From Winogradskyella sp. PC-19 (GTDB lineage Bacteria; Bacteroidota; Bacteroidia; Flavobacteriales; Flavobacteriaceae), in the NCBI RefSeq assembly GCF_002163855.1, contig NZ_CP019332.1, forward strand, positions 2,397,145 to 2,461,144: a stretch of 64,000 nt of DNA. The letters run 5' to 3'. The translations under genes and the position numbers were made by a program. Shown here piece by piece: positions 1-64,000 of the stretch; the first letter of the stretch is position 1, and every line of letters starts with the position of its first letter. The notes under the pieces were generated by a model. It had not been told where the DNA came from, ran no database searches, and worked only from the letters and a program-made list of their open reading frames with translations.

Positions 1-39
1 AAGAACTATTTCCAATAGTCAACTTTAAACTTGTTTATC

Positions 40-1974
40 ATGTCAAACATTCAATACAAAAAAGAAGCCCAAAACCTTTACAAAAGCAATAAGCTTTTTG
101 AGGCTTACAGTTGTGCTTGGAAATTATCTTTTTCAGATTTTATTACTTGGTATACTAATCCTCAAAAAAGAAGAGGATTGTCTAAAAGTCAAACTTTTTT
201 TAATAATTCTTTTTTTTATAATTCATTCTTAATTACCAAACCGCCTGTTTGGCTTCAGCATAATGATGCAATATTACTTTGGCATCACTATTTAGATTCG
301 CAGAAAGAAATCTCACTTGAATTTGAATTGTATGTAGCTCATAACAATGCAATACTTTTTATTGAAGGATATAAGAATAGAAAAACCTTCTTAGATAGTA
401 GTCGAATAAAATTGCTCGAAAGGAAACAATTGCCAGAACCCATTATAAATGAACTTAAAATCTGGGATAAATTCAATAATATCTTAAATTCAAATTGGAG
501 TGATGTTCTCCAATTAACTGATAAAATAAATGCACAACCTCATGAATTATGCATGTCAATTTTTTCAGCCTTTGAAGCTTTTATTTATCAAGACTCTGAT
601 AATAAATCTAGATGGTACTTTGCAGTTGAGGCTTTAAGTTTACTCGTGGCATTTATTCAAAATACATATGATTTTTCAGATATAAGTGTTGATTCAGACA
701 CTCTTAATAAGTCATACCTTGAAAGCGTAATTAATCCTAATGCTATTGAACTTTTTAATAAAACTTTTGACTACGTCTTGTGTCGAAATAACGTTTACAG
801 ATATGCTCACGAGCCAGGACTTAATGTCGTATTTGATGAAAACAATATAGTTTTCAAAGAATCCGAAGATTTTAATAAACAGTGGCAACGTGATGAGTAT
901 AGATATTCAGTTAATGAAAATTTGTATTATGCTTTTGGAGAACAATTGTTTGACGAAGTGAAGAAGAATGAAAAAATCAAATTTATAAACGGTAATAAAG
1001 ATTCAAATAATCAATTAGGTAATGCGCGACAATTTGCAATCAAACAGGCAATAATTGACTTAGGTGTTCACGATGAGGACTTGAAAAACTGTAAGCTTCC
1101 TAATCTTAATTTGATTATTTCTTTTATGCATGGTATTGCATGGCGCAAATTAGAAACTTCAGAGAAGCCTTTGCATAAAATCTCGCGTACAAGACGCAAT
1201 AAATATTCACAAGGTATAGCAGAGCTGAATTATAAAAGTCGTTTTTCAGAGTTTATAATAATTAGTGATAAAAGCATCTTGTTTCAGGCAGCTGAGGCTT
1301 CTGGACTTAATTTGGCAAAACGAGAATTTGATCAATTAATTGATGCGTTCTCTTTTAACTGGATTGTTAAAAAATTTGATCCTATTACAATGCCTCTGAG
1401 TTTGTGGCAGAAACCATTCGTTAAATTAGGCAAACATGTTCTTTCTCCATTAAGTGTGTTAACTGGATTTACTGGTCTTTACACGATTTCAGAGTCAATT
1501 TTAAAAAACTTTAGACCTGGTGATGGAACAAGAATAGAAAATAGGTTAAAGGAGGTTTATCAAAATACAAGCTGGAAAACATTACTACTTGAAGATAATC
1601 AAGAATTTGGCGATATAGACGTGTTAATGGAAGATGAAAAAAGCATTGTGCTTATGCAGATGAAGCGCACGACTCAAAAAACAAATATGTTTGAACTTCA
1701 TAATCAACTGCGGCAAGATAAAAAAGCATTTAGTCAACTCTTAGAGGCAAAAGAAAGTATTGACAGTAACAAGAACATTCATCTTTGGTACGTAACTACA
1801 GCATTTGAAAAGGTTGGTACATGGGAGAATGATGTTTATCGTGTGAGTTATCAAGACTTAATTCATACGAAGCGGTTGTTAGATTCTGGAAGATTACGTC
1901 TTAAAAGTCTTAGTAGTTTTATAGAAATGATAGAGTCAGACTATCTGTATAATTTACGTAAACAAGATACTTGA
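40..1974 (+). CDS. Unrecognised protein with C-terminal PD-(D/E)XK-like nuclease motif
   Basis: This 644-aa protein belongs to no family I can name. A TTG lies nine bases upstream in frame, but the ATG at 40 is the more natural start. No signal peptide or membrane segment is seen; the first ~450 residues look like a soluble, mostly helical domain. Near the C-terminus (about residues 522-545) the pattern E-F-G-D-I-D-V followed about 13 residues later by Q-M-K resembles the core of PD-(D/E)XK nucleases, in the D...QxK form used by Mrr-like enzymes. The stretch after it (WYVTTAF, then a V-x-V strand) fits the rest of that fold. It ends 58 bp before the viperin pseudogene on the same strand, so the two may have formed one defence unit. 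The nuclease call is inferred from the motif alone. Confidence 0.6.
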   Translation: MSNIQYKKEAQNLYKSNKLFEAYSCAWKLSFSDFITWYTNPQKRRGLSKSQTFFNNSFFYNSFLITKPPVWLQHNDAILLWHHYLDSQKEISLEFELYVAHNNAILFIEGYKNRKTFLDSSRIKLLERKQLPEPIINELKIWDKFNNILNSNWSDVLQLTDKINAQPHELCMSIFSAFEAFIYQDSDNKSRWYFAVEALSLLVAFIQNTYDFSDISVDSDTLNKSYLESVINPNAIELFNKTFDYVLCRNNVYRYAHEPGLNVVFDENNIVFKESEDFNKQWQRDEYRYSVNENLYYAFGEQLFDEVKKNEKIKFINGNKDSNNQLGNARQFAIKQAIIDLGVHDEDLKNCKLPNLNLIISFMHGIAWRKLETSEKPLHKISRTRRNKYSQGIAELNYKSRFSEFIIISDKSILFQAAEASGLNLAKREFDQLIDAFSFNWIVKKFDPITMPLSLWQKPFVKLGKHVLSPLSVLTGFTGLYTISESILKNFRPGDGTRIENRLKEVYQNTSWKTLLLEDNQEFGDIDVLMEDEKSIVLMQMKRTTQKTNMFELHNQLRQDKKAFSQLLEAKESIDSNKNIHLWYVTTAFEKVGTWENDVYRVSYQDLIHTKRLLDSGRLRLKSLSSFIEMIESDYLYNLRKQDT

Positions 1975-2032
1975 ATTAGAGTTCCAATAAAGGATAGAAG
2001 CTGCATGTAGGCTTAATTTTAAACTATCTTTT

Positions 2033-2914
2033 ATGAAAACTAATGGTTTTATCCCAAGCGTAAATTTTCACTTGTGGGAACCGTGTAACATGCGTTGTAA
2101 ATTTTGTTTCGCAACTTTTCAAGATGTAAAACAGACTATTCTGCCCAAAGGACATCTGTCAGAGTATGATGTTCTAAAAGTAGTCGAAAGCATTGCTGCC
2201 ACAGGATTTGAGAAAATAACTTTTGCAAGAGGAGAGCCTCTACTTTGTAAATGACTACCTAATTTAATAAAAAAGGCAAAGCAATTAGGTATGACGACTA
2301 TGATAGTGACAAATGGTAGTCATTTGTCTGAAACTTTCTTGAAAGAAAACACTCTTTATTTAGATTGGATTGCTCTAAGTGTTGATAGCTTGGAAGAAGG
2401 AGACAATATAAAAATTGGAAGAGCTATTCTAGGAAAGCGCGCATTAGATAAATCTTATTATTATGAAATAGTGGACAGCATTAAAAGGTATGGTTATGGG
2501 TTAAAAATTAATACAGTAGTTAATAGGGTAAATTATCAAGAAGATTTAAATGCTTTTATCAATTATGCAAAACCAAAAAGATGGAAGGTGTTGCAAGTAT
2601 TACCTATTTTAGGTCAAAATGATGTTAATATTGACGATTTTAAAATTTCTAAGCACGAGTATCATTATTTTTTAAATACTCATAAATGTATAAAAACAAT
2701 TGTGCCAGAATCGAATGATCAGATTAAAGGGAGTTATGTGATGATAGATCCAGCTGGACGCTTTTTTGATAATGCACAGGGAACACACAGGTATAGCAAA
2801 CCCTTTTTAAAAGTTGGAGTAAAAGAGGCTTTAGAAATAATGGATTATGATTTAAAAAAGTTTTTGAATCGAGGTGGCATTTATGATTGGAAGAACAATT
2901 TAAATCAAACTTGA
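2033..2914 (+). pseudogene. Prokaryotic viperin (pVip-like radical SAM antiviral enzyme), broken by in-frame TGA
   Basis: Viperins use S-adenosylmethionine and a 4Fe-4S cluster to convert a nucleoside triphosphate into a 3'-deoxy-3',4'-didehydro chain terminator that blocks phage or virus RNA synthesis. The 293-codon frame keeps the cluster motif CNMRCKFCF (CxxxCxxC) at about residue 18, the SIVSNGS-like strand (MIVTNGS), KINTVVNR, RWKVLQ, VPESN and the C-terminal FLNRGG-x-YDW block, all diagnostic of viperin. The TGA at 2252-2254 stops translation after 73 residues; reading continues in the same frame from 2255. The residue lost is probably Trp (TGG to TGA). Seven codons before the stop, the GGEP motif reads RGEP (AGA where GGA is expected). 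The downstream part could restart at ATG 2291 but would lack the cluster motif. Either a recent pseudogene or a sequencing error. Confidence 0.87.
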
Positions 2915-2928
2915 TAAAATATTATTCT

Positions 2929-4263
2929 TTAATTACTGTAATATTCCAAAACCTTAATCTTAAACAAATAATCATACTTAGCTTTAACAAGCTCAGATTG
3001 TGTTTTAATGTAGTTTGATTTACTTTCAAGGAAATCAAAATTTGAAATTAATGCATCTTTATATTTTTCTGAAACTATGTTAAAAGCTTCTTCTTGTGTT
3101 GAAGCTGCAACTTTAGAAGCCTCAAGAGTTGCTTTCGCCGTAAGCAAATCATTGTAAGCTATCTCAACTTTGTTTTTAAGCTCATTCTTTTGGTTCTCTA
3201 ATTCAATCTTTCGAGTTTCAGCTTCAAACTTCGATTTATTGTAGTTTGATTTTGTTTTAAATCTGTTAAAAATTGGGACACTAAGATTAAGACTTAAAAA
3301 ATGGGTGCGGTTATTATCTAGTTGTACAAAGAAACCATTGTCAATAAATTGCATTGTTGTTTGATCAAACACAACATCGTCTTCGCCTAAAATCCCAAAA
3401 TAATTACTTCCATAATTATAACTAAAATTAAGCTTTGGGTAGAAATTTGATTTGGCTATTTTAATGTCTTGCTCACTAATCTTTTGATTGATTTCGGCAG
3501 ATTTTAATTGGGGATTAACTTCCAAGGCATCTTTTATTATTAACTGAATTTCCGTATTAAATGCAGAACTCTCAAAATCAGATAGACTGATATCTTCAAC
3601 ATCAAAATCTTGAATTAAGTTGATATCCAATAACTCCCTTAGTTTAATTAAGCTCGTTTTTAAATTATTCTCAGCTATTAAAACCTCTTTTTTATCTGAA
3701 GCAAAAGTAGATTGAAGTTGCAAATACTCATTTTTACCAGTTAGTGCCTGACTGTATAAACTACCTAAGCGTTTCTCTTCTAATGCACTAATTTTAACCT
3801 GCTCTTTTGCAACCTCTAATATCTCTTTGTTAAATAAAACAGTTAAATAGTTATTGGTGATATTAATCGATAAATCTAGCGCTAGAACATCTATATCTAA
3901 CTTCCCTTTTTGTTCTGTGAGTTTTGCCTTGTTAAGTGTATATTTATTTAAAAAACCACTAAAGACATTTAGCGATGAGGACAAGCTAAAACTATTAAAG
4001 CGACTTTCTCTTTGACCTACACCAGTAGATACATTGAAAGAATTTCCTAAACTATAACCTTGAGATGCGTTAAAATTTAAATCTGGATAATAATTTCCTT
4101 TAGCAACTTTTACATCTTCAGCAAAAGATTGATTTTGATTTTGCTGTTTTGCTATATCTATATTATTAGTTTTTGCGTGATTGATACAGTCTTCTAGAGT
4201 CCATTTCTTTTGAGCGAAGGAACTTATTGTAAAACAAAATAATAGGTATGTGATTTTTTTCAT
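2929..4263 (-). CDS. TolC-family outer membrane efflux protein
   Basis: This is a 444-aa outer membrane factor of the TolC family, the trimeric channel that takes substrates from an RND pump across the outer membrane. It has a signal peptide ending around SSFAQ (residues 14-18) and two long coiled-coil repeats, the usual internal duplication of this family, with Gln/Lys/Glu-rich helices around residues 130-210 and 340-430. It is the last gene of a minus-strand operon, after the membrane fusion protein and the RND permease, with a four-base gap to the permease. It converges on the viperin pseudogene, 14 bp away. The family is clear; the substrate cannot be told from sequence. Confidence 0.92.
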   Translation of the reverse strand: MKKITYLLFCFTISSFAQKKWTLEDCINHAKTNNIDIAKQQNQNQSFAEDVKVAKGNYYPDLNFNASQGYSLGNSFNVSTGVGQRESRFNSFSLSSSLNVFSGFLNKYTLNKAKLTEQKGKLDIDVLALDLSINITNNYLTVLFNKEILEVAKEQVKISALEEKRLGSLYSQALTGKNEYLQLQSTFASDKKEVLIAENNLKTSLIKLRELLDINLIQDFDVEDISLSDFESSAFNTEIQLIIKDALEVNPQLKSAEINQKISEQDIKIAKSNFYPKLNFSYNYGSNYFGILGEDDVVFDQTTMQFIDNGFFVQLDNNRTHFLSLNLSVPIFNRFKTKSNYNKSKFEAETRKIELENQKNELKNKVEIAYNDLLTAKATLEASKVAASTQEEAFNIVSEKYKDALISNFDFLESKSNYIKTQSELVKAKYDYLFKIKVLEYYSN

Positions 4264-4267
4264 GAAT

Positions 4268-7200
4268 TTATTTTTTACTCAAAGCAGCATAAACTAAAGG
4301 TATGAAATACAAACTAATAAAAGTGCCAATAAGCATGCCTCCAATAACGGTTAATGCTAGAGGCTTTTGAAGTTCTGCGCCTAGCCCGTCAATAAACAAA
4401 AATGGTGTTAAAGCTAAGATTGTAGTTAAAGAGGTCATTAATATTGGTTTTAATCTTAGTTTGCCACCCTTTTTTATGGCTTCATTTACTGATAGTCCTT
4501 TTTTGCGTAGCATATTAATCGTATGGATTTTAAGGATACTATCATTAATTATTACACCACTCATTACTACGATACCAATAGCGGCCATAACATTAATAGT
4601 ACCTCCAAAGAGCCATAATAATAGTAGTGCGCCACCAATATCAATAGGTATTTCTAGTAATATGATTAGTGGTTGCCATAAAGACTCAAATTGAGCTGCC
4701 ATAATAAAATAGAGTAGGAGTAAGGCTACAATTACAACGATTATGAGTTGTGAGTTTAATGCTTTTAACTCAAGCCAACTTCCAGAGAATCGTACATTAA
4801 AATCTTTAGAGGATTTAAATTGGTTTTGGATTCGATTTATATCACTCTCTATATTATCGCTAACATTTATCTTGTATCCTAAATACTCTCCATTTCTGTT
4901 AGCTTTTATGCTTTTGTATTGTTCAATATTGTTGACCTTTATAAGATTTTTCACAGGGATATTAACCTCATTTGTGTTCTTAACAAACAACGAATTTATG
5001 ATATTGTCGAACTCTTCACTTTCATAATTCAGTTTTATAGGAATAAAACGCTGAGCTGTTTTAAGATTATCAATAAAGTTTTCGTTAAAGGCTGTTTTTA
5101 GTTCATTGACTAAACTATTATAATCAACATTGTACAGTAATACATTTTCTTGAATAATCTGTATGGACGCTGTTTGTTTTAAGGGTATTTCGTTACTGCT
5201 CTTATCAGAAAGTAAGTTGTTTACTGTATTTAAGTTGTCTTCAGTTGGGACTTCGAGAGAAGATTTTGAAAATACTTGCGCGGTTAATTTACTTTTGTCA
5301 GTACCAAATATATATTCGAAAATAGTCTTAGGTGCTTCAAACTTAAAACTACTTGAAGGATAGACCTTTTTTATGTTTGTAGATAGTTTTGATTTTATAC
5401 TATTTATCTCATTAACTGTTTTGGTTTTTATGTAGATTGAAGCTTCAGATAGACTTTTGGTATTATCACGTTGTAATAGATATTGTTGCTCTCCAGTCTG
5501 AGAGAAATCTAACTCAATTTCTGGTATATCTTTTAAAAATTGTTGAATCCTGTTTTGGTTTTCTTTTACGTTGATGTTTTCATTCCAATCTATAACCAAA
5601 ATAGTTTCATTTTGGTTTATCTCAGGCAATTGAGAGTAATCCATGGTTTTAAAAAAGAAAATAGCCATTACTATTCCTGCCATAGCCACGGTATAGACTA
5701 TCCATTTTTTGCTAAAGAAATAGTCATATCCTTTCTCGTACCAATCTTCAATATGTTGAGTTTTGGTATTAAATCGCAGCCATTTTTCGAATTTAAAATC
5801 TCTGTTTTTAAGTTGTTTGTATATAACAGGTATTAAAACAATAGAAACTATGAGTGAAGCAAATAGACCTATAGAAACAGCTAGAGCTTGGTCGTAAAAT
5901 AAAGCCCCAGTAATCCCACTTAAAAATAATAATGGAAGAAACACAGAACAAGTGGTTAATACAGAACTTATGAGCGGCGTAATAATTTCGTTAGTACCTT
6001 CAATGCAGGCATTTGCTAGATTATGACCTGACTCTAGTTTTTGAGTAATATTGTCTATAACGATAATAGCATTATCTATCATCATACCTACACCTAGAAT
6101 TAAGCCAGATAGAGATATAATATTAATAGACAACCCAAAAAGATACATCAAGAGTAAGCTGATAATTAAAGAAACAGGTATACTTATAGATATAATTAAA
6201 GGCGATTTTATATCTTTTAAAAAAAAGAACATAATTACAATTGCTAATAAACTTCCAATCCATAAGCTCGATTTTAAATTATCAATAGATAGTTTTAAAA
6301 GTTTGGTTTGGTCTTGGGTTGTTGTAAATTCTAGATTTGGATAATCCTTTTTAAAGGCTGTGGTAAGCGTTTCTAAAGCTTCTTTTAATTCATAAACTCT
6401 GGCATCGGCTTGCTTAATCATTGCCAGTGCGATAGCACGCTTGCCATTTATAAAAACAAGACCTCTTTCTTTTTCTGGAACAACAGTAACCATTGCTAAG
6501 TTTTTAATTTGAAAGAGTTTTTTATTAATATTTAGATAAATATTCTCAATATCTTTTTTTGACCGAAGTGGATTAGAGAACTTAAAATTATACTGATAGA
6601 TACCATTTTGCACTACCATATTGCCGAACTCAAAATTATTCTGTTTAATGGTATTGATAAGCTGGTCAGCCGAAATATTAAGACTTTGAAGTTTGTTTGT
6701 ATTTGGCGTAATAATAATCTCAGAAGCTGTTTGGCCACTCATATCTGCCAATGCAATATCTGGCAGTTGCTCAATACGTTTTTTAATAACCGTTTCAGAG
6801 AACTCGCTGAGTTCTAAAAACCGATTATCTGAATATTCGTTTTTTAAAGATATCGCGAGATTAAGTACAGGGATATCTGTAACCGATGCTTTAATAACCT
6901 TTGGTCTGTCTAAGTCTTTAGGTAAGTAATTGAGTGATGCATCTACTTTCTCGTTAGTTTCTATAAAGGCATAATCCGTATTTGTACCGTAATCAAAAAC
7001 TAGTTTCAGTGTAGCAAAACCATCTCTTGTCTCTGTTTCTATATCTTTTAAGTTAGCGACTTGTAACAACTGATTACGTAAAGGCCTAACGACATTTGTT
7101 TCAAGCTCTCTAGCAGTATTGTTGGTATAAGAGAGCTGCACCGTAATTTCAGGTATAGCAATATCTGGCATTAAAGCTGTGGGTATGCGTGTAGAAGCTA

Positions 7201-7273
7201 CAATACCTAATAGTAAAAAAGCAAAAGTTGCCATAAATACAGCAACTGGTCTATGAGTTAGGAATTTTACCAT
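4268..7273 (-). CDS. RND efflux permease (AcrB/MdtBC-like)
   Basis: A 1001-aa inner membrane proton-driven pump of the resistance-nodulation-division family. Residue 1 begins MVKFLTHRPVAVF, the typical N-terminal RND helix. Two groups of membrane segments (about residues 330-530 and 840-1000) separate two large periplasmic loops. The fourth helix carries G-M-M-I-D-N-A-I-I-V, where the Asp is the expected proton relay residue; the second Asp of AcrB is replaced by Asn, common in Bacteroidota RND proteins. The gene lies between its fusion protein (12-bp gap) and its outer membrane factor (4-bp gap), so the operon encodes a full tripartite pump. Substrate unknown; drugs, lipids or secreted peptides are all possible. 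Confidence 0.93.
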   Translation of the reverse strand: MVKFLTHRPVAVFMATFAFLLLGIVASTRIPTALMPDIAIPEITVQLSYTNNTARELETNVVRPLRNQLLQVANLKDIETETRDGFATLKLVFDYGTNTDYAFIETNEKVDASLNYLPKDLDRPKVIKASVTDIPVLNLAISLKNEYSDNRFLELSEFSETVIKKRIEQLPDIALADMSGQTASEIIITPNTNKLQSLNISADQLINTIKQNNFEFGNMVVQNGIYQYNFKFSNPLRSKKDIENIYLNINKKLFQIKNLAMVTVVPEKERGLVFINGKRAIALAMIKQADARVYELKEALETLTTAFKKDYPNLEFTTTQDQTKLLKLSIDNLKSSLWIGSLLAIVIMFFFLKDIKSPLIISISIPVSLIISLLLMYLFGLSINIISLSGLILGVGMMIDNAIIVIDNITQKLESGHNLANACIEGTNEIITPLISSVLTTCSVFLPLLFLSGITGALFYDQALAVSIGLFASLIVSIVLIPVIYKQLKNRDFKFEKWLRFNTKTQHIEDWYEKGYDYFFSKKWIVYTVAMAGIVMAIFFFKTMDYSQLPEINQNETILVIDWNENINVKENQNRIQQFLKDIPEIELDFSQTGEQQYLLQRDNTKSLSEASIYIKTKTVNEINSIKSKLSTNIKKVYPSSSFKFEAPKTIFEYIFGTDKSKLTAQVFSKSSLEVPTEDNLNTVNNLLSDKSSNEIPLKQTASIQIIQENVLLYNVDYNSLVNELKTAFNENFIDNLKTAQRFIPIKLNYESEEFDNIINSLFVKNTNEVNIPVKNLIKVNNIEQYKSIKANRNGEYLGYKINVSDNIESDINRIQNQFKSSKDFNVRFSGSWLELKALNSQLIIVVIVALLLLYFIMAAQFESLWQPLIILLEIPIDIGGALLLLWLFGGTINVMAAIGIVVMSGVIINDSILKIHTINMLRKKGLSVNEAIKKGGKLRLKPILMTSLTTILALTPFLFIDGLGAELQKPLALTVIGGMLIGTFISLYFIPLVYAALSKK

Positions 7274-7285
7274 GCCTTAATTTAG

Positions 7286-8356
7286 TTAATTATTGGCATT
7301 ATTTAGTTTTACTCTAGCATCATGCGCTAAATTCATGTTGCCAGAAACAATAATAGTATCTCCTATTTTTACACCTTCTCTAAGGGCGTAGCTATTACTA
7401 TTTTCATCTAGTATTTTTACATAATTCCATTTAGCTACACCATCTTGGTAAGTAAACACAACCTCTCTGTTTGAGCGTAGTACTAGTGCTTCTTTTGGTA
7501 TAACAATAACATCATCTATAGACTTGCTTGAAGTCACTTTAACGTTCGTGCCATCAAATAAAGAGTTATCACTACCTTTTATTTTTGCCTTGACTTGTAT
7601 GAGACCGTTTTCATCCACCAAAGGATTTATTTCTGTAATACTGCCTACATATTTGTTTGCTGTATCAGCAAACGGAATAATTGAAACTTCTTGGCTTTTA
7701 GATAAAAATTGTAGCTCATTTTCTAGAACATTGAATACGACTTCTAGATTCTTGGAATTTATGAGTGTACAAAACACATCTGATGAAGTTATAAAATCAC
7801 CCGTTTTTGTTTCTATACTGGCAATAATCCCAGAAAACGGTGCTCTAATTATAGTTTGGCTGTAGAGTAATTGCGCATTCTCTAATGCGTTTTCTGCCTC
7901 AAAAAGTCCACTTTTTATTTTAAGATTTTTAAGAATAGTTGCATCAATAGATTCATCATTAGATTTACCAACGCCATAGTTTATTTTTTCTTCCTGTAAC
8001 TTACTTTTAGCTTTATCCACTTCTATTTTAGCCTTTCTCATTTGATTAGAAAGCATAGCATTATCTAAAATGGCTAAAGTTTGACCTTTATTGACCTTTT
8101 GCCCGTTTTTAACCTTTATGGAAGATATGCGTTCACTAGTTTTAAAACGGAGTTCTGTTTTTTGTAAAGCTTCTATATTACCGTTAGATATTATCTGTTT
8201 TTTAAATGGTATAGATTTAACTACATTAACAGATACAGTTATGCCTTCAGAGTAGGTATTTGATACTGATTCTAAATCTTGTTTGTCTTTTTCTTTAGGC
8301 GGGTTGCAATTAAAGAAAAGAGTAAATATGAAAAGAAACTTAATTTTTGATTTCAT
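7286..8356 (-). CDS. RND periplasmic membrane fusion lipoprotein (HlyD/AcrA-like)
   Basis: A 356-aa periplasmic adaptor linking the RND permease to the outer membrane channel. A lipoprotein signal peptide ends at Cys17 (LFFNC). The lipoyl-like half motif K-V-K-N-G-Q-K-V-N-K-G-Q at about residues 79-92, an alpha-helical hairpin (about 100-150), the second lipoyl half (IIRAPFSGIIASIE) and a beta-barrel domain follow in the usual order. It is the first gene of the pump operon. A perfect 9-bp inverted repeat lies 22 bp upstream of its start, a plausible operator, but no regulator gene is adjacent. Confidence 0.92.
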   Translation of the reverse strand: MKSKIKFLFIFTLFFNCNPPKEKDKQDLESVSNTYSEGITVSVNVVKSIPFKKQIISNGNIEALQKTELRFKTSERISSIKVKNGQKVNKGQTLAILDNAMLSNQMRKAKIEVDKAKSKLQEEKINYGVGKSNDESIDATILKNLKIKSGLFEAENALENAQLLYSQTIIRAPFSGIIASIETKTGDFITSSDVFCTLINSKNLEVVFNVLENELQFLSKSQEVSIIPFADTANKYVGSITEINPLVDENGLIQVKAKIKGSDNSLFDGTNVKVTSSKSIDDVIVIPKEALVLRSNREVVFTYQDGVAKWNYVKILDENSNSYALREGVKIGDTIIVSGNMNLAHDARVKLNNANN

Positions 8357-8377
8357 AAATCTAATTTAAAGAAAAGC

Positions 8378-8400
8378 TATAAATACTTGCTGTATTTATA
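8378..8400. promoter_or_regulatory. Inverted repeat upstream of the efflux operon, possible operator
   Basis: Two perfect 9-bp arms, TATAAATAC and GTATTTATA, are separated by TTGCT. The repeat lies 22 bp before the start codon of the membrane fusion protein. Such a position suits a dimeric repressor (TetR- or MarR-type), though the arms are AT-rich and a chance palindrome in this AT-rich genome cannot be excluded. The rest of the 281-bp gap to the next gene holds no recognisable gene. Confidence 0.35.
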
Positions 8401-8637
8401 AATTATTTTATTGTCATTTCTTAGATTATTTATAATGTCGAATGGGAATTTTATATGATTTAAGATAATCCTGTCATTGTAGTCTCAATACGACCCCAAT
8501 AAAGATTGCTATATCGAACAAGGAAATAAATTTTACGATCCGTTAAAAATTTTAAAAATCAGCAGTTAGGTAATCCAAGTTTTTATTAGATCTTTCCTTA
8601 TAAGATGTATGAAAACCAATTTTTAAAATTAAAAACT

Positions 8638-9021
8638 TTAGAAGTATGTTATATTTTTATTTGAATCCACGTGAATTTCAAAAGGGCCATTTTTGTTGAA
8701 CTTTTCTCTTAACATTAACAATAAATTAAAATTTTCTAGTTCTTTAATTTCAATATTTTCAGTGATTTTCAATAACCTTTTTTTATAAGTACTTGGATAT
8801 CTTGAGAAAATATATATCGTATGATTTACATTTTCACTATTTTCTAATTCTAAAAATTTATTATAACATGAGCTACAATCATTATCTGAAACTATATGAA
8901 TAATATTTTTCTTAACCTCATAATCCTCAATAAGAGAAATTACATCTTTTTCAATTAAGTTATTTGGATTGCAAGAGCATAACAGAATCATTAAGCAAAA
9001 AGGATATTTTTTTAAACTCAT
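8638..9021 (-). CDS. Small lipoprotein with CxxC motif, thioredoxin-like
   Basis: A 127-aa predicted lipoprotein (signal peptide ending LLCSC, lipid Cys at residue 17). The mature part has a strand followed by D-C-S-S-C (Cys49 and Cys52), a second strand (HTIYIFS) and near the C-terminus N-G-P-F-E-I-H-V-D, which resembles the cis-proline strand and following turn of thioredoxin-like proteins. I infer a small periplasm-facing thiol-disulfide protein, but the family is not recognised with certainty. It lies three bases after the propeller lipoprotein and closes the four-gene minus-strand cluster that starts with two four-cysteine secreted peptides, so those peptides are natural candidate substrates. 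Confidence 0.7.
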   Translation of the reverse strand: MSLKKYPFCLMILLCSCNPNNLIEKDVISLIEDYEVKKNIIHIVSDNDCSSCYNKFLELENSENVNHTIYIFSRYPSTYKKRLLKITENIEIKELENFNLLLMLREKFNKNGPFEIHVDSNKNITYF

Positions 9022-9024
9022 TCT

Positions 9025-10188
9025 TTATTCTTCCGTTGGATTTAGTTCGTAAATATAGAAGGTAGATGTACCATTATAATCATCTGATTCAGAAATTGGT
9101 TTTGAAAATATAGCTTGATTTTCAGAATTAATATGAATTGGAAACCCATATTTGCTTGGTAGAAGAATATCTGAAGATTTCTTTTGACCATTTTCTAGTT
9201 TGTGCAGCCAAAGTTTACTTTTAGGTGCTACAAAATTTGGTCCAGTAAAATCATTTTTTTTGAAATGTTCTATAAGCTTATCTCTTTCAATAGCTTCATT
9301 ATATATAATGAAATCAAATTTTTCATTTTTATGATAGCCTACGATTGTTGAATTCATGAAAAATTCCATCATTGCCATATTTTGGCTTGAGTTAGATGTG
9401 TTGTTAAAAGGTTTCTTTAGGGGCTTGTAGTGATCTAAATCTAAAGATATAATGCTCTTTAAATTTGTACTATTTATATCAAACAAGTATAAATTTGAAT
9501 CATTAGAATTTATTAGTGAATACTCCATTTCATTCTTATTTATTTGATTGAAATAAATAAAAGGATAGGGGTAATAAAAATCTTCATCTTTTAAATTTAA
9601 ATCACTTTCAGGAAGCGGAAATTCAGCAAATCTAGTTATTGAGTCACTTTGAGTATTAAATTTTAGGAGTAATTGATGATTCTGATTATAATAACTCCTT
9701 TTAGAATTGTCGCCTTGCGGTTTAGTTACTGCTACTAAAGTAGAATCATTTAAAAATTCAAAATTCGATAAAGGAGCGCTTGTGTTATTGTTATTTATTT
9801 GATAGGTGTCCTTTAATAAACCATTTGAGTTATACACTTTAATTTTATTTACACTAGATATTCCTACCAGACTATCTTTGATAAAATTCAGTGTGTATGG
9901 TTGTAATGACGCCATGAACTCATCATAACCATTCCCATATTTGTTGAATTTTTTTTGTTTTTTTTTAGCAATATCAAAAATCACAATATCATTACTTATC
10001 ATATTGTAGGCTAAAATCTTATCCTTATTTATATCTGCTACTATGGCTTGGGGTATCCCAATTTTAAAAGAGTCTATAATTCTAATATTATCTGAGCTAT
10101 CATAACGTTTATTATTATTTTCGGTATTACATGAAGCAAGTAAAAGGATTGAAATAAATAAAATTGAAAGATTTAAAGTTTTCTTCAT
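9025..10188 (-). CDS. BF3164-like / TolB-like six-bladed beta-propeller lipoprotein
   Basis: A 387-aa lipoprotein with signal peptide ending LLASC (Cys20). The mature protein contains repeated short strands of the kind seen in the BF3164-like TolB-type propellers of Bacteroidota: the opening phrase SFKIGIPQAIVADINKDKI and later KIKVYN, NDSTLVAV and NSNDSNLYLFDIN mark successive blades. Function of this family is unknown; its genes often sit beside tiny secreted peptides, as here. It is 72 bp downstream of peptide gene 10261-10488 and 3 bp upstream of the CxxC lipoprotein gene. The protein probably faces the periplasm or the cell surface. Confidence 0.72.
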   Translation of the reverse strand: MKKTLNLSILFISILLLASCNTENNNKRYDSSDNIRIIDSFKIGIPQAIVADINKDKILAYNMISNDIVIFDIAKKKQKKFNKYGNGYDEFMASLQPYTLNFIKDSLVGISSVNKIKVYNSNGLLKDTYQINNNNTSAPLSNFEFLNDSTLVAVTKPQGDNSKRSYYNQNHQLLLKFNTQSDSITRFAEFPLPESDLNLKDEDFYYPYPFIYFNQINKNEMEYSLINSNDSNLYLFDINSTNLKSIISLDLDHYKPLKKPFNNTSNSSQNMAMMEFFMNSTIVGYHKNEKFDFIIYNEAIERDKLIEHFKKNDFTGPNFVAPKSKLWLHKLENGQKKSSDILLPSKYGFPIHINSENQAIFSKPISESDDYNGTSTFYIYELNPTEE

Positions 10189-10260
10189 AAATAAATTAAT
10201 TTAAAAAAGTCAGTAATATTTAAATATTACTGACTAACACATATAAAATATATTTTAATG

Positions 10261-10488
10261 TTAAGGTGCATCTGTAATCGCAGGTCTACAAGGAATATAA
10301 CAAATGATTTCTCCAGAGCCATTGCATACAACAACAACTTGTAAAACTTGCCAACTCCATTCTTTATGTGCTTTTACAGGACATGTCATCCCTGGGGTTT
10401 GAGCATTTAGCTTTAAATTAGATGAAGCTAACATAAAAATAAAAACAGATAAAGTAAGTAAGATTTTTTTTAAATTTGATTTTATCAT
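10261..10488 (-). CDS. Secreted four-cysteine peptide A (75 aa)
   Basis: A 75-aa protein with a Sec signal peptide (Lys-rich start, hydrophobic core 9-22, likely cleavage after LNA at 29). The mature peptide of about 46 residues holds four cysteines at 36, 55, 63 and 67, with the spacing C-x18-C-x7-C-x3-C and the end motif I-P-C-R-P. It is a paralogue of the neighbouring gene (10500-10727): both are 75 aa and their last three cysteines occupy identical positions. No family is recognised; by context it resembles the NVEALA-type small exported proteins of Bacteroidota, but the NVEALA motif itself is absent. Confidence 0.72.
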   Translation of the reverse strand: MIKSNLKKILLTLSVFIFMLASSNLKLNAQTPGMTCPVKAHKEWSWQVLQVVVVCNGSGEIICYIPCRPAITDAP

Positions 10489-10499
10489 AAGGCTTATAT

Positions 10500-10727
10500 T
10501 TACTGTATTGATACGATAATAGGTTTACAAGGTCTGACGCACACTGAGTTTCCGGAATTGTCACAAACCATTACCATTGGTCTACTTGGAATTGGTAGGT
10601 GTTCCCAATGCCCTTGCGAATAACAATATTCCGTCCCACCGCTTTGTGCTACAACAGTGCTTGTTGAAATTAAACTAACTGCAAAAAAACAAGAAATTAC
10701 AGTGATAATAAATAAAGATTTTTTCAT
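10500..10727 (-). CDS. Secreted four-cysteine peptide B (75 aa), paralogue of A
   Basis: A 75-aa protein with signal peptide cleaved near VVAQ (residue 28). The mature peptide has cysteines at 35, 55, 63 and 67 and ends R-P-C-K-P-I-I, matching I-P-C-R-P-A-I in peptide A; both share V-C-(D/N)-x-S-G. Conservation of length and cysteine spacing despite low identity elsewhere suggests a real fold held by two disulfides. It is the first gene of the cluster and faces the second RND permease head to head across 113 bp. An enclosed signal, toxin or structural peptide are all possible; no function can be assigned. Confidence 0.72.
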   Translation of the reverse strand: MKKSLFIITVISCFFAVSLISTSTVVAQSGGTEYCYSQGHWEHLPIPSRPMVMVCDNSGNSVCVRPCKPIIVSIQ

Positions 10728-10835
10728 TGTGATTATATTTTTGATAAAAATAGAAAATAAAAATCATTTAGCATTTAAAATTTAATGTACAGAAGGTGAT
10801 CAATATGCTTACTTGATAGTGTTTAATTAATTAAT

Positions 10836-10843
10836 TAAGTTTG
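10836..10843 (+). promoter_or_regulatory. TAnnTTTG -7-like element overlapping the proposed start of the RND permease
   Basis: TAAGTTTG matches the Bacteroidota -7 consensus TAnnTTTG exactly. It overlaps the TTG at 10841 that would otherwise be taken as the start codon. If it is used, transcription begins near 10850 and translation must start at the next in-frame TTG (10859). Confidence 0.35.
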
Positions 10844-13800
10844 TTAAAAAATAGTCTTTTGAGAATATCCTCTTTTAAAATATTCGCTTTTACAATTATC
10901 TTAATTATCACAGGTCTTTTTGTTATACCTCAACTTTCTGTAAAACTAAATTCGAGTAGGAGCTTACCATCAATTACTGTTTCTTACGTTTGGCCTAATG
11001 CATCACCATATATTTTAGAACGTGATGTAACATCAGTTTTGGAAAGTGGCTTTAGTATTATAAAAGGATTACAAAAGTTAGATTCTAAATCATCTAAAGG
11101 TAATGGAAGTGTTACCTTAAATTTTGATAAGTATACAGATATTGATATTGCTCGTTTTGAGGTTGCCACAATAATACGCCAATTGTATAAACAACTTCCT
11201 GAGCGTACATCTTACCCAGTTATCAGTGCTAATAGACCTAATGACGAGACCCAGCGCGCTTTTTTAAGTTACAGTATTAATGCTAAGGACACGCCTTATG
11301 ATATTCAAGAAACTGTAAAAACACAGATAGAACCTGTAATTGGTGCTATGAAAGGTGCAGATAAAACCACGGTTTATGGTGCTAACCCTAAAGAATATTT
11401 ACTAACCTATAATACTAATTTACTAAAAACACTAGAGTTTCGTAAGCAGGATATTATTACAGCTCTAAATACTTGGTTTGGTAAACAATCCTTAGGAGAT
11501 GTTGTTTACAATGAAGAATATATTACATTGTCTATACAACCACAAAACACCACCGTAGATTGGCATATACCTATTAAAAAAGTAAGTGATAGACTGGTCT
11601 ATCTGGATGAAGTAACGACTGTAAAAGAGCAGGAGCAAGAGGCTACAAGCTATTACAGGATTAACGGTGAAAATGCCGTTACATTATCTGTTTACGCTAC
11701 TAAGAATGCAAATACAATTGCGTTGGCGCATGCTATTGACAAGAGGCTAATTGAATTAGAGCAAAATTTGCCTCAGGATTATAACCTTATTAAATCTTAT
11801 GATAGCACGATATATCTTGAGGCTGAGCTTTCTAAAATATATGAACGCTCGTTATATACTGTAATAATTCTATTACTATTCATTTTGTTAATAAGCAAAA
11901 GTATTAGATATCTATGGGTTACTATACTAAGCTTAGTAGCAAACATAGCTATTGCATTTTTACTATACTACGCGTTTGCTATAGAAATACAGTTGTATTC
12001 CTTAGCCGGTATTACCATCTCACTAGGACTTATTATTGATAATAGTATTGTAATGATAGACCATATAAGGCATCAAAACAACAAGAGCGTTTTTGTGCCT
12101 ATTCTAGCTTCAACATTAACTACTATTGGGGCTTTATCTATTATTCACTTTTTAAATGAAAAATATAAAGTTAATCTGATTGATTTTGCATTGGTTATTA
12201 TAATTAATCTAAGTGTTTCTTTGGGTGTTACTCTATATCTCATACCTGCTTTGTTAGAAAAGCTAAAACTCCCTAGAAAAAAAGAAAAACAATGGGCTTT
12301 AAATTTAAAACAGAAGTTTTATAAGAGTTACCAAAATACTATTAGGTTTCAGTTACGTTTTAAAAAGATGAGTATTGTAGTTATCATTCTTATTTTTGGT
12401 CTCCCAGTTTTTATGTTGCCGCAAAAGTTAGATGCTAATGAGACTTGGTACGAGAAGACCTATAATACTACTCTAGGTAATGAATGGTATCTCGAAAATG
12501 CGCGCCCTTTTTTAGACAAGTATCTGGGTGGGTCATTTCGGTTATTTAGTTATTATGTATTTGATAGTGCCTATTATGGTCGTAATGAACAGACAAAGCT
12601 TTATGTTTCTGCATCGATGGAGAAAGGAGCAACAGTAGATCAAATGAATACTGTCTTTATTGAGTTGGAGAATTATCTATCTCAATTTGGAGAGATAAAA
12701 CAATACAATACGTCTGTGTATGGTGGAGATTACGCTACAATTGAGGTTGTGTTTAAAGAAAAATATGAGGAATCCTCTTTTCCATTTTTATTAAAATCTA
12801 GGTTGATACGAAAAGCTTTAGACTTTGGAGGTATCGATTGGAATATCTATGGTGTAGGAAATGGGTTTAACAATGGAGGTAGCTCGAATGAGCCTGTAAA
12901 ATTCTCTGTAAAAGCCAAAGGTTATAACTATGATGCATTAAATGTTTGGGCAGATAGTTTAAAAGTAGCTTTGTTAGAACATCCGCGTATTCAAAAAGTC
13001 CTGGTTAGAGAAAATAGTGCTTATGCAAAAGCACCATCTTATGAGTATAGATTTACACTAGATAAAGAGCGTTTAGCCTTAGCAAGCGTATCTCCTCAAC
13101 GCGTAGTTGATGAACTTAAAGGGTTAACCTTGTCTAAAACTCAGGATATTTCTTTAAATATTAAAGGGAAATACACCCCTATACGTTTAGAGTCTAATGA
13201 TGCTAAAGCTTACGATATTTGGCATATAAAAAATACGCCTTTAGATAGTTTAAGCAAACCAATAGTGCTTAAAGATATTGCTAAGGTTGTTAAAGAACGT
13301 GAAGAAGAAAATATATATAAAGAAAATCAAGAATATCTCCGATTAGTAGAGTTTCAATACACAGGTGCAGCTAAGTTTGGCTCAAAGTTTTTAAATGAAA
13401 AGCTAGAAGAATTAGAAACAAAATTACCCTTAGGCTTTACTTTTGAGCGTTCTGAGCAGCAATGGTATTTTAATCAAGATAAGAATAGCAACTATGGTTT
13501 TTTGTTAGTTCTAGTATTAAGTATTATTTATTTGATTTGCTCTATATTGTTTGAAAGTTTAAAACAACCCTTTATTATTTTAAGTGTCATCCCCATTTCT
13601 TTTATCGGTGTGTTTTTAACGTTTTATTTATTTGATTTTAATTTTGATCAGGGTGGACTAGCGAGTTTTGTTTTACTAAGTGGAATAACTGTAAATGCAT
13701 CAATATTTATTATTAATGGTTTTAATAAATTACGAAAAACTTTTCCTGAAAAGGATAGTATATTACTCTATATAGAAGCTTTTAAGCAAAAGATTTTTCC

Positions 13801-13966
13801 AATATTATTGACGGTAGTTTCTACAATACTTGGATTTATCCCATTTGTAAAAGATGGACAAAATGAAGTCTTTTGGTTTGCTTTGGGTGTTGGTACTATA
13901 GGTGGTCTAATTTTTTCTTTGGTCGGGATATTATTTTATTTACCTGTCTTTACTTTGAAAAAATAG
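10841..13966 (+). CDS. Second RND efflux permease, without own fusion protein
   Basis: A 1041-aa RND-family inner membrane pump with the standard two-fold layout: periplasmic loops at about residues 35-330 and 545-860 and two clusters of membrane helices. Helix 4 reads G-L-I-I-D-N-S-I-V-M, keeping the relay Asp with Asn as its neighbour. No ATG exists near the start; TTG 10841 or TTG 10859 must serve, and a -7-like element overlaps the first. Unlike the pump operon at 2929-8356, it has no adjacent fusion protein or outer membrane factor, so it may share those of that operon or form a mixed pump. It is divergent from the four-cysteine peptide cluster. Confidence 0.9.
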   Translation: MLKNSLLRISSFKIFAFTIILIITGLFVIPQLSVKLNSSRSLPSITVSYVWPNASPYILERDVTSVLESGFSIIKGLQKLDSKSSKGNGSVTLNFDKYTDIDIARFEVATIIRQLYKQLPERTSYPVISANRPNDETQRAFLSYSINAKDTPYDIQETVKTQIEPVIGAMKGADKTTVYGANPKEYLLTYNTNLLKTLEFRKQDIITALNTWFGKQSLGDVVYNEEYITLSIQPQNTTVDWHIPIKKVSDRLVYLDEVTTVKEQEQEATSYYRINGENAVTLSVYATKNANTIALAHAIDKRLIELEQNLPQDYNLIKSYDSTIYLEAELSKIYERSLYTVIILLLFILLISKSIRYLWVTILSLVANIAIAFLLYYAFAIEIQLYSLAGITISLGLIIDNSIVMIDHIRHQNNKSVFVPILASTLTTIGALSIIHFLNEKYKVNLIDFALVIIINLSVSLGVTLYLIPALLEKLKLPRKKEKQWALNLKQKFYKSYQNTIRFQLRFKKMSIVVIILIFGLPVFMLPQKLDANETWYEKTYNTTLGNEWYLENARPFLDKYLGGSFRLFSYYVFDSAYYGRNEQTKLYVSASMEKGATVDQMNTVFIELENYLSQFGEIKQYNTSVYGGDYATIEVVFKEKYEESSFPFLLKSRLIRKALDFGGIDWNIYGVGNGFNNGGSSNEPVKFSVKAKGYNYDALNVWADSLKVALLEHPRIQKVLVRENSAYAKAPSYEYRFTLDKERLALASVSPQRVVDELKGLTLSKTQDISLNIKGKYTPIRLESNDAKAYDIWHIKNTPLDSLSKPIVLKDIAKVVKEREEENIYKENQEYLRLVEFQYTGAAKFGSKFLNEKLEELETKLPLGFTFERSEQQWYFNQDKNSNYGFLLVLVLSIIYLICSILFESLKQPFIILSVIPISFIGVFLTFYLFDFNFDQGGLASFVLLSGITVNASIFIINGFNKLRKTFPEKDSILLYIEAFKQKIFPILLTVVSTILGFIPFVKDGQNEVFWFALGVGTIGGLIFSLVGILFYLPVFTLKK

Positions 13967-13967
13967 A

Positions 13968-14081
13968 TTAAAACGCCTTAACTACTTTCCCTTGTATATA
14001 ACTTTCTGGAACAAAACCATAGCTTCGTGAATCGATAGAATTGTGTCGATTATCTCCTAACATAAACATAGAATCAAATAA
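13968..14081 (-). pseudogene. Relic of signal peptidase I (lepB) C-terminus
   Basis: Read on the minus strand, this stretch encodes 37 codons ending in TAA that contain [10 protein letters not shown] followed by D-S-R-S-Y-G-F-V-P, the conserved C-terminal box of S26 signal peptidases (GDNxxNSxDSRxxG). An in-frame TAA at 14082-14084 ends the open stretch upstream, and the catalytic Ser and Lys regions are missing. It is therefore a fragment left by deletion or rearrangement, not a working gene. It sits between the RND permease and the orphan response regulator. Confidence 0.8.
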
Positions 14082-14133
14082 TTAGTGATAAGGATAGTAA
14101 AAAAAACGGGTTTAACGTATCTACTTATAGTCA

Positions 14134-14811
14134 TTAGATATACCCTTTTTCTTTGGCTATTAGTATAAGTTCGCGGTTACAGTCATCCTTTACTTTAAAA
14201 TACCTTTTAAGCTGACGTTTTCTTTTTTCTATACCAGACTTTGACATTGGTATGTATTTAGGCAAATCTATGTTTTTTGTGCCATTAGACATTTCATTTA
14301 ATATTTGAATATCTACCTTATCAATTTTGTAGCTTTGATTTGATTTATTGTTTAATAGTTTGGTTATTTTATTCCCATAATAGACTTTATTTTGTAAGAG
14401 CTTAATAACAGCAGTAATAAAATCTAAGGATGATATCTCTCCTTTGAGTAAAAACCCTTCTGGTTTTAATGAGTTTAAAACACTATTAATTCTAAAAGCG
14501 TCATCATAAGCTGTAAGCACTAACAATTTGGTTTTAGGAGAAGTTAATCGTATCCATTTACCTAAATCTTCGCCAGTATTCATGTTACTAATACTACATT
14601 TTGGAATGCTTAAATCTAATACAACTAAATCATAGAAAGTTTCTTTATTTGTTTGCTTAATTTTTTCAATAGCACCTTTAAAATTGGTAGCATAGTCTAC
14701 ATTTAGTTTAGCATCACTAAAATTTGAAAATCCAAATTTTAAAGCTGTTTTGTAGCCGTCGATTATCATTAAATGGTCATCGACGATTAAAATAGAATGT
14801 TTATTTTTCAT
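14134..14811 (-). CDS. Orphan response regulator with C-terminal helix-turn-helix
   Basis: A 225-aa two-component regulator. The receiver domain (about residues 1-130) shows the acidic pair V-D-D at 10-12, the phospho-acceptor Asp in V-V-L-D-L-S near residue 66, a Thr in L-T-A-Y, and the conserved Lys in L-L-K-G. The C-terminal part (about 165-225) has the pattern D-I-Q-I-L-N-E-M-S-N-G, then S-K-S-G-I-E-K-R-K, a NarL/FixJ-like DNA-binding domain though divergent from the classic LuxR form. No kinase gene is adjacent. The 230 bp between it and tRNA-Phe are AT-rich and carry no gene. Confidence 0.85.
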   Translation of the reverse strand: MKNKHSILIVDDHLMIIDGYKTALKFGFSNFSDAKLNVDYATNFKGAIEKIKQTNKETFYDLVVLDLSIPKCSISNMNTGEDLGKWIRLTSPKTKLLVLTAYDDAFRINSVLNSLKPEGFLLKGEISSLDFITAVIKLLQNKVYYGNKITKLLNNKSNQSYKIDKVDIQILNEMSNGTKNIDLPKYIPMSKSGIEKRKRQLKRYFKVKDDCNRELILIAKEKGYI

Positions 14812-15005
14812 TTATAAAATAGGCTAAAACAAATTTTAGTGGGAGATTAAGAATTGCCTAAAATTCTATCTATGTTAAACAAATTTTTGTATAAATGTAA
14901 TTAAAATCACACAAAAATTAATTATATCTATTATTATTTAAAAATAATATTCTATTAGATAAAAATCAGATTAAGTGTCCCTTTTGTTGTCTCCTTAAAA
15001 CCAAA

Positions 15006-15036
15006 AAACCCTGTAAATCAAATGTTTACAGGGTTT
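15006..15036 (-). terminator. Intrinsic terminator of tRNA-Phe
   Basis: A 12-bp perfect stem (AAACCCTGTAAA with TTTACAGGGTTT) with a 7-nt loop lies just after the 3' end of tRNA-Phe on the minus strand and runs into a T-rich tail. Confidence 0.8.
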
Positions 15037-15041
15037 AAAAG

Positions 15042-15114
15042 TGGTGCCTCCAGGAATCGAACCAGGGACACAAGGATTTTCAGTCCTTTGCTCTACCAAC
15101 TGAGCTAAGGCACC
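15042..15114 (-). tRNA. tRNA-Phe (GAA)
   Basis: The minus strand folds into a complete cloverleaf: acceptor stem GGTGCCT / AGGCACC, D-arm TTAGCTCAGTTGGTAGAGC, anticodon stem GGACT with loop carrying GAA, and T-arm with GGTTCGATTCC. The discriminator base is A; CCA is not encoded. It is divergent from coaX. Confidence 0.96.
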
Positions 15115-15195
15115 AGTTGCTTCATTACTAAAGCGGATGCAAATATAAATTCATTTTTAGTATTACCAAAAAGAAAATAACAAAATTTGATTTTA

Positions 15196-15203
15196 TAAAT
15201 TTG
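15196..15203 (+). promoter_or_regulatory. -7 promoter element of coaX
   Basis: TAAATTTG matches the Bacteroidota consensus TAnnTTTG, 17 bp before the ATG at 15221, which implies a very short 5' leader. No convincing -33 element is seen. Confidence 0.45.
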
Positions 15204-15220
15204 TCTTTTCTTAAGTGCCT

Positions 15221-15946
15221 ATGAATCTTATAGTAGACGTCGGTAATACGCGTGTGAAATTTGCAGTTTTTGATAATAATCTTCTCAAATGGAAGAAGAG
15301 TTTCCTGCTTTCTGACTTAAAAACAGAATTTGAAGCTGTAATAAAACAATTCCCAAAAACTAAAAGGGCGATAGTATCTTCTGTAGGTCGCTTATCTAAA
15401 AAAGATATTGCTATCATAAAAAAAGATTTAAAACTCCTTGAATTAGATTCAGAAACAGAAGTTCCTTTTCAAAATAATTATAAAACACCAAAAACTCTAG
15501 GTGTTGATAGAATTGCCTTAGTTAGTGGCTCTGTGCTAAAATCCCCAGATCAAAATGTATTAATTATTGATGCTGGCACTTGTATTACTTACGATTTTAT
15601 TACAGATAAAAATGTATACCTAGGCGGTGCTATATCTCCAGGGCTAAGACTACGCTATAAGTCTTTGAATAATTTAACAGCAAATTTACCGTTGTTAGAG
15701 ACTAAGGTTCCAAAAAGGATAACCGGTAATACTACAGAATCATCTATTCATTCAGGTGTAGTTTTAGGAACAATCTATGAGATTGATGGTATTGTTAAGG
15801 CATACAGCGAAAAATATTCAGATTTAACAGTTATTTTAACAGGAGGAGATGCCAAAATGTTGTCTAAACAATTAAAAAGTAGCATATTTGCCAACTCGGA
15901 TTTTCTGCTTGAAGGTCTAAATTATATTCTAGAATTTAATTCGTAA
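15221..15946 (+). CDS. coaX: Type III pantothenate kinase
   Basis: A cytoplasmic ASKHA-fold kinase that phosphorylates pantothenate, the first step of coenzyme A synthesis. The 241-aa protein has the phosphate-binding start L-I-V-D-V-G-N-T-R-V-K-F, G-V-D-R-I-A-L at about residue 95, the second phosphate motif I-I-D-A-G-T-C-I-T-Y-D near 115, and L-G-G-A-I-S-P-G-L near 133. GTG at 15215 is in frame, but ATG 15221 gives the usual N-terminus. It opens an operon with an outer membrane protein, a TPR protein and lptC, an arrangement common in Flavobacteriia. Confidence 0.95.
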   Translation: MNLIVDVGNTRVKFAVFDNNLLKWKKSFLLSDLKTEFEAVIKQFPKTKRAIVSSVGRLSKKDIAIIKKDLKLLELDSETEVPFQNNYKTPKTLGVDRIALVSGSVLKSPDQNVLIIDAGTCITYDFITDKNVYLGGAISPGLRLRYKSLNNLTANLPLLETKVPKRITGNTTESSIHSGVVLGTIYEIDGIVKAYSEKYSDLTVILTGGDAKMLSKQLKSSIFANSDFLLEGLNYILEFNS

Positions 15947-15948
15947 TA

Positions 15949-17274
15949 ATGATTAAAAAATTTGTTGTAGTTCTTATTGCAATAGTTGGTTGCTACTCTT
16001 ATGCTCAGCAAGGTACTGCATCACCATATTCTTTTTATGGTATAGGTAGCTTGAAATTTAGAGGAACTGTAGAGAATCGTGGAATGGGTGGTATAGGTTC
16101 TTACATTGATAGCTTACATATCAATTTAAGAAACCCAGCTTCGTATGCAGGCAAAAACTTAAAAGCTGACCCTTATAATGGTGAGAGTAGACCAGTTAAG
16201 TTTTCAGTTGCTGGTTCATTTAGTAGTATAGGATTAGAAAGTAATACCGAATCGGAAAGTGCAGGTACATCAACATTTGATTACATAGCTGTATCAATTC
16301 CTTTAGGAAGATTTGGAGCAGGTTTTGGTTTGTTACCTTTTACTTCAGTAGGTTATAAACTTCAGGATATTAACTCAGCTCAAAATAATAGAATAGACTA
16401 TAGATATGAGGGCGAAGGAGGTCTGAATAAAGCTTTTTTTAGTTTAGGTTATCTTGTGAATGATAATATATCAGTTGGTGTAGATGCTAATTATAATTTT
16501 GGAAATACTCAAAATAGTGCTATTCAATTTGTTTATGACAGCGATGGAAATATCGTACAATTTGCAACAAGAGAAAATAACCGTTCAGATTTAAGTGGTC
16601 TCAACTTTAATATCGGAGCTGCATATAAAGGAAAAATAAACGAAAAATTAGAGTTATCAGCAACAGCAACTTATTCACCAGAAAGTAGCTTAAATTCAAT
16701 TAATGACCGCTCGATATCTACACTAATAGTCTCTACTCTTGGTGATGAGTTTGTTCAGAATACTATAGATGTAGACTTAGCAGCAAGTAATTTAGATGAA
16801 ACAGAATTAGATTTGCCATCTAGATTGTCATTAGGGCTTGGTATAGGCCAAACATCGAAATGGTTTATCGGAGCCGAGTACGTAGCTCAAAACACGAGTG
16901 TATTTAATAATCCAATATTTAGTACAACTAATTCTTCTTTCGAAGATGCGTCATCATTTGCTATTGGTGGTTTTTATTTGCCAAACCACAGGTCGCTTTC
17001 AAGTTACTTTAAACGAGTTACTTATAGAGCTGGAGCAAGATTCGAAAATACTGGTTTAGTAGTAAATAATGAATCTATTGATGAGTTTGGCATATCTTTT
17101 GGATTAGGATTACCAATAGGACCACAGTCAGGATTGTTTTCTGAAGTAAATCTTGGTTTTGAGTATGGACAAAGAGGTACTAAAAACAGAGATTTAATAC
17201 AAGAGAAATTTTTTAACTTCAATGTCAGTTTATCGCTAAGTGACAGATGGTTCCAGAAAAGAAAATATAACTAA
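15949..17274 (+). CDS. Predicted outer membrane beta-barrel protein
   Basis: A 441-aa protein with a cleavable signal peptide (MIKKFVVVLIAIVG...YAQ) and a mature part made of alternating amphipathic strands ending in a typical barrel C-terminus, resembling FadL/PorV-type barrels of Bacteroidota. The start contains S-P-Y-S-F-Y-G-I-G and R-G-M-G-G-I-G, common in flavobacterial transport-type barrels. It starts two bases after coaX and is followed 15 bp later by the TPR protein, so they are co-transcribed. Function is not known; a role in outer membrane biogenesis is suggested by the neighbouring lptC. Confidence 0.75.
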   Translation: MIKKFVVVLIAIVGCYSYAQQGTASPYSFYGIGSLKFRGTVENRGMGGIGSYIDSLHINLRNPASYAGKNLKADPYNGESRPVKFSVAGSFSSIGLESNTESESAGTSTFDYIAVSIPLGRFGAGFGLLPFTSVGYKLQDINSAQNNRIDYRYEGEGGLNKAFFSLGYLVNDNISVGVDANYNFGNTQNSAIQFVYDSDGNIVQFATRENNRSDLSGLNFNIGAAYKGKINEKLELSATATYSPESSLNSINDRSISTLIVSTLGDEFVQNTIDVDLAASNLDETELDLPSRLSLGLGIGQTSKWFIGAEYVAQNTSVFNNPIFSTTNSSFEDASSFAIGGFYLPNHRSLSSYFKRVTYRAGARFENTGLVVNNESIDEFGISFGLGLPIGPQSGLFSEVNLGFEYGQRGTKNRDLIQEKFFNFNVSLSLSDRWFQKRKYN

Positions 17275-17289
17275 CAAAAAATTAGAAAG

Positions 17290-18657
17290 ATGAAGACTAA
17301 AATTACATTAATCCTTATAGCTCTTGTCTTTGGCTTTAACACAAGTTACGGTCAGCAAGACGAAGAGTGTATGAATCACCTGTCTATTTTCAGTTCTTAT
17401 GTAAAGAACAAAAAATATGACGAAGCCTATGAGTCTTGGATGAAAGTGAAGACTAAATGCCCTCAATTTAATAGAAATATTTATGTAGGTGGTGAAAAAA
17501 TCTTAGATCACAAAATCAAGAATGCAACAGGTGCAGAAAAAGTACAGTTTATTAAAGATCAGTTAGCCTTATTTGATGATTACAATAAATATTACGCATC
17601 TAAGCTTCCGTTAGGAAAATTACAATACGAAAAAGGAAATCTATCTTATACCTTTAAAAAGGAGTTAGGTTTATCTGATGAAGAGCTTTATAAGATTTTT
17701 GATAAAGGATATACAGAAGATTTAAAGAACTTTAAAGATGCAAAAGCTTTATATACATATTTTACTCTTAAGGTTAATATGTATGAAAAAAGTTCAAAGT
17801 CAACAAAAGATACTCAAGACTTATTTGATAAGTATGATGATATAACTGATAAGATCGAATATGAGGTTGGTAAAGCTTCTGAAGGCTTGAATAAAATTAT
17901 TACAAAAGAAGAATCTGGGGCAACTTTAACAAAAAAAGAAGGTCAGTATAAGCGCTTTTACGAACAAACTCTGAGTGCTTATGATAAAATCTCAGGAAGT
18001 TTGGATACAAAAATTTCTGAATTAGCAACTTGCGAAGTTCTTATTCCTTTATATCAAAAAGATTTTGAAGAAAATAAAAATGATACAAAGTGGTTACAAC
18101 GTGCAATGAATAAGATGGGACAGAAAGATTGTACTGATGATCCAATGTTCGAAAAATTAGTAGCTCAGAAAAATACTGTTCAGCCTGATGCAACAACTGC
18201 ATACTACTTAGGTGTTTTGAACGAGAAAAAAGGCAACATGTCTGAAGCTAACAAATATTATACACAAGCAGAAAGCCTTGAAACTGACCCAATTAAAAAG
18301 TGGAAATTTGTTTATGCAAGAGCTGATAAAAACAGAAAAGCAGGTAGATTAGGTAAAGCAAGACAATTATACAGAGAAGCATTAAAGCTTAACCCATCAA
18401 ACAAAAATCCTTATTTAAGAATTGCAGGTATGTATGCATCAAGTGCCAATAATTGTGGTTCTGATGCGTTTGCTAAAAGAGCCGTGTATTGGGCAGCAGC
18501 AAATGAAGCAGCAAAAGCTGGTGGTTCTGGTGCTAGTGCAGTAAAAAGATACAAAGCTTTAGCTCCTGATAAAACTATGGTTTTTTCTAAAGGAATGAAT
18601 TCTGGTGATTCAATCAAAATTGGATGTTGGATTGGAGTTACTGTTCGTGTACCTTAA
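17290..18657 (+). CDS. Secreted tetratricopeptide-repeat protein
   Basis: A 455-aa protein with a signal peptide (cleavage near SYGQ, residue 21) and TPR-like helical repeats, clearest at about residues 300-390 (AYYLGVLNEKKGNMSEANKY, then A-R-Q-L-Y-R-E-A-L-K-L-N-P-S). The C-terminal segment is Gly/Ala-rich and ends in a basic-hydrophobic tail. It probably works in the periplasm as a protein-protein scaffold. It lies between the beta-barrel gene and lptC in one operon, which hints at a shared envelope-assembly function, but no specific role can be given. Confidence 0.72.
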   Translation: MKTKITLILIALVFGFNTSYGQQDEECMNHLSIFSSYVKNKKYDEAYESWMKVKTKCPQFNRNIYVGGEKILDHKIKNATGAEKVQFIKDQLALFDDYNKYYASKLPLGKLQYEKGNLSYTFKKELGLSDEELYKIFDKGYTEDLKNFKDAKALYTYFTLKVNMYEKSSKSTKDTQDLFDKYDDITDKIEYEVGKASEGLNKIITKEESGATLTKKEGQYKRFYEQTLSAYDKISGSLDTKISELATCEVLIPLYQKDFEENKNDTKWLQRAMNKMGQKDCTDDPMFEKLVAQKNTVQPDATTAYYLGVLNEKKGNMSEANKYYTQAESLETDPIKKWKFVYARADKNRKAGRLGKARQLYREALKLNPSNKNPYLRIAGMYASSANNCGSDAFAKRAVYWAAANEAAKAGGSGASAVKRYKALAPDKTMVFSKGMNSGDSIKIGCWIGVTVRVP

Positions 18658-18664
18658 TAACTAA

Positions 18665-19219
18665 ATGAAAATAAAAAAAATACATATTATATTTAATACA
18701 GTCACGGCATTAGTCGTGACTGTATTTTTTTCATGTAAAAATAACTTCAAGGATGTTCAGCAAGTAGGTGTATTACAAAACGAGCCTGTTGGAGTTGCAG
18801 ATACCATTAATTTAAAGTACACAGATTCTTTTCAGTTAAGAGCAAATTTATTGAGTCCAAAAATGCTCGATTATTCTAATCGTGATTTTGCATTCTCAGA
18901 ATTCCCAAAAGGAGTGGAGCTAATAATTTATGATAATGACGGTAACAAGAGTAGAATCTTTGCCGATTATGCCATAGTTTACAGCGAAACAGATTTAGTG
19001 GATTTAAGAGGTAACGTCATCTTAGCAACTCATAAAAAAGATTCGTTGTTTACCGAACAGATGTATTTTGACCAGACAAAAGAATGGGTTTTTACAAATA
19101 AAAATGTCCGATTACGCTCTGAAGGAACAGATATCAACGGCATTGGCTTTGATTCAGACAGAAACTTTGAAGAATACGAGATGTTAGCTATGCAAGGTGA
19201 TATCGAAGTCAATAATTAA
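18665..19219 (+). CDS. lptC: LPS export protein LptC
   Basis: A 184-aa LptC-family periplasmic protein that passes lipopolysaccharide from the LptBFG extractor to the LptA bridge. The N-terminus is a lipoprotein-like signal (FFSCKNN, Cys at about residue 23), usual for Bacteroidota LptC. The mature jellyroll shows repeated strand pairs: VELIIYDNDG, SRIFADYAIVYSETDLVDLRGNV and the closing G-I-G-F-D-S-D-R-N motif. It starts 7 bp after the TPR gene. A strong terminator-shaped hairpin lies inside codons 11-22, which may limit its transcription relative to the upstream genes. Confidence 0.88.
   Translation: MKIKKIHIIFNTVTALVVTVFFSCKNNFKDVQQVGVLQNEPVGVADTINLKYTDSFQLRANLLSPKMLDYSNRDFAFSEFPKGVELIIYDNDGNKSRIFADYAIVYSETDLVDLRGNVILATHKKDSLFTEQMYFDQTKEWVFTNKNVRLRSEGTDINGIGFDSDRNFEEYEMLAMQGDIEVNN
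18695..18731 (+). promoter_or_regulatory. Terminator-like hairpin inside the lptC signal-peptide codons
   Basis: AATACAGTCACG and CGTGACTGTATT form a perfect 12-bp stem with an 8-nt loop, followed at once by a run of T. This is the classic shape of an intrinsic terminator, yet it lies 30 bp inside lptC. It could act as a partial terminator or attenuator between the upstream genes and lptC. Confidence 0.55.
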
Positions 19220-19247
19220 CTACCTTTGTGCTTTAATATTTAGAGTT

Positions 19248-19442
19248 ATGCTTAAAGCACTAAAATTTTTTCAATACGCATATATCATATTCGCAATAAT
19301 GTTTGCCTGGGACGCCATTTCAAATTGGTCAACAGACAGAAGTCGTAGTTATATATCGTTATTATTTGCAGCACTTGCAGTATTTATGTTTTTCTTTCGT
19401 AAGCGTTTCAGAAAAAAGTTTGATGACCGTCAGAAAAAATAA
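19248..19442 (+). CDS. Small two-helix membrane protein
   Basis: A 64-aa protein with two predicted membrane helices (about residues 7-23 and 36-50) and a strongly basic C-terminus (RKRFRKKF). ATG 19248 is chosen because upstream in-frame options would overlap lptC. It sits 28 bp after lptC and 3 bp before the DUF21/CBS gene. Such small proteins occupy the same place in related genomes, but no function is known to me. Confidence 0.7.
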   Translation: MLKALKFFQYAYIIFAIMFAWDAISNWSTDRSRSYISLLFAALAVFMFFFRKRFRKKFDDRQKK

Positions 19443-19445
19443 TCT

Positions 19446-20735
19446 ATGACGACTGATGCTATAATAATCATTCTTTCATTAGTATTATCCGCCTTTTTTT
19501 CAGGAATGGAAATTGCTTATGTTTCGGCAAATAAAATTCACATAGAGTTAGAGAAGAAACAAGGTGATTTTTTAGGTAAATTATTAGGAAAACTTACAGC
19601 AAAGCCATCAAAGTATATTACGACGATGCTCATTGGTAATAATATAGCTCTTGTAATTTATGGTTTTAAAATGGGTGAGGTTTTGGTACAATGGTTCAAA
19701 ACTTTTATACCGTCAGAGTATAATATTATTAATTATCTGTTTTTAGATTTAGAGTTATTATCACAAACTGTAATTTCTACTTTAGTCATTTTACTTACAG
19801 CAGAATTTTTACCAAAAGTGTTTTTTCAGATTTATTCTAATACTTTACTTAAGTTTTTTGCGCTTCCAGCTTATATATTCTATCAATTATTTTCATTTAT
19901 TTCTGAATTTGTAATTAGGATTTCAGATTTTATATTAAAGACATTCTTTAAAACTGAAGGTGATGCAGTAGAATTGGCTTTGACAAAAGTCGAGTTGGGG
20001 AATTTTATTACAGAGCAAATGGAGTCTGTCGAAGAACACGATGAGGTGGATAGCGAAATTCAAATATTTCAGAATGCACTTGAATTTACTGAAGTAAAAG
20101 CTCGCGAAGTTATGGTGCCGCGTACCGAAATAACAGCAATAGATATTTCGGATTCTATTGAAAATTTACGTCAGTTGTTTGTAGATACTGGATACACTAA
20201 AATTTTGGTTTATAAAGATTCGATGGATGATATTTTAGGTTATGTACATTCTTTTGAGTTATTCAAAAAGCCAAAAAGTATCAAGTCTATTTTAATAAAA
20301 GTAGTATTTGTTCCAGAAACAATTTTGATTAAAGATGTACTAAATTTATTGACCAAAAAGCGTAAAAGTATTGCTGTAGTTATCGATGAGTATGGAGGTA
20401 CATCAGGCGTTATGACCGTTGAAGATATAATAGAAGAGTTATTCGGTGAGATTGAAGATGAGCATGATAGCGTAGCTTTAACGGAAGAGCAACTTGCTGA
20501 AGATAGTTATAATTTTTCAGCCAGATTAGAAGTCGATTATCTTAACGAAACCTATAAAATCAATCTTCCTGAGGGAGAATCCTATGAAACTTTAGGTGGA
20601 TTAATTGTCAATCATACCGAAGAAATTCCTCAGTTAAAAGAAACGATTATTATCAAAAACTTTAAGTTTACAATAACAGAGGTTTCATCAACAAAAATTG
20701 ATAGTGTTCATCTTAAATTAATACCTGAAGATTAA
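19446..20735 (+). CDS. DUF21/CBS-domain membrane protein (CNNM/CorC, GldE-like)
   Basis: A 429-aa protein of the CNNM/hemolysin-C family. The N-terminal DUF21 region has three to four membrane segments with the opening L-S-A-F-F-S-G-M-E-I-A-Y, the family signature. A pair of CBS domains follows (about 205-330; V-M-V-P-R-T-E-I and the second domain with V-I-D-E-Y-G-G-T-S-G) and then a CorC_HlyC domain at the C-terminus. The family includes magnesium/cobalt transport proteins and the flavobacterial gliding protein GldE; sequence alone does not decide between them. Confidence 0.88.
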   Translation: MTTDAIIIILSLVLSAFFSGMEIAYVSANKIHIELEKKQGDFLGKLLGKLTAKPSKYITTMLIGNNIALVIYGFKMGEVLVQWFKTFIPSEYNIINYLFLDLELLSQTVISTLVILLTAEFLPKVFFQIYSNTLLKFFALPAYIFYQLFSFISEFVIRISDFILKTFFKTEGDAVELALTKVELGNFITEQMESVEEHDEVDSEIQIFQNALEFTEVKAREVMVPRTEITAIDISDSIENLRQLFVDTGYTKILVYKDSMDDILGYVHSFELFKKPKSIKSILIKVVFVPETILIKDVLNLLTKKRKSIAVVIDEYGGTSGVMTVEDIIEELFGEIEDEHDSVALTEEQLAEDSYNFSARLEVDYLNETYKINLPEGESYETLGGLIVNHTEEIPQLKETIIIKNFKFTITEVSSTKIDSVHLKLIPED

Positions 20736-20834
20736 TCCCTTTTTATTAGACCAAAAAAGAAGCGACATCCTTTTATTATTTGGTATAAAATGTTATTTTC
20801 GCACACTTAATTTCAACAAATTATATACCATAAA

Positions 20835-22979
20835 ATGGCAGTTTTAAATAAAATCAGACAGCGTTCGCTAGTATTAATTTTAGTAATCGCATTGGCATTA
20901 TTTGCTTTTGTTATTGGAGATGTTTTTAGAAACTTAGATTCTAATGGCGGTCCTCAAGACATTATAGCAACAGTAAACGGTGAAGACATCAAAAGAGAAC
21001 CATTTATGTTTGCAGTGCAAAATATGCAGCAACGTACAGGTCCAAATACTTCAGAAACTCAAGTAAAAAACAATATTTACAACCAAGAGTTAAGACGTAT
21101 AATAATGAATTCTGAGTTCGAAAAATTAGGGCTAACTGTTGAGAAAGATAAAATGCGTCAATTGTTAGAAACAAGTTTTGGTAATTATCCAGAGTTTCAG
21201 AATCAAGACAGTATTTTTGATGTTAATAAGCTTAATGCGTTTATTGCCAACTTAAAAGATATTCAGCCACAAGGTGCGCCTTTAAGTACTTTTACTATCA
21301 ATTATGCGCAGTGGACTAACAATGAGCAATCATTAGCTAATAACTCATTAACGCAACAGTATTACAACTTAGTAAAAGCTGGTGTCAATGCAACTGTAAC
21401 TGAAGCTGAAGATGATTATGCAGCTGGAGCTCAAACTCTAGATTTAAAATATGTTCAAGTTCCATATACAACGATTGCAGACAGTTTAGTGACTGTAACC
21501 AAGTCAGACATTAAGTCGTACATGGAAAGAAACAAAGAAACTTACAAAGTAGATGCTACTAGAGAAGTTTTATTTGTTGAGTTTAAAGAAGAAGCTTCTG
21601 TTGAAGATGAAGATGCTATTAAATCTGAACTTTTAGCTCTAAGAAGCGATAGACCAGAATTTAATGAAACAACTAAAGCTGTTGACACTGTATTTGGTTT
21701 TGATAACACTAAAAATATCGAAGCTTTTGTAAATTCTAATTCTGATATTAAATATTCAGCTGACTTTTTTAGACCTGCGCAATTAGGTGCTGCTAAAGAC
21801 AGTTTGTCAAATACAGCTATTGGCGAATATTATGGGCCATATAAAGATGCTGGTTACTACAAGTATTCTAAAGTATTAGATAAGGCAAGCAAAGCTGATT
21901 CTGTAAAAGTACGTCACATTTTAATTCCTTTCGCTGGTGCATCTAGTGCTGGACCTGATGTTGTAAAAACAAATGAAGAAGCAAAAGCAACGGCAGACAG
22001 TATTTACAATGTATTAAAAGGTAACCGTTCTAAATTTACAGATTTATTAGAATTATCTTCTGATAAAGTGAGTAATGAAAAGGAAGGTGTTATAGAATTT
22101 GCATACAACCAAGGATTTGCACCTGCTTTTAAAGCGTATTCTTTTGATAATAAAAAAGGAGACATGGGTGTAGTTGAAACAAGTTTTGGTCACCACATCA
22201 TCGAAATACTAGACCAAACAGCTTTCAATAACACATTACAATTAGCAACTGTAGCACGTAAAATAGAGCCTTCAGAAAAAACAAACGATGATGTTTTTAA
22301 CGCAAAACAAAAATTTGAAATTGCTGCTGAAACAGGAGATTTTAGAGAATTAGCTGCTGAGCGTAATCTTGCTGTTAAGCCAGTAACTTTCAAAGAGCTT
22401 GACGAGAACATTCCTGGATTAGGAAGTCAAAGACAGGTAGTGCGTTGGGCATTTGATAACGAAACTAAAGTTGGTGACTACAAGAGTTTCACAGTAGCTG
22501 GTGTTGGTTTTATTGTTGCACAGTTGGTTGATGTTAATGAAGAAGGTTTGATGAGTGTAGATGATGCTACTGCTACAGTAAGTACAGCTGTTCGTAATGA
22601 GAAGAAAGCAGAAATGATTCGTGAAAAAATTACTGCTGGTGCATTAGCTGATATTGCTACTGCACAAGGACAAACTGTAAAATCTGCAACTGGAGTTACA
22701 ATGAGTAACACTACTTTATCTGGTGCAGGTGCTGAACCTAAAGTAATTGGTGCTGCATTTGGATTACAAGAAGGTGAAGTTTCTAAGCCTATTGATGGAA
22801 ATAGAGGTGTATATGTTTTAGAGGTTACTAAAGTAAATGAAGCTACTAAATTAGAAAACTATGCTGCTATAATAGCACGTTTAAGTAATACTCGTAAAAA
22901 CGGTGTACAAACTAAAGTATATTCTGCACTTGAAGCTGCTGCCGAAATTGAAGATAATAGAGCAAAAACAGTATACTAA
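20835..22979 (+). CDS. PpiD/SurA-like periplasmic peptidyl-prolyl isomerase
   Basis: A 714-aa foldase anchored by one N-terminal membrane helix (about residues 12-30), with a SurA_N-like region (ATVNGEDIKREPF, about 45-190) and a parvulin (PpiC) domain starting at V-R-H-I-L-I-P-F near residue 360. It assists folding of exported and outer membrane proteins. It is 99 bp downstream of the CBS protein, so it may have its own promoter. An intrinsic terminator follows. Size and layout match PpiD-type proteins of Bacteroidota rather than soluble SurA. Confidence 0.9.
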   Translation: MAVLNKIRQRSLVLILVIALALFAFVIGDVFRNLDSNGGPQDIIATVNGEDIKREPFMFAVQNMQQRTGPNTSETQVKNNIYNQELRRIIMNSEFEKLGLTVEKDKMRQLLETSFGNYPEFQNQDSIFDVNKLNAFIANLKDIQPQGAPLSTFTINYAQWTNNEQSLANNSLTQQYYNLVKAGVNATVTEAEDDYAAGAQTLDLKYVQVPYTTIADSLVTVTKSDIKSYMERNKETYKVDATREVLFVEFKEEASVEDEDAIKSELLALRSDRPEFNETTKAVDTVFGFDNTKNIEAFVNSNSDIKYSADFFRPAQLGAAKDSLSNTAIGEYYGPYKDAGYYKYSKVLDKASKADSVKVRHILIPFAGASSAGPDVVKTNEEAKATADSIYNVLKGNRSKFTDLLELSSDKVSNEKEGVIEFAYNQGFAPAFKAYSFDNKKGDMGVVETSFGHHIIEILDQTAFNNTLQLATVARKIEPSEKTNDDVFNAKQKFEIAAETGDFRELAAERNLAVKPVTFKELDENIPGLGSQRQVVRWAFDNETKVGDYKSFTVAGVGFIVAQLVDVNEEGLMSVDDATATVSTAVRNEKKAEMIREKITAGALADIATAQGQTVKSATGVTMSNTTLSGAGAEPKVIGAAFGLQEGEVSKPIDGNRGVYVLEVTKVNEATKLENYAAIIARLSNTRKNGVQTKVYSALEAAAEIEDNRAKTVY

Positions 22980-23005
22980 AAATATATTACTTATAAACAT
23001 AATGG

Positions 23006-23036
23006 AAAAGCCTTTGCAATATGCAAAGGCTTTTTT
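23006..23036 (+). terminator. Intrinsic terminator after the PpiD-like gene
   Basis: A 13-bp stem (AAAAGCCTTTGCA with TGCAAAGGCTTTT) with a 3-nt loop and T tail follows the PpiD-like gene. It abuts the stop of the convergent GHMP kinase and may serve both. Confidence 0.85.
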
Positions 23037-23946
23037 ATGCTTTTATCATTTTATGATATGGGATTACTGTAGGATAACCTTTAGCTTCAAAATAATTTTT
23101 AGGATTATTTTTTGAAGTAACCATTATAAAATCTCCACCCCAAGCACCTAGACTTTTTATAGCACCTTCGAAATCCTTAAAAAGAGCTTCTTTAACTGGT
23201 TTTAGATGTATTATTTTTGAAATGATAGACTCATGCTCAATTATTAAGGCATTAAAATCGTTCAAATTTTCGCAAGAAATCATTTTTTCTGTAATACTAT
23301 TAACTTCTAATATTGAAGCTTTTAAATCACCTTTAAAGTTCCTGTAAGCTACTATGCCTTCACGACTATTTTGCTTTTGATTAAGATAAACAAAATAAAT
23401 ATTCTCTTTAAAACTAGGGTCGAAATCAACTTCAGTAACTAAAGGATTTTTGTCTCTTAATTGGTAAGTGATAGCATTGTCATTTTGAGCACAAGCAATA
23501 TCATAGCCACTACCTCCAAAAGTCAGTTCTAATAATTTGTAAGCATCAACATTTGTCCAATTGGCAATATTATTAATTAGAGTAGATGAAGTACCTAATC
23601 CCCAACTTCTATTAAAATCTTGAGTAGTATTAATATCGAAACCGTTATTAAGTTTGAAGAAATTAGGGTTTAGAGAATTTACACTCCTTAATATCTCAAT
23701 AAGTCTTTGCGATATTTCATTACTGGATGTGTAATCATTAGATAATATATTTTTAATTAAAAACTTGTTATTAAACCAAATGTCATTGTGCTCATCAAAG
23801 CTTTCCCAGATTATATAATTGCTATTGTTATTTTTTATTAAAAGTTGCTGACCAAAAGACGTAGGCAAGGCTAGAGCTTTTGCGCCATCTAGAACTAGAT
23901 ATTCTCCAGTTAACAGTAGTTTTCCGTTGCTTTTGAATTTAGTCAT
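23035..23946 (-). CDS. GYDIA-family GHMP kinase
   Basis: A 303-aa small-molecule kinase of the GHMP superfamily with the N-terminal G-K-L-L-L-T-G-E-Y-L-V-L-D-G motif, the Gly/Ser phosphate loop W-G-L-G-T-S-S (about 117-123) and the family's name motif G-Y-D-I-A. It is encoded directly after HMG-CoA reductase (3-bp gap), so a mevalonate-pathway kinase role is likely, though the exact substrate is not fixed by sequence. ATG at 23946 is used. Confidence 0.88.
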   Translation of the reverse strand: MTKFKSNGKLLLTGEYLVLDGAKALALPTSFGQQLLIKNNNSNYIIWESFDEHNDIWFNNKFLIKNILSNDYTSSNEISQRLIEILRSVNSLNPNFFKLNNGFDINTTQDFNRSWGLGTSSTLINNIANWTNVDAYKLLELTFGGSGYDIACAQNDNAITYQLRDKNPLVTEVDFDPSFKENIYFVYLNQKQNSREGIVAYRNFKGDLKASILEVNSITEKMISCENLNDFNALIIEHESIISKIIHLKPVKEALFKDFEGAIKSLGAWGGDFIMVTSKNNPKNYFEAKGYPTVIPYHKMIKA

Positions 23947-23949
23947 CAA

Positions 23950-25251
23950 TTACGCTCTCAATTTTTCAATGGCTTCGACTACAGCATTATGTGTGACTGT
24001 ATTGTTTTTAAAATGGTCAATAAGCCGTTTTTTTTCGGTGTCGTTTGCTTCAAACTGATTTAAGATATTCATTAAGTGCATCTTCATATGTCCTTGCTGT
24101 ATTCCAGTCGTAGTCAATGATTTTAAGGCTGCAAAATTTTGAGCCAATCCAGCAACAGCGACAATCTTCATTAAATCTTTTGCAGATGGCTTTCCTAGCA
24201 ACTGCAATGCAAATTTGACTAATGGATGTAAACTCGTCAATCCACCTACGGTACCAAGAGCTAAAGGTATTTCTAGCCAAAAAGTAAAAGTATCATCATT
24301 AATACGACAACGGGTTAAGCTTGAATATTTACCATCTTTAGAGGCGTAAGCATGCACTCCGGCTTCAACTGCTCTAAAATCATTTCCAGTAGCTAAAACC
24401 ACAGCATCAATACCATTCATAATGCCTTTATTATGTGTTACAGCTCGATGAGGTTCTACTTCGGCAATCGAAACTGCTTGTTTAAATTTTTCTGCAAACT
24501 CTTCAGGATTAGGTATGTCTTTGTCTTTTAAATCGCTAATCTTACAGCTAACTTCAGCTCTGACTAAGCATTGCGGAACATAATTTGATAAAATGCTCAT
24601 CACAATATTTAAGTCTTTAATATTATGAGATTTTGCTTCATTCTTAAAAGTTTCAGCAAATTGCTCTAGACAAGAATTAATGAAATTTGCTCCCATAGCA
24701 TCAAGCGTTTCAAAAGTCGCATGTAGCTGATAGTAATTGTCTAATTCTTTGGTTTTGTCACGTAATTCGATATCTAAAATTCCACCACCGCGACGCTCCA
24801 TGTTTTTTGTAATCGAAGAAGCATCCGAGATAAGTTTAGATTTTATAGTATTAAAATAATTTTCCAATTCGGTTTTATCGCCATTAAATGTAAAATGAAC
24901 TTGTCCGATTTTTGTAGTTGATATTACTTCAGCTTTAAAGCCACCACGTTCATACCAAAATTTTGCAGCTTTGCTAGCTGCTGCAACTACTGAGCTTTCT
25001 TCAATAGTCATAGGTATGGTGTAAAGTGTATCGTTAATCAAAAAGTTTGGTGCCACACCAAGTGGTAAATAGAAGTTAGTGATAGTGTTTTCAATAAATT
25101 CATCATGCAATTTTTGCAATTTTTGATTAGAATTCCAATATTGAGTCACTAAATCACGAGAGTTGTTATCGTTGTTAAAGTAAGTCTTAAGTATCCAATC
25201 AACTTTTTCGGTTTTGGTCAATTTAGAAAATCCAGAAATGGTCTTATGCAT
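23950..25251 (-). CDS. Hydroxymethylglutaryl-CoA reductase (degradative type, class II)
   Basis: A 433-aa class II HMG-CoA reductase, interconverting HMG-CoA and mevalonate with a nicotinamide cofactor. Recognisable are E-P-H-R-A-V-T-H-N-K-G-I-M-N-G-I-D-A-V around residue 260, A-T-G-N-D-F-R-A-V-E near 285 and the C-terminal catalytic His region G-I-Q-Q-G-H-M-K. In Flavobacteriia this enzyme supplies mevalonate for isoprenoid synthesis despite the 'degradative' family name. It is followed by the GHMP kinase on the same strand. Confidence 0.92.
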   Translation of the reverse strand: MHKTISGFSKLTKTEKVDWILKTYFNNDNNSRDLVTQYWNSNQKLQKLHDEFIENTITNFYLPLGVAPNFLINDTLYTIPMTIEESSVVAAASKAAKFWYERGGFKAEVISTTKIGQVHFTFNGDKTELENYFNTIKSKLISDASSITKNMERRGGGILDIELRDKTKELDNYYQLHATFETLDAMGANFINSCLEQFAETFKNEAKSHNIKDLNIVMSILSNYVPQCLVRAEVSCKISDLKDKDIPNPEEFAEKFKQAVSIAEVEPHRAVTHNKGIMNGIDAVVLATGNDFRAVEAGVHAYASKDGKYSSLTRCRINDDTFTFWLEIPLALGTVGGLTSLHPLVKFALQLLGKPSAKDLMKIVAVAGLAQNFAALKSLTTTGIQQGHMKMHLMNILNQFEANDTEKKRLIDHFKNNTVTHNAVVEAIEKLRA

Positions 25252-25400
25252 GATTAATTTTATTTAAAAACACAAAGATACTAGGATTGGTATAATATGT
25301 GTTGCATGTTCTGCAATATTGCCGATTTACTGTTAATAATTCGGGTTTTTTGCATATTTTTTAGTAAACTTGGCATTGCTTTATTAAATAACGAAGATTA

Positions 25401-27632
25401 ATGAACTACACACGTTTTTTTGCCATTATTGGTTTTTTGGTTACGACTCTTGTAACTGCTCAGAATAAACAGATTAGCTTAGAAGAGATTTGGAATGGTA
25501 CGTTTAGAACCGAAGGTATGCAAGCGCTACACTCAATGAATAACGGTAAGCAATATTCGGTTTTAAACCTTGATAGATCAAGCAGAACAACATCGATTGA
25601 CATATACGATTATAAAACTTTAGAAAAAGACAATACATTATTAAGCTCATCAGATTTATCTGAAATTGGAGCTTTTTTTGATTATAGCTTTAGCGACGAC
25701 GAAACCAAGATTTTACTAACTACAAAGTCACAACCTGTATTTAGACGTTCGACTTTAGGTGAGTATTACATATACGATACCAATACAAAAAAACTGACTA
25801 AGCTAAGTGACGACTTAGTGCAAGAACCAACATTTTCTCCAGATGGAAGAAAAGTAGTATACGGTTTTCAAAACAACTTATACGTTAAAGATTTAAGTTC
25901 TGGTGAAGTTAAACAATTCACTTTTGATGGTGAAAAGAATAGCATAATCAATGGTATTACGGATTGGGTTTACGAAGAAGAATTTAGTTTTGTCCGTGCT
26001 TTTGATTGGAACGTGGATAGCAATAAAATTGCTTTTATAAGATTTGATGAAACTGAAGTGCCAGAATTTTCTATGGATGTTTTTGGTTCAGGATTATATC
26101 AAACACAACAGGTTTTTAAATACCCAAAAGCCGGTGAAGCAAACTCTAAGGTGTCTTTGCATTTATATGATTTAGATACTGACAAACTTTCTGAATTGAA
26201 AGCAAATAAAGATTATCAAGATTTTTACATTCCAAGATTAGAATGGACAAATGATGCTAATATTTTGAGTGTTCAGTATATGAATCGTCATCAAGACGAA
26301 TTAGATTTATGGATGATTGACACATCAAATTCTAGTTCAGCTTTAGTTTTAGCAGAAACTGATAAAGCTTATGTCGACGTTACTTTTAATCTTACTTTTT
26401 TAAAAGACAATAGTTTTATTTGGACAAGCGAGAAAGATGGATATAATCACATTTATCACTACGACAAAAACGGAAAGCTTATCAATCAAGTAACTGATGG
26501 AAATTGGGAAGTGACTAATTACTATGGTTTTGATGAAAAGGCCAATACTATTTTTTATCAATCAGTAGAAAACGGTTCAATAAATCGTGATATCTATTCT
26601 GTTAAATTAAACGGAAAAAATAAAAAACGCTTATCAAAACGAGATGGAACAAACAGTGCTTCTTTTAGTGCTGACTTTACTTATTTTATAAACACACATT
26701 CTAGTGCTACTTCTCCACAAGAATATACACTTAATGATTCTAAATCAGGAAAACTGATTAAAAGTATTAAAGACAACGATAAGTTGGCAAAGAAAGTCAC
26801 CGATTATAAAACTTCAAAAAAAGAGTTTAGTACGATTTCAGTTAACGGAAACGACTTAAATATGTGGATGATAAAGCCAGCAGATTTTGATCCAAATAAA
26901 AAATATCCGCTTTTTATGTATCAGTATTCTGGACCAGGTTCTCAGCAGGTAGCAAACCGTTGGAATGGTGCAAATGATTATTGGTACCAGCATTTAGCGC
27001 AAGAAGGTTATATTGTAGCTTGTGTAGATGGAAGAGGAACAGGGCTTAAAGGTGCAGAGTTTAAAAAGGTAACTCAAAATGAATTAGGTAAATACGAGGT
27101 TGAAGACCAAATTGAAGCGGCTAAAAAGCTTGGTGCTTTACCTTACATTGACGAAACTCGAATGGGAATTTGGGGTTGGAGTTATGGTGGTTTTATGAGT
27201 AGCAATGCGCTTTTTAAGGGTAATGATGTATTTAAAATGGCGATAGCTGTTGCGCCGGTAACCAGTTGGAGATTTTACGATACTATTTATACAGAACGTT
27301 ATATGACAACACCTCAAGAAAATCCAAACGGATATGACGAGAACTCTCCAATAAACCATGTCGATAAACTTAAAGGAGACTTTTTATTAATTCATGGATC
27401 TGGTGATGATAATGTACATTTACAGAATACCATGCGTATGGTTGAAGCATTAATTCAAGCTAATAAACAGTTCGATTGGATGATTTATCCTGATAAAAAT
27501 CATGGAATTTATGGTGGTAATACAAGATTACATTTATACACAAAAATGACTAATTTTATTCATAAGACACTCGGAGATAAACGAGAGAAGTCTGAAAATA
27601 AGGAAAAGTCGAAATCTAAAATTAAAGGATAA
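25401..27632 (+). CDS. S9 family prolyl peptidase (dipeptidyl peptidase IV-like)
   Basis: A 743-aa exported serine peptidase that removes N-terminal Xaa-Pro dipeptides. A signal peptide (cleavage near VTAQ, residue 21) is followed by the DPP IV beta-propeller (about 40-480) with the Glu motif D-W-V-Y-E-E-E-F that binds the substrate amino terminus, then the alpha/beta-hydrolase domain. The catalytic triad is complete: Ser594 in G-W-S-Y-G-G, Asp669 in G-S-G-D-D-N-V and His701 in K-N-H-G. A Lys-rich C-terminal tail ends the protein. The next gene is a peptide symporter, 31 bp away, so the two form a peptide-use unit. Confidence 0.95.
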   Translation: MNYTRFFAIIGFLVTTLVTAQNKQISLEEIWNGTFRTEGMQALHSMNNGKQYSVLNLDRSSRTTSIDIYDYKTLEKDNTLLSSSDLSEIGAFFDYSFSDDETKILLTTKSQPVFRRSTLGEYYIYDTNTKKLTKLSDDLVQEPTFSPDGRKVVYGFQNNLYVKDLSSGEVKQFTFDGEKNSIINGITDWVYEEEFSFVRAFDWNVDSNKIAFIRFDETEVPEFSMDVFGSGLYQTQQVFKYPKAGEANSKVSLHLYDLDTDKLSELKANKDYQDFYIPRLEWTNDANILSVQYMNRHQDELDLWMIDTSNSSSALVLAETDKAYVDVTFNLTFLKDNSFIWTSEKDGYNHIYHYDKNGKLINQVTDGNWEVTNYYGFDEKANTIFYQSVENGSINRDIYSVKLNGKNKKRLSKRDGTNSASFSADFTYFINTHSSATSPQEYTLNDSKSGKLIKSIKDNDKLAKKVTDYKTSKKEFSTISVNGNDLNMWMIKPADFDPNKKYPLFMYQYSGPGSQQVANRWNGANDYWYQHLAQEGYIVACVDGRGTGLKGAEFKKVTQNELGKYEVEDQIEAAKKLGALPYIDETRMGIWGWSYGGFMSSNALFKGNDVFKMAIAVAPVTSWRFYDTIYTERYMTTPQENPNGYDENSPINHVDKLKGDFLLIHGSGDDNVHLQNTMRMVEALIQANKQFDWMIYPDKNHGIYGGNTRLHLYTKMTNFIHKTLGDKREKSENKEKSKSKIKG

Positions 27633-27663
27633 ACTAACTAAATACTAACTAATATAATTATAT

Positions 27664-29256
27664 ATGGAATTTAAATTTGGAGGTTCTGAAACGAATCAAA
27701 AGACAGTATTAGGTCATCCATCTGGCCTTTTTGTTTTGTTTTTCACAGAAATGTGGGAGCGTTTTTCTTATTACGGTATGCGAGCATTGCTTGTGTTATT
27801 CTTAACTGCAGCTATCTTAGGTGAAGGCGGTTGGGGCTGGGAACGATCAGAAGCATTAGTCCTTTATGCTTGGTATACAGGCTTGGTATATATAACACCA
27901 ATTATTGGAGGTTTTATAGCTGATAAATTAATGGGGTATCGAAAGGCTGTCGTATTAGGAGCTTTACTAATGACACTAGGTCATGCTTCAATGGCTTTAG
28001 AAGTTACAGCTGATACCTTTTTCTATTTAGGATTAGGATTGCTTATTATTGGTAATGGTCTATTTAAGCCAAATATTTCTTCAATTGTTGGTCAATTATA
28101 TAAAAATCAAGGAAAAGAAAAAGATGCGGGCTATACTATTTTTTATATGGGTATTAATGCAGGTGCGTTTTTAGGTATTCTTTTATGTGGTTATATAGGT
28201 GAATCTGTTGGATGGCATTATGGTTTTGGACTTGCAGGTATTTTTATGTTTTTTGGAATGTTACAGTTCTTCTATGCTCAAAAAATATTTGGAAATATTG
28301 GTTTGTCTCCAAAAGATGCTGAAGACTTAGACGATGTTATAGAGGATTCTATAGAAGATACAAAAGATGCTATTGAAGCAGTAGCTGACCATGCATCAAA
28401 GTCTAAAGTTACAGCTGATAGATTAAAAGTTATTGGTGTATTTTCTTTCTTTACTATTTTCTTTTGGTGGGCCTTTGAACAAGCAGGTGGTTCAATGACC
28501 ATATTTGCTGCGGACTATACTGATAGAGTTTTAGAAGGTAGCGGAGCTACAACATTTAAAGTATTTAATACCTTATTAACCGTAGTGCCAATGTTAATAA
28601 TAACATGGGTTTTAGTAATGCTCTTTAAACAAACTTTTAAGAAATATGCATTATCCAACATGTTCTTAGGAACAAGTTTTGTGATTATTTGGGGAATAGT
28701 TATTTGGATGCTTGTGAGAGAGTTTAATGCAGAAGTGGCTGAAGTAAAAGCATCTTGGTTTGGTATTCTTAATTCCTTCTTTATAATTGCTTTTGCACCA
28801 TTGTTTTCTAAAGTATGGGAAAGTAAATATAATCCAAGTGGTCCTGTTAAGTTCGCGATTGGATTAATTTTATTAGGTCTTGGTTTTGGTATTTTGTCAT
28901 ACGGCTCAATGGGAATTCCATTAGGAGCTAAATCAGCTTCAGTAAGTATGATATTCCTAGTTTTAGCATATTTATTTCATACACTTGGAGAACTTTGTGT
29001 ATCTCCTGTAGGTTTATCTTATGTAAGTAAACTAGCGCCGCTTAAGTTGGTAGGTATGATGTTTGGTATTTGGTTTGTAGCGAATTTTATAGCAAATTTT
29101 GCAGCAGGTATTACAGGTAGTTACATTGACCCAATTGTTGAGGAATATGGAATGGCAACTTTCTTTTTGATATTTACAGCTATACCAGTTGGGGCAGGAG
29201 TTATAATGTTGATTTTAAACAAAACATTAATCAGAATGATGCACGGCATCAGATAA
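27664..29256 (+). CDS. POT-family proton-coupled oligopeptide symporter
   Basis: A 530-aa inner membrane transporter of di- and tripeptides. It has 12 to 14 predicted helices and the PTR2 signatures: F-F-T-E-M-W-E-R-F-S-Y-Y-G-M-R-A near the N-terminus (the proton-coupling ExxER-type motif) and F-Y-M-G-I-N-A-G-A-F-L-G about residue 160. A hydrophilic Asp/Glu-rich loop at about 218-245 divides the two halves. It lies 31 bp downstream of the dipeptidyl peptidase, which would supply its substrates. An intrinsic terminator follows the gene. Confidence 0.95.
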   Translation: MEFKFGGSETNQKTVLGHPSGLFVLFFTEMWERFSYYGMRALLVLFLTAAILGEGGWGWERSEALVLYAWYTGLVYITPIIGGFIADKLMGYRKAVVLGALLMTLGHASMALEVTADTFFYLGLGLLIIGNGLFKPNISSIVGQLYKNQGKEKDAGYTIFYMGINAGAFLGILLCGYIGESVGWHYGFGLAGIFMFFGMLQFFYAQKIFGNIGLSPKDAEDLDDVIEDSIEDTKDAIEAVADHASKSKVTADRLKVIGVFSFFTIFFWWAFEQAGGSMTIFAADYTDRVLEGSGATTFKVFNTLLTVVPMLIITWVLVMLFKQTFKKYALSNMFLGTSFVIIWGIVIWMLVREFNAEVAEVKASWFGILNSFFIIAFAPLFSKVWESKYNPSGPVKFAIGLILLGLGFGILSYGSMGIPLGAKSASVSMIFLVLAYLFHTLGELCVSPVGLSYVSKLAPLKLVGMMFGIWFVANFIANFAAGITGSYIDPIVEEYGMATFFLIFTAIPVGAGVIMLILNKTLIRMMHGIR

Positions 29257-29276
29257 ATATAAATAATAGTTAAAAC

Positions 29277-29306
29277 AAAAAACGCTCTACATAGGGCGTT
29301 TTTTAT
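29277..29306 (+). terminator. Intrinsic terminator after the peptide symporter
   Basis: AAAACGCTCT and AGGGCGTTTT pair (one wobble) around a short loop and lead into a T run. Confidence 0.8.
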
Positions 29307-29343
29307 TTTGTAAGTTTGGTCTAGTAATTGCTACAAACTGATT

Positions 29344-29898
29344 ATGATGAAAAAGATATTTTTAGGAGTGTTTGTATTGCTAATGGCAATCAACGTATCA
29401 GGACAAGAAATAAATTGGATGACTTTTGAGGAGGCAATTGCGCTGCAAAAGAAAACTCCAAAGAAGATTATGGTAGATATGTATACAGTTTGGTGTGGGC
29501 CATGCAAAATGCTAGACCGTGATACATTTAAAAACGAAGATGTGGCAAAATATGTCAACGAGCATTACTATGCCGTAAAGTTCAATGCAGAAGGTAATGA
29601 GGAAGTGAATTTTAAAGGCGAAGTCTTTACCAATCCTCAATATGATCCAGCTAAGGCCAAAAGACGAAACGCACCACACCAGTTATCTAGATATTTTAGC
29701 ATTCGTTCTTATCCAACAATTTTGTTTTTAGACGAAGAAGCAAATTTTATAACTCCGGTTGTAGGTTACAAAACACCTCAACAATTAGAAGTCTTTTTGA
29801 CTATTTTTAAGGATGATAAATACAAGGAGATAAAAACGCAAGAGGCTTTTAATAAATACTACGAAACCTTTAAACCAACATTTTCTAAAACTAAATAA
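29344..29898 (+). CDS. Secreted thioredoxin-family protein
   Basis: A 184-aa exported thiol-disulfide protein. The signal peptide ends near VSGQ (about residue 20). The thioredoxin fold begins with K-K-I-M-V-D-M-Y-T-V-W-C-G-P-C-K-M, a canonical WCGPC active site, and has the cis-Pro element S-Y-P-T-I-L-F-L-D near residue 120. An insertion of about 40 residues between these separates it from plain thioredoxin and resembles the DUF255-like subfamily. It converges on comEC; its terminator lies inside the comEC 3' end. Confidence 0.9.
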   Translation: MMKKIFLGVFVLLMAINVSGQEINWMTFEEAIALQKKTPKKIMVDMYTVWCGPCKMLDRDTFKNEDVAKYVNEHYYAVKFNAEGNEEVNFKGEVFTNPQYDPAKAKRRNAPHQLSRYFSIRSYPTILFLDEEANFITPVVGYKTPQQLEVFLTIFKDDKYKEIKTQEAFNKYYETFKPTFSKTK

Positions 29899-29900
29899 GA

Positions 29901-31937
29901 TTATTTTCTTAATATAAAAGCTCCCTTTTCATATGTACTATGAAAAGGGATTTTTTTATTTATACAAGTTGCTTTCCAACGTTGTACATACGATTTGTGA
30001 TTACTAGCGTCTGCGATTATATACTCCGGTCTTAATGAGTCAATCAATCGGTTAAGATTCACTTTAGGAGAATTAGTAAGTAAAACATATTTAGGTTTTA
30101 ACTGCTTTAAATTATATATACCTAGACTATCAATAATTAATAAATAGTCATTATCAATATTATAAATAGAGTTTAAACTATCAATGGAAATGGATTTTAT
30201 AAAATTACCAACTTTATAATTTTTAAATAGTTTATCAGACTTAATTTTAGTAGTGTCAAAGTTATGCGTAAGGTGTAGATTTTGATTCCTTTTTTCGCCT
30301 ACAATGGTTGCTCTACTTTTATTAAAAACCACAAATTCATAAGTACTGTTTTTATATTTATTAAAAAGTATGACACTTGAAAATAGTAGAATACTCAGTA
30401 ATGCGTAATTCAATGATTTTACTGTTTTCTGTTTCCAAAGATATATACCACTAATCAAAATAAGATAACTTGCTATTACATGATAGAAACTAAATGATAT
30501 ATCTTTTAAAAGAAAATTTTCGAACTTTGCAACCCAAGCAATAAATGTATTTAAAGTTTCTATGATAAAGCCAAATCCCCAAACAGCAAATTCTGGTAAT
30601 TTATCCACTAATGCCAACGCGATTACTAAAATGCCTAAACCTAGAATGGCACCTAGGATTGGGATAATAACCAAATTAGATACAAAAAACAGCCCTGGAA
30701 ATTGATGAAAATAAAATAACCCAAGCGGCGCAACACCTAGTTGTGCTGCGATAGTTACAGTCAAAATCTGCCAAAACTTATCAAAAACTATATTTGGAGC
30801 TTCCCAAAATTTGTAAAGTATAGGTTGTATACTTACAATTGCCAAAACGGCAACGTAACTCATCTGAAAACCAACATCAAAAATATATATAGGATTTACC
30901 AATTGCATAAGAAATATAGAGATACTTATCGTATTATAAATATTGGTTGGGCGTTTGAGAAATTGAGCACACGTAATAATGCTAAACATTGTTACAGCTC
31001 TTGTTACGGATGGTGAAAGTCCAGCAATAAAAGCAAAACACCACAGAATCAGAATAATCAACACTGGTTTTATAAGGTGCTTTCCATACTTAAAACGGTG
31101 TAAAGGCTTAAATAACCAGGTCAAAATGATAAAAATTATACCAACATGTAAACCAGAAACTGCTAAAATATGTATAACACCAGCATTGACATAACTATTG
31201 TATATTTCAGGGCTAATATCCTGTCGTTGCCCTAAAAGCAATGCGTTTATAATAGATAATACGTCAGGTTTAAAACCATATTTTTCTAGTTTATTATTAA
31301 TTGTAATTCTAAAACTATCAGCATAGCCATTGATTGATTTTGACGTGTTTTTTAATCGAATTATCTCATCACTGTTAAGGTATAGCTGATGATGAATATT
31401 TCTTTGTTTTAGATAGTTGTTATAATCAAATTGATAAGGGTTTTTTGGTTTGACAACTTCAGTTAGTCTATCGTTGGTAAAGTAAATATGGTCTATTTCT
31501 AAAGTTTTGGGAATCGAATCTTTTTTTAGATTTATAAGTATTTGTCCAGATGTTTTTTGGTCGTTAAGACATAAAACTTCAGCGACATACTTCGTGTTAT
31601 ATATATCCGGTTTTAAGCGCTTTGTTACTTTAAAGCTTAAATTATTATAGCTTTTAAAATCATCTTCGGAGTTTGTGTAATGCGAAGATTGTAGTGTTTC
31701 ATCATGAATTTTTGTAGCAAAAACTCCAATGGAAACGAAAGTTAAAAACACAAAACTTCCAAAAACTAATGTAAGTTTATTGCGTTTTGAAATAAAGAAA
31801 CTTATACAAAATCCTACAAATAATATCGAATATAAAAATAAAATGATTCTTGGCTGTATATTAAAATAAAAGCCAATTAGGACTCCTAATGTTAGGTAAA
31901 TAGTTAGTTTTATGATATTAAAATTGAGTAACTTCAT
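29901..31937 (-). CDS. comEC: ComEC/Rec2-family DNA-uptake channel protein
   Basis: A 678-aa membrane protein of the ComEC family, which passes single-stranded DNA across the inner membrane during natural transformation. It has an N-terminal pair of helices with a DUF4131-type OB-like loop (about 30-220), then the Competence domain with G-Q-R-Q-D-I-S and H-I-L-A-V-S-G-L-H-V-G near residue 265 and about nine helices. The C-terminal soluble part (about 530-678) corresponds to the beta-lactamase-like domain but shows no HxHxDH metal motif, so it is probably a reduced form, as often in Bacteroidota. Confidence 0.9.
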   Translation of the reverse strand: MKLLNFNIIKLTIYLTLGVLIGFYFNIQPRIILFLYSILFVGFCISFFISKRNKLTLVFGSFVFLTFVSIGVFATKIHDETLQSSHYTNSEDDFKSYNNLSFKVTKRLKPDIYNTKYVAEVLCLNDQKTSGQILINLKKDSIPKTLEIDHIYFTNDRLTEVVKPKNPYQFDYNNYLKQRNIHHQLYLNSDEIIRLKNTSKSINGYADSFRITINNKLEKYGFKPDVLSIINALLLGQRQDISPEIYNSYVNAGVIHILAVSGLHVGIIFIILTWLFKPLHRFKYGKHLIKPVLIILILWCFAFIAGLSPSVTRAVTMFSIITCAQFLKRPTNIYNTISISIFLMQLVNPIYIFDVGFQMSYVAVLAIVSIQPILYKFWEAPNIVFDKFWQILTVTIAAQLGVAPLGLFYFHQFPGLFFVSNLVIIPILGAILGLGILVIALALVDKLPEFAVWGFGFIIETLNTFIAWVAKFENFLLKDISFSFYHVIASYLILISGIYLWKQKTVKSLNYALLSILLFSSVILFNKYKNSTYEFVVFNKSRATIVGEKRNQNLHLTHNFDTTKIKSDKLFKNYKVGNFIKSISIDSLNSIYNIDNDYLLIIDSLGIYNLKQLKPKYVLLTNSPKVNLNRLIDSLRPEYIIADASNHKSYVQRWKATCINKKIPFHSTYEKGAFILRK
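29922..29957 (+). terminator. Terminator embedded in the 3' end of comEC
   Basis: TCCCTTTTCATA and TATGAAAAGGGA form a perfect 12-bp stem with a 5-nt loop, followed by seven T on the plus strand. It terminates the thioredoxin-like gene while being translated as part of comEC on the other strand. Confidence 0.75.
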
Positions 31938-31964
31938 TACAGAAAGTTACTACAAAATTTTTAT

Positions 31965-32498
31965 TTATAGATATCGCCTAGCTTGAACATAAGCGAGATA
32001 CCAATAGCGTTCTGAGATTTTTGATATCATAACGCCACGACTCGAAGACGCATGAATAAATGAGATTTCACCTCGATTTACATGTGTTACTATCCCAACA
32101 TGATTGACTTTTCGGCTATTCTTTTTTGTTGCAAAAAATACTAAATCACCTTCCTGAATTTTTTTTATATCAATCCAATTGCCAGTATTTGACAAGTCTC
32201 TTGTGGTTCTAGACATAACAATGCCGTTCTCGCCAAATGCGTTATAGATTAATCCACTACAATCAATACCACGTTTACTATTACCGCCATATTTGTATTT
32301 AGTCCCTTTATAAGATTTGGCTTCTCTGATAATAGCTTCTGCAGTTTTTGAAATTGATTTTGATGAAGACTTCGGTTTTTTTGTAACAACTTTTGTTGTT
32401 TTATTTGAAGCTCTTTTTTTACGTTGTGATTTGTTCTGGGCAGATTTACAACTGCTTAACGAAATAATTATGATGAGTAGGACGTATATTTTCTTCAT
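31965..32498 (-). CDS. NlpC/P60 family peptidoglycan hydrolase lipoprotein (C40)
   Basis: A 177-aa lipoprotein (lipobox LSSC, Cys at about residue 17), with a Lys/Ser-rich linker and a C40 cysteine-peptidase domain. The catalytic Cys is in R-G-I-D-C-S-G-L-I-Y, the His in K-V-N-H-V-G-I-V-T-H and the third polar residue in F-I-H-A-S-S. Such enzymes cut the D-Glu to diamino acid bond in cell-wall peptides. Its start codon overlaps the lpxB stop (TAATG), so the two are translationally coupled. Confidence 0.92.
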   Translation of the reverse strand: MKKIYVLLIIIISLSSCKSAQNKSQRKKRASNKTTKVVTKKPKSSSKSISKTAEAIIREAKSYKGTKYKYGGNSKRGIDCSGLIYNAFGENGIVMSRTTRDLSNTGNWIDIKKIQEGDLVFFATKKNSRKVNHVGIVTHVNRGEISFIHASSSRGVMISKISERYWYLAYVQARRYL

Positions 32499-33607
32499 TA
32501 AGCGATAGCCTTGTATATCAGTTTTGCAGTGTTTTCACTGGCGCCTTTTCCGCCAAGCTTCTTCTCCAGTTCAAAATAATCAAGAAATAATTGCTCTCGT
32601 TTTTCTGAGTTTAATATGGATTTTAGTTCTTTTTTTAGACGCTTAGTATTCAAATCGCCCTGGATTAACTCGGTCACAACTTCACGGTCCATAATTAGGT
32701 TAACTAAGGATATAAATTTCAATGTAATTATACGCTTAGCAATTTGATATGAAATAGTATTTGCTTTGTAACAAACCACTTGCGGGACTTTAAATAATGC
32801 GGTTTCTAGTGTTGCTGTTCCAGAAGTTACAAGTGCGGCAAATGAAATGCTGAGTAAGTCATAAGTTTTATTATCTACAAATGCGATGTTGCGTGACTGA
32901 ATTATTGATTGATAGAAACTAAAATCTTGACTTGGTGCTCCTGCAATTACGAATTGATAGTCTGAAAAATCATCGACTACGCTTAGCATGACATCAAGCA
33001 TCTTCTTAATTTCTTGCTTTCGACTACCTGGTAAAAGCGCAATAATAGGCTTGTTGCTGAGTTTATGTTTTTTTCTAAAGACCATTTCATCAACTAAATT
33101 TCGGTTAGATACAGCATCGATAAGCGGATGTCCAACAAAATTTACATTATAGTTATACTGGTCATAAAAAGGCTTTTCAAAAGGTAAAATGGTATACATC
33201 GCGTCAACATCACGCTTTATTTTTTTAACACGACCTGCACGAGACGCCCATACTTGTGGTGAAATATAATAATGAGTTTTATAACCTTCTTCTTTTGCCC
33301 ATTTGGCTATTCTTAGATTAAAACCAGAGTTATCTATAAAAACAATAACATCAGGTTTGAAAGCTTCAATGTCTTTTTTGCATGACTTTATAAAACCTAA
33401 AATGGTTTTAAGATTCATAATTACTTCAGCAAATCCCATAAAAGAGCGCTCTTTATAGTGAGTTACTAATGTACCACCAACAGCTTGCATTAAATCACCA
33501 CCCCAAAATCGAATGTCTGCTTTTTTATCTTCTTTGAATAAAGCCTTCATAAGATTGGATCCATGTAAGTCTCCAGAAGCTTCACCAGCTATGATATAAT
33601 ATTTCAT
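32498..33607 (-). CDS. lpxB: Lipid-A-disaccharide synthase
   Basis: A 369-aa glycosyltransferase (GT19) that joins UDP-2,3-diacylglucosamine and lipid X to form lipid A disaccharide at the inner membrane. Typical elements: Y-Y-I-I-A-G-E-A-S-G-D-L-H-G at the start, F-W-G-G-D-L-M near 35, Y-Y-I-S-P-Q-V-W-A-S near 130 and L-L-P-G-S-R-K-Q-E-I near 190. It lies downstream of surE in the same orientation, a common flavobacterial arrangement. Confidence 0.95.
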   Translation of the reverse strand: MKYYIIAGEASGDLHGSNLMKALFKEDKKADIRFWGGDLMQAVGGTLVTHYKERSFMGFAEVIMNLKTILGFIKSCKKDIEAFKPDVIVFIDNSGFNLRIAKWAKEEGYKTHYYISPQVWASRAGRVKKIKRDVDAMYTILPFEKPFYDQYNYNVNFVGHPLIDAVSNRNLVDEMVFRKKHKLSNKPIIALLPGSRKQEIKKMLDVMLSVVDDFSDYQFVIAGAPSQDFSFYQSIIQSRNIAFVDNKTYDLLSISFAALVTSGTATLETALFKVPQVVCYKANTISYQIAKRIITLKFISLVNLIMDREVVTELIQGDLNTKRLKKELKSILNSEKREQLFLDYFELEKKLGGKGASENTAKLIYKAIA

Positions 33608-33622
33608 CTATATTTTGATTTA

Positions 33623-33652
33623 CTGTCATTTCGAGCGGAGTTGAGAAATCTC
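33623..33652 (+). repeat. Possible dispersed palindromic repeat between lpxB and surE
   Basis: The segment starting CTGTCATTTCGAGCGGAG and ending GAGAAATCTC is an imperfect palindrome (ATTTC ... GAAAT). Near-identical sequences are, to my knowledge, scattered between genes in many flavobacterial genomes; only this copy is seen here. Confidence 0.4.
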
Positions 33653-33669
33653 TATTAAATTTATATGTT

Positions 33670-34446
33670 TTAAGATTCAAAATCCCAAGAGTTTAGTTGC
33701 TGTATGGCATGATGAGCTGTCAAATCAAATTGCACAGGCACAACGGATACATAGTTGTTTTCTAAAGCCCATTCATCTGTATCTTCACCATTATCCATGT
33801 TAACAAACTTACCAGTCAGCCAATAGTAATCTCGTCCCATAGGATTTGTGCGTTTGTCAAACTCTTCTTCCCAATTAGCACGTGCTTGTCTACAAATTTT
33901 TATGCCTCGTATATTTTCTTCTTCTGTATTGGGTATGTTCACGTTAAGAACAACATCTTTTGGTAAGCCATTATTTAAGACATTAAGCGCTATTGTTTTT
34001 ACAAAAGCTTTGCTATGTTCAAAATTAGCACTCCAATTATAATCCAGTAACGAGAATCCAATTGCAGGGATACTTTCGATGCCAGCTTCTAAAGCTGCAC
34101 TCATTGTACCAGAATAAATAACATTTATGGATGAGTTAGAACCATGATTAATTCCAGAAACACATAGGTCAGGTTTTCTGTTTAAAACCTCTCTAACTGC
34201 TAGTTTTACACAATCTGCAGGTGTGCCAGAGCAACTATATTCAGTTTGTGGGCCATTGTCGATTTTTACTTTTTCGACATGTAACGTCGAGTTAATAGTT
34301 ATCGCATGTCCCATTGCACTTTGCGGGCTATCGGGTGCAACTACGACAACATCTCCGATTGTGTTCATAACACTAATTAGAGTTCGAATTCCTGGAGCAG
34401 TTATGCCATCGTCATTAGTTACAAGAATTAAAGGTCTTTTTGACAT
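33670..34446 (-). CDS. surE: 5'/3'-nucleotidase SurE
   Basis: A 258-aa SurE-family nucleoside monophosphatase. The metal-binding motif L-V-T-N-D-D-G-I lies at residues 8-15, followed by V-V-A-P-D-S-P-Q-S-A-M-G-H, S-G-T-P-A-D-C-V-K-L and V-S-G-I-N-H-G-S-N, all conserved in SurE. It acts in stationary-phase nucleotide salvage. lpxB follows 62 bp downstream. It is divergent from the tail-specific protease; the 172-bp gap between them holds no further gene. Confidence 0.95.
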   Translation of the reverse strand: MSKRPLILVTNDDGITAPGIRTLISVMNTIGDVVVVAPDSPQSAMGHAITINSTLHVEKVKIDNGPQTEYSCSGTPADCVKLAVREVLNRKPDLCVSGINHGSNSSINVIYSGTMSAALEAGIESIPAIGFSLLDYNWSANFEHSKAFVKTIALNVLNNGLPKDVVLNVNIPNTEEENIRGIKICRQARANWEEEFDKRTNPMGRDYYWLTGKFVNMDNGEDTDEWALENNYVSVVPVQFDLTAHHAIQQLNSWDFES

Positions 34447-34618
34447 TTATGGAGTTTTAGATTCCTTTCACAAAAATACTAAAATAGCGAGTAAAAGCTA
34501 GAGTCAGCTGGTTTAACAAAAAATTAGTAGCAGTTTGGTTTTATGGCACGGTTTTTTCGTCTATTTTAGTCAACTATATGTTGAAAAATGTTTTCAATTT
34601 TAAAAAAAAAGAATACAC

Positions 34619-36754
34619 ATGCGAGGGAAATACAAATTTTTATTGTTAGCACTACTAATAGCATTTGCTTCATGTAGCTTTACAAGTAAAGTCGATGCAG
34701 GAGATGGAGATAAAGATAAGTTGTTAGTTAGGTTAATTACGTATTTATTAGATCAAGGGCATTTTGCACCTCAAGATATTAATGACGAGTTTTCAGTTCG
34801 TGTCTATGATGATTACATCAAGCAGTTAGACCCTTTTAAACGTTATTTCTATCAGTCGGATATCAAAGAGTTTGAGACTTACAAAATCGAATTAGATGAT
34901 CAGCTAAAAGCTTACGATTTGTCATTTTTTGACATGACTCACAAACGTTTAATCGAAAGAATTGAAGAGTCTAAAGAAACTTTCGGGAAGATTTTAAACA
35001 AGTCTTTTGATTATACTAAAGACGAGGAATTTGATTCTGATTATGATGAATTAGATTACGTAAAAAACAAGCGTGAAATGAAAGAGCGTTGGAGAAAACA
35101 ACTTAAGTTTTCTACGATTGCTAATTACGACGAAGCTATTGAGAACAATAACATAATGGCTGAAGAGGATGATAGTGTTGAATTGAAATCTGAAAAAGAA
35201 TTAGAAGCAGAAGCAAGAGAAACAACAAGAAAATCGCTAGAAGAGCTATACACATATATGGAAGAGCGCCAACGAAAAGATTGGTTTGGCGTTTATATAA
35301 ATGCTGTTGTCAGTGAGTTTGACCCACATACATTTTATTTTAATCCAGAAGATAAAGACCGTTTTGATAGAGATATGTCAGGTAAATACGAAGGTATTGG
35401 TGCGCGTTTACAGCGTAAATTAGATGTTATTTCTATTAGTGAGTTAATTAGTGGTGGTCCAGCTTGGAGACAAAATGAATTAGAACCAGGTGACCAGATT
35501 TTAAAAGTAACACAAGAAGATGAAGAAGAAGGTGTTAATATTATTGGTATGCGTCTCGAAGATGCAGTAAAATTTATTCTGGGAGAAAAAGGAACAACCG
35601 TTACATTAACAGTAAAAAAAGTTGACGGAACTGTACAAGATATTTCTATTGTTCGTGATGAGGTCGTATTGGAAGAAACTTATGCAAAGTCGTCGACGGT
35701 TATGAAAGACGGAAAAAAATACGGTCTTATTAATCTACCGAGTTTCTATGATAACTTTGACTCTTCTAATAGAATTAGTTGCTCTATCGATGTGAAACGG
35801 GAAATAGAAGCACTAAAGAAAGAAGGTATAGAAGGTGTTATTTTAGATCTAAGAGATAATCGCGGTGGTTCGTTAGGAGCTGTTGTAGATATGGCTGGAT
35901 TGTTTATTGAAGAAGGTCCAATTGTTCAGGTAAAAAGTACTGCAGAACCAAAAAGAATTTTAAAAGATACTGATAAGTCTATCGTCTGGGACGGACCTTT
36001 AGTGTTAATGGTAAATGAATTGTCAGCATCAGCTTCAGAGATTTTAGCAGCAGCTATGCAAGATTATAAACGTGCAGTTGTAATAGGAAGTGAGCAAACT
36101 TTTGGAAAAGGGACAGTTCAAAGAGTTGTAGACTTAAACAGAATGGTCCGTAATAATTCTAATGGAGATTTAGGGGCAATTAAGTTTACTACTGATAAGT
36201 ACTACAGAATTGATGGTGGCTCTACACAACTTAAAGGCGTAAAGAGCGATATCATTGTTCCGGATCGCTACAAATACATAGGAATAGGAGAACGTACACA
36301 AGACAATCCATTGTCATGGGATAAGATTGATTCTGCGGATTACAATCTATGGGAAAACTATTATGATTATGATGCGGCTATTTCTAAAAGTAAAAAACGT
36401 ATCGAAAATAACGAGCAATTAAAGTTAATTGATGAAAATGCAAAATGGATAAATGACATTAGAGAGAATGAAACATTTTCGTTGAATTATGAAGCTTATA
36501 AAAGACGTTTAGAACTTAATGAAGAGCAAGCTAAGCGTTTTGAAAAATTATCTGACTATAAAACTGACTTAACTTTTAACTCTTTACCTTATGAGTTAAA
36601 GTTGGTTGAAAAAGACTCAATCTTAAAGGAAAAACGCAAGCGTTGGCACGTAAGTTTAAGTAAAGATGTTTATGTAGAGGAAGCTTTAAATGTGCTTAAC
36701 GATTTAAAATTATCTTATGCTATAAAAAGTAATGTAGCAAAAATGAAGAACTAA
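34619..36754 (+). CDS. prc: Tail-specific periplasmic protease (Prc/Tsp, S41)
   Basis: A 711-aa S41 carboxy-terminal processing protease. A lipoprotein-like signal (FASCSF, Cys at about 19) is followed by the Prc N-terminal domain, a PDZ domain (about 240-340; S-G-G-P-A-W-R-Q-N-E-L-E-P-G-D), the peptidase core and a C-terminal DUF3340-type domain. The Ser of S-A-S-A-S-E-I and the Lys of F-G-K-G-T-V form the expected Ser-Lys dyad. It degrades or trims periplasmic proteins from their C-terminus. Confidence 0.95.
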   Translation: MRGKYKFLLLALLIAFASCSFTSKVDAGDGDKDKLLVRLITYLLDQGHFAPQDINDEFSVRVYDDYIKQLDPFKRYFYQSDIKEFETYKIELDDQLKAYDLSFFDMTHKRLIERIEESKETFGKILNKSFDYTKDEEFDSDYDELDYVKNKREMKERWRKQLKFSTIANYDEAIENNNIMAEEDDSVELKSEKELEAEARETTRKSLEELYTYMEERQRKDWFGVYINAVVSEFDPHTFYFNPEDKDRFDRDMSGKYEGIGARLQRKLDVISISELISGGPAWRQNELEPGDQILKVTQEDEEEGVNIIGMRLEDAVKFILGEKGTTVTLTVKKVDGTVQDISIVRDEVVLEETYAKSSTVMKDGKKYGLINLPSFYDNFDSSNRISCSIDVKREIEALKKEGIEGVILDLRDNRGGSLGAVVDMAGLFIEEGPIVQVKSTAEPKRILKDTDKSIVWDGPLVLMVNELSASASEILAAAMQDYKRAVVIGSEQTFGKGTVQRVVDLNRMVRNNSNGDLGAIKFTTDKYYRIDGGSTQLKGVKSDIIVPDRYKYIGIGERTQDNPLSWDKIDSADYNLWENYYDYDAAISKSKKRIENNEQLKLIDENAKWINDIRENETFSLNYEAYKRRLELNEEQAKRFEKLSDYKTDLTFNSLPYELKLVEKDSILKEKRKRWHVSLSKDVYVEEALNVLNDLKLSYAIKSNVAKMKN

Positions 36755-36768
36755 AAGTCTGACAATAC

Positions 36769-37863
36769 ATGTCAAAAACTAATAATTCATTATCACAGTT
36801 AGCGCTCCAAAAATTCAAAAAGAATATTTGGGGCGTTTTCAGTTTTTGGGTAATTGTTGCTATCGGTTTGATGTCTGTTTTTGCTTATGTTTTGGTGCCA
36901 GATAATTCAAAAAATGCAAATCAGATGCATTTGTCAATTCATTCAAAATCACCTGGTTTTAAAGTCGAAATGTTAGAAGTTCCTAGTGATATTAAAGATG
37001 AAACTTCATTTGTATCTAAACTATTCTTTGGAAAAAATAGTACTACAACAGAGATTCCTATTTCTGATTATAAGGTAGAAAAAGAAAAATTGATGTATAC
37101 CGAATACGCTTCTGATGGTTTGATAGGTCAGAAAAAAAGTTTACCCTTGACCATTTTCGCTGACAACAATTATATGAATTTTATAAAAGAAAGAACTTTT
37201 GTTTTTGGTACAGATAAGTATGGTCGAGATTACTTAAGTCGTATTTTAATTGGTGCACGTATTTCTTTTTTTATAGGTTTTGTGGCTGTTTTTATTTCTT
37301 TAATAATTGGCCTTTTTATGGGAAGTTTAGCAGGTTATTATGGCGGAAAAGTAGATGTATTTATTATGTGGGTTATTAATATCACATGGTCAATACCAAC
37401 ATTGCTTTTAGTCATAGCCATTACGCTGGCCTTGGGTAAAGGTTTTTGGCAAGTCTTTATTGCCGTAGGTTTAACGATGTGGGTCGAAGTTGCTAGAGTA
37501 GTGCGTGGTCAAATTATTGGTGCAAAACAGCTGCAATATGTTACTGCGGCAAGAGCTTTAGGTTTTACAGATTTTAGGATAATTACCAAACACATTTTAC
37601 CTAATATTATGGCGCCGCTTATCGTGATTTGTGCGGCTAATTTTGCAGCAGCTATATTAATAGAAAGTGGATTAAGCTTTTTGGGTATTGGTGCGCAACC
37701 ACCTATGGCTAGCTGGGGAGCTATGATAAAAGACCATTATAATTACATCATATTAGGTAAGCCTTATTTAGCTCTAATTCCTGGTATTTGTATTATGGTT
37801 TTGGTAATGGCTTTTATGTTAATTGGAAATGCATTACGTGATGCTTTAGATGTTAAGAGTTAA
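36769..37863 (+). CDS. ABC transporter permease (OppC/DppC type)
   Basis: A 364-aa inner membrane component of a peptide/nickel-type ABC importer. An N-terminal helix and a periplasmic region of about 100 residues precede the five-helix BPD_transp_1 domain. F-G-T-D-K-Y-G-R-D at about 144 is the OppC signature; the EAA loop includes A-A-R-A-L-G-F-T-D-F-R-I-I. No partner permease, ATPase or binding protein is adjacent. Its stop codon overlaps the engB stop on the opposite strand through a shared TTAA. Confidence 0.9.
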   Translation: MSKTNNSLSQLALQKFKKNIWGVFSFWVIVAIGLMSVFAYVLVPDNSKNANQMHLSIHSKSPGFKVEMLEVPSDIKDETSFVSKLFFGKNSTTTEIPISDYKVEKEKLMYTEYASDGLIGQKKSLPLTIFADNNYMNFIKERTFVFGTDKYGRDYLSRILIGARISFFIGFVAVFISLIIGLFMGSLAGYYGGKVDVFIMWVINITWSIPTLLLVIAITLALGKGFWQVFIAVGLTMWVEVARVVRGQIIGAKQLQYVTAARALGFTDFRIITKHILPNIMAPLIVICAANFAAAILIESGLSFLGIGAQPPMASWGAMIKDHYNYIILGKPYLALIPGICIMVLVMAFMLIGNALRDALDVKS

Positions 37864-38477
37864 TTTCCCTTTCTCAGCTGCTCAATCTCTTCATTAGTCT
37901 CACCAATAAATCCTAAAACATCTTCTTTACCAATAGTTTTGCTAGACGATGTTACAAAATGCGGTGGTAGTTCTTCCCAAAATTGCAATAGATTATTACA
38001 GTAATCTTCAACGTGTCTTTCTATGGTCTTTGGCTTTAGTTTGTCAGCTTTTGTAAAAATGATAGAAAAAGGTATTTCATGTTCACCTAAGTATTGCATA
38101 AACTCTAGGTCTATCGGTTGAGGTTTGTGTCTAATATCAATTAAAACAAAGGCAGAAACTAACTGGGTACGTTTTTCAAAATAATTAGTAATAAATTTTT
38201 GAAATGTCTTTTTTGATGACTTTGAAACTCTTGCATAGCCATAACCCGGCAAGTCAACCAAAAACCAATTTTTATTAATTAGAAAATGATTAATAAGCTG
38301 TGTTTTTCCTGGTCTTCCAGAAGTCTTTGCTAAGCTCTTGCGACTAGTCAACATGTTTATTAGCGAAGATTTTCCGACATTACTTCGACCAATAAATGCA
38401 TACTCAGGAAATGGTTGCGTAGGGCATTTTGAAACTTCTGAGTTACTTATAATAAATTCAGCTGATTTTATTTTCAT
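37860..38477 (-). CDS. engB: Ribosome biogenesis GTPase EngB (YihA/YsxC)
   Basis: A 205-aa TRAFAC-class GTPase needed for assembly of the large ribosomal subunit. G1 is G-R-S-N-V-G-K-S-S (about 30-38), G3 is D-L-P-G-Y-G-Y-A, G4 is T-K-A-D-K-L and G5 is T-S-S. The length matches the family. It converges with the ABC permease and overlaps it by four bases. Confidence 0.96.
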   Translation of the reverse strand: MKIKSAEFIISNSEVSKCPTQPFPEYAFIGRSNVGKSSLINMLTSRKSLAKTSGRPGKTQLINHFLINKNWFLVDLPGYGYARVSKSSKKTFQKFITNYFEKRTQLVSAFVLIDIRHKPQPIDLEFMQYLGEHEIPFSIIFTKADKLKPKTIERHVEDYCNNLLQFWEELPPHFVTSSSKTIGKEDVLGFIGETNEEIEQLRKGN

Positions 38478-38540
38478 AGCGCAAAGTTAAGCATCTTTAT
38501 ATAAAAGAACTTGTGTTGAAAATGTTGTAAGTGTTAGTTT

Positions 38541-39305
38541 TTAAAACCTTCTAGATTCTAACCAGCCAAATAGAATATCGTTAAACGCATTAGGATGTTC
38601 CATCATAGCAGCATGACCACATTTGTCAATCCAAAATAATTCTGAATCAGGTAATAATTCATGAAATTCATCTGCAACTTCTGGTGGTGTTACGGTATCA
38701 TTCTTTCCCCAAATGATGCAAGTAGGAGTTTTCATTTTTGGCAAATCCTTTGCCATATTGTGTCTAATGGCACTTTTTGCAATTGCTAAAGTTTTTATGA
38801 GTTTGTTTCTATCATTTACGGTTTCATAAACTTCGTCAACAATGTCTTTAGTTGCTACTTCAGGGTCGTAAAATACGTCTTGGGCTTTTTTCTTGATGAC
38901 TTCGTAATCACTACGTTTTGTGTAACCACTTCCCATAGCGCTTTCGTAAAGCCCAGAACTACCAGTGATTATGAGACCTTTTACTTTTTCAGGATATAGT
39001 TTTGTGTGATATAGTCCAATGTGTCCACCTAGTGAATTTCCTAGTAATAATACACTATCATAACCTTTGAAATCGATAAATTTCTTTAGGTAATTTGCAA
39101 AAGCTTTCACATTAGTTTTCAAAAGTGACATAGTGTAAAGCGGTAATTCTGGAATTACTACTTTATAACCTTTAGCACTGAAAAAATCAGTAACGCCATC
39201 AAAATTACTAAGTCCACCCATAAGTCCGTGAAGTACTATGATTGGTGTTCCTTCGCCTACTTCGATGTATTTAAAATCTCCTTCTTCCTTTAAAAGGTGT
39301 GCCAT
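38541..39305 (-). CDS. Alpha/beta-fold hydrolase
   Basis: A 254-aa cytoplasmic alpha/beta hydrolase. The oxyanion motif H-G-L-M-G-G is at about 26, the nucleophile elbow G-N-S-L-G-G at about 93, the acid in W-G-K-N-D-T-V and the His in C-G-H-A-A-M. A complete triad suggests an active esterase or C-C hydrolase; the substrate is unknown. It is divergent from the dcw cluster. Confidence 0.88.
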   Translation of the reverse strand: MAHLLKEEGDFKYIEVGEGTPIIVLHGLMGGLSNFDGVTDFFSAKGYKVVIPELPLYTMSLLKTNVKAFANYLKKFIDFKGYDSVLLLGNSLGGHIGLYHTKLYPEKVKGLIITGSSGLYESAMGSGYTKRSDYEVIKKKAQDVFYDPEVATKDIVDEVYETVNDRNKLIKTLAIAKSAIRHNMAKDLPKMKTPTCIIWGKNDTVTPPEVADEFHELLPDSELFWIDKCGHAAMMEHPNAFNDILFGWLESRRF

Positions 39306-39452
39306 GCAAATTAGTTAGTATAGTTTGAAACAAATATAGTTAAATACTTGGGATTATAACTTCTATATCTGCTCACATTTTATTCAAAATATCGACGCTT
39401 TATCGTTAAGTGTTAAGTATGTTTTTTGTCGAAAAAACAAAAACTTATTAAC

Positions 39453-39500
39453 AAATGTGGTAGAATGTGGTAAAATGTGGGTATTTTTTCGATATATTTG
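39453..39500 (+). promoter_or_regulatory. dcw promoter with three MraZ-type boxes
   Basis: Three copies of AATGTGG recur with an exact 10-bp period (39454, 39464, 39474), just before the -7 element TATATTTG at 39493-39500, which matches TAnnTTTG. MraZ is known to bind G-rich direct repeats with 10-bp spacing in its own promoter, so these boxes very likely mediate autorepression of the cluster. mraZ starts 40 bp after the -7 element. Confidence 0.72.
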
Positions 39501-39539
39501 ATTTGCAAATTGAATTGCAACCTTTTTTGACCCAATAGA

Positions 39540-40010
39540 TTGAACGCATTAATAGGAACATACGAAGTAAAAGCAGATGCCAAAGGAAGGCTTATGCTGC
39601 CAGCTGTTTTAAAGAAACAGTTGGCTCCTGTGATGCAATCTGGTTTTGTGTTAAAAAGAGCTGTTTTTCAGCCATGTCTAGAGTTGTATCCAATGCCAGA
39701 ATGGGAAAAGTTGATGCAAAAAGTAAATAAGCTCAATCGTTTTAATAAAAAGAATGATGCTTTTATTCGTCGCTTTACAGCTGGTGTCAAAGTTGTAGAG
39801 GTTGATGCTACTGGTCGATTATTGATTCCAAAAGATTTACTAGCGTTTTCTGGTATAACCAAACAAACTGTTTTGGCTTCGGCAGTTAACATTGTTGAAA
39901 TATGGGATAAGGATAAGTATGAAAAAGCTATTGATGACGCAGCGCTTGATTTTGCAGATTTAGCTGAAGAGGTTATGGGACAAGATGATAGTGAACATGG
40001 AGTATCATAA
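39540..40010 (+). CDS. mraZ: Transcriptional regulator MraZ
   Basis: A 156-aa DNA-binding protein with two SpoVT/AbrB-type domains: the first includes D-A-K-G-R-L-M-L-P-A (about 13-22) and the second D-A-T-G-R-L-L-I-P. It forms ring-shaped oligomers that bind direct repeats upstream of the dcw genes. The start is TTG; no suitable ATG exists. It overlaps the start of rsmH. Three 10-bp-spaced boxes in its promoter indicate autoregulation. Confidence 0.95.
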   Translation: MNALIGTYEVKADAKGRLMLPAVLKKQLAPVMQSGFVLKRAVFQPCLELYPMPEWEKLMQKVNKLNRFNKKNDAFIRRFTAGVKVVEVDATGRLLIPKDLLAFSGITKQTVLASAVNIVEIWDKDKYEKAIDDAALDFADLAEEVMGQDDSEHGVS

Positions 40011-40893
40011 TGCAGTTTTACTAAAAGAAACAGTCGATGGTCTTAATATAAAGCCAGATGGTGTTTATGTTGATGTCACTTTTGGTGGTGGTGGCCATAG
40101 TCTAGAGATTTTAAAAAGGCTTGGGCCAAATGGAAGACTTTACGCTTTTGATCAAGATGCAGATGCATTAGGTAATGCTATTGATGACGATAGATTTACA
40201 CTTATAAACGAAAATTTTAGATATGTAAAGCGTTTTTTGAAATTTCATGGCGTAAAAGAAGTTGATGGAATCCTTGCTGATTTCGGGGTCTCTTCTCATC
40301 AGTTTGATGTTGCGGAACGAGGGTTTTCTACAAGGTTCGAAGCAGATTTGGATATGCGGATGAATCAGGATAGCGCACTTTCAGCTTTCGATGTCGTAAA
40401 TACTTATGAAGAAGAAGATTTGAAACAAGTATTGCTTCAATATGGTGAGTTAAGGCAAGCGCCAGCAATGGCAAGAGTGATAGTTGAAGAAAGAAAAAAT
40501 CATGAAATAAAAACAAGCGAACAGCTTAAGAGAGTTTTAAAACGCTTTCTAAATCATAGAAAAGAAAATAAAGTATTAGCTCAGATTTATCAGGCTATAC
40601 GAATAGAGGTAAACCAAGAGATTGAGGTTTTAAAAGAATTGTTGCAGCAAACGCCAGAGATATTAAAAGTTAATGGTCGGTTAAGTTTTATCTCTTACCA
40701 TTCTCTAGAAGATAGATTGGTAAAACGCTATATAAGAAACGGTTTGTTTGAAGGTGAACCAGAGCGAGATATGTTTGGCAATTTCGAAGTGCCACTAAAA
40801 AAAGTAGGAGGACTGATAGTTCCTTCAAAAGAGGAAATTAAAATTAATAACAGAGCACGAAGTGCAAAACTAAGGATAGCAGAGAAATTGTGA
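39997..40893 (+). CDS. rsmH: 16S rRNA (cytosine(1402)-N(4))-methyltransferase
   Basis: A 298-aa SAM-dependent methyltransferase that modifies C1402 in the ribosomal decoding centre. The SAM-binding motif V-D-V-T-F-G-G-G-G-H-S, the A-D-F-G-V-S-S-H-Q-F-D segment and the C-terminal S-Y-H-S-L-E-D-R-L-V-K are conserved. ATG 39997 gives the standard MEYHNAVLLKE start; ATG 39985 is also possible. It overlaps mraZ and ftsL. Confidence 0.95.
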   Translation: MEYHNAVLLKETVDGLNIKPDGVYVDVTFGGGGHSLEILKRLGPNGRLYAFDQDADALGNAIDDDRFTLINENFRYVKRFLKFHGVKEVDGILADFGVSSHQFDVAERGFSTRFEADLDMRMNQDSALSAFDVVNTYEEEDLKQVLLQYGELRQAPAMARVIVEERKNHEIKTSEQLKRVLKRFLNHRKENKVLAQIYQAIRIEVNQEIEVLKELLQQTPEILKVNGRLSFISYHSLEDRLVKRYIRNGLFEGEPERDMFGNFEVPLKKVGGLIVPSKEEIKINNRARSAKLRIAEKL

Positions 40894-41207
40894 AAAAAAG
40901 TATCTACGGCATATTAAGAGGTACATTTCTAATCAGTGATGATTCGTTCAAAAATTGGCGGGTCATTCTTTTTATTTCTGGACTAGCCATAATTATGATT
41001 GCAAGTGCTCATAGTGCAGACAAAAAAGTATTTGAAATATCAAGGTTAAGTGACGAGGTTAAGGATTTACGCTCGGCTTTTGTTGATGGTCGCTCAAAAC
41101 TGATGAGATTAAAAATGGAATCTACCATTATAAAAAAAGTAGAAGAAAAAGGGTTGGAAACTTCAAAAGTTCCGCCTAGAAAAATAAAAATTATAGCACA
41201 AGATTAA
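40890..41207 (+). CDS. ftsL: FtsL-like division protein
   Basis: A 105-aa bitopic membrane protein with one helix at about residues 26-43 followed by a short heptad-rich periplasmic coil, the FtsL layout; it connects FtsQ-type proteins with the FtsWI synthase. The start is GTG overlapping the rsmH stop (GTGA). Sequence is poorly conserved, so position between rsmH and ftsI carries most of the call. Confidence 0.88.
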   Translation: MKKSIYGILRGTFLISDDSFKNWRVILFISGLAIIMIASAHSADKKVFEISRLSDEVKDLRSAFVDGRSKLMRLKMESTIIKKVEEKGLETSKVPPRKIKIIAQD

Positions 41208-41209
41208 CA

Positions 41210-43222
41210 TTGGCAACAACAGAAACTAACATATTAAACAGATTGTACTTCGTAGCAGGCTGTATGTTTGTCTTTGCACTTGCCGTTGTTTTTAAGTTGT
41301 GTACAATTCAGTTTGTCGACGGTGATAAATATCGTGCGATGGCGCAAAAACGTTCTGTTAGAGCATTTGATATTCCTGCGAATCGTGGTAATGTGTATTC
41401 TGCTGATGGTAGCTTGCTTGCGACATCTATTCCAAAATATAATATTGGTATAGATGCTGTAACGTCTTCAAATAAAAATTTCAATAAATACATAAAACCA
41501 CTTTGTGATTCATTGTCAGTTTTTACAGGAAAGTCTTCTGGTAGTATTGAGAAAAAAATAACAAAAGCAAGAAACACAAAGGATCAGTATTTGTTATTGC
41601 TTAAAAATCTATCCTATTCGGAGTTTGTAAGAGTTCGGGATTTTCCGCTTTTTAAATTAGGATCTATACGTGGAGGTTTTGTGTATGATCAAACAACAAA
41701 ACGTGAACATCCTTTAGGAGGCATTGCTGAGCGTTCGATTGGATACGAACGGAAAGACGAAAACAACTATTACACACGTGTTGGTATAGATGGTGCTTTT
41801 GGTAAGGATTATTTACGAGGTAAAAATGGTAGACGTCTTAAGCAAAAAATTGGAAAAGGTGAATGGAAACCTATTAGGGATGTCAATGAAGTAGAGCCAC
41901 AGAATGGCTATGATATTTACACAACCATTGATGTAAATGTTCAAGATATAGCACACCACTCTTTGTTAGGTCAGCTGGAAAAGTATGAGGCTGAGCATGG
42001 CTGCGTAGTAGTAATGGATGTGAAAACAGGCGAAATAAAAGCTATTTCTAATTTGGGTCGTAACCGTGAAGGTAAATATTACGAGCGTCTTAATTATGCC
42101 GTAGGCGAAAGTCATGAGCCAGGTTCTACTTTTAAAGTTATGGTAATGATGGCAGCCTTAGAGGATAAGGTAATTGATACTTCTACTGTAGTTGATACTA
42201 AAAACGGACGTAAAAGATTTTATGGACGTGATATAAATGATTCTGGAGCTGGTCATGGAAAAATTTCTGCGGCAAAAGCTCTAGAAGTTTCTTCGAATAT
42301 AGGTCTGGCTACTATTATTGATGATAATTATAAAGACAAACCTCTTAAGTTTTTAAATAGACTTTATTCGTGGAGATTAAATGACACATTAGGTGTTTCG
42401 ATTATTGGAGAAGGTATTCCTGATATACCTAAACCAGGTGATGAGATCTGGAGTAAAAATGCATTGCCCTCTATAGCTTATGGTTACAATATGAAATTGA
42501 CACCTTTGCAAACATTAGCTTTTTATAATGCTATAGCTAATGATGGTCAGTTGATTAAGCCAAGGTTCTTAAGAGCAGTTAAAGAGTTTGATAGAGATAT
42601 AGAAGTTTTTGAGAAGGAAGTATTGGTAGATAAAATTTGCTCCGACCAAACACTTTTCAAAATAAAAGACATTCTAAAAAATATAGTAGTAAGAGGAACA
42701 GGAAAGAAGCTGTATTCTGAAACATTTTCAATGGCAGGAAAAACTGGCACAGCCCGAACTGACTATGGAGATTACGATGCGTGGTTAAAAGACCGAAAAT
42801 ATGTGTCATCATTTGCAGGATATTTTCCGGCGGAAAATCCTAAGTATTCATGTATAGTGGTTATACATAAACCAAGCACTAAAGTTGGTTTTTATGGCGC
42901 CGATGTCTCTGGGCCAGTTTTCAAACGAATCGCACAAAAAATATATACCGACACACCTTTAATTGATGAGATGCAGTCTGTCGAATTTAATAATCCTCAG
43001 GTTGTTCAAGATTTTGAGAAATTCAACTCAATTTCAAATAAATACAAAACCATTATGCCAAATTTAGTAGGTCTTCCTGCTATGGATGCTGTTGCGTTTT
43101 TGGAGAATATGGAAGTAAAAGTAAAAGTAAAAGTAAACGGAAGTGGAGTCGTTACATCACAATCTATTTCAAAAGATATAAAGCTTAAGTTTAATCAAAC
43201 CATTGTTTTAGAAGCATCTTGA
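41210..43222 (+). CDS. ftsI: Division-specific penicillin-binding protein with PASTA domain
   Basis: A 670-aa class B penicillin-binding protein: one membrane helix (about 13-30), dimerisation domain (R-A-F-D-I-P-A-N-R-G at about 50), transpeptidase domain with Ser306 in S-T-F-K, S-S-N, and K511-T-G, and one C-terminal PASTA domain (about 615-670). It cross-links septal peptidoglycan with FtsW. The start is TTG two bases after ftsL. A GTAAAA tandem repeat encodes a V-K run inside the PASTA domain. Confidence 0.95.
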   Translation: MATTETNILNRLYFVAGCMFVFALAVVFKLCTIQFVDGDKYRAMAQKRSVRAFDIPANRGNVYSADGSLLATSIPKYNIGIDAVTSSNKNFNKYIKPLCDSLSVFTGKSSGSIEKKITKARNTKDQYLLLLKNLSYSEFVRVRDFPLFKLGSIRGGFVYDQTTKREHPLGGIAERSIGYERKDENNYYTRVGIDGAFGKDYLRGKNGRRLKQKIGKGEWKPIRDVNEVEPQNGYDIYTTIDVNVQDIAHHSLLGQLEKYEAEHGCVVVMDVKTGEIKAISNLGRNREGKYYERLNYAVGESHEPGSTFKVMVMMAALEDKVIDTSTVVDTKNGRKRFYGRDINDSGAGHGKISAAKALEVSSNIGLATIIDDNYKDKPLKFLNRLYSWRLNDTLGVSIIGEGIPDIPKPGDEIWSKNALPSIAYGYNMKLTPLQTLAFYNAIANDGQLIKPRFLRAVKEFDRDIEVFEKEVLVDKICSDQTLFKIKDILKNIVVRGTGKKLYSETFSMAGKTGTARTDYGDYDAWLKDRKYVSSFAGYFPAENPKYSCIVVIHKPSTKVGFYGADVSGPVFKRIAQKIYTDTPLIDEMQSVEFNNPQVVQDFEKFNSISNKYKTIMPNLVGLPAMDAVAFLENMEVKVKVKVNGSGVVTSQSISKDIKLKFNQTIVLEAS

Positions 43223-44682
43223 AACCTTTAAAAGACATATTGTATAAGGTTACTATTAACGCAGTTGTGGGTAGCACTAGCATTGCTATAAATAAAATTG
43301 AATTCGATTCACGAAAGATAGAATCTAATGATGTTTTTGTAGCGATTGTTGGTGCTATTTCTGATGGACACGATTATATCAACAAGGCTATTAGTGATGG
43401 TGCTAAAGCAATTGTATGTCAGATGTTACCAGAAGATTTGGTGGCTGATATTACATACATAGAAGTCGAAAATTCTAATAAAGCTTTAGCCTTTATGGCA
43501 GCCAATTATTACGAAAATCCTTCAGAAAATTTAAAGTTAGTCGGTACAACAGGAACTAACGGAAAAACTACTGTTAGTTCTCTATTATACCAGTTATTTA
43601 AAAAAGCAGGTTATAAAGTTGGGTTGTTATCTACGGTAAAAATTATGGTAGATAATACAGAGTATAAGGCGACACATACCACGCCAGATTCTTTAACTAT
43701 AAACAAGTACTTACAGTTAATGAGCGAAGATGGTGTAGAATTCTGCTTTATGGAAGTGAGTTCTCATGGTATTCATCAAAGTAGAACTGAAGGGTTGTAT
43801 TTTACTGGCGGAATTTTCACAAACTTATCTCACGACCATTTAGATTACCATAATTCATTTGCGGAATATAGAGATGTGAAGAAAGCGTTTTTTGATGCTT
43901 TGCCAAAAACGGCATTTTGCTTGGTGAATACTGATGATAAAAACAGTCTGGTAATGATCCAAAACACCAATGCAAAAAAATATACTTACGCTTTAAAAAC
44001 GTATGCAGATTACAAGGCTCAAATCTTAGAAAATCAATTTGGAGGATTGCTTTTAAAGTTGAATGATAATGAGGTTTGGACAAAACTAATTGGAAATTTT
44101 AACGCCTATAATTTGTTGGCAATTTATGCCACTTCAGAATTGTTGGGGTTAGATAATGAAGAAAGTTTAAGATACATAAGTGAGTTAGAAAGTGTAAGCG
44201 GACGTTTCGAATATTTTGTGTCCGAAGAGAAAATTACAGCTATTGTTGATTATGCGCATACACCAGATGCACTAAAAAACGTGCTAGAAACTATCAATGC
44301 GATACGGACTAAAAACGAAGAATTGATTACAGTCGTGGGTTGTGGTGGTGATAGAGATGCCGAAAAAAGACCTAAAATGGGACATATAGCTTCAGCTTTA
44401 AGCACAAAGGTCATTTTTACAAGTGATAACCCTAGAACGGAAAATCCTCAAACAATTATAGAAAATATTGAAGCTGGTGTAGAACCTCAGAATTTTAAAA
44501 AAGTAGTTTCAATTTTAGATAGAAAACAGGCTATAAAGACGGCGTGTCAAATGGCGCAACCCAATGATATTATTCTTATTGCTGGTAAGGGTCACGAAAC
44601 CTATCAAGAGATAAATGGTAAAAGATCAGATTTTGATGATTATAAAGTCGTAGCGAAATTATTAAGGCAATTGCAAAAGTAA
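43219..44682 (+). CDS. murE: UDP-MurNAc-tripeptide synthetase
   Basis: A 487-aa Mur ligase adding the third residue, in this group meso-diaminopimelate, to UDP-MurNAc-L-Ala-D-Glu. The P-loop [10 protein letters not shown] is at about 110, and the C-terminal D-N-P-R-x-E motif (S-D-N-P-R-T-E at about 400) supports diaminopimelate specificity. The TTG start overlaps the ftsI stop. Confidence 0.96.
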
Positions 44683-44686
44683 AACT

Positions 44687-45928
44687 ATGTTATACTACCT
44701 ATTTGATTATTTAGAAAAACAGTTCCAGTTTCCTGGAGCAACACTCTTTGGGTTCTTAACATTTAGGGCAGCTATCGCGATGATTTTGTCTTTGTTGATT
44801 TCTATTGTTTATGGAAAAAGAATTATCAAATTTCTTCAGAAAAAACAAGTCGGTGAAACAATTAGAGATTTAGGTTTAGAAGGTCAGGCCGAAAAAGCAG
44901 GGACACCAACAATGGGCGGCTTAATCATAATCCTAGCAACATTGATACCAGTGTTGTTACTAGCTCAATTGGCAAACATATATATCATACTGCTAATTGT
45001 GACTACGATTTGGATGGGAGCAATTGGTTTTATAGATGATTATATCAAAAAATTTAAAAACAATAAAGAAGGTTTAAAAGGACGGTTTAAAGTCCTTGGA
45101 CAAGTTGGTTTGGGTATAATCGTTGGAGCAACATTATATTTTCATCAAGACGTAACGATGAAGGAAAAGTTACCAATTGAGCAACAAAAAGTACTGCTTG
45201 CTGAAAATCCAGACATAGAGCCTTTTAAATTATTTGAAGCTGAAGAAAAGTCAACAAAAACAACAATTCCTTTTGTTAAAAATAATGAGTTCGATTATGC
45301 AGATTTGATTACATGGATAAGTCCAAGTTTAGAAAAATACGCATGGGTTATTTTCATTTTAGCAGCAATATTTATAATTACAGCAGTGTCAAATGGTGCA
45401 AATTTAACAGATGGTATTGATGGTTTAGCTGCAGGAACTTCAGCCATTATTGTCCTCACCTTAGGAATCTTTGCTTGGGTTTCTGGTAACATTATTTTTT
45501 CAGAATATCTTGATATTATGTTCATTCCAAGAGTATCAGAAATTACAATTTACATCGCTGCATTTGTTGGAGCATTAATTGGATTTTTATGGTACAATAC
45601 ATATCCGGCGCAAGTATTTATGGGCGATACCGGAAGTTTGACCATTGGAGGAATTATAGCTGTTATTGCAATTGCAATTCGTAAAGAATGGTTAATCCCT
45701 ATTCTGTGTGGAATATTTTTAGCAGAAAATTTGTCAGTAGTCATGCAAGTCAGCTACTTCAAATACACGAGAAAGAAATTTGGTGAAGGCAGGCGCATTT
45801 TTAAGATGTCGCCTTTACATCATCATTATCAAAAATCAGGATATCACGAAAGTAAAATAGTCACAAGATTTTGGATTATCGGAATTCTTCTAGCCATTTT
45901 AACCATTGTGACATTGAAAATTAGATAG
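44687..45928 (+). CDS. mraY: Phospho-MurNAc-pentapeptide transferase
   Basis: A 413-aa polytopic enzyme that links phospho-MurNAc-pentapeptide to undecaprenyl phosphate, forming lipid [23 protein letters not shown] and the Asp motif F-M-G-D-T-G-S-L are all present. It is about 50 residues longer than the E. coli enzyme because of a hydrophilic insert at about 150-200, usual in Bacteroidota. Confidence 0.96.
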
Positions 45929-47260
45929 ATGAAAAGGCTAGTGATTCTTGGTGGAGGAGAAAGTGGAGTTGGTACAGCACTTTTAGGAAAAGCAAAAGGA
46001 TACGATGTTTTTGTTTCGGATAAAGGCGAAATAAAAAAGAAATATAAGGAAGTTCTTATACATAATGAGATTAAATGGGAAGATAAACAGCATACAGAAT
46101 CAAAAATTTTGAATGCAGATGTCATAATGAAAAGCCCTGGAATTCCTGATAAAGTGAGTTTGGTTCAACAAATTCGCGAAGCTGGAATATCGATCGTTTC
46201 AGAGATTGAGTTCGCTTCAGATTATACAGATGCGACTTTAGTTGCAATTACAGGAAGTAACGGTAAAACAACAACTGCAAGTTTAGCACATCATATTTTA
46301 AAACAAGATCTTAATGTTGGTTTAGCAGGAAACATTGGAGACAGTTTCGCAAAGCAAATCTTAGAGGGAAATTACGATAACTATGTGCTAGAGATAAGTA
46401 GTTTTCAGTTAGATGATATAAAAGATTTCAAGCCAAAAATTGCAATTCTCACAAACATTACCCCAGATCATTTGGATCGCTACGATTATAAGTTTGAAAA
46501 CTATATCGCTTCAAAATTCAGAATTGTAGAAAACCAAACGGAGGACGATTTTTTCATTTACGATGCAGATGACCCAGTAATTGAAGACTGGATGAAATCA
46601 CACGTCATTAAATCTCAAAAATTACCATTTTCATTAACTAAAGTTGTTGAAAATGGAGCATATATAAAAGACAAAGAAATAATAATAACTATAGATAACA
46701 ATCAAATAATTATGCCAATAAAGAAACTAGCATTAGACGGTAAACACAACGTTAAAAATGCAATGGCTGCATCAACGGCCGCTCATTTGCTTAAGATTAG
46801 AAAGCAAACCATAAGAGAAAGTTTAGAGAACTTTCAGGGTGTGGAGCATCGTTTAGAAAATGTACTTAGAATTAATAAAGTGCAATACATAAACGACTCA
46901 AAAGCTACTAATGTTAACGCTACTTATTTTGCATTAGAGAGTATGCAAGCGCCTACAGTTTGGATAGTTGGTGGTGAAGATAAAGGTAACGATTACAAAG
47001 AGCTTTTTCAGTTTGTGAATGAAAAAGTAAAAGCAATCATTTGCCTAGGTGTCGATAATGGAAAACTTATGGAGACTTTTGGGAATATGGTCGACGTAAT
47101 TATAGAAACTCAGTTTATGAGTGAAGCTGTAAAAATTGCTTATAAAATAGCGAGTGCAGGTGATAATGTGTTGCTGTCTCCAGCTTGCGCAAGTTTTGAT
47201 TTGTTTGAAAACTATGAAGACAGAGGTAGACAATTTAAAGAGTCGGTTCGTAAATTATAA
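45929..47260 (+). CDS. murD: UDP-MurNAc-L-alanine:D-glutamate ligase
   Basis: A 443-aa Mur ligase adding D-glutamate. The N-terminal nucleotide-sugar fold (L-V-I-L-G-G-G-E-S-G-V-G), the P-loop I-T-G-S-N-G-K-T-T near 107 and the Mur C-terminal motif Y-I-N-D-S-K-A-T-N are seen. It starts directly after the mraY stop. Confidence 0.96.
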   Translation: MKRLVILGGGESGVGTALLGKAKGYDVFVSDKGEIKKKYKEVLIHNEIKWEDKQHTESKILNADVIMKSPGIPDKVSLVQQIREAGISIVSEIEFASDYTDATLVAITGSNGKTTTASLAHHILKQDLNVGLAGNIGDSFAKQILEGNYDNYVLEISSFQLDDIKDFKPKIAILTNITPDHLDRYDYKFENYIASKFRIVENQTEDDFFIYDADDPVIEDWMKSHVIKSQKLPFSLTKVVENGAYIKDKEIIITIDNNQIIMPIKKLALDGKHNVKNAMAASTAAHLLKIRKQTIRESLENFQGVEHRLENVLRINKVQYINDSKATNVNATYFALESMQAPTVWIVGGEDKGNDYKELFQFVNEKVKAIICLGVDNGKLMETFGNMVDVIIETQFMSEAVKIAYKIASAGDNVLLSPACASFDLFENYEDRGRQFKESVRKL

Positions 47261-47267
47261 ATAATTA

Positions 47268-48464
47268 ATGCAGACTTTGTTTCAAAATATAAAAGGGGAT
47301 AGGCTTATATGGGCGATAGCTGCTTTGTTGGCTGTTTTCTCATTTTTGCCTGTGTTTTCTGCTGCTAGTAATTTGGCATATACTGGTGGTTCAGGAAGTA
47401 CATTTCCTTATTTGTTTAAACATGGTGTGCATCTTTTTTTAGGATTTAGTATTATGTATGCTGTTCATCGCATACCCTATCGTTACTTTAGAGGTTTGTC
47501 TATGGTTATGATTCCTATAGTTATAGTTTTATTGATTGTAACAGTACTTCAGGGTACAACTATAGATGGAGCTAATGCAAGTCGATGGATTAAAATTCCA
47601 ATTGTAAATATGTCGTTTCAAACATCAACATTGGCATCTGTTGTTCTAATGGTATATGTGGCGCGTTATCTATCTAAAATCAAAGACAAAGAAGTAGGTT
47701 TTAAAGAAACTATTTTGCCATTATGGATGCCGGTTTTTGTTGTACTAGCCTTGATTTTACCAGCTAACTTTTCAACCACAGCTATAATTTTTGCTATGGT
47801 AGTTTTGTTGACTTTTCTCGGAGGATATCCAATTAGATACTTAATGGTAATCATTGGTTCGGGAATAATGGCGTTAGTTTTATTTGTTTTAGTAGCCAAA
47901 TCTTTTCCAGATGTAATGCCTAACCGTGTCGATACATGGATAAGTAGAGTTGAGAATTTTGCCAATGGTGAAGACACGGAAGAAGATTACCAAATTGAAA
48001 ATGCTAAAATAGCTATAGCAGTAGGTGTGACGCCACAAGGTCCAGGCAAGAGTAAGCAAAAGCATGTATTACCCCAATCGTCATCAGATTTTATTTTTGC
48101 AATAATAATAGAAGAGTATGGGCTTTTCGGAGGTGTGTTTTTACTTACAATGTATTCTTGGTTTTTATTTCGGATTGTTATTGTGTCTCAAAAATCAGAT
48201 ACCATTTTTGGAAAACTTTTGGTACTTGGTGTTGGTTTGCCAATCGTATTTCAAGCATTAATCAATATGGCAGTTGCAGTAGAGTTGTTTCCAGTAACAG
48301 GACAGACCTTACCATTAATAAGTAGCGGAGGTACATCAATTTGGATGACTTGTTTAGCTATAGGAATCATAATAAGTGTTAGCGCAAAGCGAGAAGAAAT
48401 AAAAGCAAAAGAAGGTGAAGAATCGGAGGATAATCCTTTAGATATTTTATCAGAAACAATATAA
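47268..48464 (+). CDS. ftsW: Peptidoglycan glycosyltransferase FtsW
   Basis: A 398-aa SEDS-family membrane glycosyltransferase polymerising lipid II at the septum with the division PBP. Ten helices are expected; conserved motifs include A-S-R-W-I-K-I-P near 105 and the C-terminal [13 protein letters not shown]. The acidic extension at the C-terminus is typical of this group. Confidence 0.95.
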
Positions 48465-48466
48465 GA

Positions 48467-49579
48467 TTGAGTCAAAATAAATCAACATATAATTTTATTT
48501 TATCTGGTGGTGGAACAGGCGGGCATATTTATCCTGCAATAGCAATTGCAAATGAATTAAAGTCACGGTTTCCTAATTCAAAATTTTTATTTGTTGGTGC
48601 AAAAGACCGAATGGAAATGGAAAAAGTTCCACAAGCAGGCTATAAGATTGAAGGACTTTGGATTTCTGGTATTCAACGAAAACTGACTTTAAAGAATTTG
48701 ATGTTTCCTTTTAAATTAATGTCAAGTCTATTTAAGTCTAGACGAATTATTAGTAAATTCAAACCAAATGTTGTAATAGGGACTGGTGGTTTTGCAAGTG
48801 GTCCTTTACTGCAAGCGGCAAACTCAAAAAATATTCCAACACTTATTCAAGAACAGAATTCATATCCTGGAATTACAAATAAGCTATTAAGTAAAAAAGC
48901 AAATAGTATCTGTGTGGCTTATGAAGGTTTGGAGCGTTTTTTCCCAAAAGAAAAAATTGTTTTGACAGGTAACCCAATCCGAAAAGACTTAATAGAGATT
49001 GAAAGTAAAAAGGTTTCAGCTCTGAGTGAATTTAACTTAGATGAAAATAAAATTACACTTCTTGTCTTAGGTGGAAGCTTAGGAGCAAGACGTGTAAATC
49101 AACTCATTGAAAGTAAGCTGGAATTTTTTAAAAATCACGATGTGCAATTAATCTGGCAATGCGGAAAATTATATCACGAGCAGTACAGTAAATACAAAGT
49201 ACAAGATAATGTACAAGTACATGCGTTTCTAAATAAAATGGATTTAGCTTATGCGGCAGCTGATATTATTATCTCTAGAGCAGGTGCAAGTTCTGTCTCT
49301 GAACTTTGTGTCGTTGGTAAACCTGTGATTTTTATACCATCACCAAATGTTGCAGAAGATCATCAGACAAAAAATGCGCAAGCAATAGTTAATAAAGATG
49401 CAGCTATTTTAATTAAAGAAGTACAGCTAGATACTGATTTTGATAATGTATTCGAGCAACTTTTAAAATCGAAAAATACAAGAAATAACTTAGGTAAGAA
49501 TATTAAGAAATTAGCATTAGTTAATGCAACTATCGATATAGCAGACGAGGTAGAAAAGCTTTTGAAAAGCCTATCTTAA
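48467..49579 (+). CDS. murG: UDP-GlcNAc:lipid I GlcNAc transferase
   Basis: A 370-aa GT28 glycosyltransferase converting lipid I into lipid II on the inner face of the membrane. [11 protein letters not shown] is at about 14-24, G-T-G-G-F-A-S-G-P near 103, G-G-S-L-G-A-R near 200 and the UDP-binding [10 protein letters not shown] near 272. The start is TTG. Confidence 0.96.
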
Positions 49580-49580
49580 T

Positions 49581-49662
49581 CTTCCCAGAGGGAAGAAATG
49601 AATATGAGTAAACAAGAGAAATATACATACAACAGTGAGCAAGTCCTTTCCTCTGGAAAGGA
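49581..49662 (+). repeat. Two short palindromes across the murG-murC junction and murC 5' end
   Basis: CTTCCC-AGA-GGGAAG (49581-49595) lies between the murG stop and murC start, and TCCTTTCC-TCT-GGAAAGGA (49644-49662) lies within the first murC codons. Both have 3-nt loops and purine-rich right arms, like remnants of a dispersed palindromic element. Confidence 0.45.
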
Positions 49663-51007
49663 TTTAGGAAAGGCCTTTGTCTATTTCATAGGAATCGGCG
49701 GTATAGGCATGAGTGCTCTGGCGCGCTATTTTGTGGCTAATGGAAATAAGGTTGCTGGTTATGATAAAACACCTTCGGATATTACAAAAGCTTTAGAGAA
49801 TTTGGGTGTCTCGATTCATTTTGAAGATGATATAAATAGTATTCCGGCTGAATTCAAAAAACAGTCTTCAACCTTAATAATCTATACACCAGCTATTCCC
49901 AAAACACACTCAGAATTCAATTACTTTTTAGATAATGGCTTTAAGGTGAAGAAGCGTTCAGAGGTTTTGGGTGATATTACTAAAAATACATTTTGTTTTG
50001 CTGTTGCTGGTACTCACGGTAAGACTACGACAACGAGTATACTTGGGCATTTACTAAATGAATGTAGTGTAGAGATGACCGCTTTTTTAGGAGGAATCAG
50101 TGAAAATTATAACTCAAACCTTATCGTTAACGGTACTAAAGTGACAGCTGTTGAAGCCGACGAATTTGACCGTTCATTTCTAACGCTGTCACCAAATTAT
50201 GCATGTATTACCTCAATGGATGCGGATCATTTAGATATTTATGGAGATGCTTCAGAACTAACAAAATCGTTTAAAGATTTTACAAAAAAAATAAAGCCAA
50301 ATGGAAAGCTATTTGTTAGAAATGGTTTGCCAATTGAAGGAATAACATATGGTATTGAAGATAATTCAGACTATACAGCACAAAATATTAGAATAGAAAA
50401 TGGAACTTATATTTTTGATGTAAAAACCCCAGAAACTATTCTAAAAGATTTCAGATTTAACCTACCTGGTAGACATAACTTGTCTAATGCATTGATAGCA
50501 TTGGCGATGTCTGTAGAATATGGTCTCCCTCGACCACAGCTCGCCAAAGCTTTAGCATCTTACAAAGGCGTAAAGCGAAGATTTACATATCAGATCAAAA
50601 CTGATGATTTAGTTTTTATTGATGATTATGCACATCATCCAGAAGAAATTAATGCAGTACATCAAGCAGTTAGAGAAATGTATCCTGAAGAAAAGGTACT
50701 AGCAATATTTCAGCCACATCTTTTTTCTAGAACTAAAGATTTTGTAGACGAGTTTGCAGAAGCTTTGTCTCAGTTTGATGAAGTGATACTTCTAGATATT
50801 TATCCTGCAAGAGAATTGCCAATCGACGGTGTTAATTCTTCTTGGTTATTAGGAAAAATATCTAATCAAAACAAAGTATTAAGTGGTAAAAAAGAGTTAG
50901 TACAAAATATTAATGCCAGTTCTGCCAAAGTTATTTTAACCATTGGTGCTGGAGATATAGGAGAAGAAGTAAAAACGATTAAAAAAGCATTGTGTGTTGA
51001 AAGTTAA
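49598..51007 (+). CDS. murC: UDP-MurNAc:L-alanine ligase
   Basis: A 469-aa Mur ligase adding L-alanine to UDP-MurNAc. The glycine-rich Y-F-I-G-I-G-G-I-G-M-S-A-L begins only at about residue 29, so the protein has an N-terminal extension of some 20 residues compared with usual MurC. The P-loop A-G-T-H-G-K-T-T-T, E-A-D-E-F-D and D-D-Y-A-H-H-P are conserved. The extension is encoded by DNA containing a perfect 8-bp palindrome. Confidence 0.95.
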   Translation: MNMSKQEKYTYNSEQVLSSGKDLGKAFVYFIGIGGIGMSALARYFVANGNKVAGYDKTPSDITKALENLGVSIHFEDDINSIPAEFKKQSSTLIIYTPAIPKTHSEFNYFLDNGFKVKKRSEVLGDITKNTFCFAVAGTHGKTTTTSILGHLLNECSVEMTAFLGGISENYNSNLIVNGTKVTAVEADEFDRSFLTLSPNYACITSMDADHLDIYGDASELTKSFKDFTKKIKPNGKLFVRNGLPIEGITYGIEDNSDYTAQNIRIENGTYIFDVKTPETILKDFRFNLPGRHNLSNALIALAMSVEYGLPRPQLAKALASYKGVKRRFTYQIKTDDLVFIDDYAHHPEEINAVHQAVREMYPEEKVLAIFQPHLFSRTKDFVDEFAEALSQFDEVILLDIYPARELPIDGVNSSWLLGKISNQNKVLSGKKELVQNINASSAKVILTIGAGDIGEEVKTIKKALCVES

Positions 51008-51716
51008 TTGTGGTTACATAAAAGTATTGGTTTTACTAGTGATAGTAGGGTTTTTGTATGCTTTTACAAATACCAGAAATAAGTCACGCATCATCACAAA
51101 ACCAGAGGTGAAATTTTCAGGTTCGGCTAACTTATTTCTTACACATGATAATGTTAGTAAATTGTTAATACAAAATCCAAGTGGTCTTAATAATGACACT
51201 AAAGATATTATAGATTTGAATGTATTAGAATCTGCCCTAAATTCTAATCCAATGGTGAAAAATGCAGAGGTCTTTATGTCGGTAAATGGAAGGTTAACTG
51301 CCGAAGTTGAACAAAAAAGACCAATAGCAAGAGTATATACAAACGCTTCATACTATATTGATGATGAAGGTTCGTATATGCCGCTATCAACAAATTATTC
51401 AGCAAGAGTGCCGCTAGTAACAGGTACGGTTTATAAAACCAAGCTAGATAAAATTTACAAAATTGCAATGGTTATAGATGCAGATGAGTTTCTAAAGCAG
51501 CATGTCATAGAGATTAATCAAGATGCAGACCAAAACATAAGTTTAAGATTGCGGAAATACGATTTTAGACTAAACTTTGGAAGCTTAAACAAGCTTGAAA
51601 AGAAGATAAATAATTTTAAAGCTTTTTATAAAAAAGCAGTAAATGATAAGACAATAAACACGTATAGTAGTGTAAACTTAAGGTTTGATAACCAAGTGAT
51701 ATGCACCAAAAAATAA
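50994..51716 (+). CDS. ftsQ: Division protein FtsQ/DivIB
   Basis: A 240-aa bitopic protein with a membrane helix at about 9-23 and a periplasmic part with a POTRA-like region (about 35-110, N-P-M-V-K-N-A-E-V) followed by the beta domain (P-I-A-R-V-Y). It recruits FtsL/B and the septal synthase. GTG 50994 or TTG 50997 start, overlapping murC. Confidence 0.9.
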   Translation: MLKVNCGYIKVLVLLVIVGFLYAFTNTRNKSRIITKPEVKFSGSANLFLTHDNVSKLLIQNPSGLNNDTKDIIDLNVLESALNSNPMVKNAEVFMSVNGRLTAEVEQKRPIARVYTNASYYIDDEGSYMPLSTNYSARVPLVTGTVYKTKLDKIYKIAMVIDADEFLKQHVIEINQDADQNISLRLRKYDFRLNFGSLNKLEKKINNFKAFYKKAVNDKTINTYSSVNLRFDNQVICTKK

Positions 51717-51719
51717 ATT

Positions 51720-53045
51720 ATGGAAAAGCATAATATTTCGGTAGGATTAGATATAGGAACCACAAAGATTGTGGCTATGATTGGTCGAAAAAATGAATAC
51801 GGAAAAGTTGAAATTTTAGGCGTTGGTAAATCTAAAAGCTTAGGCGTTCATCGTGGTGTTGTAAATAATATTACACAAACAATTCAATCTATTCAGCAAG
51901 CAGTTCAAGAAGCAGAAGTTGCCGCTTCAGAAAAAATAGAAGGTGTTACTGTAGGTATTGCAGGTCAGCATATACGCAGTTTACAGCATAGTGATTATAT
52001 CACAAGAGCAAATTCGGAATTGGTGATTGATGAAGCCGATATTGATCGTTTAATTAACCAAGTTCATAAACTTGTAATGCTTCCTGGAGAAGAGATTATT
52101 CATGTTTTACCACAAGAATTTAAAGTCGATGGTCAGGCCGAAATTACTGAGCCAATTGGGATGTATGGTGGAAGATTAGAAGCAAATTTTCATGTCGTTG
52201 TTGGTCAAGTATCTTCAATACGAAATATTGGGCGCTGTGTAAAAAGTTCTGATTTAGAATTAGAAGGTATCACACTTGAACCATTGGCTTCAGCAAATGC
52301 GGTTTTAAGCCAAGAAGAAAAAGAAGCAGGTGTAGCTTTAATTGATATTGGTGGTGGAACAACAGATTTAGCTGTTTTTAAAGATGGAATTATTCGTCAT
52401 ACAGCTGTAATTCCTTTCGGTGGAAATGTTATTACTGAGGATATCAAAGAAGGTTGTTCAATCATCGAAAAACAAGCCGAATTATTAAAGATGAAATTTG
52501 GTTCAGCTTGGCCAGGAGAAAATAAGGATAATGAAATTGTATCTATTCCAGGTTTAAGAGGCCGTGATCCAAAGGAAATTACACTCAAAAATTTATCTAA
52601 AATCATCCATGCTAGAGTTGTGGAAATTATAGAACAAGTCTATGTAGAAATCAAAAACTACGGACACGAAGAACAAAAGAAAAAGCTTATTGCTGGTATT
52701 GTATTAACTGGTGGCGGAAGCCAGTTAAAGCACCTTAAGCAATTAGTAGAATATATTACAGGTATGGATACCAGAATAGGCTATCCCAACGAGCATTTAG
52801 CTGGCGGAAGTGATGAAGAAATTGCAAGCCCACTTTTTGCAACAGCTGTAGGTCTAGTTATGGACGGTTTACAACGTCAAGACCGAAAATTAGCTGAAGA
52901 AATAGAAGAAGGCAGCCCTGTAAATGAAACTGAAACTATTGAGTCAAATCAAGAAGAAATATCAAAAGAAGTACAAAAAGAACGTCGTTCGTTTTTAGAT
53001 AAACTCACAGAAAAAGTGAAAGATTTTTTAGACAACGCCGAATAA
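51720..53045 (+). CDS. ftsA: Division protein FtsA
   Basis: A 441-aa actin-like protein that tethers FtsZ to the membrane. S-V-G-L-D-I-G-T-T-K-I (residues 7-17) is the phosphate-1 motif; L-I-D-I-G-G-G-T-T-D and T-G-G-G-S-Q complete the ATP site. The C-terminal amphipathic helix (F-L-D-K-L-T-E-K-V-K-D-F-L) is the membrane anchor. It lies 46 bp before ftsZ. Confidence 0.96.
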   Translation: MEKHNISVGLDIGTTKIVAMIGRKNEYGKVEILGVGKSKSLGVHRGVVNNITQTIQSIQQAVQEAEVAASEKIEGVTVGIAGQHIRSLQHSDYITRANSELVIDEADIDRLINQVHKLVMLPGEEIIHVLPQEFKVDGQAEITEPIGMYGGRLEANFHVVVGQVSSIRNIGRCVKSSDLELEGITLEPLASANAVLSQEEKEAGVALIDIGGGTTDLAVFKDGIIRHTAVIPFGGNVITEDIKEGCSIIEKQAELLKMKFGSAWPGENKDNEIVSIPGLRGRDPKEITLKNLSKIIHARVVEIIEQVYVEIKNYGHEEQKKKLIAGIVLTGGGSQLKHLKQLVEYITGMDTRIGYPNEHLAGGSDEEIASPLFATAVGLVMDGLQRQDRKLAEEIEEGSPVNETETIESNQEEISKEVQKERRSFLDKLTEKVKDFLDNAE

Positions 53046-53091
53046 AATATAATTAATCAATCCATAAATAAAACCCCATAACAAAGTTAAT

Positions 53092-55017
53092 ATGAGCAAC
53101 AGCAACGAATTTGGGAATATTGCCTTCGACCTTCCAAAAAATCAATCTAATGTCATTAAAGTCATTGGTGTTGGTGGTGGCGGAAGCAATGCAATTAATC
53201 ACATGTTTCAACAAGGCATCAAAGGTGTAGATTTTGTTATTTGCAATACTGATGCACAAGCCCTCCAGAACAGTGGTGTGCCAAACAAGATTCAATTAGG
53301 TGTAAACCTTACAGAAGGACTTGGTGCAGGTGCAAATCCAGATGTTGGAGAACAATCTGCAGTCGAAAGTTTAGAAGACATTAGACGCATGTTAGATACC
53401 AATACAAAAATGGTATTTATAACAGCAGGAATGGGTGGTGGTACCGGAACAGGAGCCGCACCTATTATTGCAAAAATGGCTCGAGAATTAGATATTTTAA
53501 CTGTAGGTATTGTAACAATGCCATTTCAGTTCGAAGGTAAAATGCGTAACCAGCAAGCTCACGAAGGTATAGAGAAACTAAGAGCGCAAGTAGATTCTTT
53601 AATTGTAATCAATAATAATAAACTTCGTGAAGTTTATGGGAACCTTGGTTTTAAAGCAGGATTCTCAAAAGCAGATGAGGTCTTAGCAACTGCTTCACGA
53701 GGTATTGCAGAAGTTATTACGCATCACTATACACAAAATATTGATTTACGTGATGCTAAGACAGTACTAAGTAAAAGTGGAACAGCAATAATGGGTTCTG
53801 CAACAGCTTCAGGTCAGACACGTGCTCAAGAAGCGATTATGAAGGCTTTAGATTCACCATTATTAAATGATAATAAAATCACAGGAGCCAAAAATGTATT
53901 GTTGCTTATCGTATCTGGTTCTCAAGAGATTACTATCGATGAAATTGGAGAGATTAATGACCATATCCAAACAGAAGCTGGTCATGGCGCTAACATTATA
54001 ATGGGTGTTGGTGAAGATGAATCACTTCAGGAATCTATATCTGTAACGATTATAGCAACAGGTTTTGATATTGATCAACAAAACGAAATTTCAAATACTG
54101 AGGCCAAGAAAGTTATCCATGCTTTAGAAGAAGATTTTAAAGAAGAGGTTGAAGTTCAGGGTATTGAACCAGCTATTATATCTCCAGATATTGTTTTAGA
54201 GAAAGAAGCCATTGAAGCACCAATTATACATACATTAACTGAAGATGACTTTGAGGAAGAATCTTCAGTAATTGAAAATGAGCTTATAAAAACAACTGAT
54301 GCTATCAAAAACATCAATGTTATTTATGATGAAGTTTTAGATGCAAAGCCGGTCACAGAAGAAGATTTTATCATCACTCCAATTAAGCAAAACGAAGTTG
54401 AAGTGTCTGATGAAGAAAAGGAAGAAGAGCAAATCACTTTGACTTTTGATTTACCACTATCTCAATTTGATGGAGAAAAAATTGAAGAACCAGAGACAGG
54501 AGATGAAAAAATGTTATTTCAACTTGAAGAAGAAGTCAAAGAAATTACAGTTACAGATCCGATAGAATTAATATCTGTTGATGTTGTAAATGAAGAAGGA
54601 GAGAAGCGTTATGTTTTAGATGACATTTCCTCTTCAGATACAGAAACAACTACCCAAGCTAAGAAAGAAGTTGAAGTAAAAGAAGAAATTGTTTTCGAAA
54701 AGAAGACATTACCTGCAGAAGAAGCTGAAGAAGAAATTCAAGGTGAAATCGACCCAATGAATAGTCCAATTTCTGAAATCTTAAAAGCTAGAGCAGATGA
54801 GCGTCGTAAGAAAATGAAAGACTTTAATTACAAGTTCAATAATGCAAAAATTGACGAAATAGAAAAAGAACCTGCGTACAAAAGACAAGGTGTTAATTTA
54901 GAAGACGCTCAGCACTCTTCTGAGACAAATGTATCTCGCACTTCTGTAGGAACAGACGATAATGACGACATTCAGTTAAGAAGTAATAATTCTTTCTTAC
55001 ATGATAATGTCGATTAA
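53092..55017 (+). CDS. ftsZ: Cell division GTPase FtsZ, long-linker form
   Basis: A 641-aa tubulin homologue forming the division ring. The GTPase core (about 15-330) has V-G-G-G-G-S-N and G-G-G-T-G-T-G-A-A. A very long acidic linker of roughly 230 residues (about 335-565) follows, then a conserved basic tail starting near S-P-I-S-E-I-L-K-A-R and the C-terminal F-L-H-D-N-V-D. E. coli FtsZ is 383 aa; the extra length is linker. Confidence 0.97.
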   Translation: MSNSNEFGNIAFDLPKNQSNVIKVIGVGGGGSNAINHMFQQGIKGVDFVICNTDAQALQNSGVPNKIQLGVNLTEGLGAGANPDVGEQSAVESLEDIRRMLDTNTKMVFITAGMGGGTGTGAAPIIAKMARELDILTVGIVTMPFQFEGKMRNQQAHEGIEKLRAQVDSLIVINNNKLREVYGNLGFKAGFSKADEVLATASRGIAEVITHHYTQNIDLRDAKTVLSKSGTAIMGSATASGQTRAQEAIMKALDSPLLNDNKITGAKNVLLLIVSGSQEITIDEIGEINDHIQTEAGHGANIIMGVGEDESLQESISVTIIATGFDIDQQNEISNTEAKKVIHALEEDFKEEVEVQGIEPAIISPDIVLEKEAIEAPIIHTLTEDDFEEESSVIENELIKTTDAIKNINVIYDEVLDAKPVTEEDFIITPIKQNEVEVSDEEKEEEQITLTFDLPLSQFDGEKIEEPETGDEKMLFQLEEEVKEITVTDPIELISVDVVNEEGEKRYVLDDISSSDTETTTQAKKEVEVKEEIVFEKKTLPAEEAEEEIQGEIDPMNSPISEILKARADERRKKMKDFNYKFNNAKIDEIEKEPAYKRQGVNLEDAQHSSETNVSRTSVGTDDNDDIQLRSNNSFLHDNVD

Positions 55018-55055
55018 TGGTTAATCTATTGAAGTACTAATTAAGTACAAGTATC

Positions 55056-55088
55056 AAACCCGAAAAGCCCCTCAGCTTTTCGGGTTTT
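55056..55088 (+). terminator. Intrinsic terminator of the dcw cluster
   Basis: AAACCCGAAAAGC and GCTTTTCGGGTTT form a 13-bp perfect stem with a 6-nt loop, followed by T-rich sequence, 39 bp after the ftsZ stop. Confidence 0.88.
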
Positions 55089-55135
55089 GTTTTAATAGTT
55101 TAGTATCTTCGCAATCCAAATTAATAATTAGAATT

Positions 55136-55585
55136 ATGAGTTTACAAGCAGATATAATGACCGCAATGAAAGCGGCTATGAAAGAGAAAAACCAGACCGC
55201 TTTGGCTGCACTAAGAGCAGTTAAATCTGAGATTTTATTGGCAAAGACTTCTGGTGGTAATGGTGAATTATCCGAAGAAGATGAGATTAAAATTTTATCT
55301 AAACTCGTAAAGCAACGTAAAGACAGTGCGTCGATTTTTACAGAGCAAAATAGACAAGATTTAGCAGAGCCGGAGTTAGCTCAGGCAGAAATAATTAGTC
55401 AATTTTTACCCGAGCAATTAGATGAATCTGCCATCACAGTAGTAGTAGAAAAAGCAATAGCTGATACAGGAGCCCAAGGTATGAAGGATATGGGTAAAGT
55501 TATGGGTATAGTTAATAAGCAATTAGCTGGACAAGCTGACGGTAAAACAATATCTACTATAGTTAAGACAAAATTAATGTCTTAA
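55136..55585 (+). CDS. YqeY/GatB-like domain protein
   Basis: A 149-aa protein of the YqeY family, related to the tail of the GatB amidotransferase subunit and thought to act on charged tRNA; precise role unknown. A-L-R-A-V-K-S-E-I at about 24, L-P-E-Q-L at about 92 and the C-terminal M-G-K-V-M-G-I-V mark the family. A possible -7-like TATCTTCG lies at 55104-55111. It follows the ftsZ terminator, a conserved flavobacterial neighbour. Confidence 0.93.
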   Translation: MSLQADIMTAMKAAMKEKNQTALAALRAVKSEILLAKTSGGNGELSEEDEIKILSKLVKQRKDSASIFTEQNRQDLAEPELAQAEIISQFLPEQLDESAITVVVEKAIADTGAQGMKDMGKVMGIVNKQLAGQADGKTISTIVKTKLMS

Positions 55586-55597
55586 ATCGTATACTTA

Positions 55598-55671
55598 GGC
55601 CTCGTAGTTCAACTGGATAGAATATCAGATTTCGGCTCTGAGGGTTGGAGGTTCGAATCCTCTCGAGGTCA
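55598..55671 (+). tRNA. tRNA-Arg (TCG)
   Basis: A complete cloverleaf: acceptor stem GGCCTCG / CGAGGTC (one G-T pair), anticodon stem TCAGA / TCTGA with loop TTTCGGC giving anticodon TCG, and T-arm GGAGGTTCGAATCCTC. The discriminator is A; CCA is not encoded. Part of its 3' end is repeated 112 bp downstream. Confidence 0.93.
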
Positions 55672-55676
55672 CGAAT

Positions 55677-55735
55677 AAATAGTTTAAACGAAAAAATGCC
55701 GAGTTTGCTCGAGTATTTTTTAGTTTAAACTATTT
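55677..55735 (+). terminator. Nested hairpin after tRNA-Arg
   Basis: Outer arms AAATAGTTTAAAC and GTTTAAACTATTT enclose an inner hairpin (AAAAAATGCCGAG with CTCGAGTATTTTTT, one or two mismatches). It begins six bases after the tRNA and is a probable terminator or processing structure. Confidence 0.6.
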
Positions 55736-55767
55736 TCAAAGCGGAACGCTTTAGGAAGCGCGAAGCT

Positions 55768-55783
55768 AATCCTCTTGAGGTCA
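55768..55783 (+). repeat. Duplicate of the tRNA-Arg 3' end
   Basis: AATCCTCTTGAGGTCA repeats the tRNA segment AATCCTCTCGAGGTCA (55656-55671) with one mismatch, 112 bp downstream. It could be a fossil attachment site of an integrative element or a decayed tRNA copy; no integrase gene is present. Confidence 0.5.
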
Positions 55784-55786
55784 ATT

Positions 55787-55824
55787 AATCCTAATATCTT
55801 TAAATAGAGTTATTAGGATTTTTT
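55787..55824 (+). terminator. Hairpin with T tail downstream of tRNA-Arg
   Basis: AATCCTAATA and TATTAGGATT pair across a 14-nt loop and are followed by four T. A second terminator-like structure in this gene-free stretch between tRNA-Arg and the next frame. Confidence 0.5.
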
Positions 55825-55915
55825 ATAAGACGTCATCTATAAATATTTACAAGTTAACTATTCAGACTGTTTATTCATCGAAAAACTATAATACAAGGGA
55901 GTTAACAATTTAATA

Positions 55916-56281
55916 TTGCGTGTAATAATTAATACCATTATTCATGTTAGCAGATTTAATCCCTTTATTCACAGTAATACTTTTTTAATAGTAGTATTTT
56001 TATTTATTTACAAAAATTCTTTACTAACTCATCCAGAGGTAAAGAGTCTTTCCTCTGAGAAACCATTTAAGTCCATAAATGATATGGACATGTCTTATTT
56101 AAATCAAAGTCTCAAAAACTTAGAATATATTAGTCAATTTGAACATTATTTATCCTGCAGAGAAGATTCTGACTTTTCATCAGAATTTCTTCAGAGCTTT
56201 AATCAATTAAAGATTGATGCACAACTAGCAACGCTAAATAGTACTAATGCAATAATGAAAAAAGTTAAAACTGCAGCTTAA
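55916..56281 (+). CDS. Doubtful small protein (121 aa or 65 aa)
   Basis: An open frame starting with TTG; a possible shorter version starts at ATG 56084. The long form would have one membrane helix (about residues 23-36) and a soluble helical tail rich in Ser/Leu. No family is recognised, and no ATG supports the N-terminal part. It lies between the tRNA-Arg region and the phosphorelay operon; the latter's repeat operator starts 11 bp after this frame ends. Confidence 0.35.
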   Translation: MRVIINTIIHVSRFNPFIHSNTFLIVVFLFIYKNSLLTHPEVKSLSSEKPFKSINDMDMSYLNQSLKNLEYISQFEHYLSCREDSDFSSEFLQSFNQLKIDAQLATLNSTNAIMKKVKTAA

Positions 56282-56291
56282 TTTTTAATTT

Positions 56292-56333
56292 CCATTCGTC
56301 GACACTTAACTGCCATCCAACGACACTTAATCT
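56292..56333 (+). promoter_or_regulatory. 21-bp-period direct repeat upstream of the H-NOX phosphorelay, probable LytTR operator
   Basis: Two adjacent 21-bp units begin CCATTCGTCGACACTTAAC and CCATCCAACGACACTTAAT; they agree at 15 of 21 positions and share CGACACTTAA. LytTR-domain regulators bind pairs of short direct repeats about two helical turns apart. The unit end lies 41 bp before the -7-like TACCTTG at 56374 and 75 bp before the first gene. A similar pair precedes the T9SS gene at the same distance. Confidence 0.6.
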
Positions 56334-56373
56334 CGCTTAACCGAAATCAAAATTATAAGTATAGTACATAATT

Positions 56374-56380
56374 TACCTTG
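56374..56380 (+). promoter_or_regulatory. -7-like element of the phosphorelay operon
   Basis: TACCTTG resembles the Bacteroidota TAnnTTTG element with a deviation. It lies at the same distance from the repeat operator as the better match upstream of the T9SS gene. Confidence 0.4.
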
Positions 56381-56407
56381 CATTATTCTAAAATGTAAAA
56401 ACTGATT

Positions 56408-56821
56408 ATGATACCTCTTAAAATAATGCTTATTGAAGATGATATGATTGAAGTGATGAAGCTAAATAGAGCAACTAGTTCACTAAAATTAAACCATAAA
56501 ATAATCGAAGCTAATAACGGAGAAGAAGCACTTAAAGCTCTTGAGCAAAAGGATAATCTTCCAGACATTATTTTGTTAGATTTAAATATGCCTAAAATTA
56601 ATGGTATAGAATTTTTAAAAATTCTAAAAACTGACGAAAGGCTAAAATATATACCTACCATAATATTAACCACCTCCAATAATCAACGTGATTTATTGGA
56701 GTGCTACAAAATAGGTGTAGCTGGTTACATTCTAAAACCATTAAAATATGAGGAGTATGTTTTTAAAATAGAAAAATTATTATCATATTGGAGTATTAAT
56801 GAATTGATTAAAGTATTATGA
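56408..56821 (+). CDS. Receiver-only (CheY-like) response regulator
   Basis: A 137-aa single-domain receiver with acidic pocket E10-D11-D12, phospho-acceptor Asp58 in L-L-D-L-N-M-P, the T-T-S switch near 86 and Lys in L-K-P-L near 109. It has no output domain, so it likely relays phosphate, here presumably from the kinase to the Hpt protein. Its stop overlaps the H-NOX start (ATGA). Confidence 0.93.
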   Translation: MIPLKIMLIEDDMIEVMKLNRATSSLKLNHKIIEANNGEEALKALEQKDNLPDIILLDLNMPKINGIEFLKILKTDERLKYIPTIILTTSNNQRDLLECYKIGVAGYILKPLKYEEYVFKIEKLLSYWSINELIKVL

Positions 56822-57357
56822 AAGGAATAATATTTACCGAGTTTTTAGAATTAGTTGAGAATAAATTTGGTCTTGGCATGGTCGATAAAATCATCAACCA
56901 GTCAGAATTGAAGTCTGGAGGTGTTTACACTTCAGTAGGTACATATGAATTTTCAGAAATGCTACAGCTTATATCTCAACTGAGTGAAAATACCGATATA
57001 TCTGTCGATGATTTACTTTTAGTCTACTCTGAACATCTATTTTCTGTTTTAATAAACTCTTATCCCAGTTTAATTGAGCATTACAAAACCCCTATGGATC
57101 TTTTAGCATCAATTGAAAACCATATACATGTAGACGTGCAAAAAATTTATACAGAAGCACAATTACCTACTTTTGAACTAGAAGAACGTACAGAAACTAA
57201 AATGGTAATGGTTTACAAATCTGATAGAGCTTTATACATGCTAGGTAAAGGATTAATGCTAGAAACATTTAAACTCTTTAACATCCCTGTGGATATTAAA
57301 TTTGAGAAACTTAATGATGATGGCACAGAAGTAAGATTTTTTATAAATAAAAAATAA
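56818..57357 (+). CDS. H-NOX heme nitric oxide sensor
   Basis: A 179-aa HNOB/H-NOX protein that binds heme and senses nitric oxide in the cytoplasm. The heme-ligand His is His104 in E-N-H-I-H-V-D-V by alignment with soluble guanylate cyclase, Pro117 is the conserved heme-bending Pro, and Y133-K-S-D-R137 is the Y-x-S-x-R motif that holds the propionates. The position of the distal Tyr found in O2-binding members appears to be Leu142, which suits a NO-selective sensor. It is the second gene of a five-gene relay operon. Confidence 0.93.
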   Translation: MKGIIFTEFLELVENKFGLGMVDKIINQSELKSGGVYTSVGTYEFSEMLQLISQLSENTDISVDDLLLVYSEHLFSVLINSYPSLIEHYKTPMDLLASIENHIHVDVQKIYTEAQLPTFELEERTETKMVMVYKSDRALYMLGKGLMLETFKLFNIPVDIKFEKLNDDGTEVRFFINKK

Positions 57358-57362
57358 GGATT

Positions 57363-59825
57363 TTGGAGGAAGTAGATATTCTTAAAAGAGCACTGGTTAG
57401 AGAAAGAGCCTCAAGAAAGGCTGCTGAAGCTATTCTAGAGGCTAAATCTGCTGAACTTTATAACCTGAATAAAAAATTAGAAACCTCACATGAAAAACTT
57501 AATGTCTTATATAATAAGACTACCTCTCAACTTCAAGGTGTTTTTGAAAATATAGTAGATGCTTATGTGATTATGGATTTATGGGGTAATGTTTTAAAGA
57601 TGAATGATGCCGCTGTAGAATTGTTAGGATTTCAAAGTGCTAAAGATGATTATAATTTAATAAAAATTGTCAATCCTAAAGAAGTACATCGCATAGCTCC
57701 TGCATTTAGGACTTTAAATGAAAAAGGTTCTATTACAGATTTTAAAATAAAGATAGTTACGCTAAAGAAAGAGCACAAACTTATTCATATTAATGCCAGT
57801 ATCATCTATGAAAACAATATTCCCGTTGCCGCCCAAGGAATTATTAGAGATATAACATTGGATAACAATTATCAATTAGCAATTGAAAGCGAGAAACAAA
57901 AGTATAGTAATGTAATAGCCAATATGAATCTTGGTTTAGTTGAAGTAAATAACAACGATGAAATTTTGATGGTTAATCAAAGTTTTGAAATTATGTCTGG
58001 ATATTCAGCAAAAGAACTTATTGGAAAAAAAGGATCAGAACTATTCTTTGAACCTAGCAATAATACTATTAATTCAGAAACAAGAAAACGAATTAGAGGG
58101 GAATCCAGTTCTTATGAATTAAATGTAAAGACTAAAGCTGGTGATTTACGTTGTTGGCTTGTAAGCGGTGCACCTAATTATGATGCAAAAGGAAATGTAA
58201 TTGGTTCTATTGGAATTCATTTAGATATAACGGAAGGAAAAAGAAACTTAAAACTATTAAAAGAGAAAAAAGATGAATTAGATATCATTTTAAATAATGC
58301 CTCCATAGGAATTGTGCTTGGAAAGAATGAAAAAATTTTGAGAACAAATCCAAGCTTCAATAAAATGTTAGGATATAAAAGCAATGAACTATTTGGAAAA
58401 AATATGAGTCATATCACAGTATTAGATGATTTTTATGAGAATCAACATAATTTAGATAAATTAAGTCAAGGACTAATTGATAACTTTATAATCAATAAAA
58501 GATTCAGATGTAAAGATAAATCTTATATATGGGCAAGGACCAATGTTTCTGGAGTACGAGATTACAACGGAGAATTAAAATATCAAATAGCAACAATAGA
58601 AGATATAACTACAGAAAGGAATAAGTCTTTGATTTTTCAAATGATTAATAATTTGACAAAATCGATTTTAGGTAAAATAAATGTAAATGAATTAGCATGG
58701 GAAATCGTTAATATTTTGGGAGAATATTTACAAACGGAAGATTGTGTAATTTATGTTGTTGACAATACTAATAAAACGCTACAACAAGTTGCGGCGCTAG
58801 GGAATAAATTGGATGAAGATAAAAATATTTTAAATAAATTAACTTTTTCATTTGGAGAGGGAATTGTCGGTGAGGTGGCTAAAACGGGAAAGTCAGAACT
58901 GATAAAAGATACTTCAAAAGATAGTAGATATGTTATAGACGATAAGATGAGATTTTCAGAGATAACAGTCCCAATAATTAGAAATAGCAAAGTAATAGGA
59001 ATTATAGATGCTGAGCACATAAATATAAATTATTTTACCAAAGAACATTTGAAAACATTAGAAAGTGTTGCTCATATAGTAGGAATACAAATAGAAACAG
59101 CGGTTAACATTAGTAAAAGAGAAAAAGCAGAAGCAACAAATAATGAGTTATTAGAAAAATTAGAAAAAAGTAATTTTGAATTGCACGAATATGCACACAT
59201 TGTCTCACATGATTTAAAGTCACCTCTCAGAAGTATTAATGCTTTGGTAAATTGGCTTAAGGAGGATAATCAAGATAAATTTGATGAAAATAGTCTTCAA
59301 AATTTATCTCATATTGAAGCTATATTAGAAAAAATGGAACTTTTGATTTCTAATGTCTTGGAATATTCCGGTATTAATTCAAATGATTATGACACTGAAT
59401 ATGTAGATTTAAATGAGCTTATAAATGAACTTTCAAAGATTTTATTAATTCCTAAACATATAAAATTTAATGTTACAAGACGACTTCCGATTGTAAAAGG
59501 TGATAAGGTTAAATTGCAGCAACTCTTTCAAAACTTAATTGGAAATGCTATTAAGTTTAATGACAAAAAGGAGGGCTTAATAGAACTAGATATAGAAGAT
59601 GAAAATTCATTTTTTCAGTTTTCTATTAGTGACAACGGTATGGGAATTGAAAAACAGTATCACGACAAGATTTTTAAGATGTTCAATGCTTTAAATAAAA
59701 GTAAAAATTCCACAGGTATTGGACTATCCATCGTTAAAAAAATAGTAGACTTGTATAAAGGTCAGATTTGGGTTGAATCCGAATATGGTAAAGGTACAAC
59801 CTTTCACTTTACACTTAAGAAATAG
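57363..59825 (+). CDS. PAS-PAS-PAS-GAF sensor histidine kinase
   Basis: An 820-aa soluble histidine kinase, start TTG, five bases after the H-NOX gene. Order: an N-terminal coiled coil (about 1-55), three PAS domains (about 60-170, 180-295, 300-415), a GAF domain (about 430-580), HisKA with His616 in S-H-D-L-K-S-P-L-R, and a HATPase with N-L-I-G-N-A-I-K-F, D-N-G-M-G-I and G-I-G-L-S-I-V. No membrane segment and no receiver are present. H-NOX proteins commonly control the kinase encoded beside them by direct contact; this is inferred here. Confidence 0.93.
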   Translation: MEEVDILKRALVRERASRKAAEAILEAKSAELYNLNKKLETSHEKLNVLYNKTTSQLQGVFENIVDAYVIMDLWGNVLKMNDAAVELLGFQSAKDDYNLIKIVNPKEVHRIAPAFRTLNEKGSITDFKIKIVTLKKEHKLIHINASIIYENNIPVAAQGIIRDITLDNNYQLAIESEKQKYSNVIANMNLGLVEVNNNDEILMVNQSFEIMSGYSAKELIGKKGSELFFEPSNNTINSETRKRIRGESSSYELNVKTKAGDLRCWLVSGAPNYDAKGNVIGSIGIHLDITEGKRNLKLLKEKKDELDIILNNASIGIVLGKNEKILRTNPSFNKMLGYKSNELFGKNMSHITVLDDFYENQHNLDKLSQGLIDNFIINKRFRCKDKSYIWARTNVSGVRDYNGELKYQIATIEDITTERNKSLIFQMINNLTKSILGKINVNELAWEIVNILGEYLQTEDCVIYVVDNTNKTLQQVAALGNKLDEDKNILNKLTFSFGEGIVGEVAKTGKSELIKDTSKDSRYVIDDKMRFSEITVPIIRNSKVIGIIDAEHININYFTKEHLKTLESVAHIVGIQIETAVNISKREKAEATNNELLEKLEKSNFELHEYAHIVSHDLKSPLRSINALVNWLKEDNQDKFDENSLQNLSHIEAILEKMELLISNVLEYSGINSNDYDTEYVDLNELINELSKILLIPKHIKFNVTRRLPIVKGDKVKLQQLFQNLIGNAIKFNDKKEGLIELDIEDENSFFQFSISDNGMGIEKQYHDKIFKMFNALNKSKNSTGIGLSIVKKIVDLYKGQIWVESEYGKGTTFHFTLKK

Positions 59826-59828
59826 AAA

Positions 59829-60146
59829 ATGCAACAACCAAATTTATCATATTTAAAAAGCATGTCTGATGGTGATAAGGTTTTTCAGCAAAAATTAATA
59901 GATATCATAAAGTCTGAGTTTCCAATAGAGAAAAAACATTACCTTAATAATATTAAAGATAAAAATTTTAAAGCAACAGCTGAAAATGTTCATAAAATTA
60001 AACATAAAATTAGTATTTTAGGACTTGTTAAGGGTTATGAAATAGCGGCTAATTATGAAAATAACCTAAATCAAAATAGTACTAAGGGTAAAGCTGAATT
60101 TGAATCTATATTAAAGTTAATAACAAAATTTTTAAAGACCATATAA
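59829..60146 (+). CDS. Hpt phosphotransfer protein
   Basis: A 105-aa histidine phosphotransfer domain. The likely phospho-His is His55 in V-H-K-I-K-H-K-I-S-I-L-G, the Bacteroidota variant of H-x-L-K-G. Freestanding Hpt proteins pass phosphate between receivers, here between the CheY-like protein and the LytTR regulator. It starts three bases after the kinase gene. Confidence 0.85.
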   Translation: MQQPNLSYLKSMSDGDKVFQQKLIDIIKSEFPIEKKHYLNNIKDKNFKATAENVHKIKHKISILGLVKGYEIAANYENNLNQNSTKGKAEFESILKLITKFLKTI

Positions 60147-60155
60147 ACCTACTTT

Positions 60156-60872
60156 ATGAATTGTATTATTATTGATGATGAAGCGACAGCAAGAGCTATA
60201 ATTTCTCAATATTGCTCAAATGTCTCAAGTTTGAATATGTTGGAAGAATTTTCAAATGCAATGCAAGCCATAAAATATCTTAATCAAAACATAGTAGACT
60301 TAATATTTTTGGATATTCATATGCCAGATTTTACAGGTTTTGATTTTATAGAAACTTTAAAAAATATACCAAAAATTATCCTTACCACATCAGATGCTAA
60401 TTTTGCTATACTAGCATTTGAGTACGATTGTATTGTCGATTATTTGGTAAAACCAATAACACCAGAACGTTTTCAAAAAGCAATTCAGAAAGCAGAGTCT
60501 TCACCAACTGTAAAAAAATCTACTGGAGAAAGTTCTACTGAAAAAGTCGAAACGACATCAGGCAATGATTTGTATGTCAATATCGATAGAAGACTTATTA
60601 AAATCGATATCCCAAGTATTTATTTGGTAGAAGCCAAAGGCGATTATATCCATGTAAAAACAGAAGATAAAAATTATACAGTACATTCAACGCTTAAAAA
60701 AATTGAAGAGAAATTACCAGATAGCTTATTCCTTAAAGTACATCGTTCATATATTATTAACGTCGATAAAATTATTGATATCGAGGATAATAGTGTGCTT
60801 ATAAAAAAGGATGTGATACCTGTAAGTCGTTCAAATAGACCTGAGTTAATGAAAAGACTAAATTTACTTTAA
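60156..60872 (+). CDS. LytTR response regulator
   Basis: A 238-aa two-component regulator: receiver with D7-D8 and Asp53 in F-L-D-I-H-M-P, a linker rich in Ser/Thr (about 125-140), and a LytTR DNA-binding domain (about 145-238) with I-Y-L-V-E-A-K-G-D-Y, L-K-V-H-R-S-Y and P-V-S-R. It is the output end of the operon. Repeat operators of the expected type lie upstream of this operon and of the next gene. Confidence 0.94.
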   Translation: MNCIIIDDEATARAIISQYCSNVSSLNMLEEFSNAMQAIKYLNQNIVDLIFLDIHMPDFTGFDFIETLKNIPKIILTTSDANFAILAFEYDCIVDYLVKPITPERFQKAIQKAESSPTVKKSTGESSTEKVETTSGNDLYVNIDRRLIKIDIPSIYLVEAKGDYIHVKTEDKNYTVHSTLKKIEEKLPDSLFLKVHRSYIINVDKIIDIEDNSVLIKKDVIPVSRSNRPELMKRLNLL

Positions 60873-60874
60873 AG

Positions 60875-60916
60875 CCATTGGTCGATAGTAAACGGTCTTC
60901 CGTCGCTTCCATTTCT
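60875..60916 (+). promoter_or_regulatory. 21-bp-period repeat upstream of the T9SS gene, probable LytTR operator
   Basis: The first unit, starting CCATTGGTCGATAGTAAAC, agrees with the first unit upstream of the phosphorelay operon at 16 of 21 positions; the second unit keeps CCGTCG at a 21-bp offset (GTCG at 60881 and 60902). The pair ends 41 bp before the -7 element and 72 bp before the start codon. Confidence 0.6.
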
Positions 60917-60956
60917 ATGCCAATCGAAAATTAATAAATAAACTCTGATAGCTAGA

Positions 60957-60964
60957 TAGTTTTG
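60957..60964 (+). promoter_or_regulatory. -7 promoter element of the T9SS gene
   Basis: TAGTTTTG matches TAnnTTTG exactly, 24 bp before the ATG. No -33 element is evident, consistent with an activator-dependent promoter using the repeats upstream. Confidence 0.55.
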
Positions 60965-60988
60965 TTTCATATTATTAAATGAAATAGA

Positions 60989-63592
60989 ATGAAATCAGAA
61001 CTTTACACTTTAAAAAATCAACTAAGATTAATCCTAATATTAGCATTAAGTTTTATTGGTCAAGCACAAGAAGGAGAACCTTTTTACTGCGATTATAATG
61101 CTTACTTATTTCAGTACAATGATGTTTTTGCCATAGACTTGGCTTCTGGTGACTCTTATAGAGTAGCAACAGATATAACTCCAGGTAATGTTAATGCAGC
61201 AGCTTATAATCCTGCAGACGGATACATTTGGGGTTCTTTATCATCACCTGCAAAATCTATTGTAAAGATTGGTAAGGATTTTTCTACAACAACGTATTAC
61301 ATTGAAGAATTGCCTAACAATGGAAGGTATATTGGAGACGTAAGTGCTACTGGAATGTATTTCCTAAAAGGTGGCGGAACAACCTATTACAAAATAGATT
61401 TAGACCCAGAATCTTCAACTTACATACAGCATAATGCTACAGAAAGCCTGTCTCAAAATATCAGTATTCACGATTGGGCATTTAACGCAGTAGATAATCA
61501 ATTATATACAGTAGAAAAGAACTCGAATATACTTTACAGAATTAATCCTGATAATGGACAAGTAACATCATTAGGTGTTGTGCCAATTTTAGATGGTAAT
61601 AATTATACGTATGGTGCTGTATATTTTGATGCAGACGGACGTTTTTACGTGTCGGCAAATCAAACAGGAACGATATATGTTATTCAAGCTGTGCAGAATG
61701 TGAATAGTGCTGATGATATGGAATCTAACCTGTTTGCTTTTGGACCATCGAGTGCCAGTAACGATGGTGCGCGTTGTCCTACAGCGCCAGTATTACAAGA
61801 AGATTGTGATAATGGTATTGATGATGATGGCGATGGACTTATTGATTGCGAAGACCCATCATGTTCTGGTTTTGGTTCTTGTGAGGTTATAGAGCCACCT
61901 GTTTCTGGTGGAGATGGCGGCGGATTAGAAAGTAATAATCGCCTATCTGAACAGATTAATAAGCGTAATTTTAATCGTGCGAAATCTGGTTATACATTTA
62001 ATAGAAGTACAGCACCAAGGTTCGAAAGACCGCAAAGTTACTTGCAGCGTAATACCGACAATTCGTTTACCCTAGAAGACTTTATTCCTGTAGGTGTTAT
62101 TGGCGAGACTGAAGCTATTAATTCTTCGCCAACAGATTTATTAGAGATTACAAATGCAACAGAGATATTCGCAGTAGATTATATGAATGTCGATACGCCT
62201 ATTGCCACCATATTAGCATTAAAAACTGAAGATGGAGTTTACGAACACACTAAATATATTTGTGATCGTTTATTAGGAGCTGAGTTAATAACAGTGTCTA
62301 CAATAAATATTAATGAGCAGCAGTTTATTAAATCTGTAATAAAAAATCCTGATGGTACACATGAGTTTGTATTAAGCTTATCTGCAAAAGTGATTAATAA
62401 TGATGCTGAATTTGCTATAGAAAGCCACTGGAATTTAGATAAGTACGAAGAAAATACAACGTTCTATAATTTTCAGATATGGGCTAATACTGTAGACGAT
62501 TTATACTTATTAGGCGCCGAGGTTTTAAACCTATTGGCTATCGAAAAGCCAATTGTAGATTACAATAATTCTGAACCACCAGTAGTATTTGTAAGAAAGG
62601 GAGAATACAACAATGGCGGATTAGACTTGCAAATTATAAATATCAATGCAACACAGAGCGTCAACTTTGATGCGGGCTATAGAACTTCTGAAACAGCTGA
62701 GTTTAGTAACCTTAATATGGATATTGACTTAAACGGGCAATACCTAACTAACATTAGAGTAGAAACTGGACTATTATTTGATATTGGTTTTAGAATCGGT
62801 GATGGCATCACTACACCAGACGATTTGTTTATGTCTGATGGCCCTTGGGGATTAGACGATTCTCAAGAAGGAACAAATATAGATAGTTATGAAATTACAA
62901 CTAATGACTATACTTTTGCTGAGCAAGACAGGCCAATAGAACGTAATGTTTATTTAGACGCTACAACAAATACTTATGTTGCTGTTTATAGAGCTTTGAC
63001 ACCACGTTTTAAAGCTATAGACTTAACCACCTTTAGTAGTTTAAAATTTAAAGCAAAAGGGACAGGGCAATTAGAAATCGCTTTTGTTAAGGAAAGTATC
63101 ACTGATTGGGGCCAACAATTTAAAAGAACAGTTACGTTATCCGATACTTGCCAAACCTATTTGCTGCCAATTGAAGAGTTTGCTTCTAGCACAGGAAACG
63201 GCTCGCTCGACGATGTAGTTACATTAGTGTTTACAATGGTATCTCAAGACGGAACATTAGTAAATAAAAAAATGACTTTAGAGAATTTAAGACTCTCGAA
63301 TAACAATGCATTATCAGTAGAAGATTTTTCTAGTGACGTATCAGAATTAAGAGCATTCCCTAACCCAATGGATACGCAAACAGAATTGCAATTTACAGCT
63401 GCACAAAACGAAACAATCAGTTGTATTATTTACAATACACTTGGTAAAGAAGTGTACAAGACAACTTTTGATGCAAAATCTGGTAAAAATAGTATGACCC
63501 TAAAAAATGAAGGCTTAGTCCCGGGCTTATACTTCTGTAAGTTGCAAAGCCAATACAATGATTACAAAATAATAAAGCTATTAGTGAAGTAG
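60989..63592 (+). CDS. T9SS-exported multidomain protein with propeller-like N-terminus
   Basis: An 867-aa secreted protein. A signal peptide (cleavage near IGQAQ, about residue 27) is followed by a propeller-like region (about 35-250, DUF6923-type), an Asp-rich loop (D-C-D-N-G-I-D-D-D-G-D-G-L) at about 270 resembling calcium-binding thrombospondin-type repeats, a central region of unknown fold, a possible beta-sandwich (about 650-780), and a C-terminal type A sorting domain (A-F-P-N-P-M, then G-L-Y-F-C-K-L and K-L-L-V-K). The last is the export signal of the type IX system. No enzyme motif is recognised. Its promoter shares a repeat with the LytTR operon before it. Confidence 0.85.
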   Translation: MKSELYTLKNQLRLILILALSFIGQAQEGEPFYCDYNAYLFQYNDVFAIDLASGDSYRVATDITPGNVNAAAYNPADGYIWGSLSSPAKSIVKIGKDFSTTTYYIEELPNNGRYIGDVSATGMYFLKGGGTTYYKIDLDPESSTYIQHNATESLSQNISIHDWAFNAVDNQLYTVEKNSNILYRINPDNGQVTSLGVVPILDGNNYTYGAVYFDADGRFYVSANQTGTIYVIQAVQNVNSADDMESNLFAFGPSSASNDGARCPTAPVLQEDCDNGIDDDGDGLIDCEDPSCSGFGSCEVIEPPVSGGDGGGLESNNRLSEQINKRNFNRAKSGYTFNRSTAPRFERPQSYLQRNTDNSFTLEDFIPVGVIGETEAINSSPTDLLEITNATEIFAVDYMNVDTPIATILALKTEDGVYEHTKYICDRLLGAELITVSTININEQQFIKSVIKNPDGTHEFVLSLSAKVINNDAEFAIESHWNLDKYEENTTFYNFQIWANTVDDLYLLGAEVLNLLAIEKPIVDYNNSEPPVVFVRKGEYNNGGLDLQIININATQSVNFDAGYRTSETAEFSNLNMDIDLNGQYLTNIRVETGLLFDIGFRIGDGITTPDDLFMSDGPWGLDDSQEGTNIDSYEITTNDYTFAEQDRPIERNVYLDATTNTYVAVYRALTPRFKAIDLTTFSSLKFKAKGTGQLEIAFVKESITDWGQQFKRTVTLSDTCQTYLLPIEEFASSTGNGSLDDVVTLVFTMVSQDGTLVNKKMTLENLRLSNNNALSVEDFSSDVSELRAFPNPMDTQTELQFTAAQNETISCIIYNTLGKEVYKTTFDAKSGKNSMTLKNEGLVPGLYFCKLQSQYNDYKIIKLLVK

Positions 63593-63620
63593 AGTTTCAT
63601 TAATGATTTGGTTTGATGGG

Positions 63621-63657
63621 CAGAAGGCAAAAGCGAAAGCTTTTGCTTTCTGTTTTT
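63621..63657 (+). terminator. Intrinsic terminator after the T9SS gene
   Basis: CAGAAGGCAAAAGC and GCTTTTGCTTTCTG form a 14-bp stem (one G-T pair) with a GAAA loop, followed by six T. Confidence 0.9.
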
Positions 63658-63801
63658 TAATATAGGTTTCGGTTTTATAATTGTATTTATGTGTCTTCAT
63701 CCATAAAAATGATATTAACTTGTGAGTAAAAAAATAGTACTTTTCAAGTAGGATATAGTTATTGTATTAAATTGTTGTAAGCAAGCTAAAAAAGAACAGA
63801 A

Positions 63802-64000
63802 ATGTCTAAAATGTACAATTATATTGACCAAACAGGAATTCCATTTAAAAAGCTCGATTGCTTCTCAGTCAGAGTTCAAGAAAGAAACATTTTAAATAAG
63901 TTGAAAATTGAATCTGATGAAACAACAAATAAGATTATAAATAAGGGAGAATTAATCATTTCTACACATAACCACCCCAATATAAAAGCACCTGATTTTC
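63802..64000 (+). CDS. Unrecognised protein, cut by the window edge
   Basis: The first 66 codons of an open frame beginning MSKMYNYIDQTG, with no stop before the end of the window. No signal peptide or membrane helix is seen and no family is recognised; the visible part is hydrophilic (Lys/Asn/Glu-rich) with a T-H-N-H-P-N segment. It follows the T9SS terminator by about 140 bp and should have its own promoter. Confidence 0.6.
   Translation, partial: MSKMYNYIDQTGIPFKKLDCFSVRVQERNILNKLKIESDETTNKIINKGELIISTHNHPNIKAPDF

Follow-up and report, generated by a model that had tools for sequence, protein, structure and literature searches.

Conserved three-unit repeat arrays as the probable operator of a LytTR regulator encoded with a putative H-NOX phosphorelay in flavobacteria

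LytTR-type regulators bind operators built of direct repeats of 9–11 nt separated by spacers of 11–13 nt (excerpts of PMC4847170), and in AgrA, HdrR/BrsR and YpdB these repeats lie upstream of the promoter, with HdrR also regulating its own operon (excerpts of PMC4847170, PMC6193735 and PMC4227749). LytTR Regulatory Systems (LRS) have autoregulatory direct repeats of the same type, and there the LytTR protein is paired with a membrane protein (excerpts of PMC6193735). The CO-responsive LytTR proteins RcoM-1 and CoxC use three direct repeats spaced by about two turns, and CoxC senses CO with its own N-terminal domain and represses (excerpts of PMC11347149). In Vibrio fischeri, H-NOX and its neighbouring kinase HahK act through the Hpt domain of SypF, likely by phosphotransfer, on the syp polysaccharide genes, and NO inhibits in this circuit (excerpts of PMC8738867).

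LytTR operators, triple repeats and relays from NO to polysaccharide are each already known, and at the locus described here they would be combined. RcoM-1 is, like CoxC, a one-component sensor, and known H-NOX circuits typically use c-di-GMP enzymes. The window (the whole 64-kb stretch of DNA analysed) shares with RcoM-1 and CoxC the three direct repeats and, probably, a link to a gas, but its LytTR protein would end a phosphorelay headed by a protein of the haem NO-sensor type. Its arrays fit the LytTR rule in unit length and in spacing, with a period of ~21 bp, and stand just upstream of a promoter at a fixed distance. They differ from the operators of AgrA, HdrR/BrsR and YpdB in their core CCATTCGTCGA, in having two or three units and in keeping their distance to a Bacteroidetes −7 box rather than to −35/−10 elements; autoregulation, as in HdrR, is predicted here. 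The locus resembles the syp circuit in its H-NOX gene beside a kinase gene and, as predicted, in phosphotransfer through Hpt and in polysaccharide as an output. It differs in that the output regulator is a LytTR protein encoded in the same operon, and in that T9SS cargo and, for relatives, a candidate small RNA are among the predicted targets. Assignment to the LRS class was rejected, as the operon (REC, H-NOX, histidine kinase, Hpt-like protein, REC-LytTR) has no gene for a LytTR-paired membrane protein. Among the matches listed in searches of the open literature, we found no H-NOX/LytTR regulon of such a combination in Bacteroidetes and nothing on such a regulon under H-NOX/NosP with polysaccharide; open-literature searches for H-NOX in Flavobacteriaceae found none, and those for LytTR-polysaccharide control in Flavobacterium found nothing on such a regulon.

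The window is similar to Winogradskyella/Psychroserpens DNA. The genes concerned, and the hairpin that follows them, are:

56408–56821, + strand: stand-alone response-regulator receiver (REC), first gene of the relay operon (Response_reg, E = 1.9e-21)
56818–57357, + strand: H-NOX (HNOB) haem NO sensor (HNOB, E = 1.2e-36)
57363–59825, + strand: PAS/GAF histidine kinase (HisKA, E = 5.7e-07; HATPase_c; several PAS and GAF models)
59829–60146, + strand: Hpt-like phosphotransfer protein (Pfam Hpt, E = 0.016, 15.8 bits, below the cut-off of 24.6)
60156–60872, + strand: REC-LytTR response regulator, the predicted operator binder (LytTR PF04397, E = 1.3e-21; REC, E = 5.5e-18)
60989–63592, + strand: secreted protein, DUF6923 with Por_Secre_tail, a T9SS cargo (E = 9.5e-25 and 4e-08)
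63618–63655, + strand: intrinsic-terminator-like hairpin 3′ of the T9SS gene (six found in a scan of 8.5 kb, 2.7 expected)

The content of the operon would supply the components of an H→D→H→D relay, its Hpt-like member scoring below the Pfam cut-off. The putative phospho-residues are at least 95% conserved: D58 of REC (47 sequences), H55 of the Hpt-like protein (53) and D53 of REC-LytTR (48). The hallmark of H-NOX is a proximal His together with a YxSxR motif; H104, Y133 and S135 reach the same level of conservation (44 sequences), while R137 is present in the window's protein and falls outside the at-least-95% list. Each set consists of the loci readable from ATG (46 for REC, 43 for H-NOX, 52 for Hpt and 47 for LytTR) plus the window. 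By sequence, the nearest solved chains to H-NOX are 6bdd and 6bde, which cover the sensor part only and which we take to be Kordia algicida chains. A domain search of the adjoining histidine kinase matched no receiver domain, and the operon proteins of the window gave no match to a GGDEF or EAL domain. When the LytTR protein was compared with solved structures (phmmer), the best 60 of 98 matches all ended by residue 143, before the LytTR domain. The product of the downstream gene carries the C-terminal T9SS secretion signal, and the 8.5-kb scan found no terminator hairpin between the LytTR stop codon and the T9SS start.

Both promoters carry direct repeats with a 21-bp period in three units, the third at +42:

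56292–56312, + strand: relay operator, distal unit CCATTCGTCGACACTTAACTG, with core CCATTCGTCGA (from the sequence; kept in relatives)
56313–56333, + strand: relay operator, middle unit CCATCCAACGACACTTAATCT (from the sequence and the relatives' matrix)
56334–56354, + strand: relay operator, proximal unit CGCTTAACCGAAA (from the sequence; absent from the original prediction)
56374–56381, + strand: −7-like box of the relay promoter, TACCTTGC, which fits TAnnTTGY and not TAnnTTTG
60875–60895, + strand: T9SS-gene operator, distal unit CCATTGGTCGATAGTAAACGG (from the sequence; matrix matches)
60896–60916, + strand: T9SS-gene operator, middle unit TCTTCCGTCGCTTCCATTTCT, degenerate (from the sequence; matrix scan)
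60917–60937, + strand: T9SS-gene operator, proximal unit ATGCCAATCGAAA (from the sequence and the logo of relatives)
60958–60965, + strand: −7 box of the T9SS-gene promoter, TAGTTTTG, an exact TAnnTTTG

TAnnTTGY is motif SM5 of F. psychrophilum (PMC9723704). Judged by the −7 boxes, transcription is predicted to begin near 56386 and 60970. The original prediction had described a pair of units at each promoter, and much of that description can be read directly from the sequence: the first units of the two promoters agree at 16 of 21 positions, and a second unit follows at a 21-bp offset in each, identical to the first at 15/21 positions in the relay promoter and at 8/21 in the T9SS promoter, a likeness that is weak on its own. 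The start codon lies 74 bp (relay) and 72 bp (T9SS gene) beyond the pair, within the 72–75 bp claimed, whereas the gap to the −7 box, given as 41 bp for both, is 41 bp at the T9SS promoter and 40 bp at the relay promoter. The two units exist, but the array has three positions, the proximal one having been overlooked. That the shared geometry is unlikely to arise by chance is a weak statement within the window and a strong one out of sample, in relatives. A degenerate unit built from both distal units has two exact matches in the 64 kb, which are those same two sites, and allowing up to three mismatches gives five matches against 1.72 expected, a count that 4 of 100 shuffles reach. These statistics are modest, so the evidence from the window by itself is weak; moreover, the pattern was picked from its own two hits.

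The strong test is out of sample and uses the 11-mer CCATTNGTCGA, the sole motif taken from the window alone. In 46 of 52 relatives the 200 bp preceding the REC gene contain a match to it with up to two mismatches; the control figures are 6/52 on the reverse strand, 46/1040 in shuffles that keep base composition only and 32/449 upstream of other ORFs. Around these matches similarity peaks at +21 and +42 and more weakly at −21. Two loci were dropped from the upstream sets, L044, which shares a contig with L042 and has an identical match pattern, and L033, where H-NOX stands in another context without a LytTR orthologue.

A matrix trained on 53 relay upstreams, whose scores there are in-sample, places an operator before 49 of these 53 orthologous relay operons. 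With thresholds set just above the maximum in 6.4 million shuffled positions (both strands, dinucleotides kept), it detected 145 sites in 51 of 54 scanned sources (53 loci, six of them extended, and the window), 140 on the strand of the relay operon; in the later operator counts, those of −7 boxes and units included, the six loci were replaced by their extended islands. Exact TAnnTTTG boxes, sought at offsets 0–184 from the 145 sites, lie at two offsets one unit apart in 72 of 79 cases (83–85, 52 boxes; 62–64, 20 boxes; any other offset, 7), and the distance from motif to −7 element is fixed in relatives. At 128 anchored sites, either matrix detected the distal unit 85, the middle 113 and the proximal 119 times, compared with 79, 108 and 85 for the distal/middle matrix alone and 59, 41 and 106 for the proximal matrix alone. 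In relatives the proximal unit is as regular as the other two.

Across 199 Flavobacteriaceae genomes the motif occurs in 62 of the 83 with a LytTR orthologue and in 6 of the 116 without (Fisher 4e-26, kinship not corrected for). It matches at 110 places in all, the reversed pattern at 3; the search pattern was written after the relatives' upstreams had been viewed, and some of the searched genomes contain those loci. Within the 30 genomes that contain the loci, 49 places were found in 24 genomes, against one for the control. The motif clusters near the LytTR gene, 79 of the 110 places lying within 25 kb of the orthologue and 25 lying farther away or on another contig in genomes having one, and it tracks the gene's presence. 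At two mismatches no match was found in 21 of the 83 orthologue-bearing genomes; relaxing the search to three in six genomes gave 23 places, several on other contigs, as expected by chance. In 68/83 genomes H-NOX itself is no more than 8 kb away from the LytTR gene, and of the genomes without the orthologue 5/116 have H-NOX. As 10 of the 83 have no H-NOX match, NO may not be the universal signal. Weaker FIST matches in the 199 genomes, inspected by eye, never lay beside a LytTR orthologue and are excluded from the FIST tally.

We consider it about 85% probable that the LytTR response regulator whose gene lies between both promoters uses the repeats as its operator; this protein would regulate itself, be driven by an NO relay and serve surface genes. 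Conservation of the operator, its clustering round the LytTR gene, their co-occurrence and the fixed −7 distance all point this way and favour the autoregulated regulon originally predicted. Were the likeness of the two promoters chance or a functionless remnant of duplicated DNA, the modest statistics within the window would be unsurprising, but in dozens of species the repeats are conserved and periodic, keep their distance to the −7 box and are linked to the LytTR gene, which contradicts this reading and leaves it a negligible probability. It is also quite improbable that the arrays are bound by some other LytTR paralogue or by a further regulator in incidental control of the island: flavobacteria do have several such paralogues, as 148 of the 199 genomes match the window's LytTR protein at 1e-40, yet among the 116 genomes that lack the orthologue 65 match a paralogue at this threshold and just 6 contain the motif, and most motif places are near the cognate gene. 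An RNA leader element was rejected, as the arrays stand upstream of the −7 box.

The sign of regulation leaves somewhat more room for an alternative, in which the protein is a repressor that stands at the array in the way of polymerase until displaced by the signal. CoxC, itself a LytTR protein, represses in this manner through three direct repeats that overlap the −35 box, although the same source describes the majority of LytTR regulators as activators that bind upstream of −35 (excerpts of PMC11347149). The proximal core ends ~30 bp before the −7 box, both in the window and in the logo of relatives, and so lies upstream of the −33 region rather than over it, while a −33 TTG, whose scarcity would point to an activator, is rare at operator promoters (3/70) though only weakly rarer than at other promoters (16/98). 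On this evidence we regard repression as unlikely and activation by the LytTR protein as the preferred reading.

The regulon had been predicted to include a secreted protein, and the operator precedes 20 of 21 DUF6923 T9SS genes, the window's own included, as well as 7/7 DUF4114 T9SS genes in relatives. While the relay operon and the T9SS gene would belong to it as proposed, the predicted regulon extends in relatives far beyond two promoters, with the operator also preceding polysaccharide genes, a STAS-protein gene and a candidate RNA of ~75 nt unmatched in Rfam. Some island genes have no operator of their own (REC-sugar transferase 0/11, Wzz 1/5, OEP 3/9, flippase 3/7 and group-1 glycosyltransferase 2/5 with one), possibly because some are internal to operons. 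In the window the sole match of the small-RNA model R1 (63581–63653, E = 0.026) is the terminator of the T9SS gene and was rejected; weak R1 matches were left uncounted because in other places the model picks up ordinary terminators and antisense strands as well.

Under the preferred reading the 21-bp period would correspond to one protein contact per two helix turns, which would align two or three LytTR domains along a single face of the DNA. The proximal contact would fall just upstream of the RNA polymerase site, at about −53 to −43 when the −7 box is taken to span −12 to −5. NO, the presumed signal, would bind H-NOX, which would control the histidine kinase; gene content and the conserved phospho-residues suggest that phosphate then passes from the kinase to the stand-alone REC, to Hpt and to REC-LytTR. 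The latter would bind the arrays and most likely activate both the operon that encodes it and the neighbouring gene for a T9SS cargo, and in relatives the same operators may serve the polysaccharide genes, the STAS protein and the candidate small RNA. On balance, with odds slightly better than even, we favour a broader model of a flavobacterial NO switch for the outer matrix, in which a dedicated phosphorelay ending in a LytTR activator replaces the c-di-GMP enzymes. H-NOX would be its NO sensor, joined by a second one where a FIST/NosP-like gene is present, and one operator of fixed geometry would control the relay, proteins secreted by the T9SS, the synthesis of polysaccharide and a small RNA of ~75 nt.

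Through this operator these bacteria probably couple their outer coat to nitric oxide. The analysis provides a target list and a predicted binding code with which to study NO signalling across a large group of marine bacteria; if the model is true, surface polysaccharide and secreted proteins would answer NO by direct control of transcription, and the small RNA would belong to the NO circuit.

The relay operon of the window opens with a stand-alone receiver gene (REC), followed by genes for H-NOX, a histidine kinase with PAS and GAF domains, an Hpt-like protein and a regulator of the REC-LytTR type. The next gene encodes a DUF6923 protein that carries a T9SS tail. The original prediction placed matching two-unit repeats with a 21-bp period upstream of both the REC gene (relay promoter) and the DUF6923 gene (T9SS promoter), in equal geometry. 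Direct reading of the window sequence confirms both units at each promoter, but the predicted count was short, as a third unit comes next in both.

56292, 56313 and 56334: starts of the three units at the relay promoter
60875, 60896 and 60917: starts of the three units at the T9SS promoter
56374-56381: TAnnTTGY box of the relay promoter, at the same operator offset as the TAnnTTTG box of the T9SS promoter

The first units of the two promoters agree at 16 of 21 positions and the start codons follow at 72-75 bp, both as predicted, while the -7-like box, predicted to lie about 41 bp beyond each pair, is 40 bp away at the relay promoter. The T9SS operator begins 2 bp past the LytTR stop codon. Because the repeat-match statistics inside the window alone are modest, we built the case on relatives.

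An H-NOX query yielded 54 loci (designated L0xx), most of them from Winogradskyella and other Flavobacteriaceae, and in 52 a LytTR match lies downstream; the other two are L033, which has a different context, and L040, where the contig stops. L033 is a second H-NOX gene of the isolate that carries L019, 63% identical to that of the window, and no LytTR match was found at this locus. Alignment of the relatives shows that the phospho-acceptor residues are kept in REC, Hpt and the LytTR receiver, and we infer that phosphate passes from the kinase through REC and Hpt to REC-LytTR, a route that would make a full H-D-H-D set. The relay operons of L014 and L020 also hold a FIST-domain gene (presumably NosP-like, by association) and a second kinase (L014:12146-13276, L020:12525-13655), giving two putative NO sensors per relay; no FIST gene was found in the operon of the window. 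Portibacter lacus (L028; Saprospiraceae) has both the operon and the DUF6923 gene, each with its operator, and transfer of this island between orders is possible.

The 11-mer common to both predicted window units, used unchanged with up to two mismatches, was matched in 46 of the 52 relay upstreams of relatives, compared with 6/52 on the opposite strand, 46/1040 shuffles and 32/449 other upstreams. Similarity to it peaked again at +21 and +42, with a weak peak at -21, and a matrix built on the relay upstreams of 52 loci and the window (53 in all) makes three units visible. Scanning both strands of the 54 loci and the window with this matrix yielded 131 site clusters at thresholds set to the maximum over 6.4 million shuffled positions; with L044 left out and six islands extended, the final set comprises 145 sites from 51 of 54 sources, 140 of them on the strand of the operon. 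The arrays are conserved before orthologous genes, with a site upstream of 49 of 53 relay operons (the matrix scan found none at L019, a contig start, L027, L041 and L052) and of 20 of 21 DUF6923 genes.

The distance to the promoter is constant. TAnnTTTG is the flavobacterial sigma-A -7 box according to PMC9723704. Of the 79 exact copies at offsets 0-184 past site starts, 72 lie at 62-64 or 83-85, which upholds the predicted fixed spacing. These two classes lie one 21-bp unit apart: the position of the array is constant, and the matrix is at times aligned one unit further on. Taking the 128 of 145 sites that have a box with no more than one mismatch and applying an identical test at every position, we detected the distal unit in 85, the middle in 113, the proximal in 119 and all three in 65, while four register shifts gave two units in at most 1/128 and three in none. 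Nine sites, all at relay promoters and including that of the window, carry TAnnTTGY in place of TAnnTTTG at 83-85; this is motif SM5 of F. psychrophilum, for which an alternative sigma factor is called most likely in PMC9723704.

A genome-wide search with a two-unit pattern (up to two mismatches) found 49 places in 24 of the 30 genomes holding the loci (reversed pattern, 1), and 110 places in 68 of 199 genomes drawn from the family (reversed pattern, 3). Orthologues of the REC-LytTR gene, which stand clear of paralogues (E of 2e-73 or better; next, 4e-59), are present in 83 of the 199, and the motif occurs in 62 of these 83 as opposed to 6 of the 116 others. Of the 110 places, 79 are no more than 25 kb from the orthologue; 25 lie elsewhere in genomes that have it and 6 in genomes that do not. 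H-NOX is encoded no farther than 8 kb from LytTR in 68 of the 83 genomes, and FIST in 36; 10 of the 83 had no H-NOX match. In G083, one of the six motif genomes in which no LytTR orthologue was found, the motif adjoins an H-NOX gene interrupted by an internal stop, together with a partial FIST match (G083:C9, ~18348-22174), apparently a decaying cluster with the operator still there.

By Pfam family, the first genes after the 145 sites are the relay operon (49), DUF6923 (20) and DUF4114 (8) T9SS proteins, group-1 glycosyltransferase (8), a REC-glycosyltransferase-2 fusion (7), STAS (6), flippase (5), UDP-sugar dehydrogenase (4), outer-membrane export protein (OEP, 4), Wzz, Wzy and another glycosyltransferase (1 each) and others (5), with none after 26. 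Counted per gene in unextended loci, as for DUF6923, a site precedes DUF4114 in 7/7, STAS in 4/6, UDP-sugar dehydrogenase in 4/7, flippase in 3/7, group-1 glycosyltransferase in 2/5, OEP in 3/9, Wzz in 1/5 and REC-sugar transferase genes in 0/11.

Among 130 sites with no more than one mismatch in the -7 box, 106 stand before an ORF and 24 do not; a terminator starts 30-110 nt on in 9 of the 24 versus none of the 106. After the LytTR gene of 14 loci, operator and -7 box are followed by a conserved core near GATTAATAGCAA and a terminator stem, a candidate small RNA of ~75 nt (18 sequences picked by eye, 73-91 nt long when measured from the last base of the -7 box).

Single copy:
L002:13270-13347
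L004:13772-13849
L007:13260-13338
L009:14150-14229
L011:13391-13464
L014:15466-15556
L018:15468-15553
L019:4099-4174
L020:15843-15917
L021:15538-15614
Two tandem copies:
L006:15456-15532 and 15652-15725
L008:15517-15593 and 15708-15785
L010:7361-7436 and 7557-7632
L013:15874-15946 and 16072-16147

L017 may be a fifteenth such locus (E 0.0056). Nine of the 11 terminator-stem pairs carry one or more compensatory changes; no structure was predicted outside the stem, and six loci searched against Rfam gave no match. A model of the RNA had at least 11 matches (E up to 0.001) in 10 genomes, with 150 first-look candidates scored per genome; the seven above 56 bits are its own source copies, beside LytTR, and four weaker ones were not accepted as copies. 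The model found no copy in the window. In the four loci with tandem copies, another conserved non-coding stretch lies 3′ of the second copy, near AACCCCTTAA, followed by a TGATTATTATT-like run and CCTAATTA.

LytTR binding sites are treated in PMC4847170, PMC4227749 and PMC6193735, and CoxC and RcoM-1 are reported to have LytTR operators with three repeats (PMC11347149). A path from H-NOX through Hpt to polysaccharide is given as likely for V. fischeri in PMC8738867. The part of PMC6769237 considered here connects NO with LytTR solely via nitrosylation of AgrA; a search for literature on H-NOX together with Flavobacteriaceae found nothing. The original prediction was correct and understated. 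Binding by the regulator, the sign of regulation and the signal are predicted from sequence, and while the operator type and the logic were already known, their combination and breadth look new.
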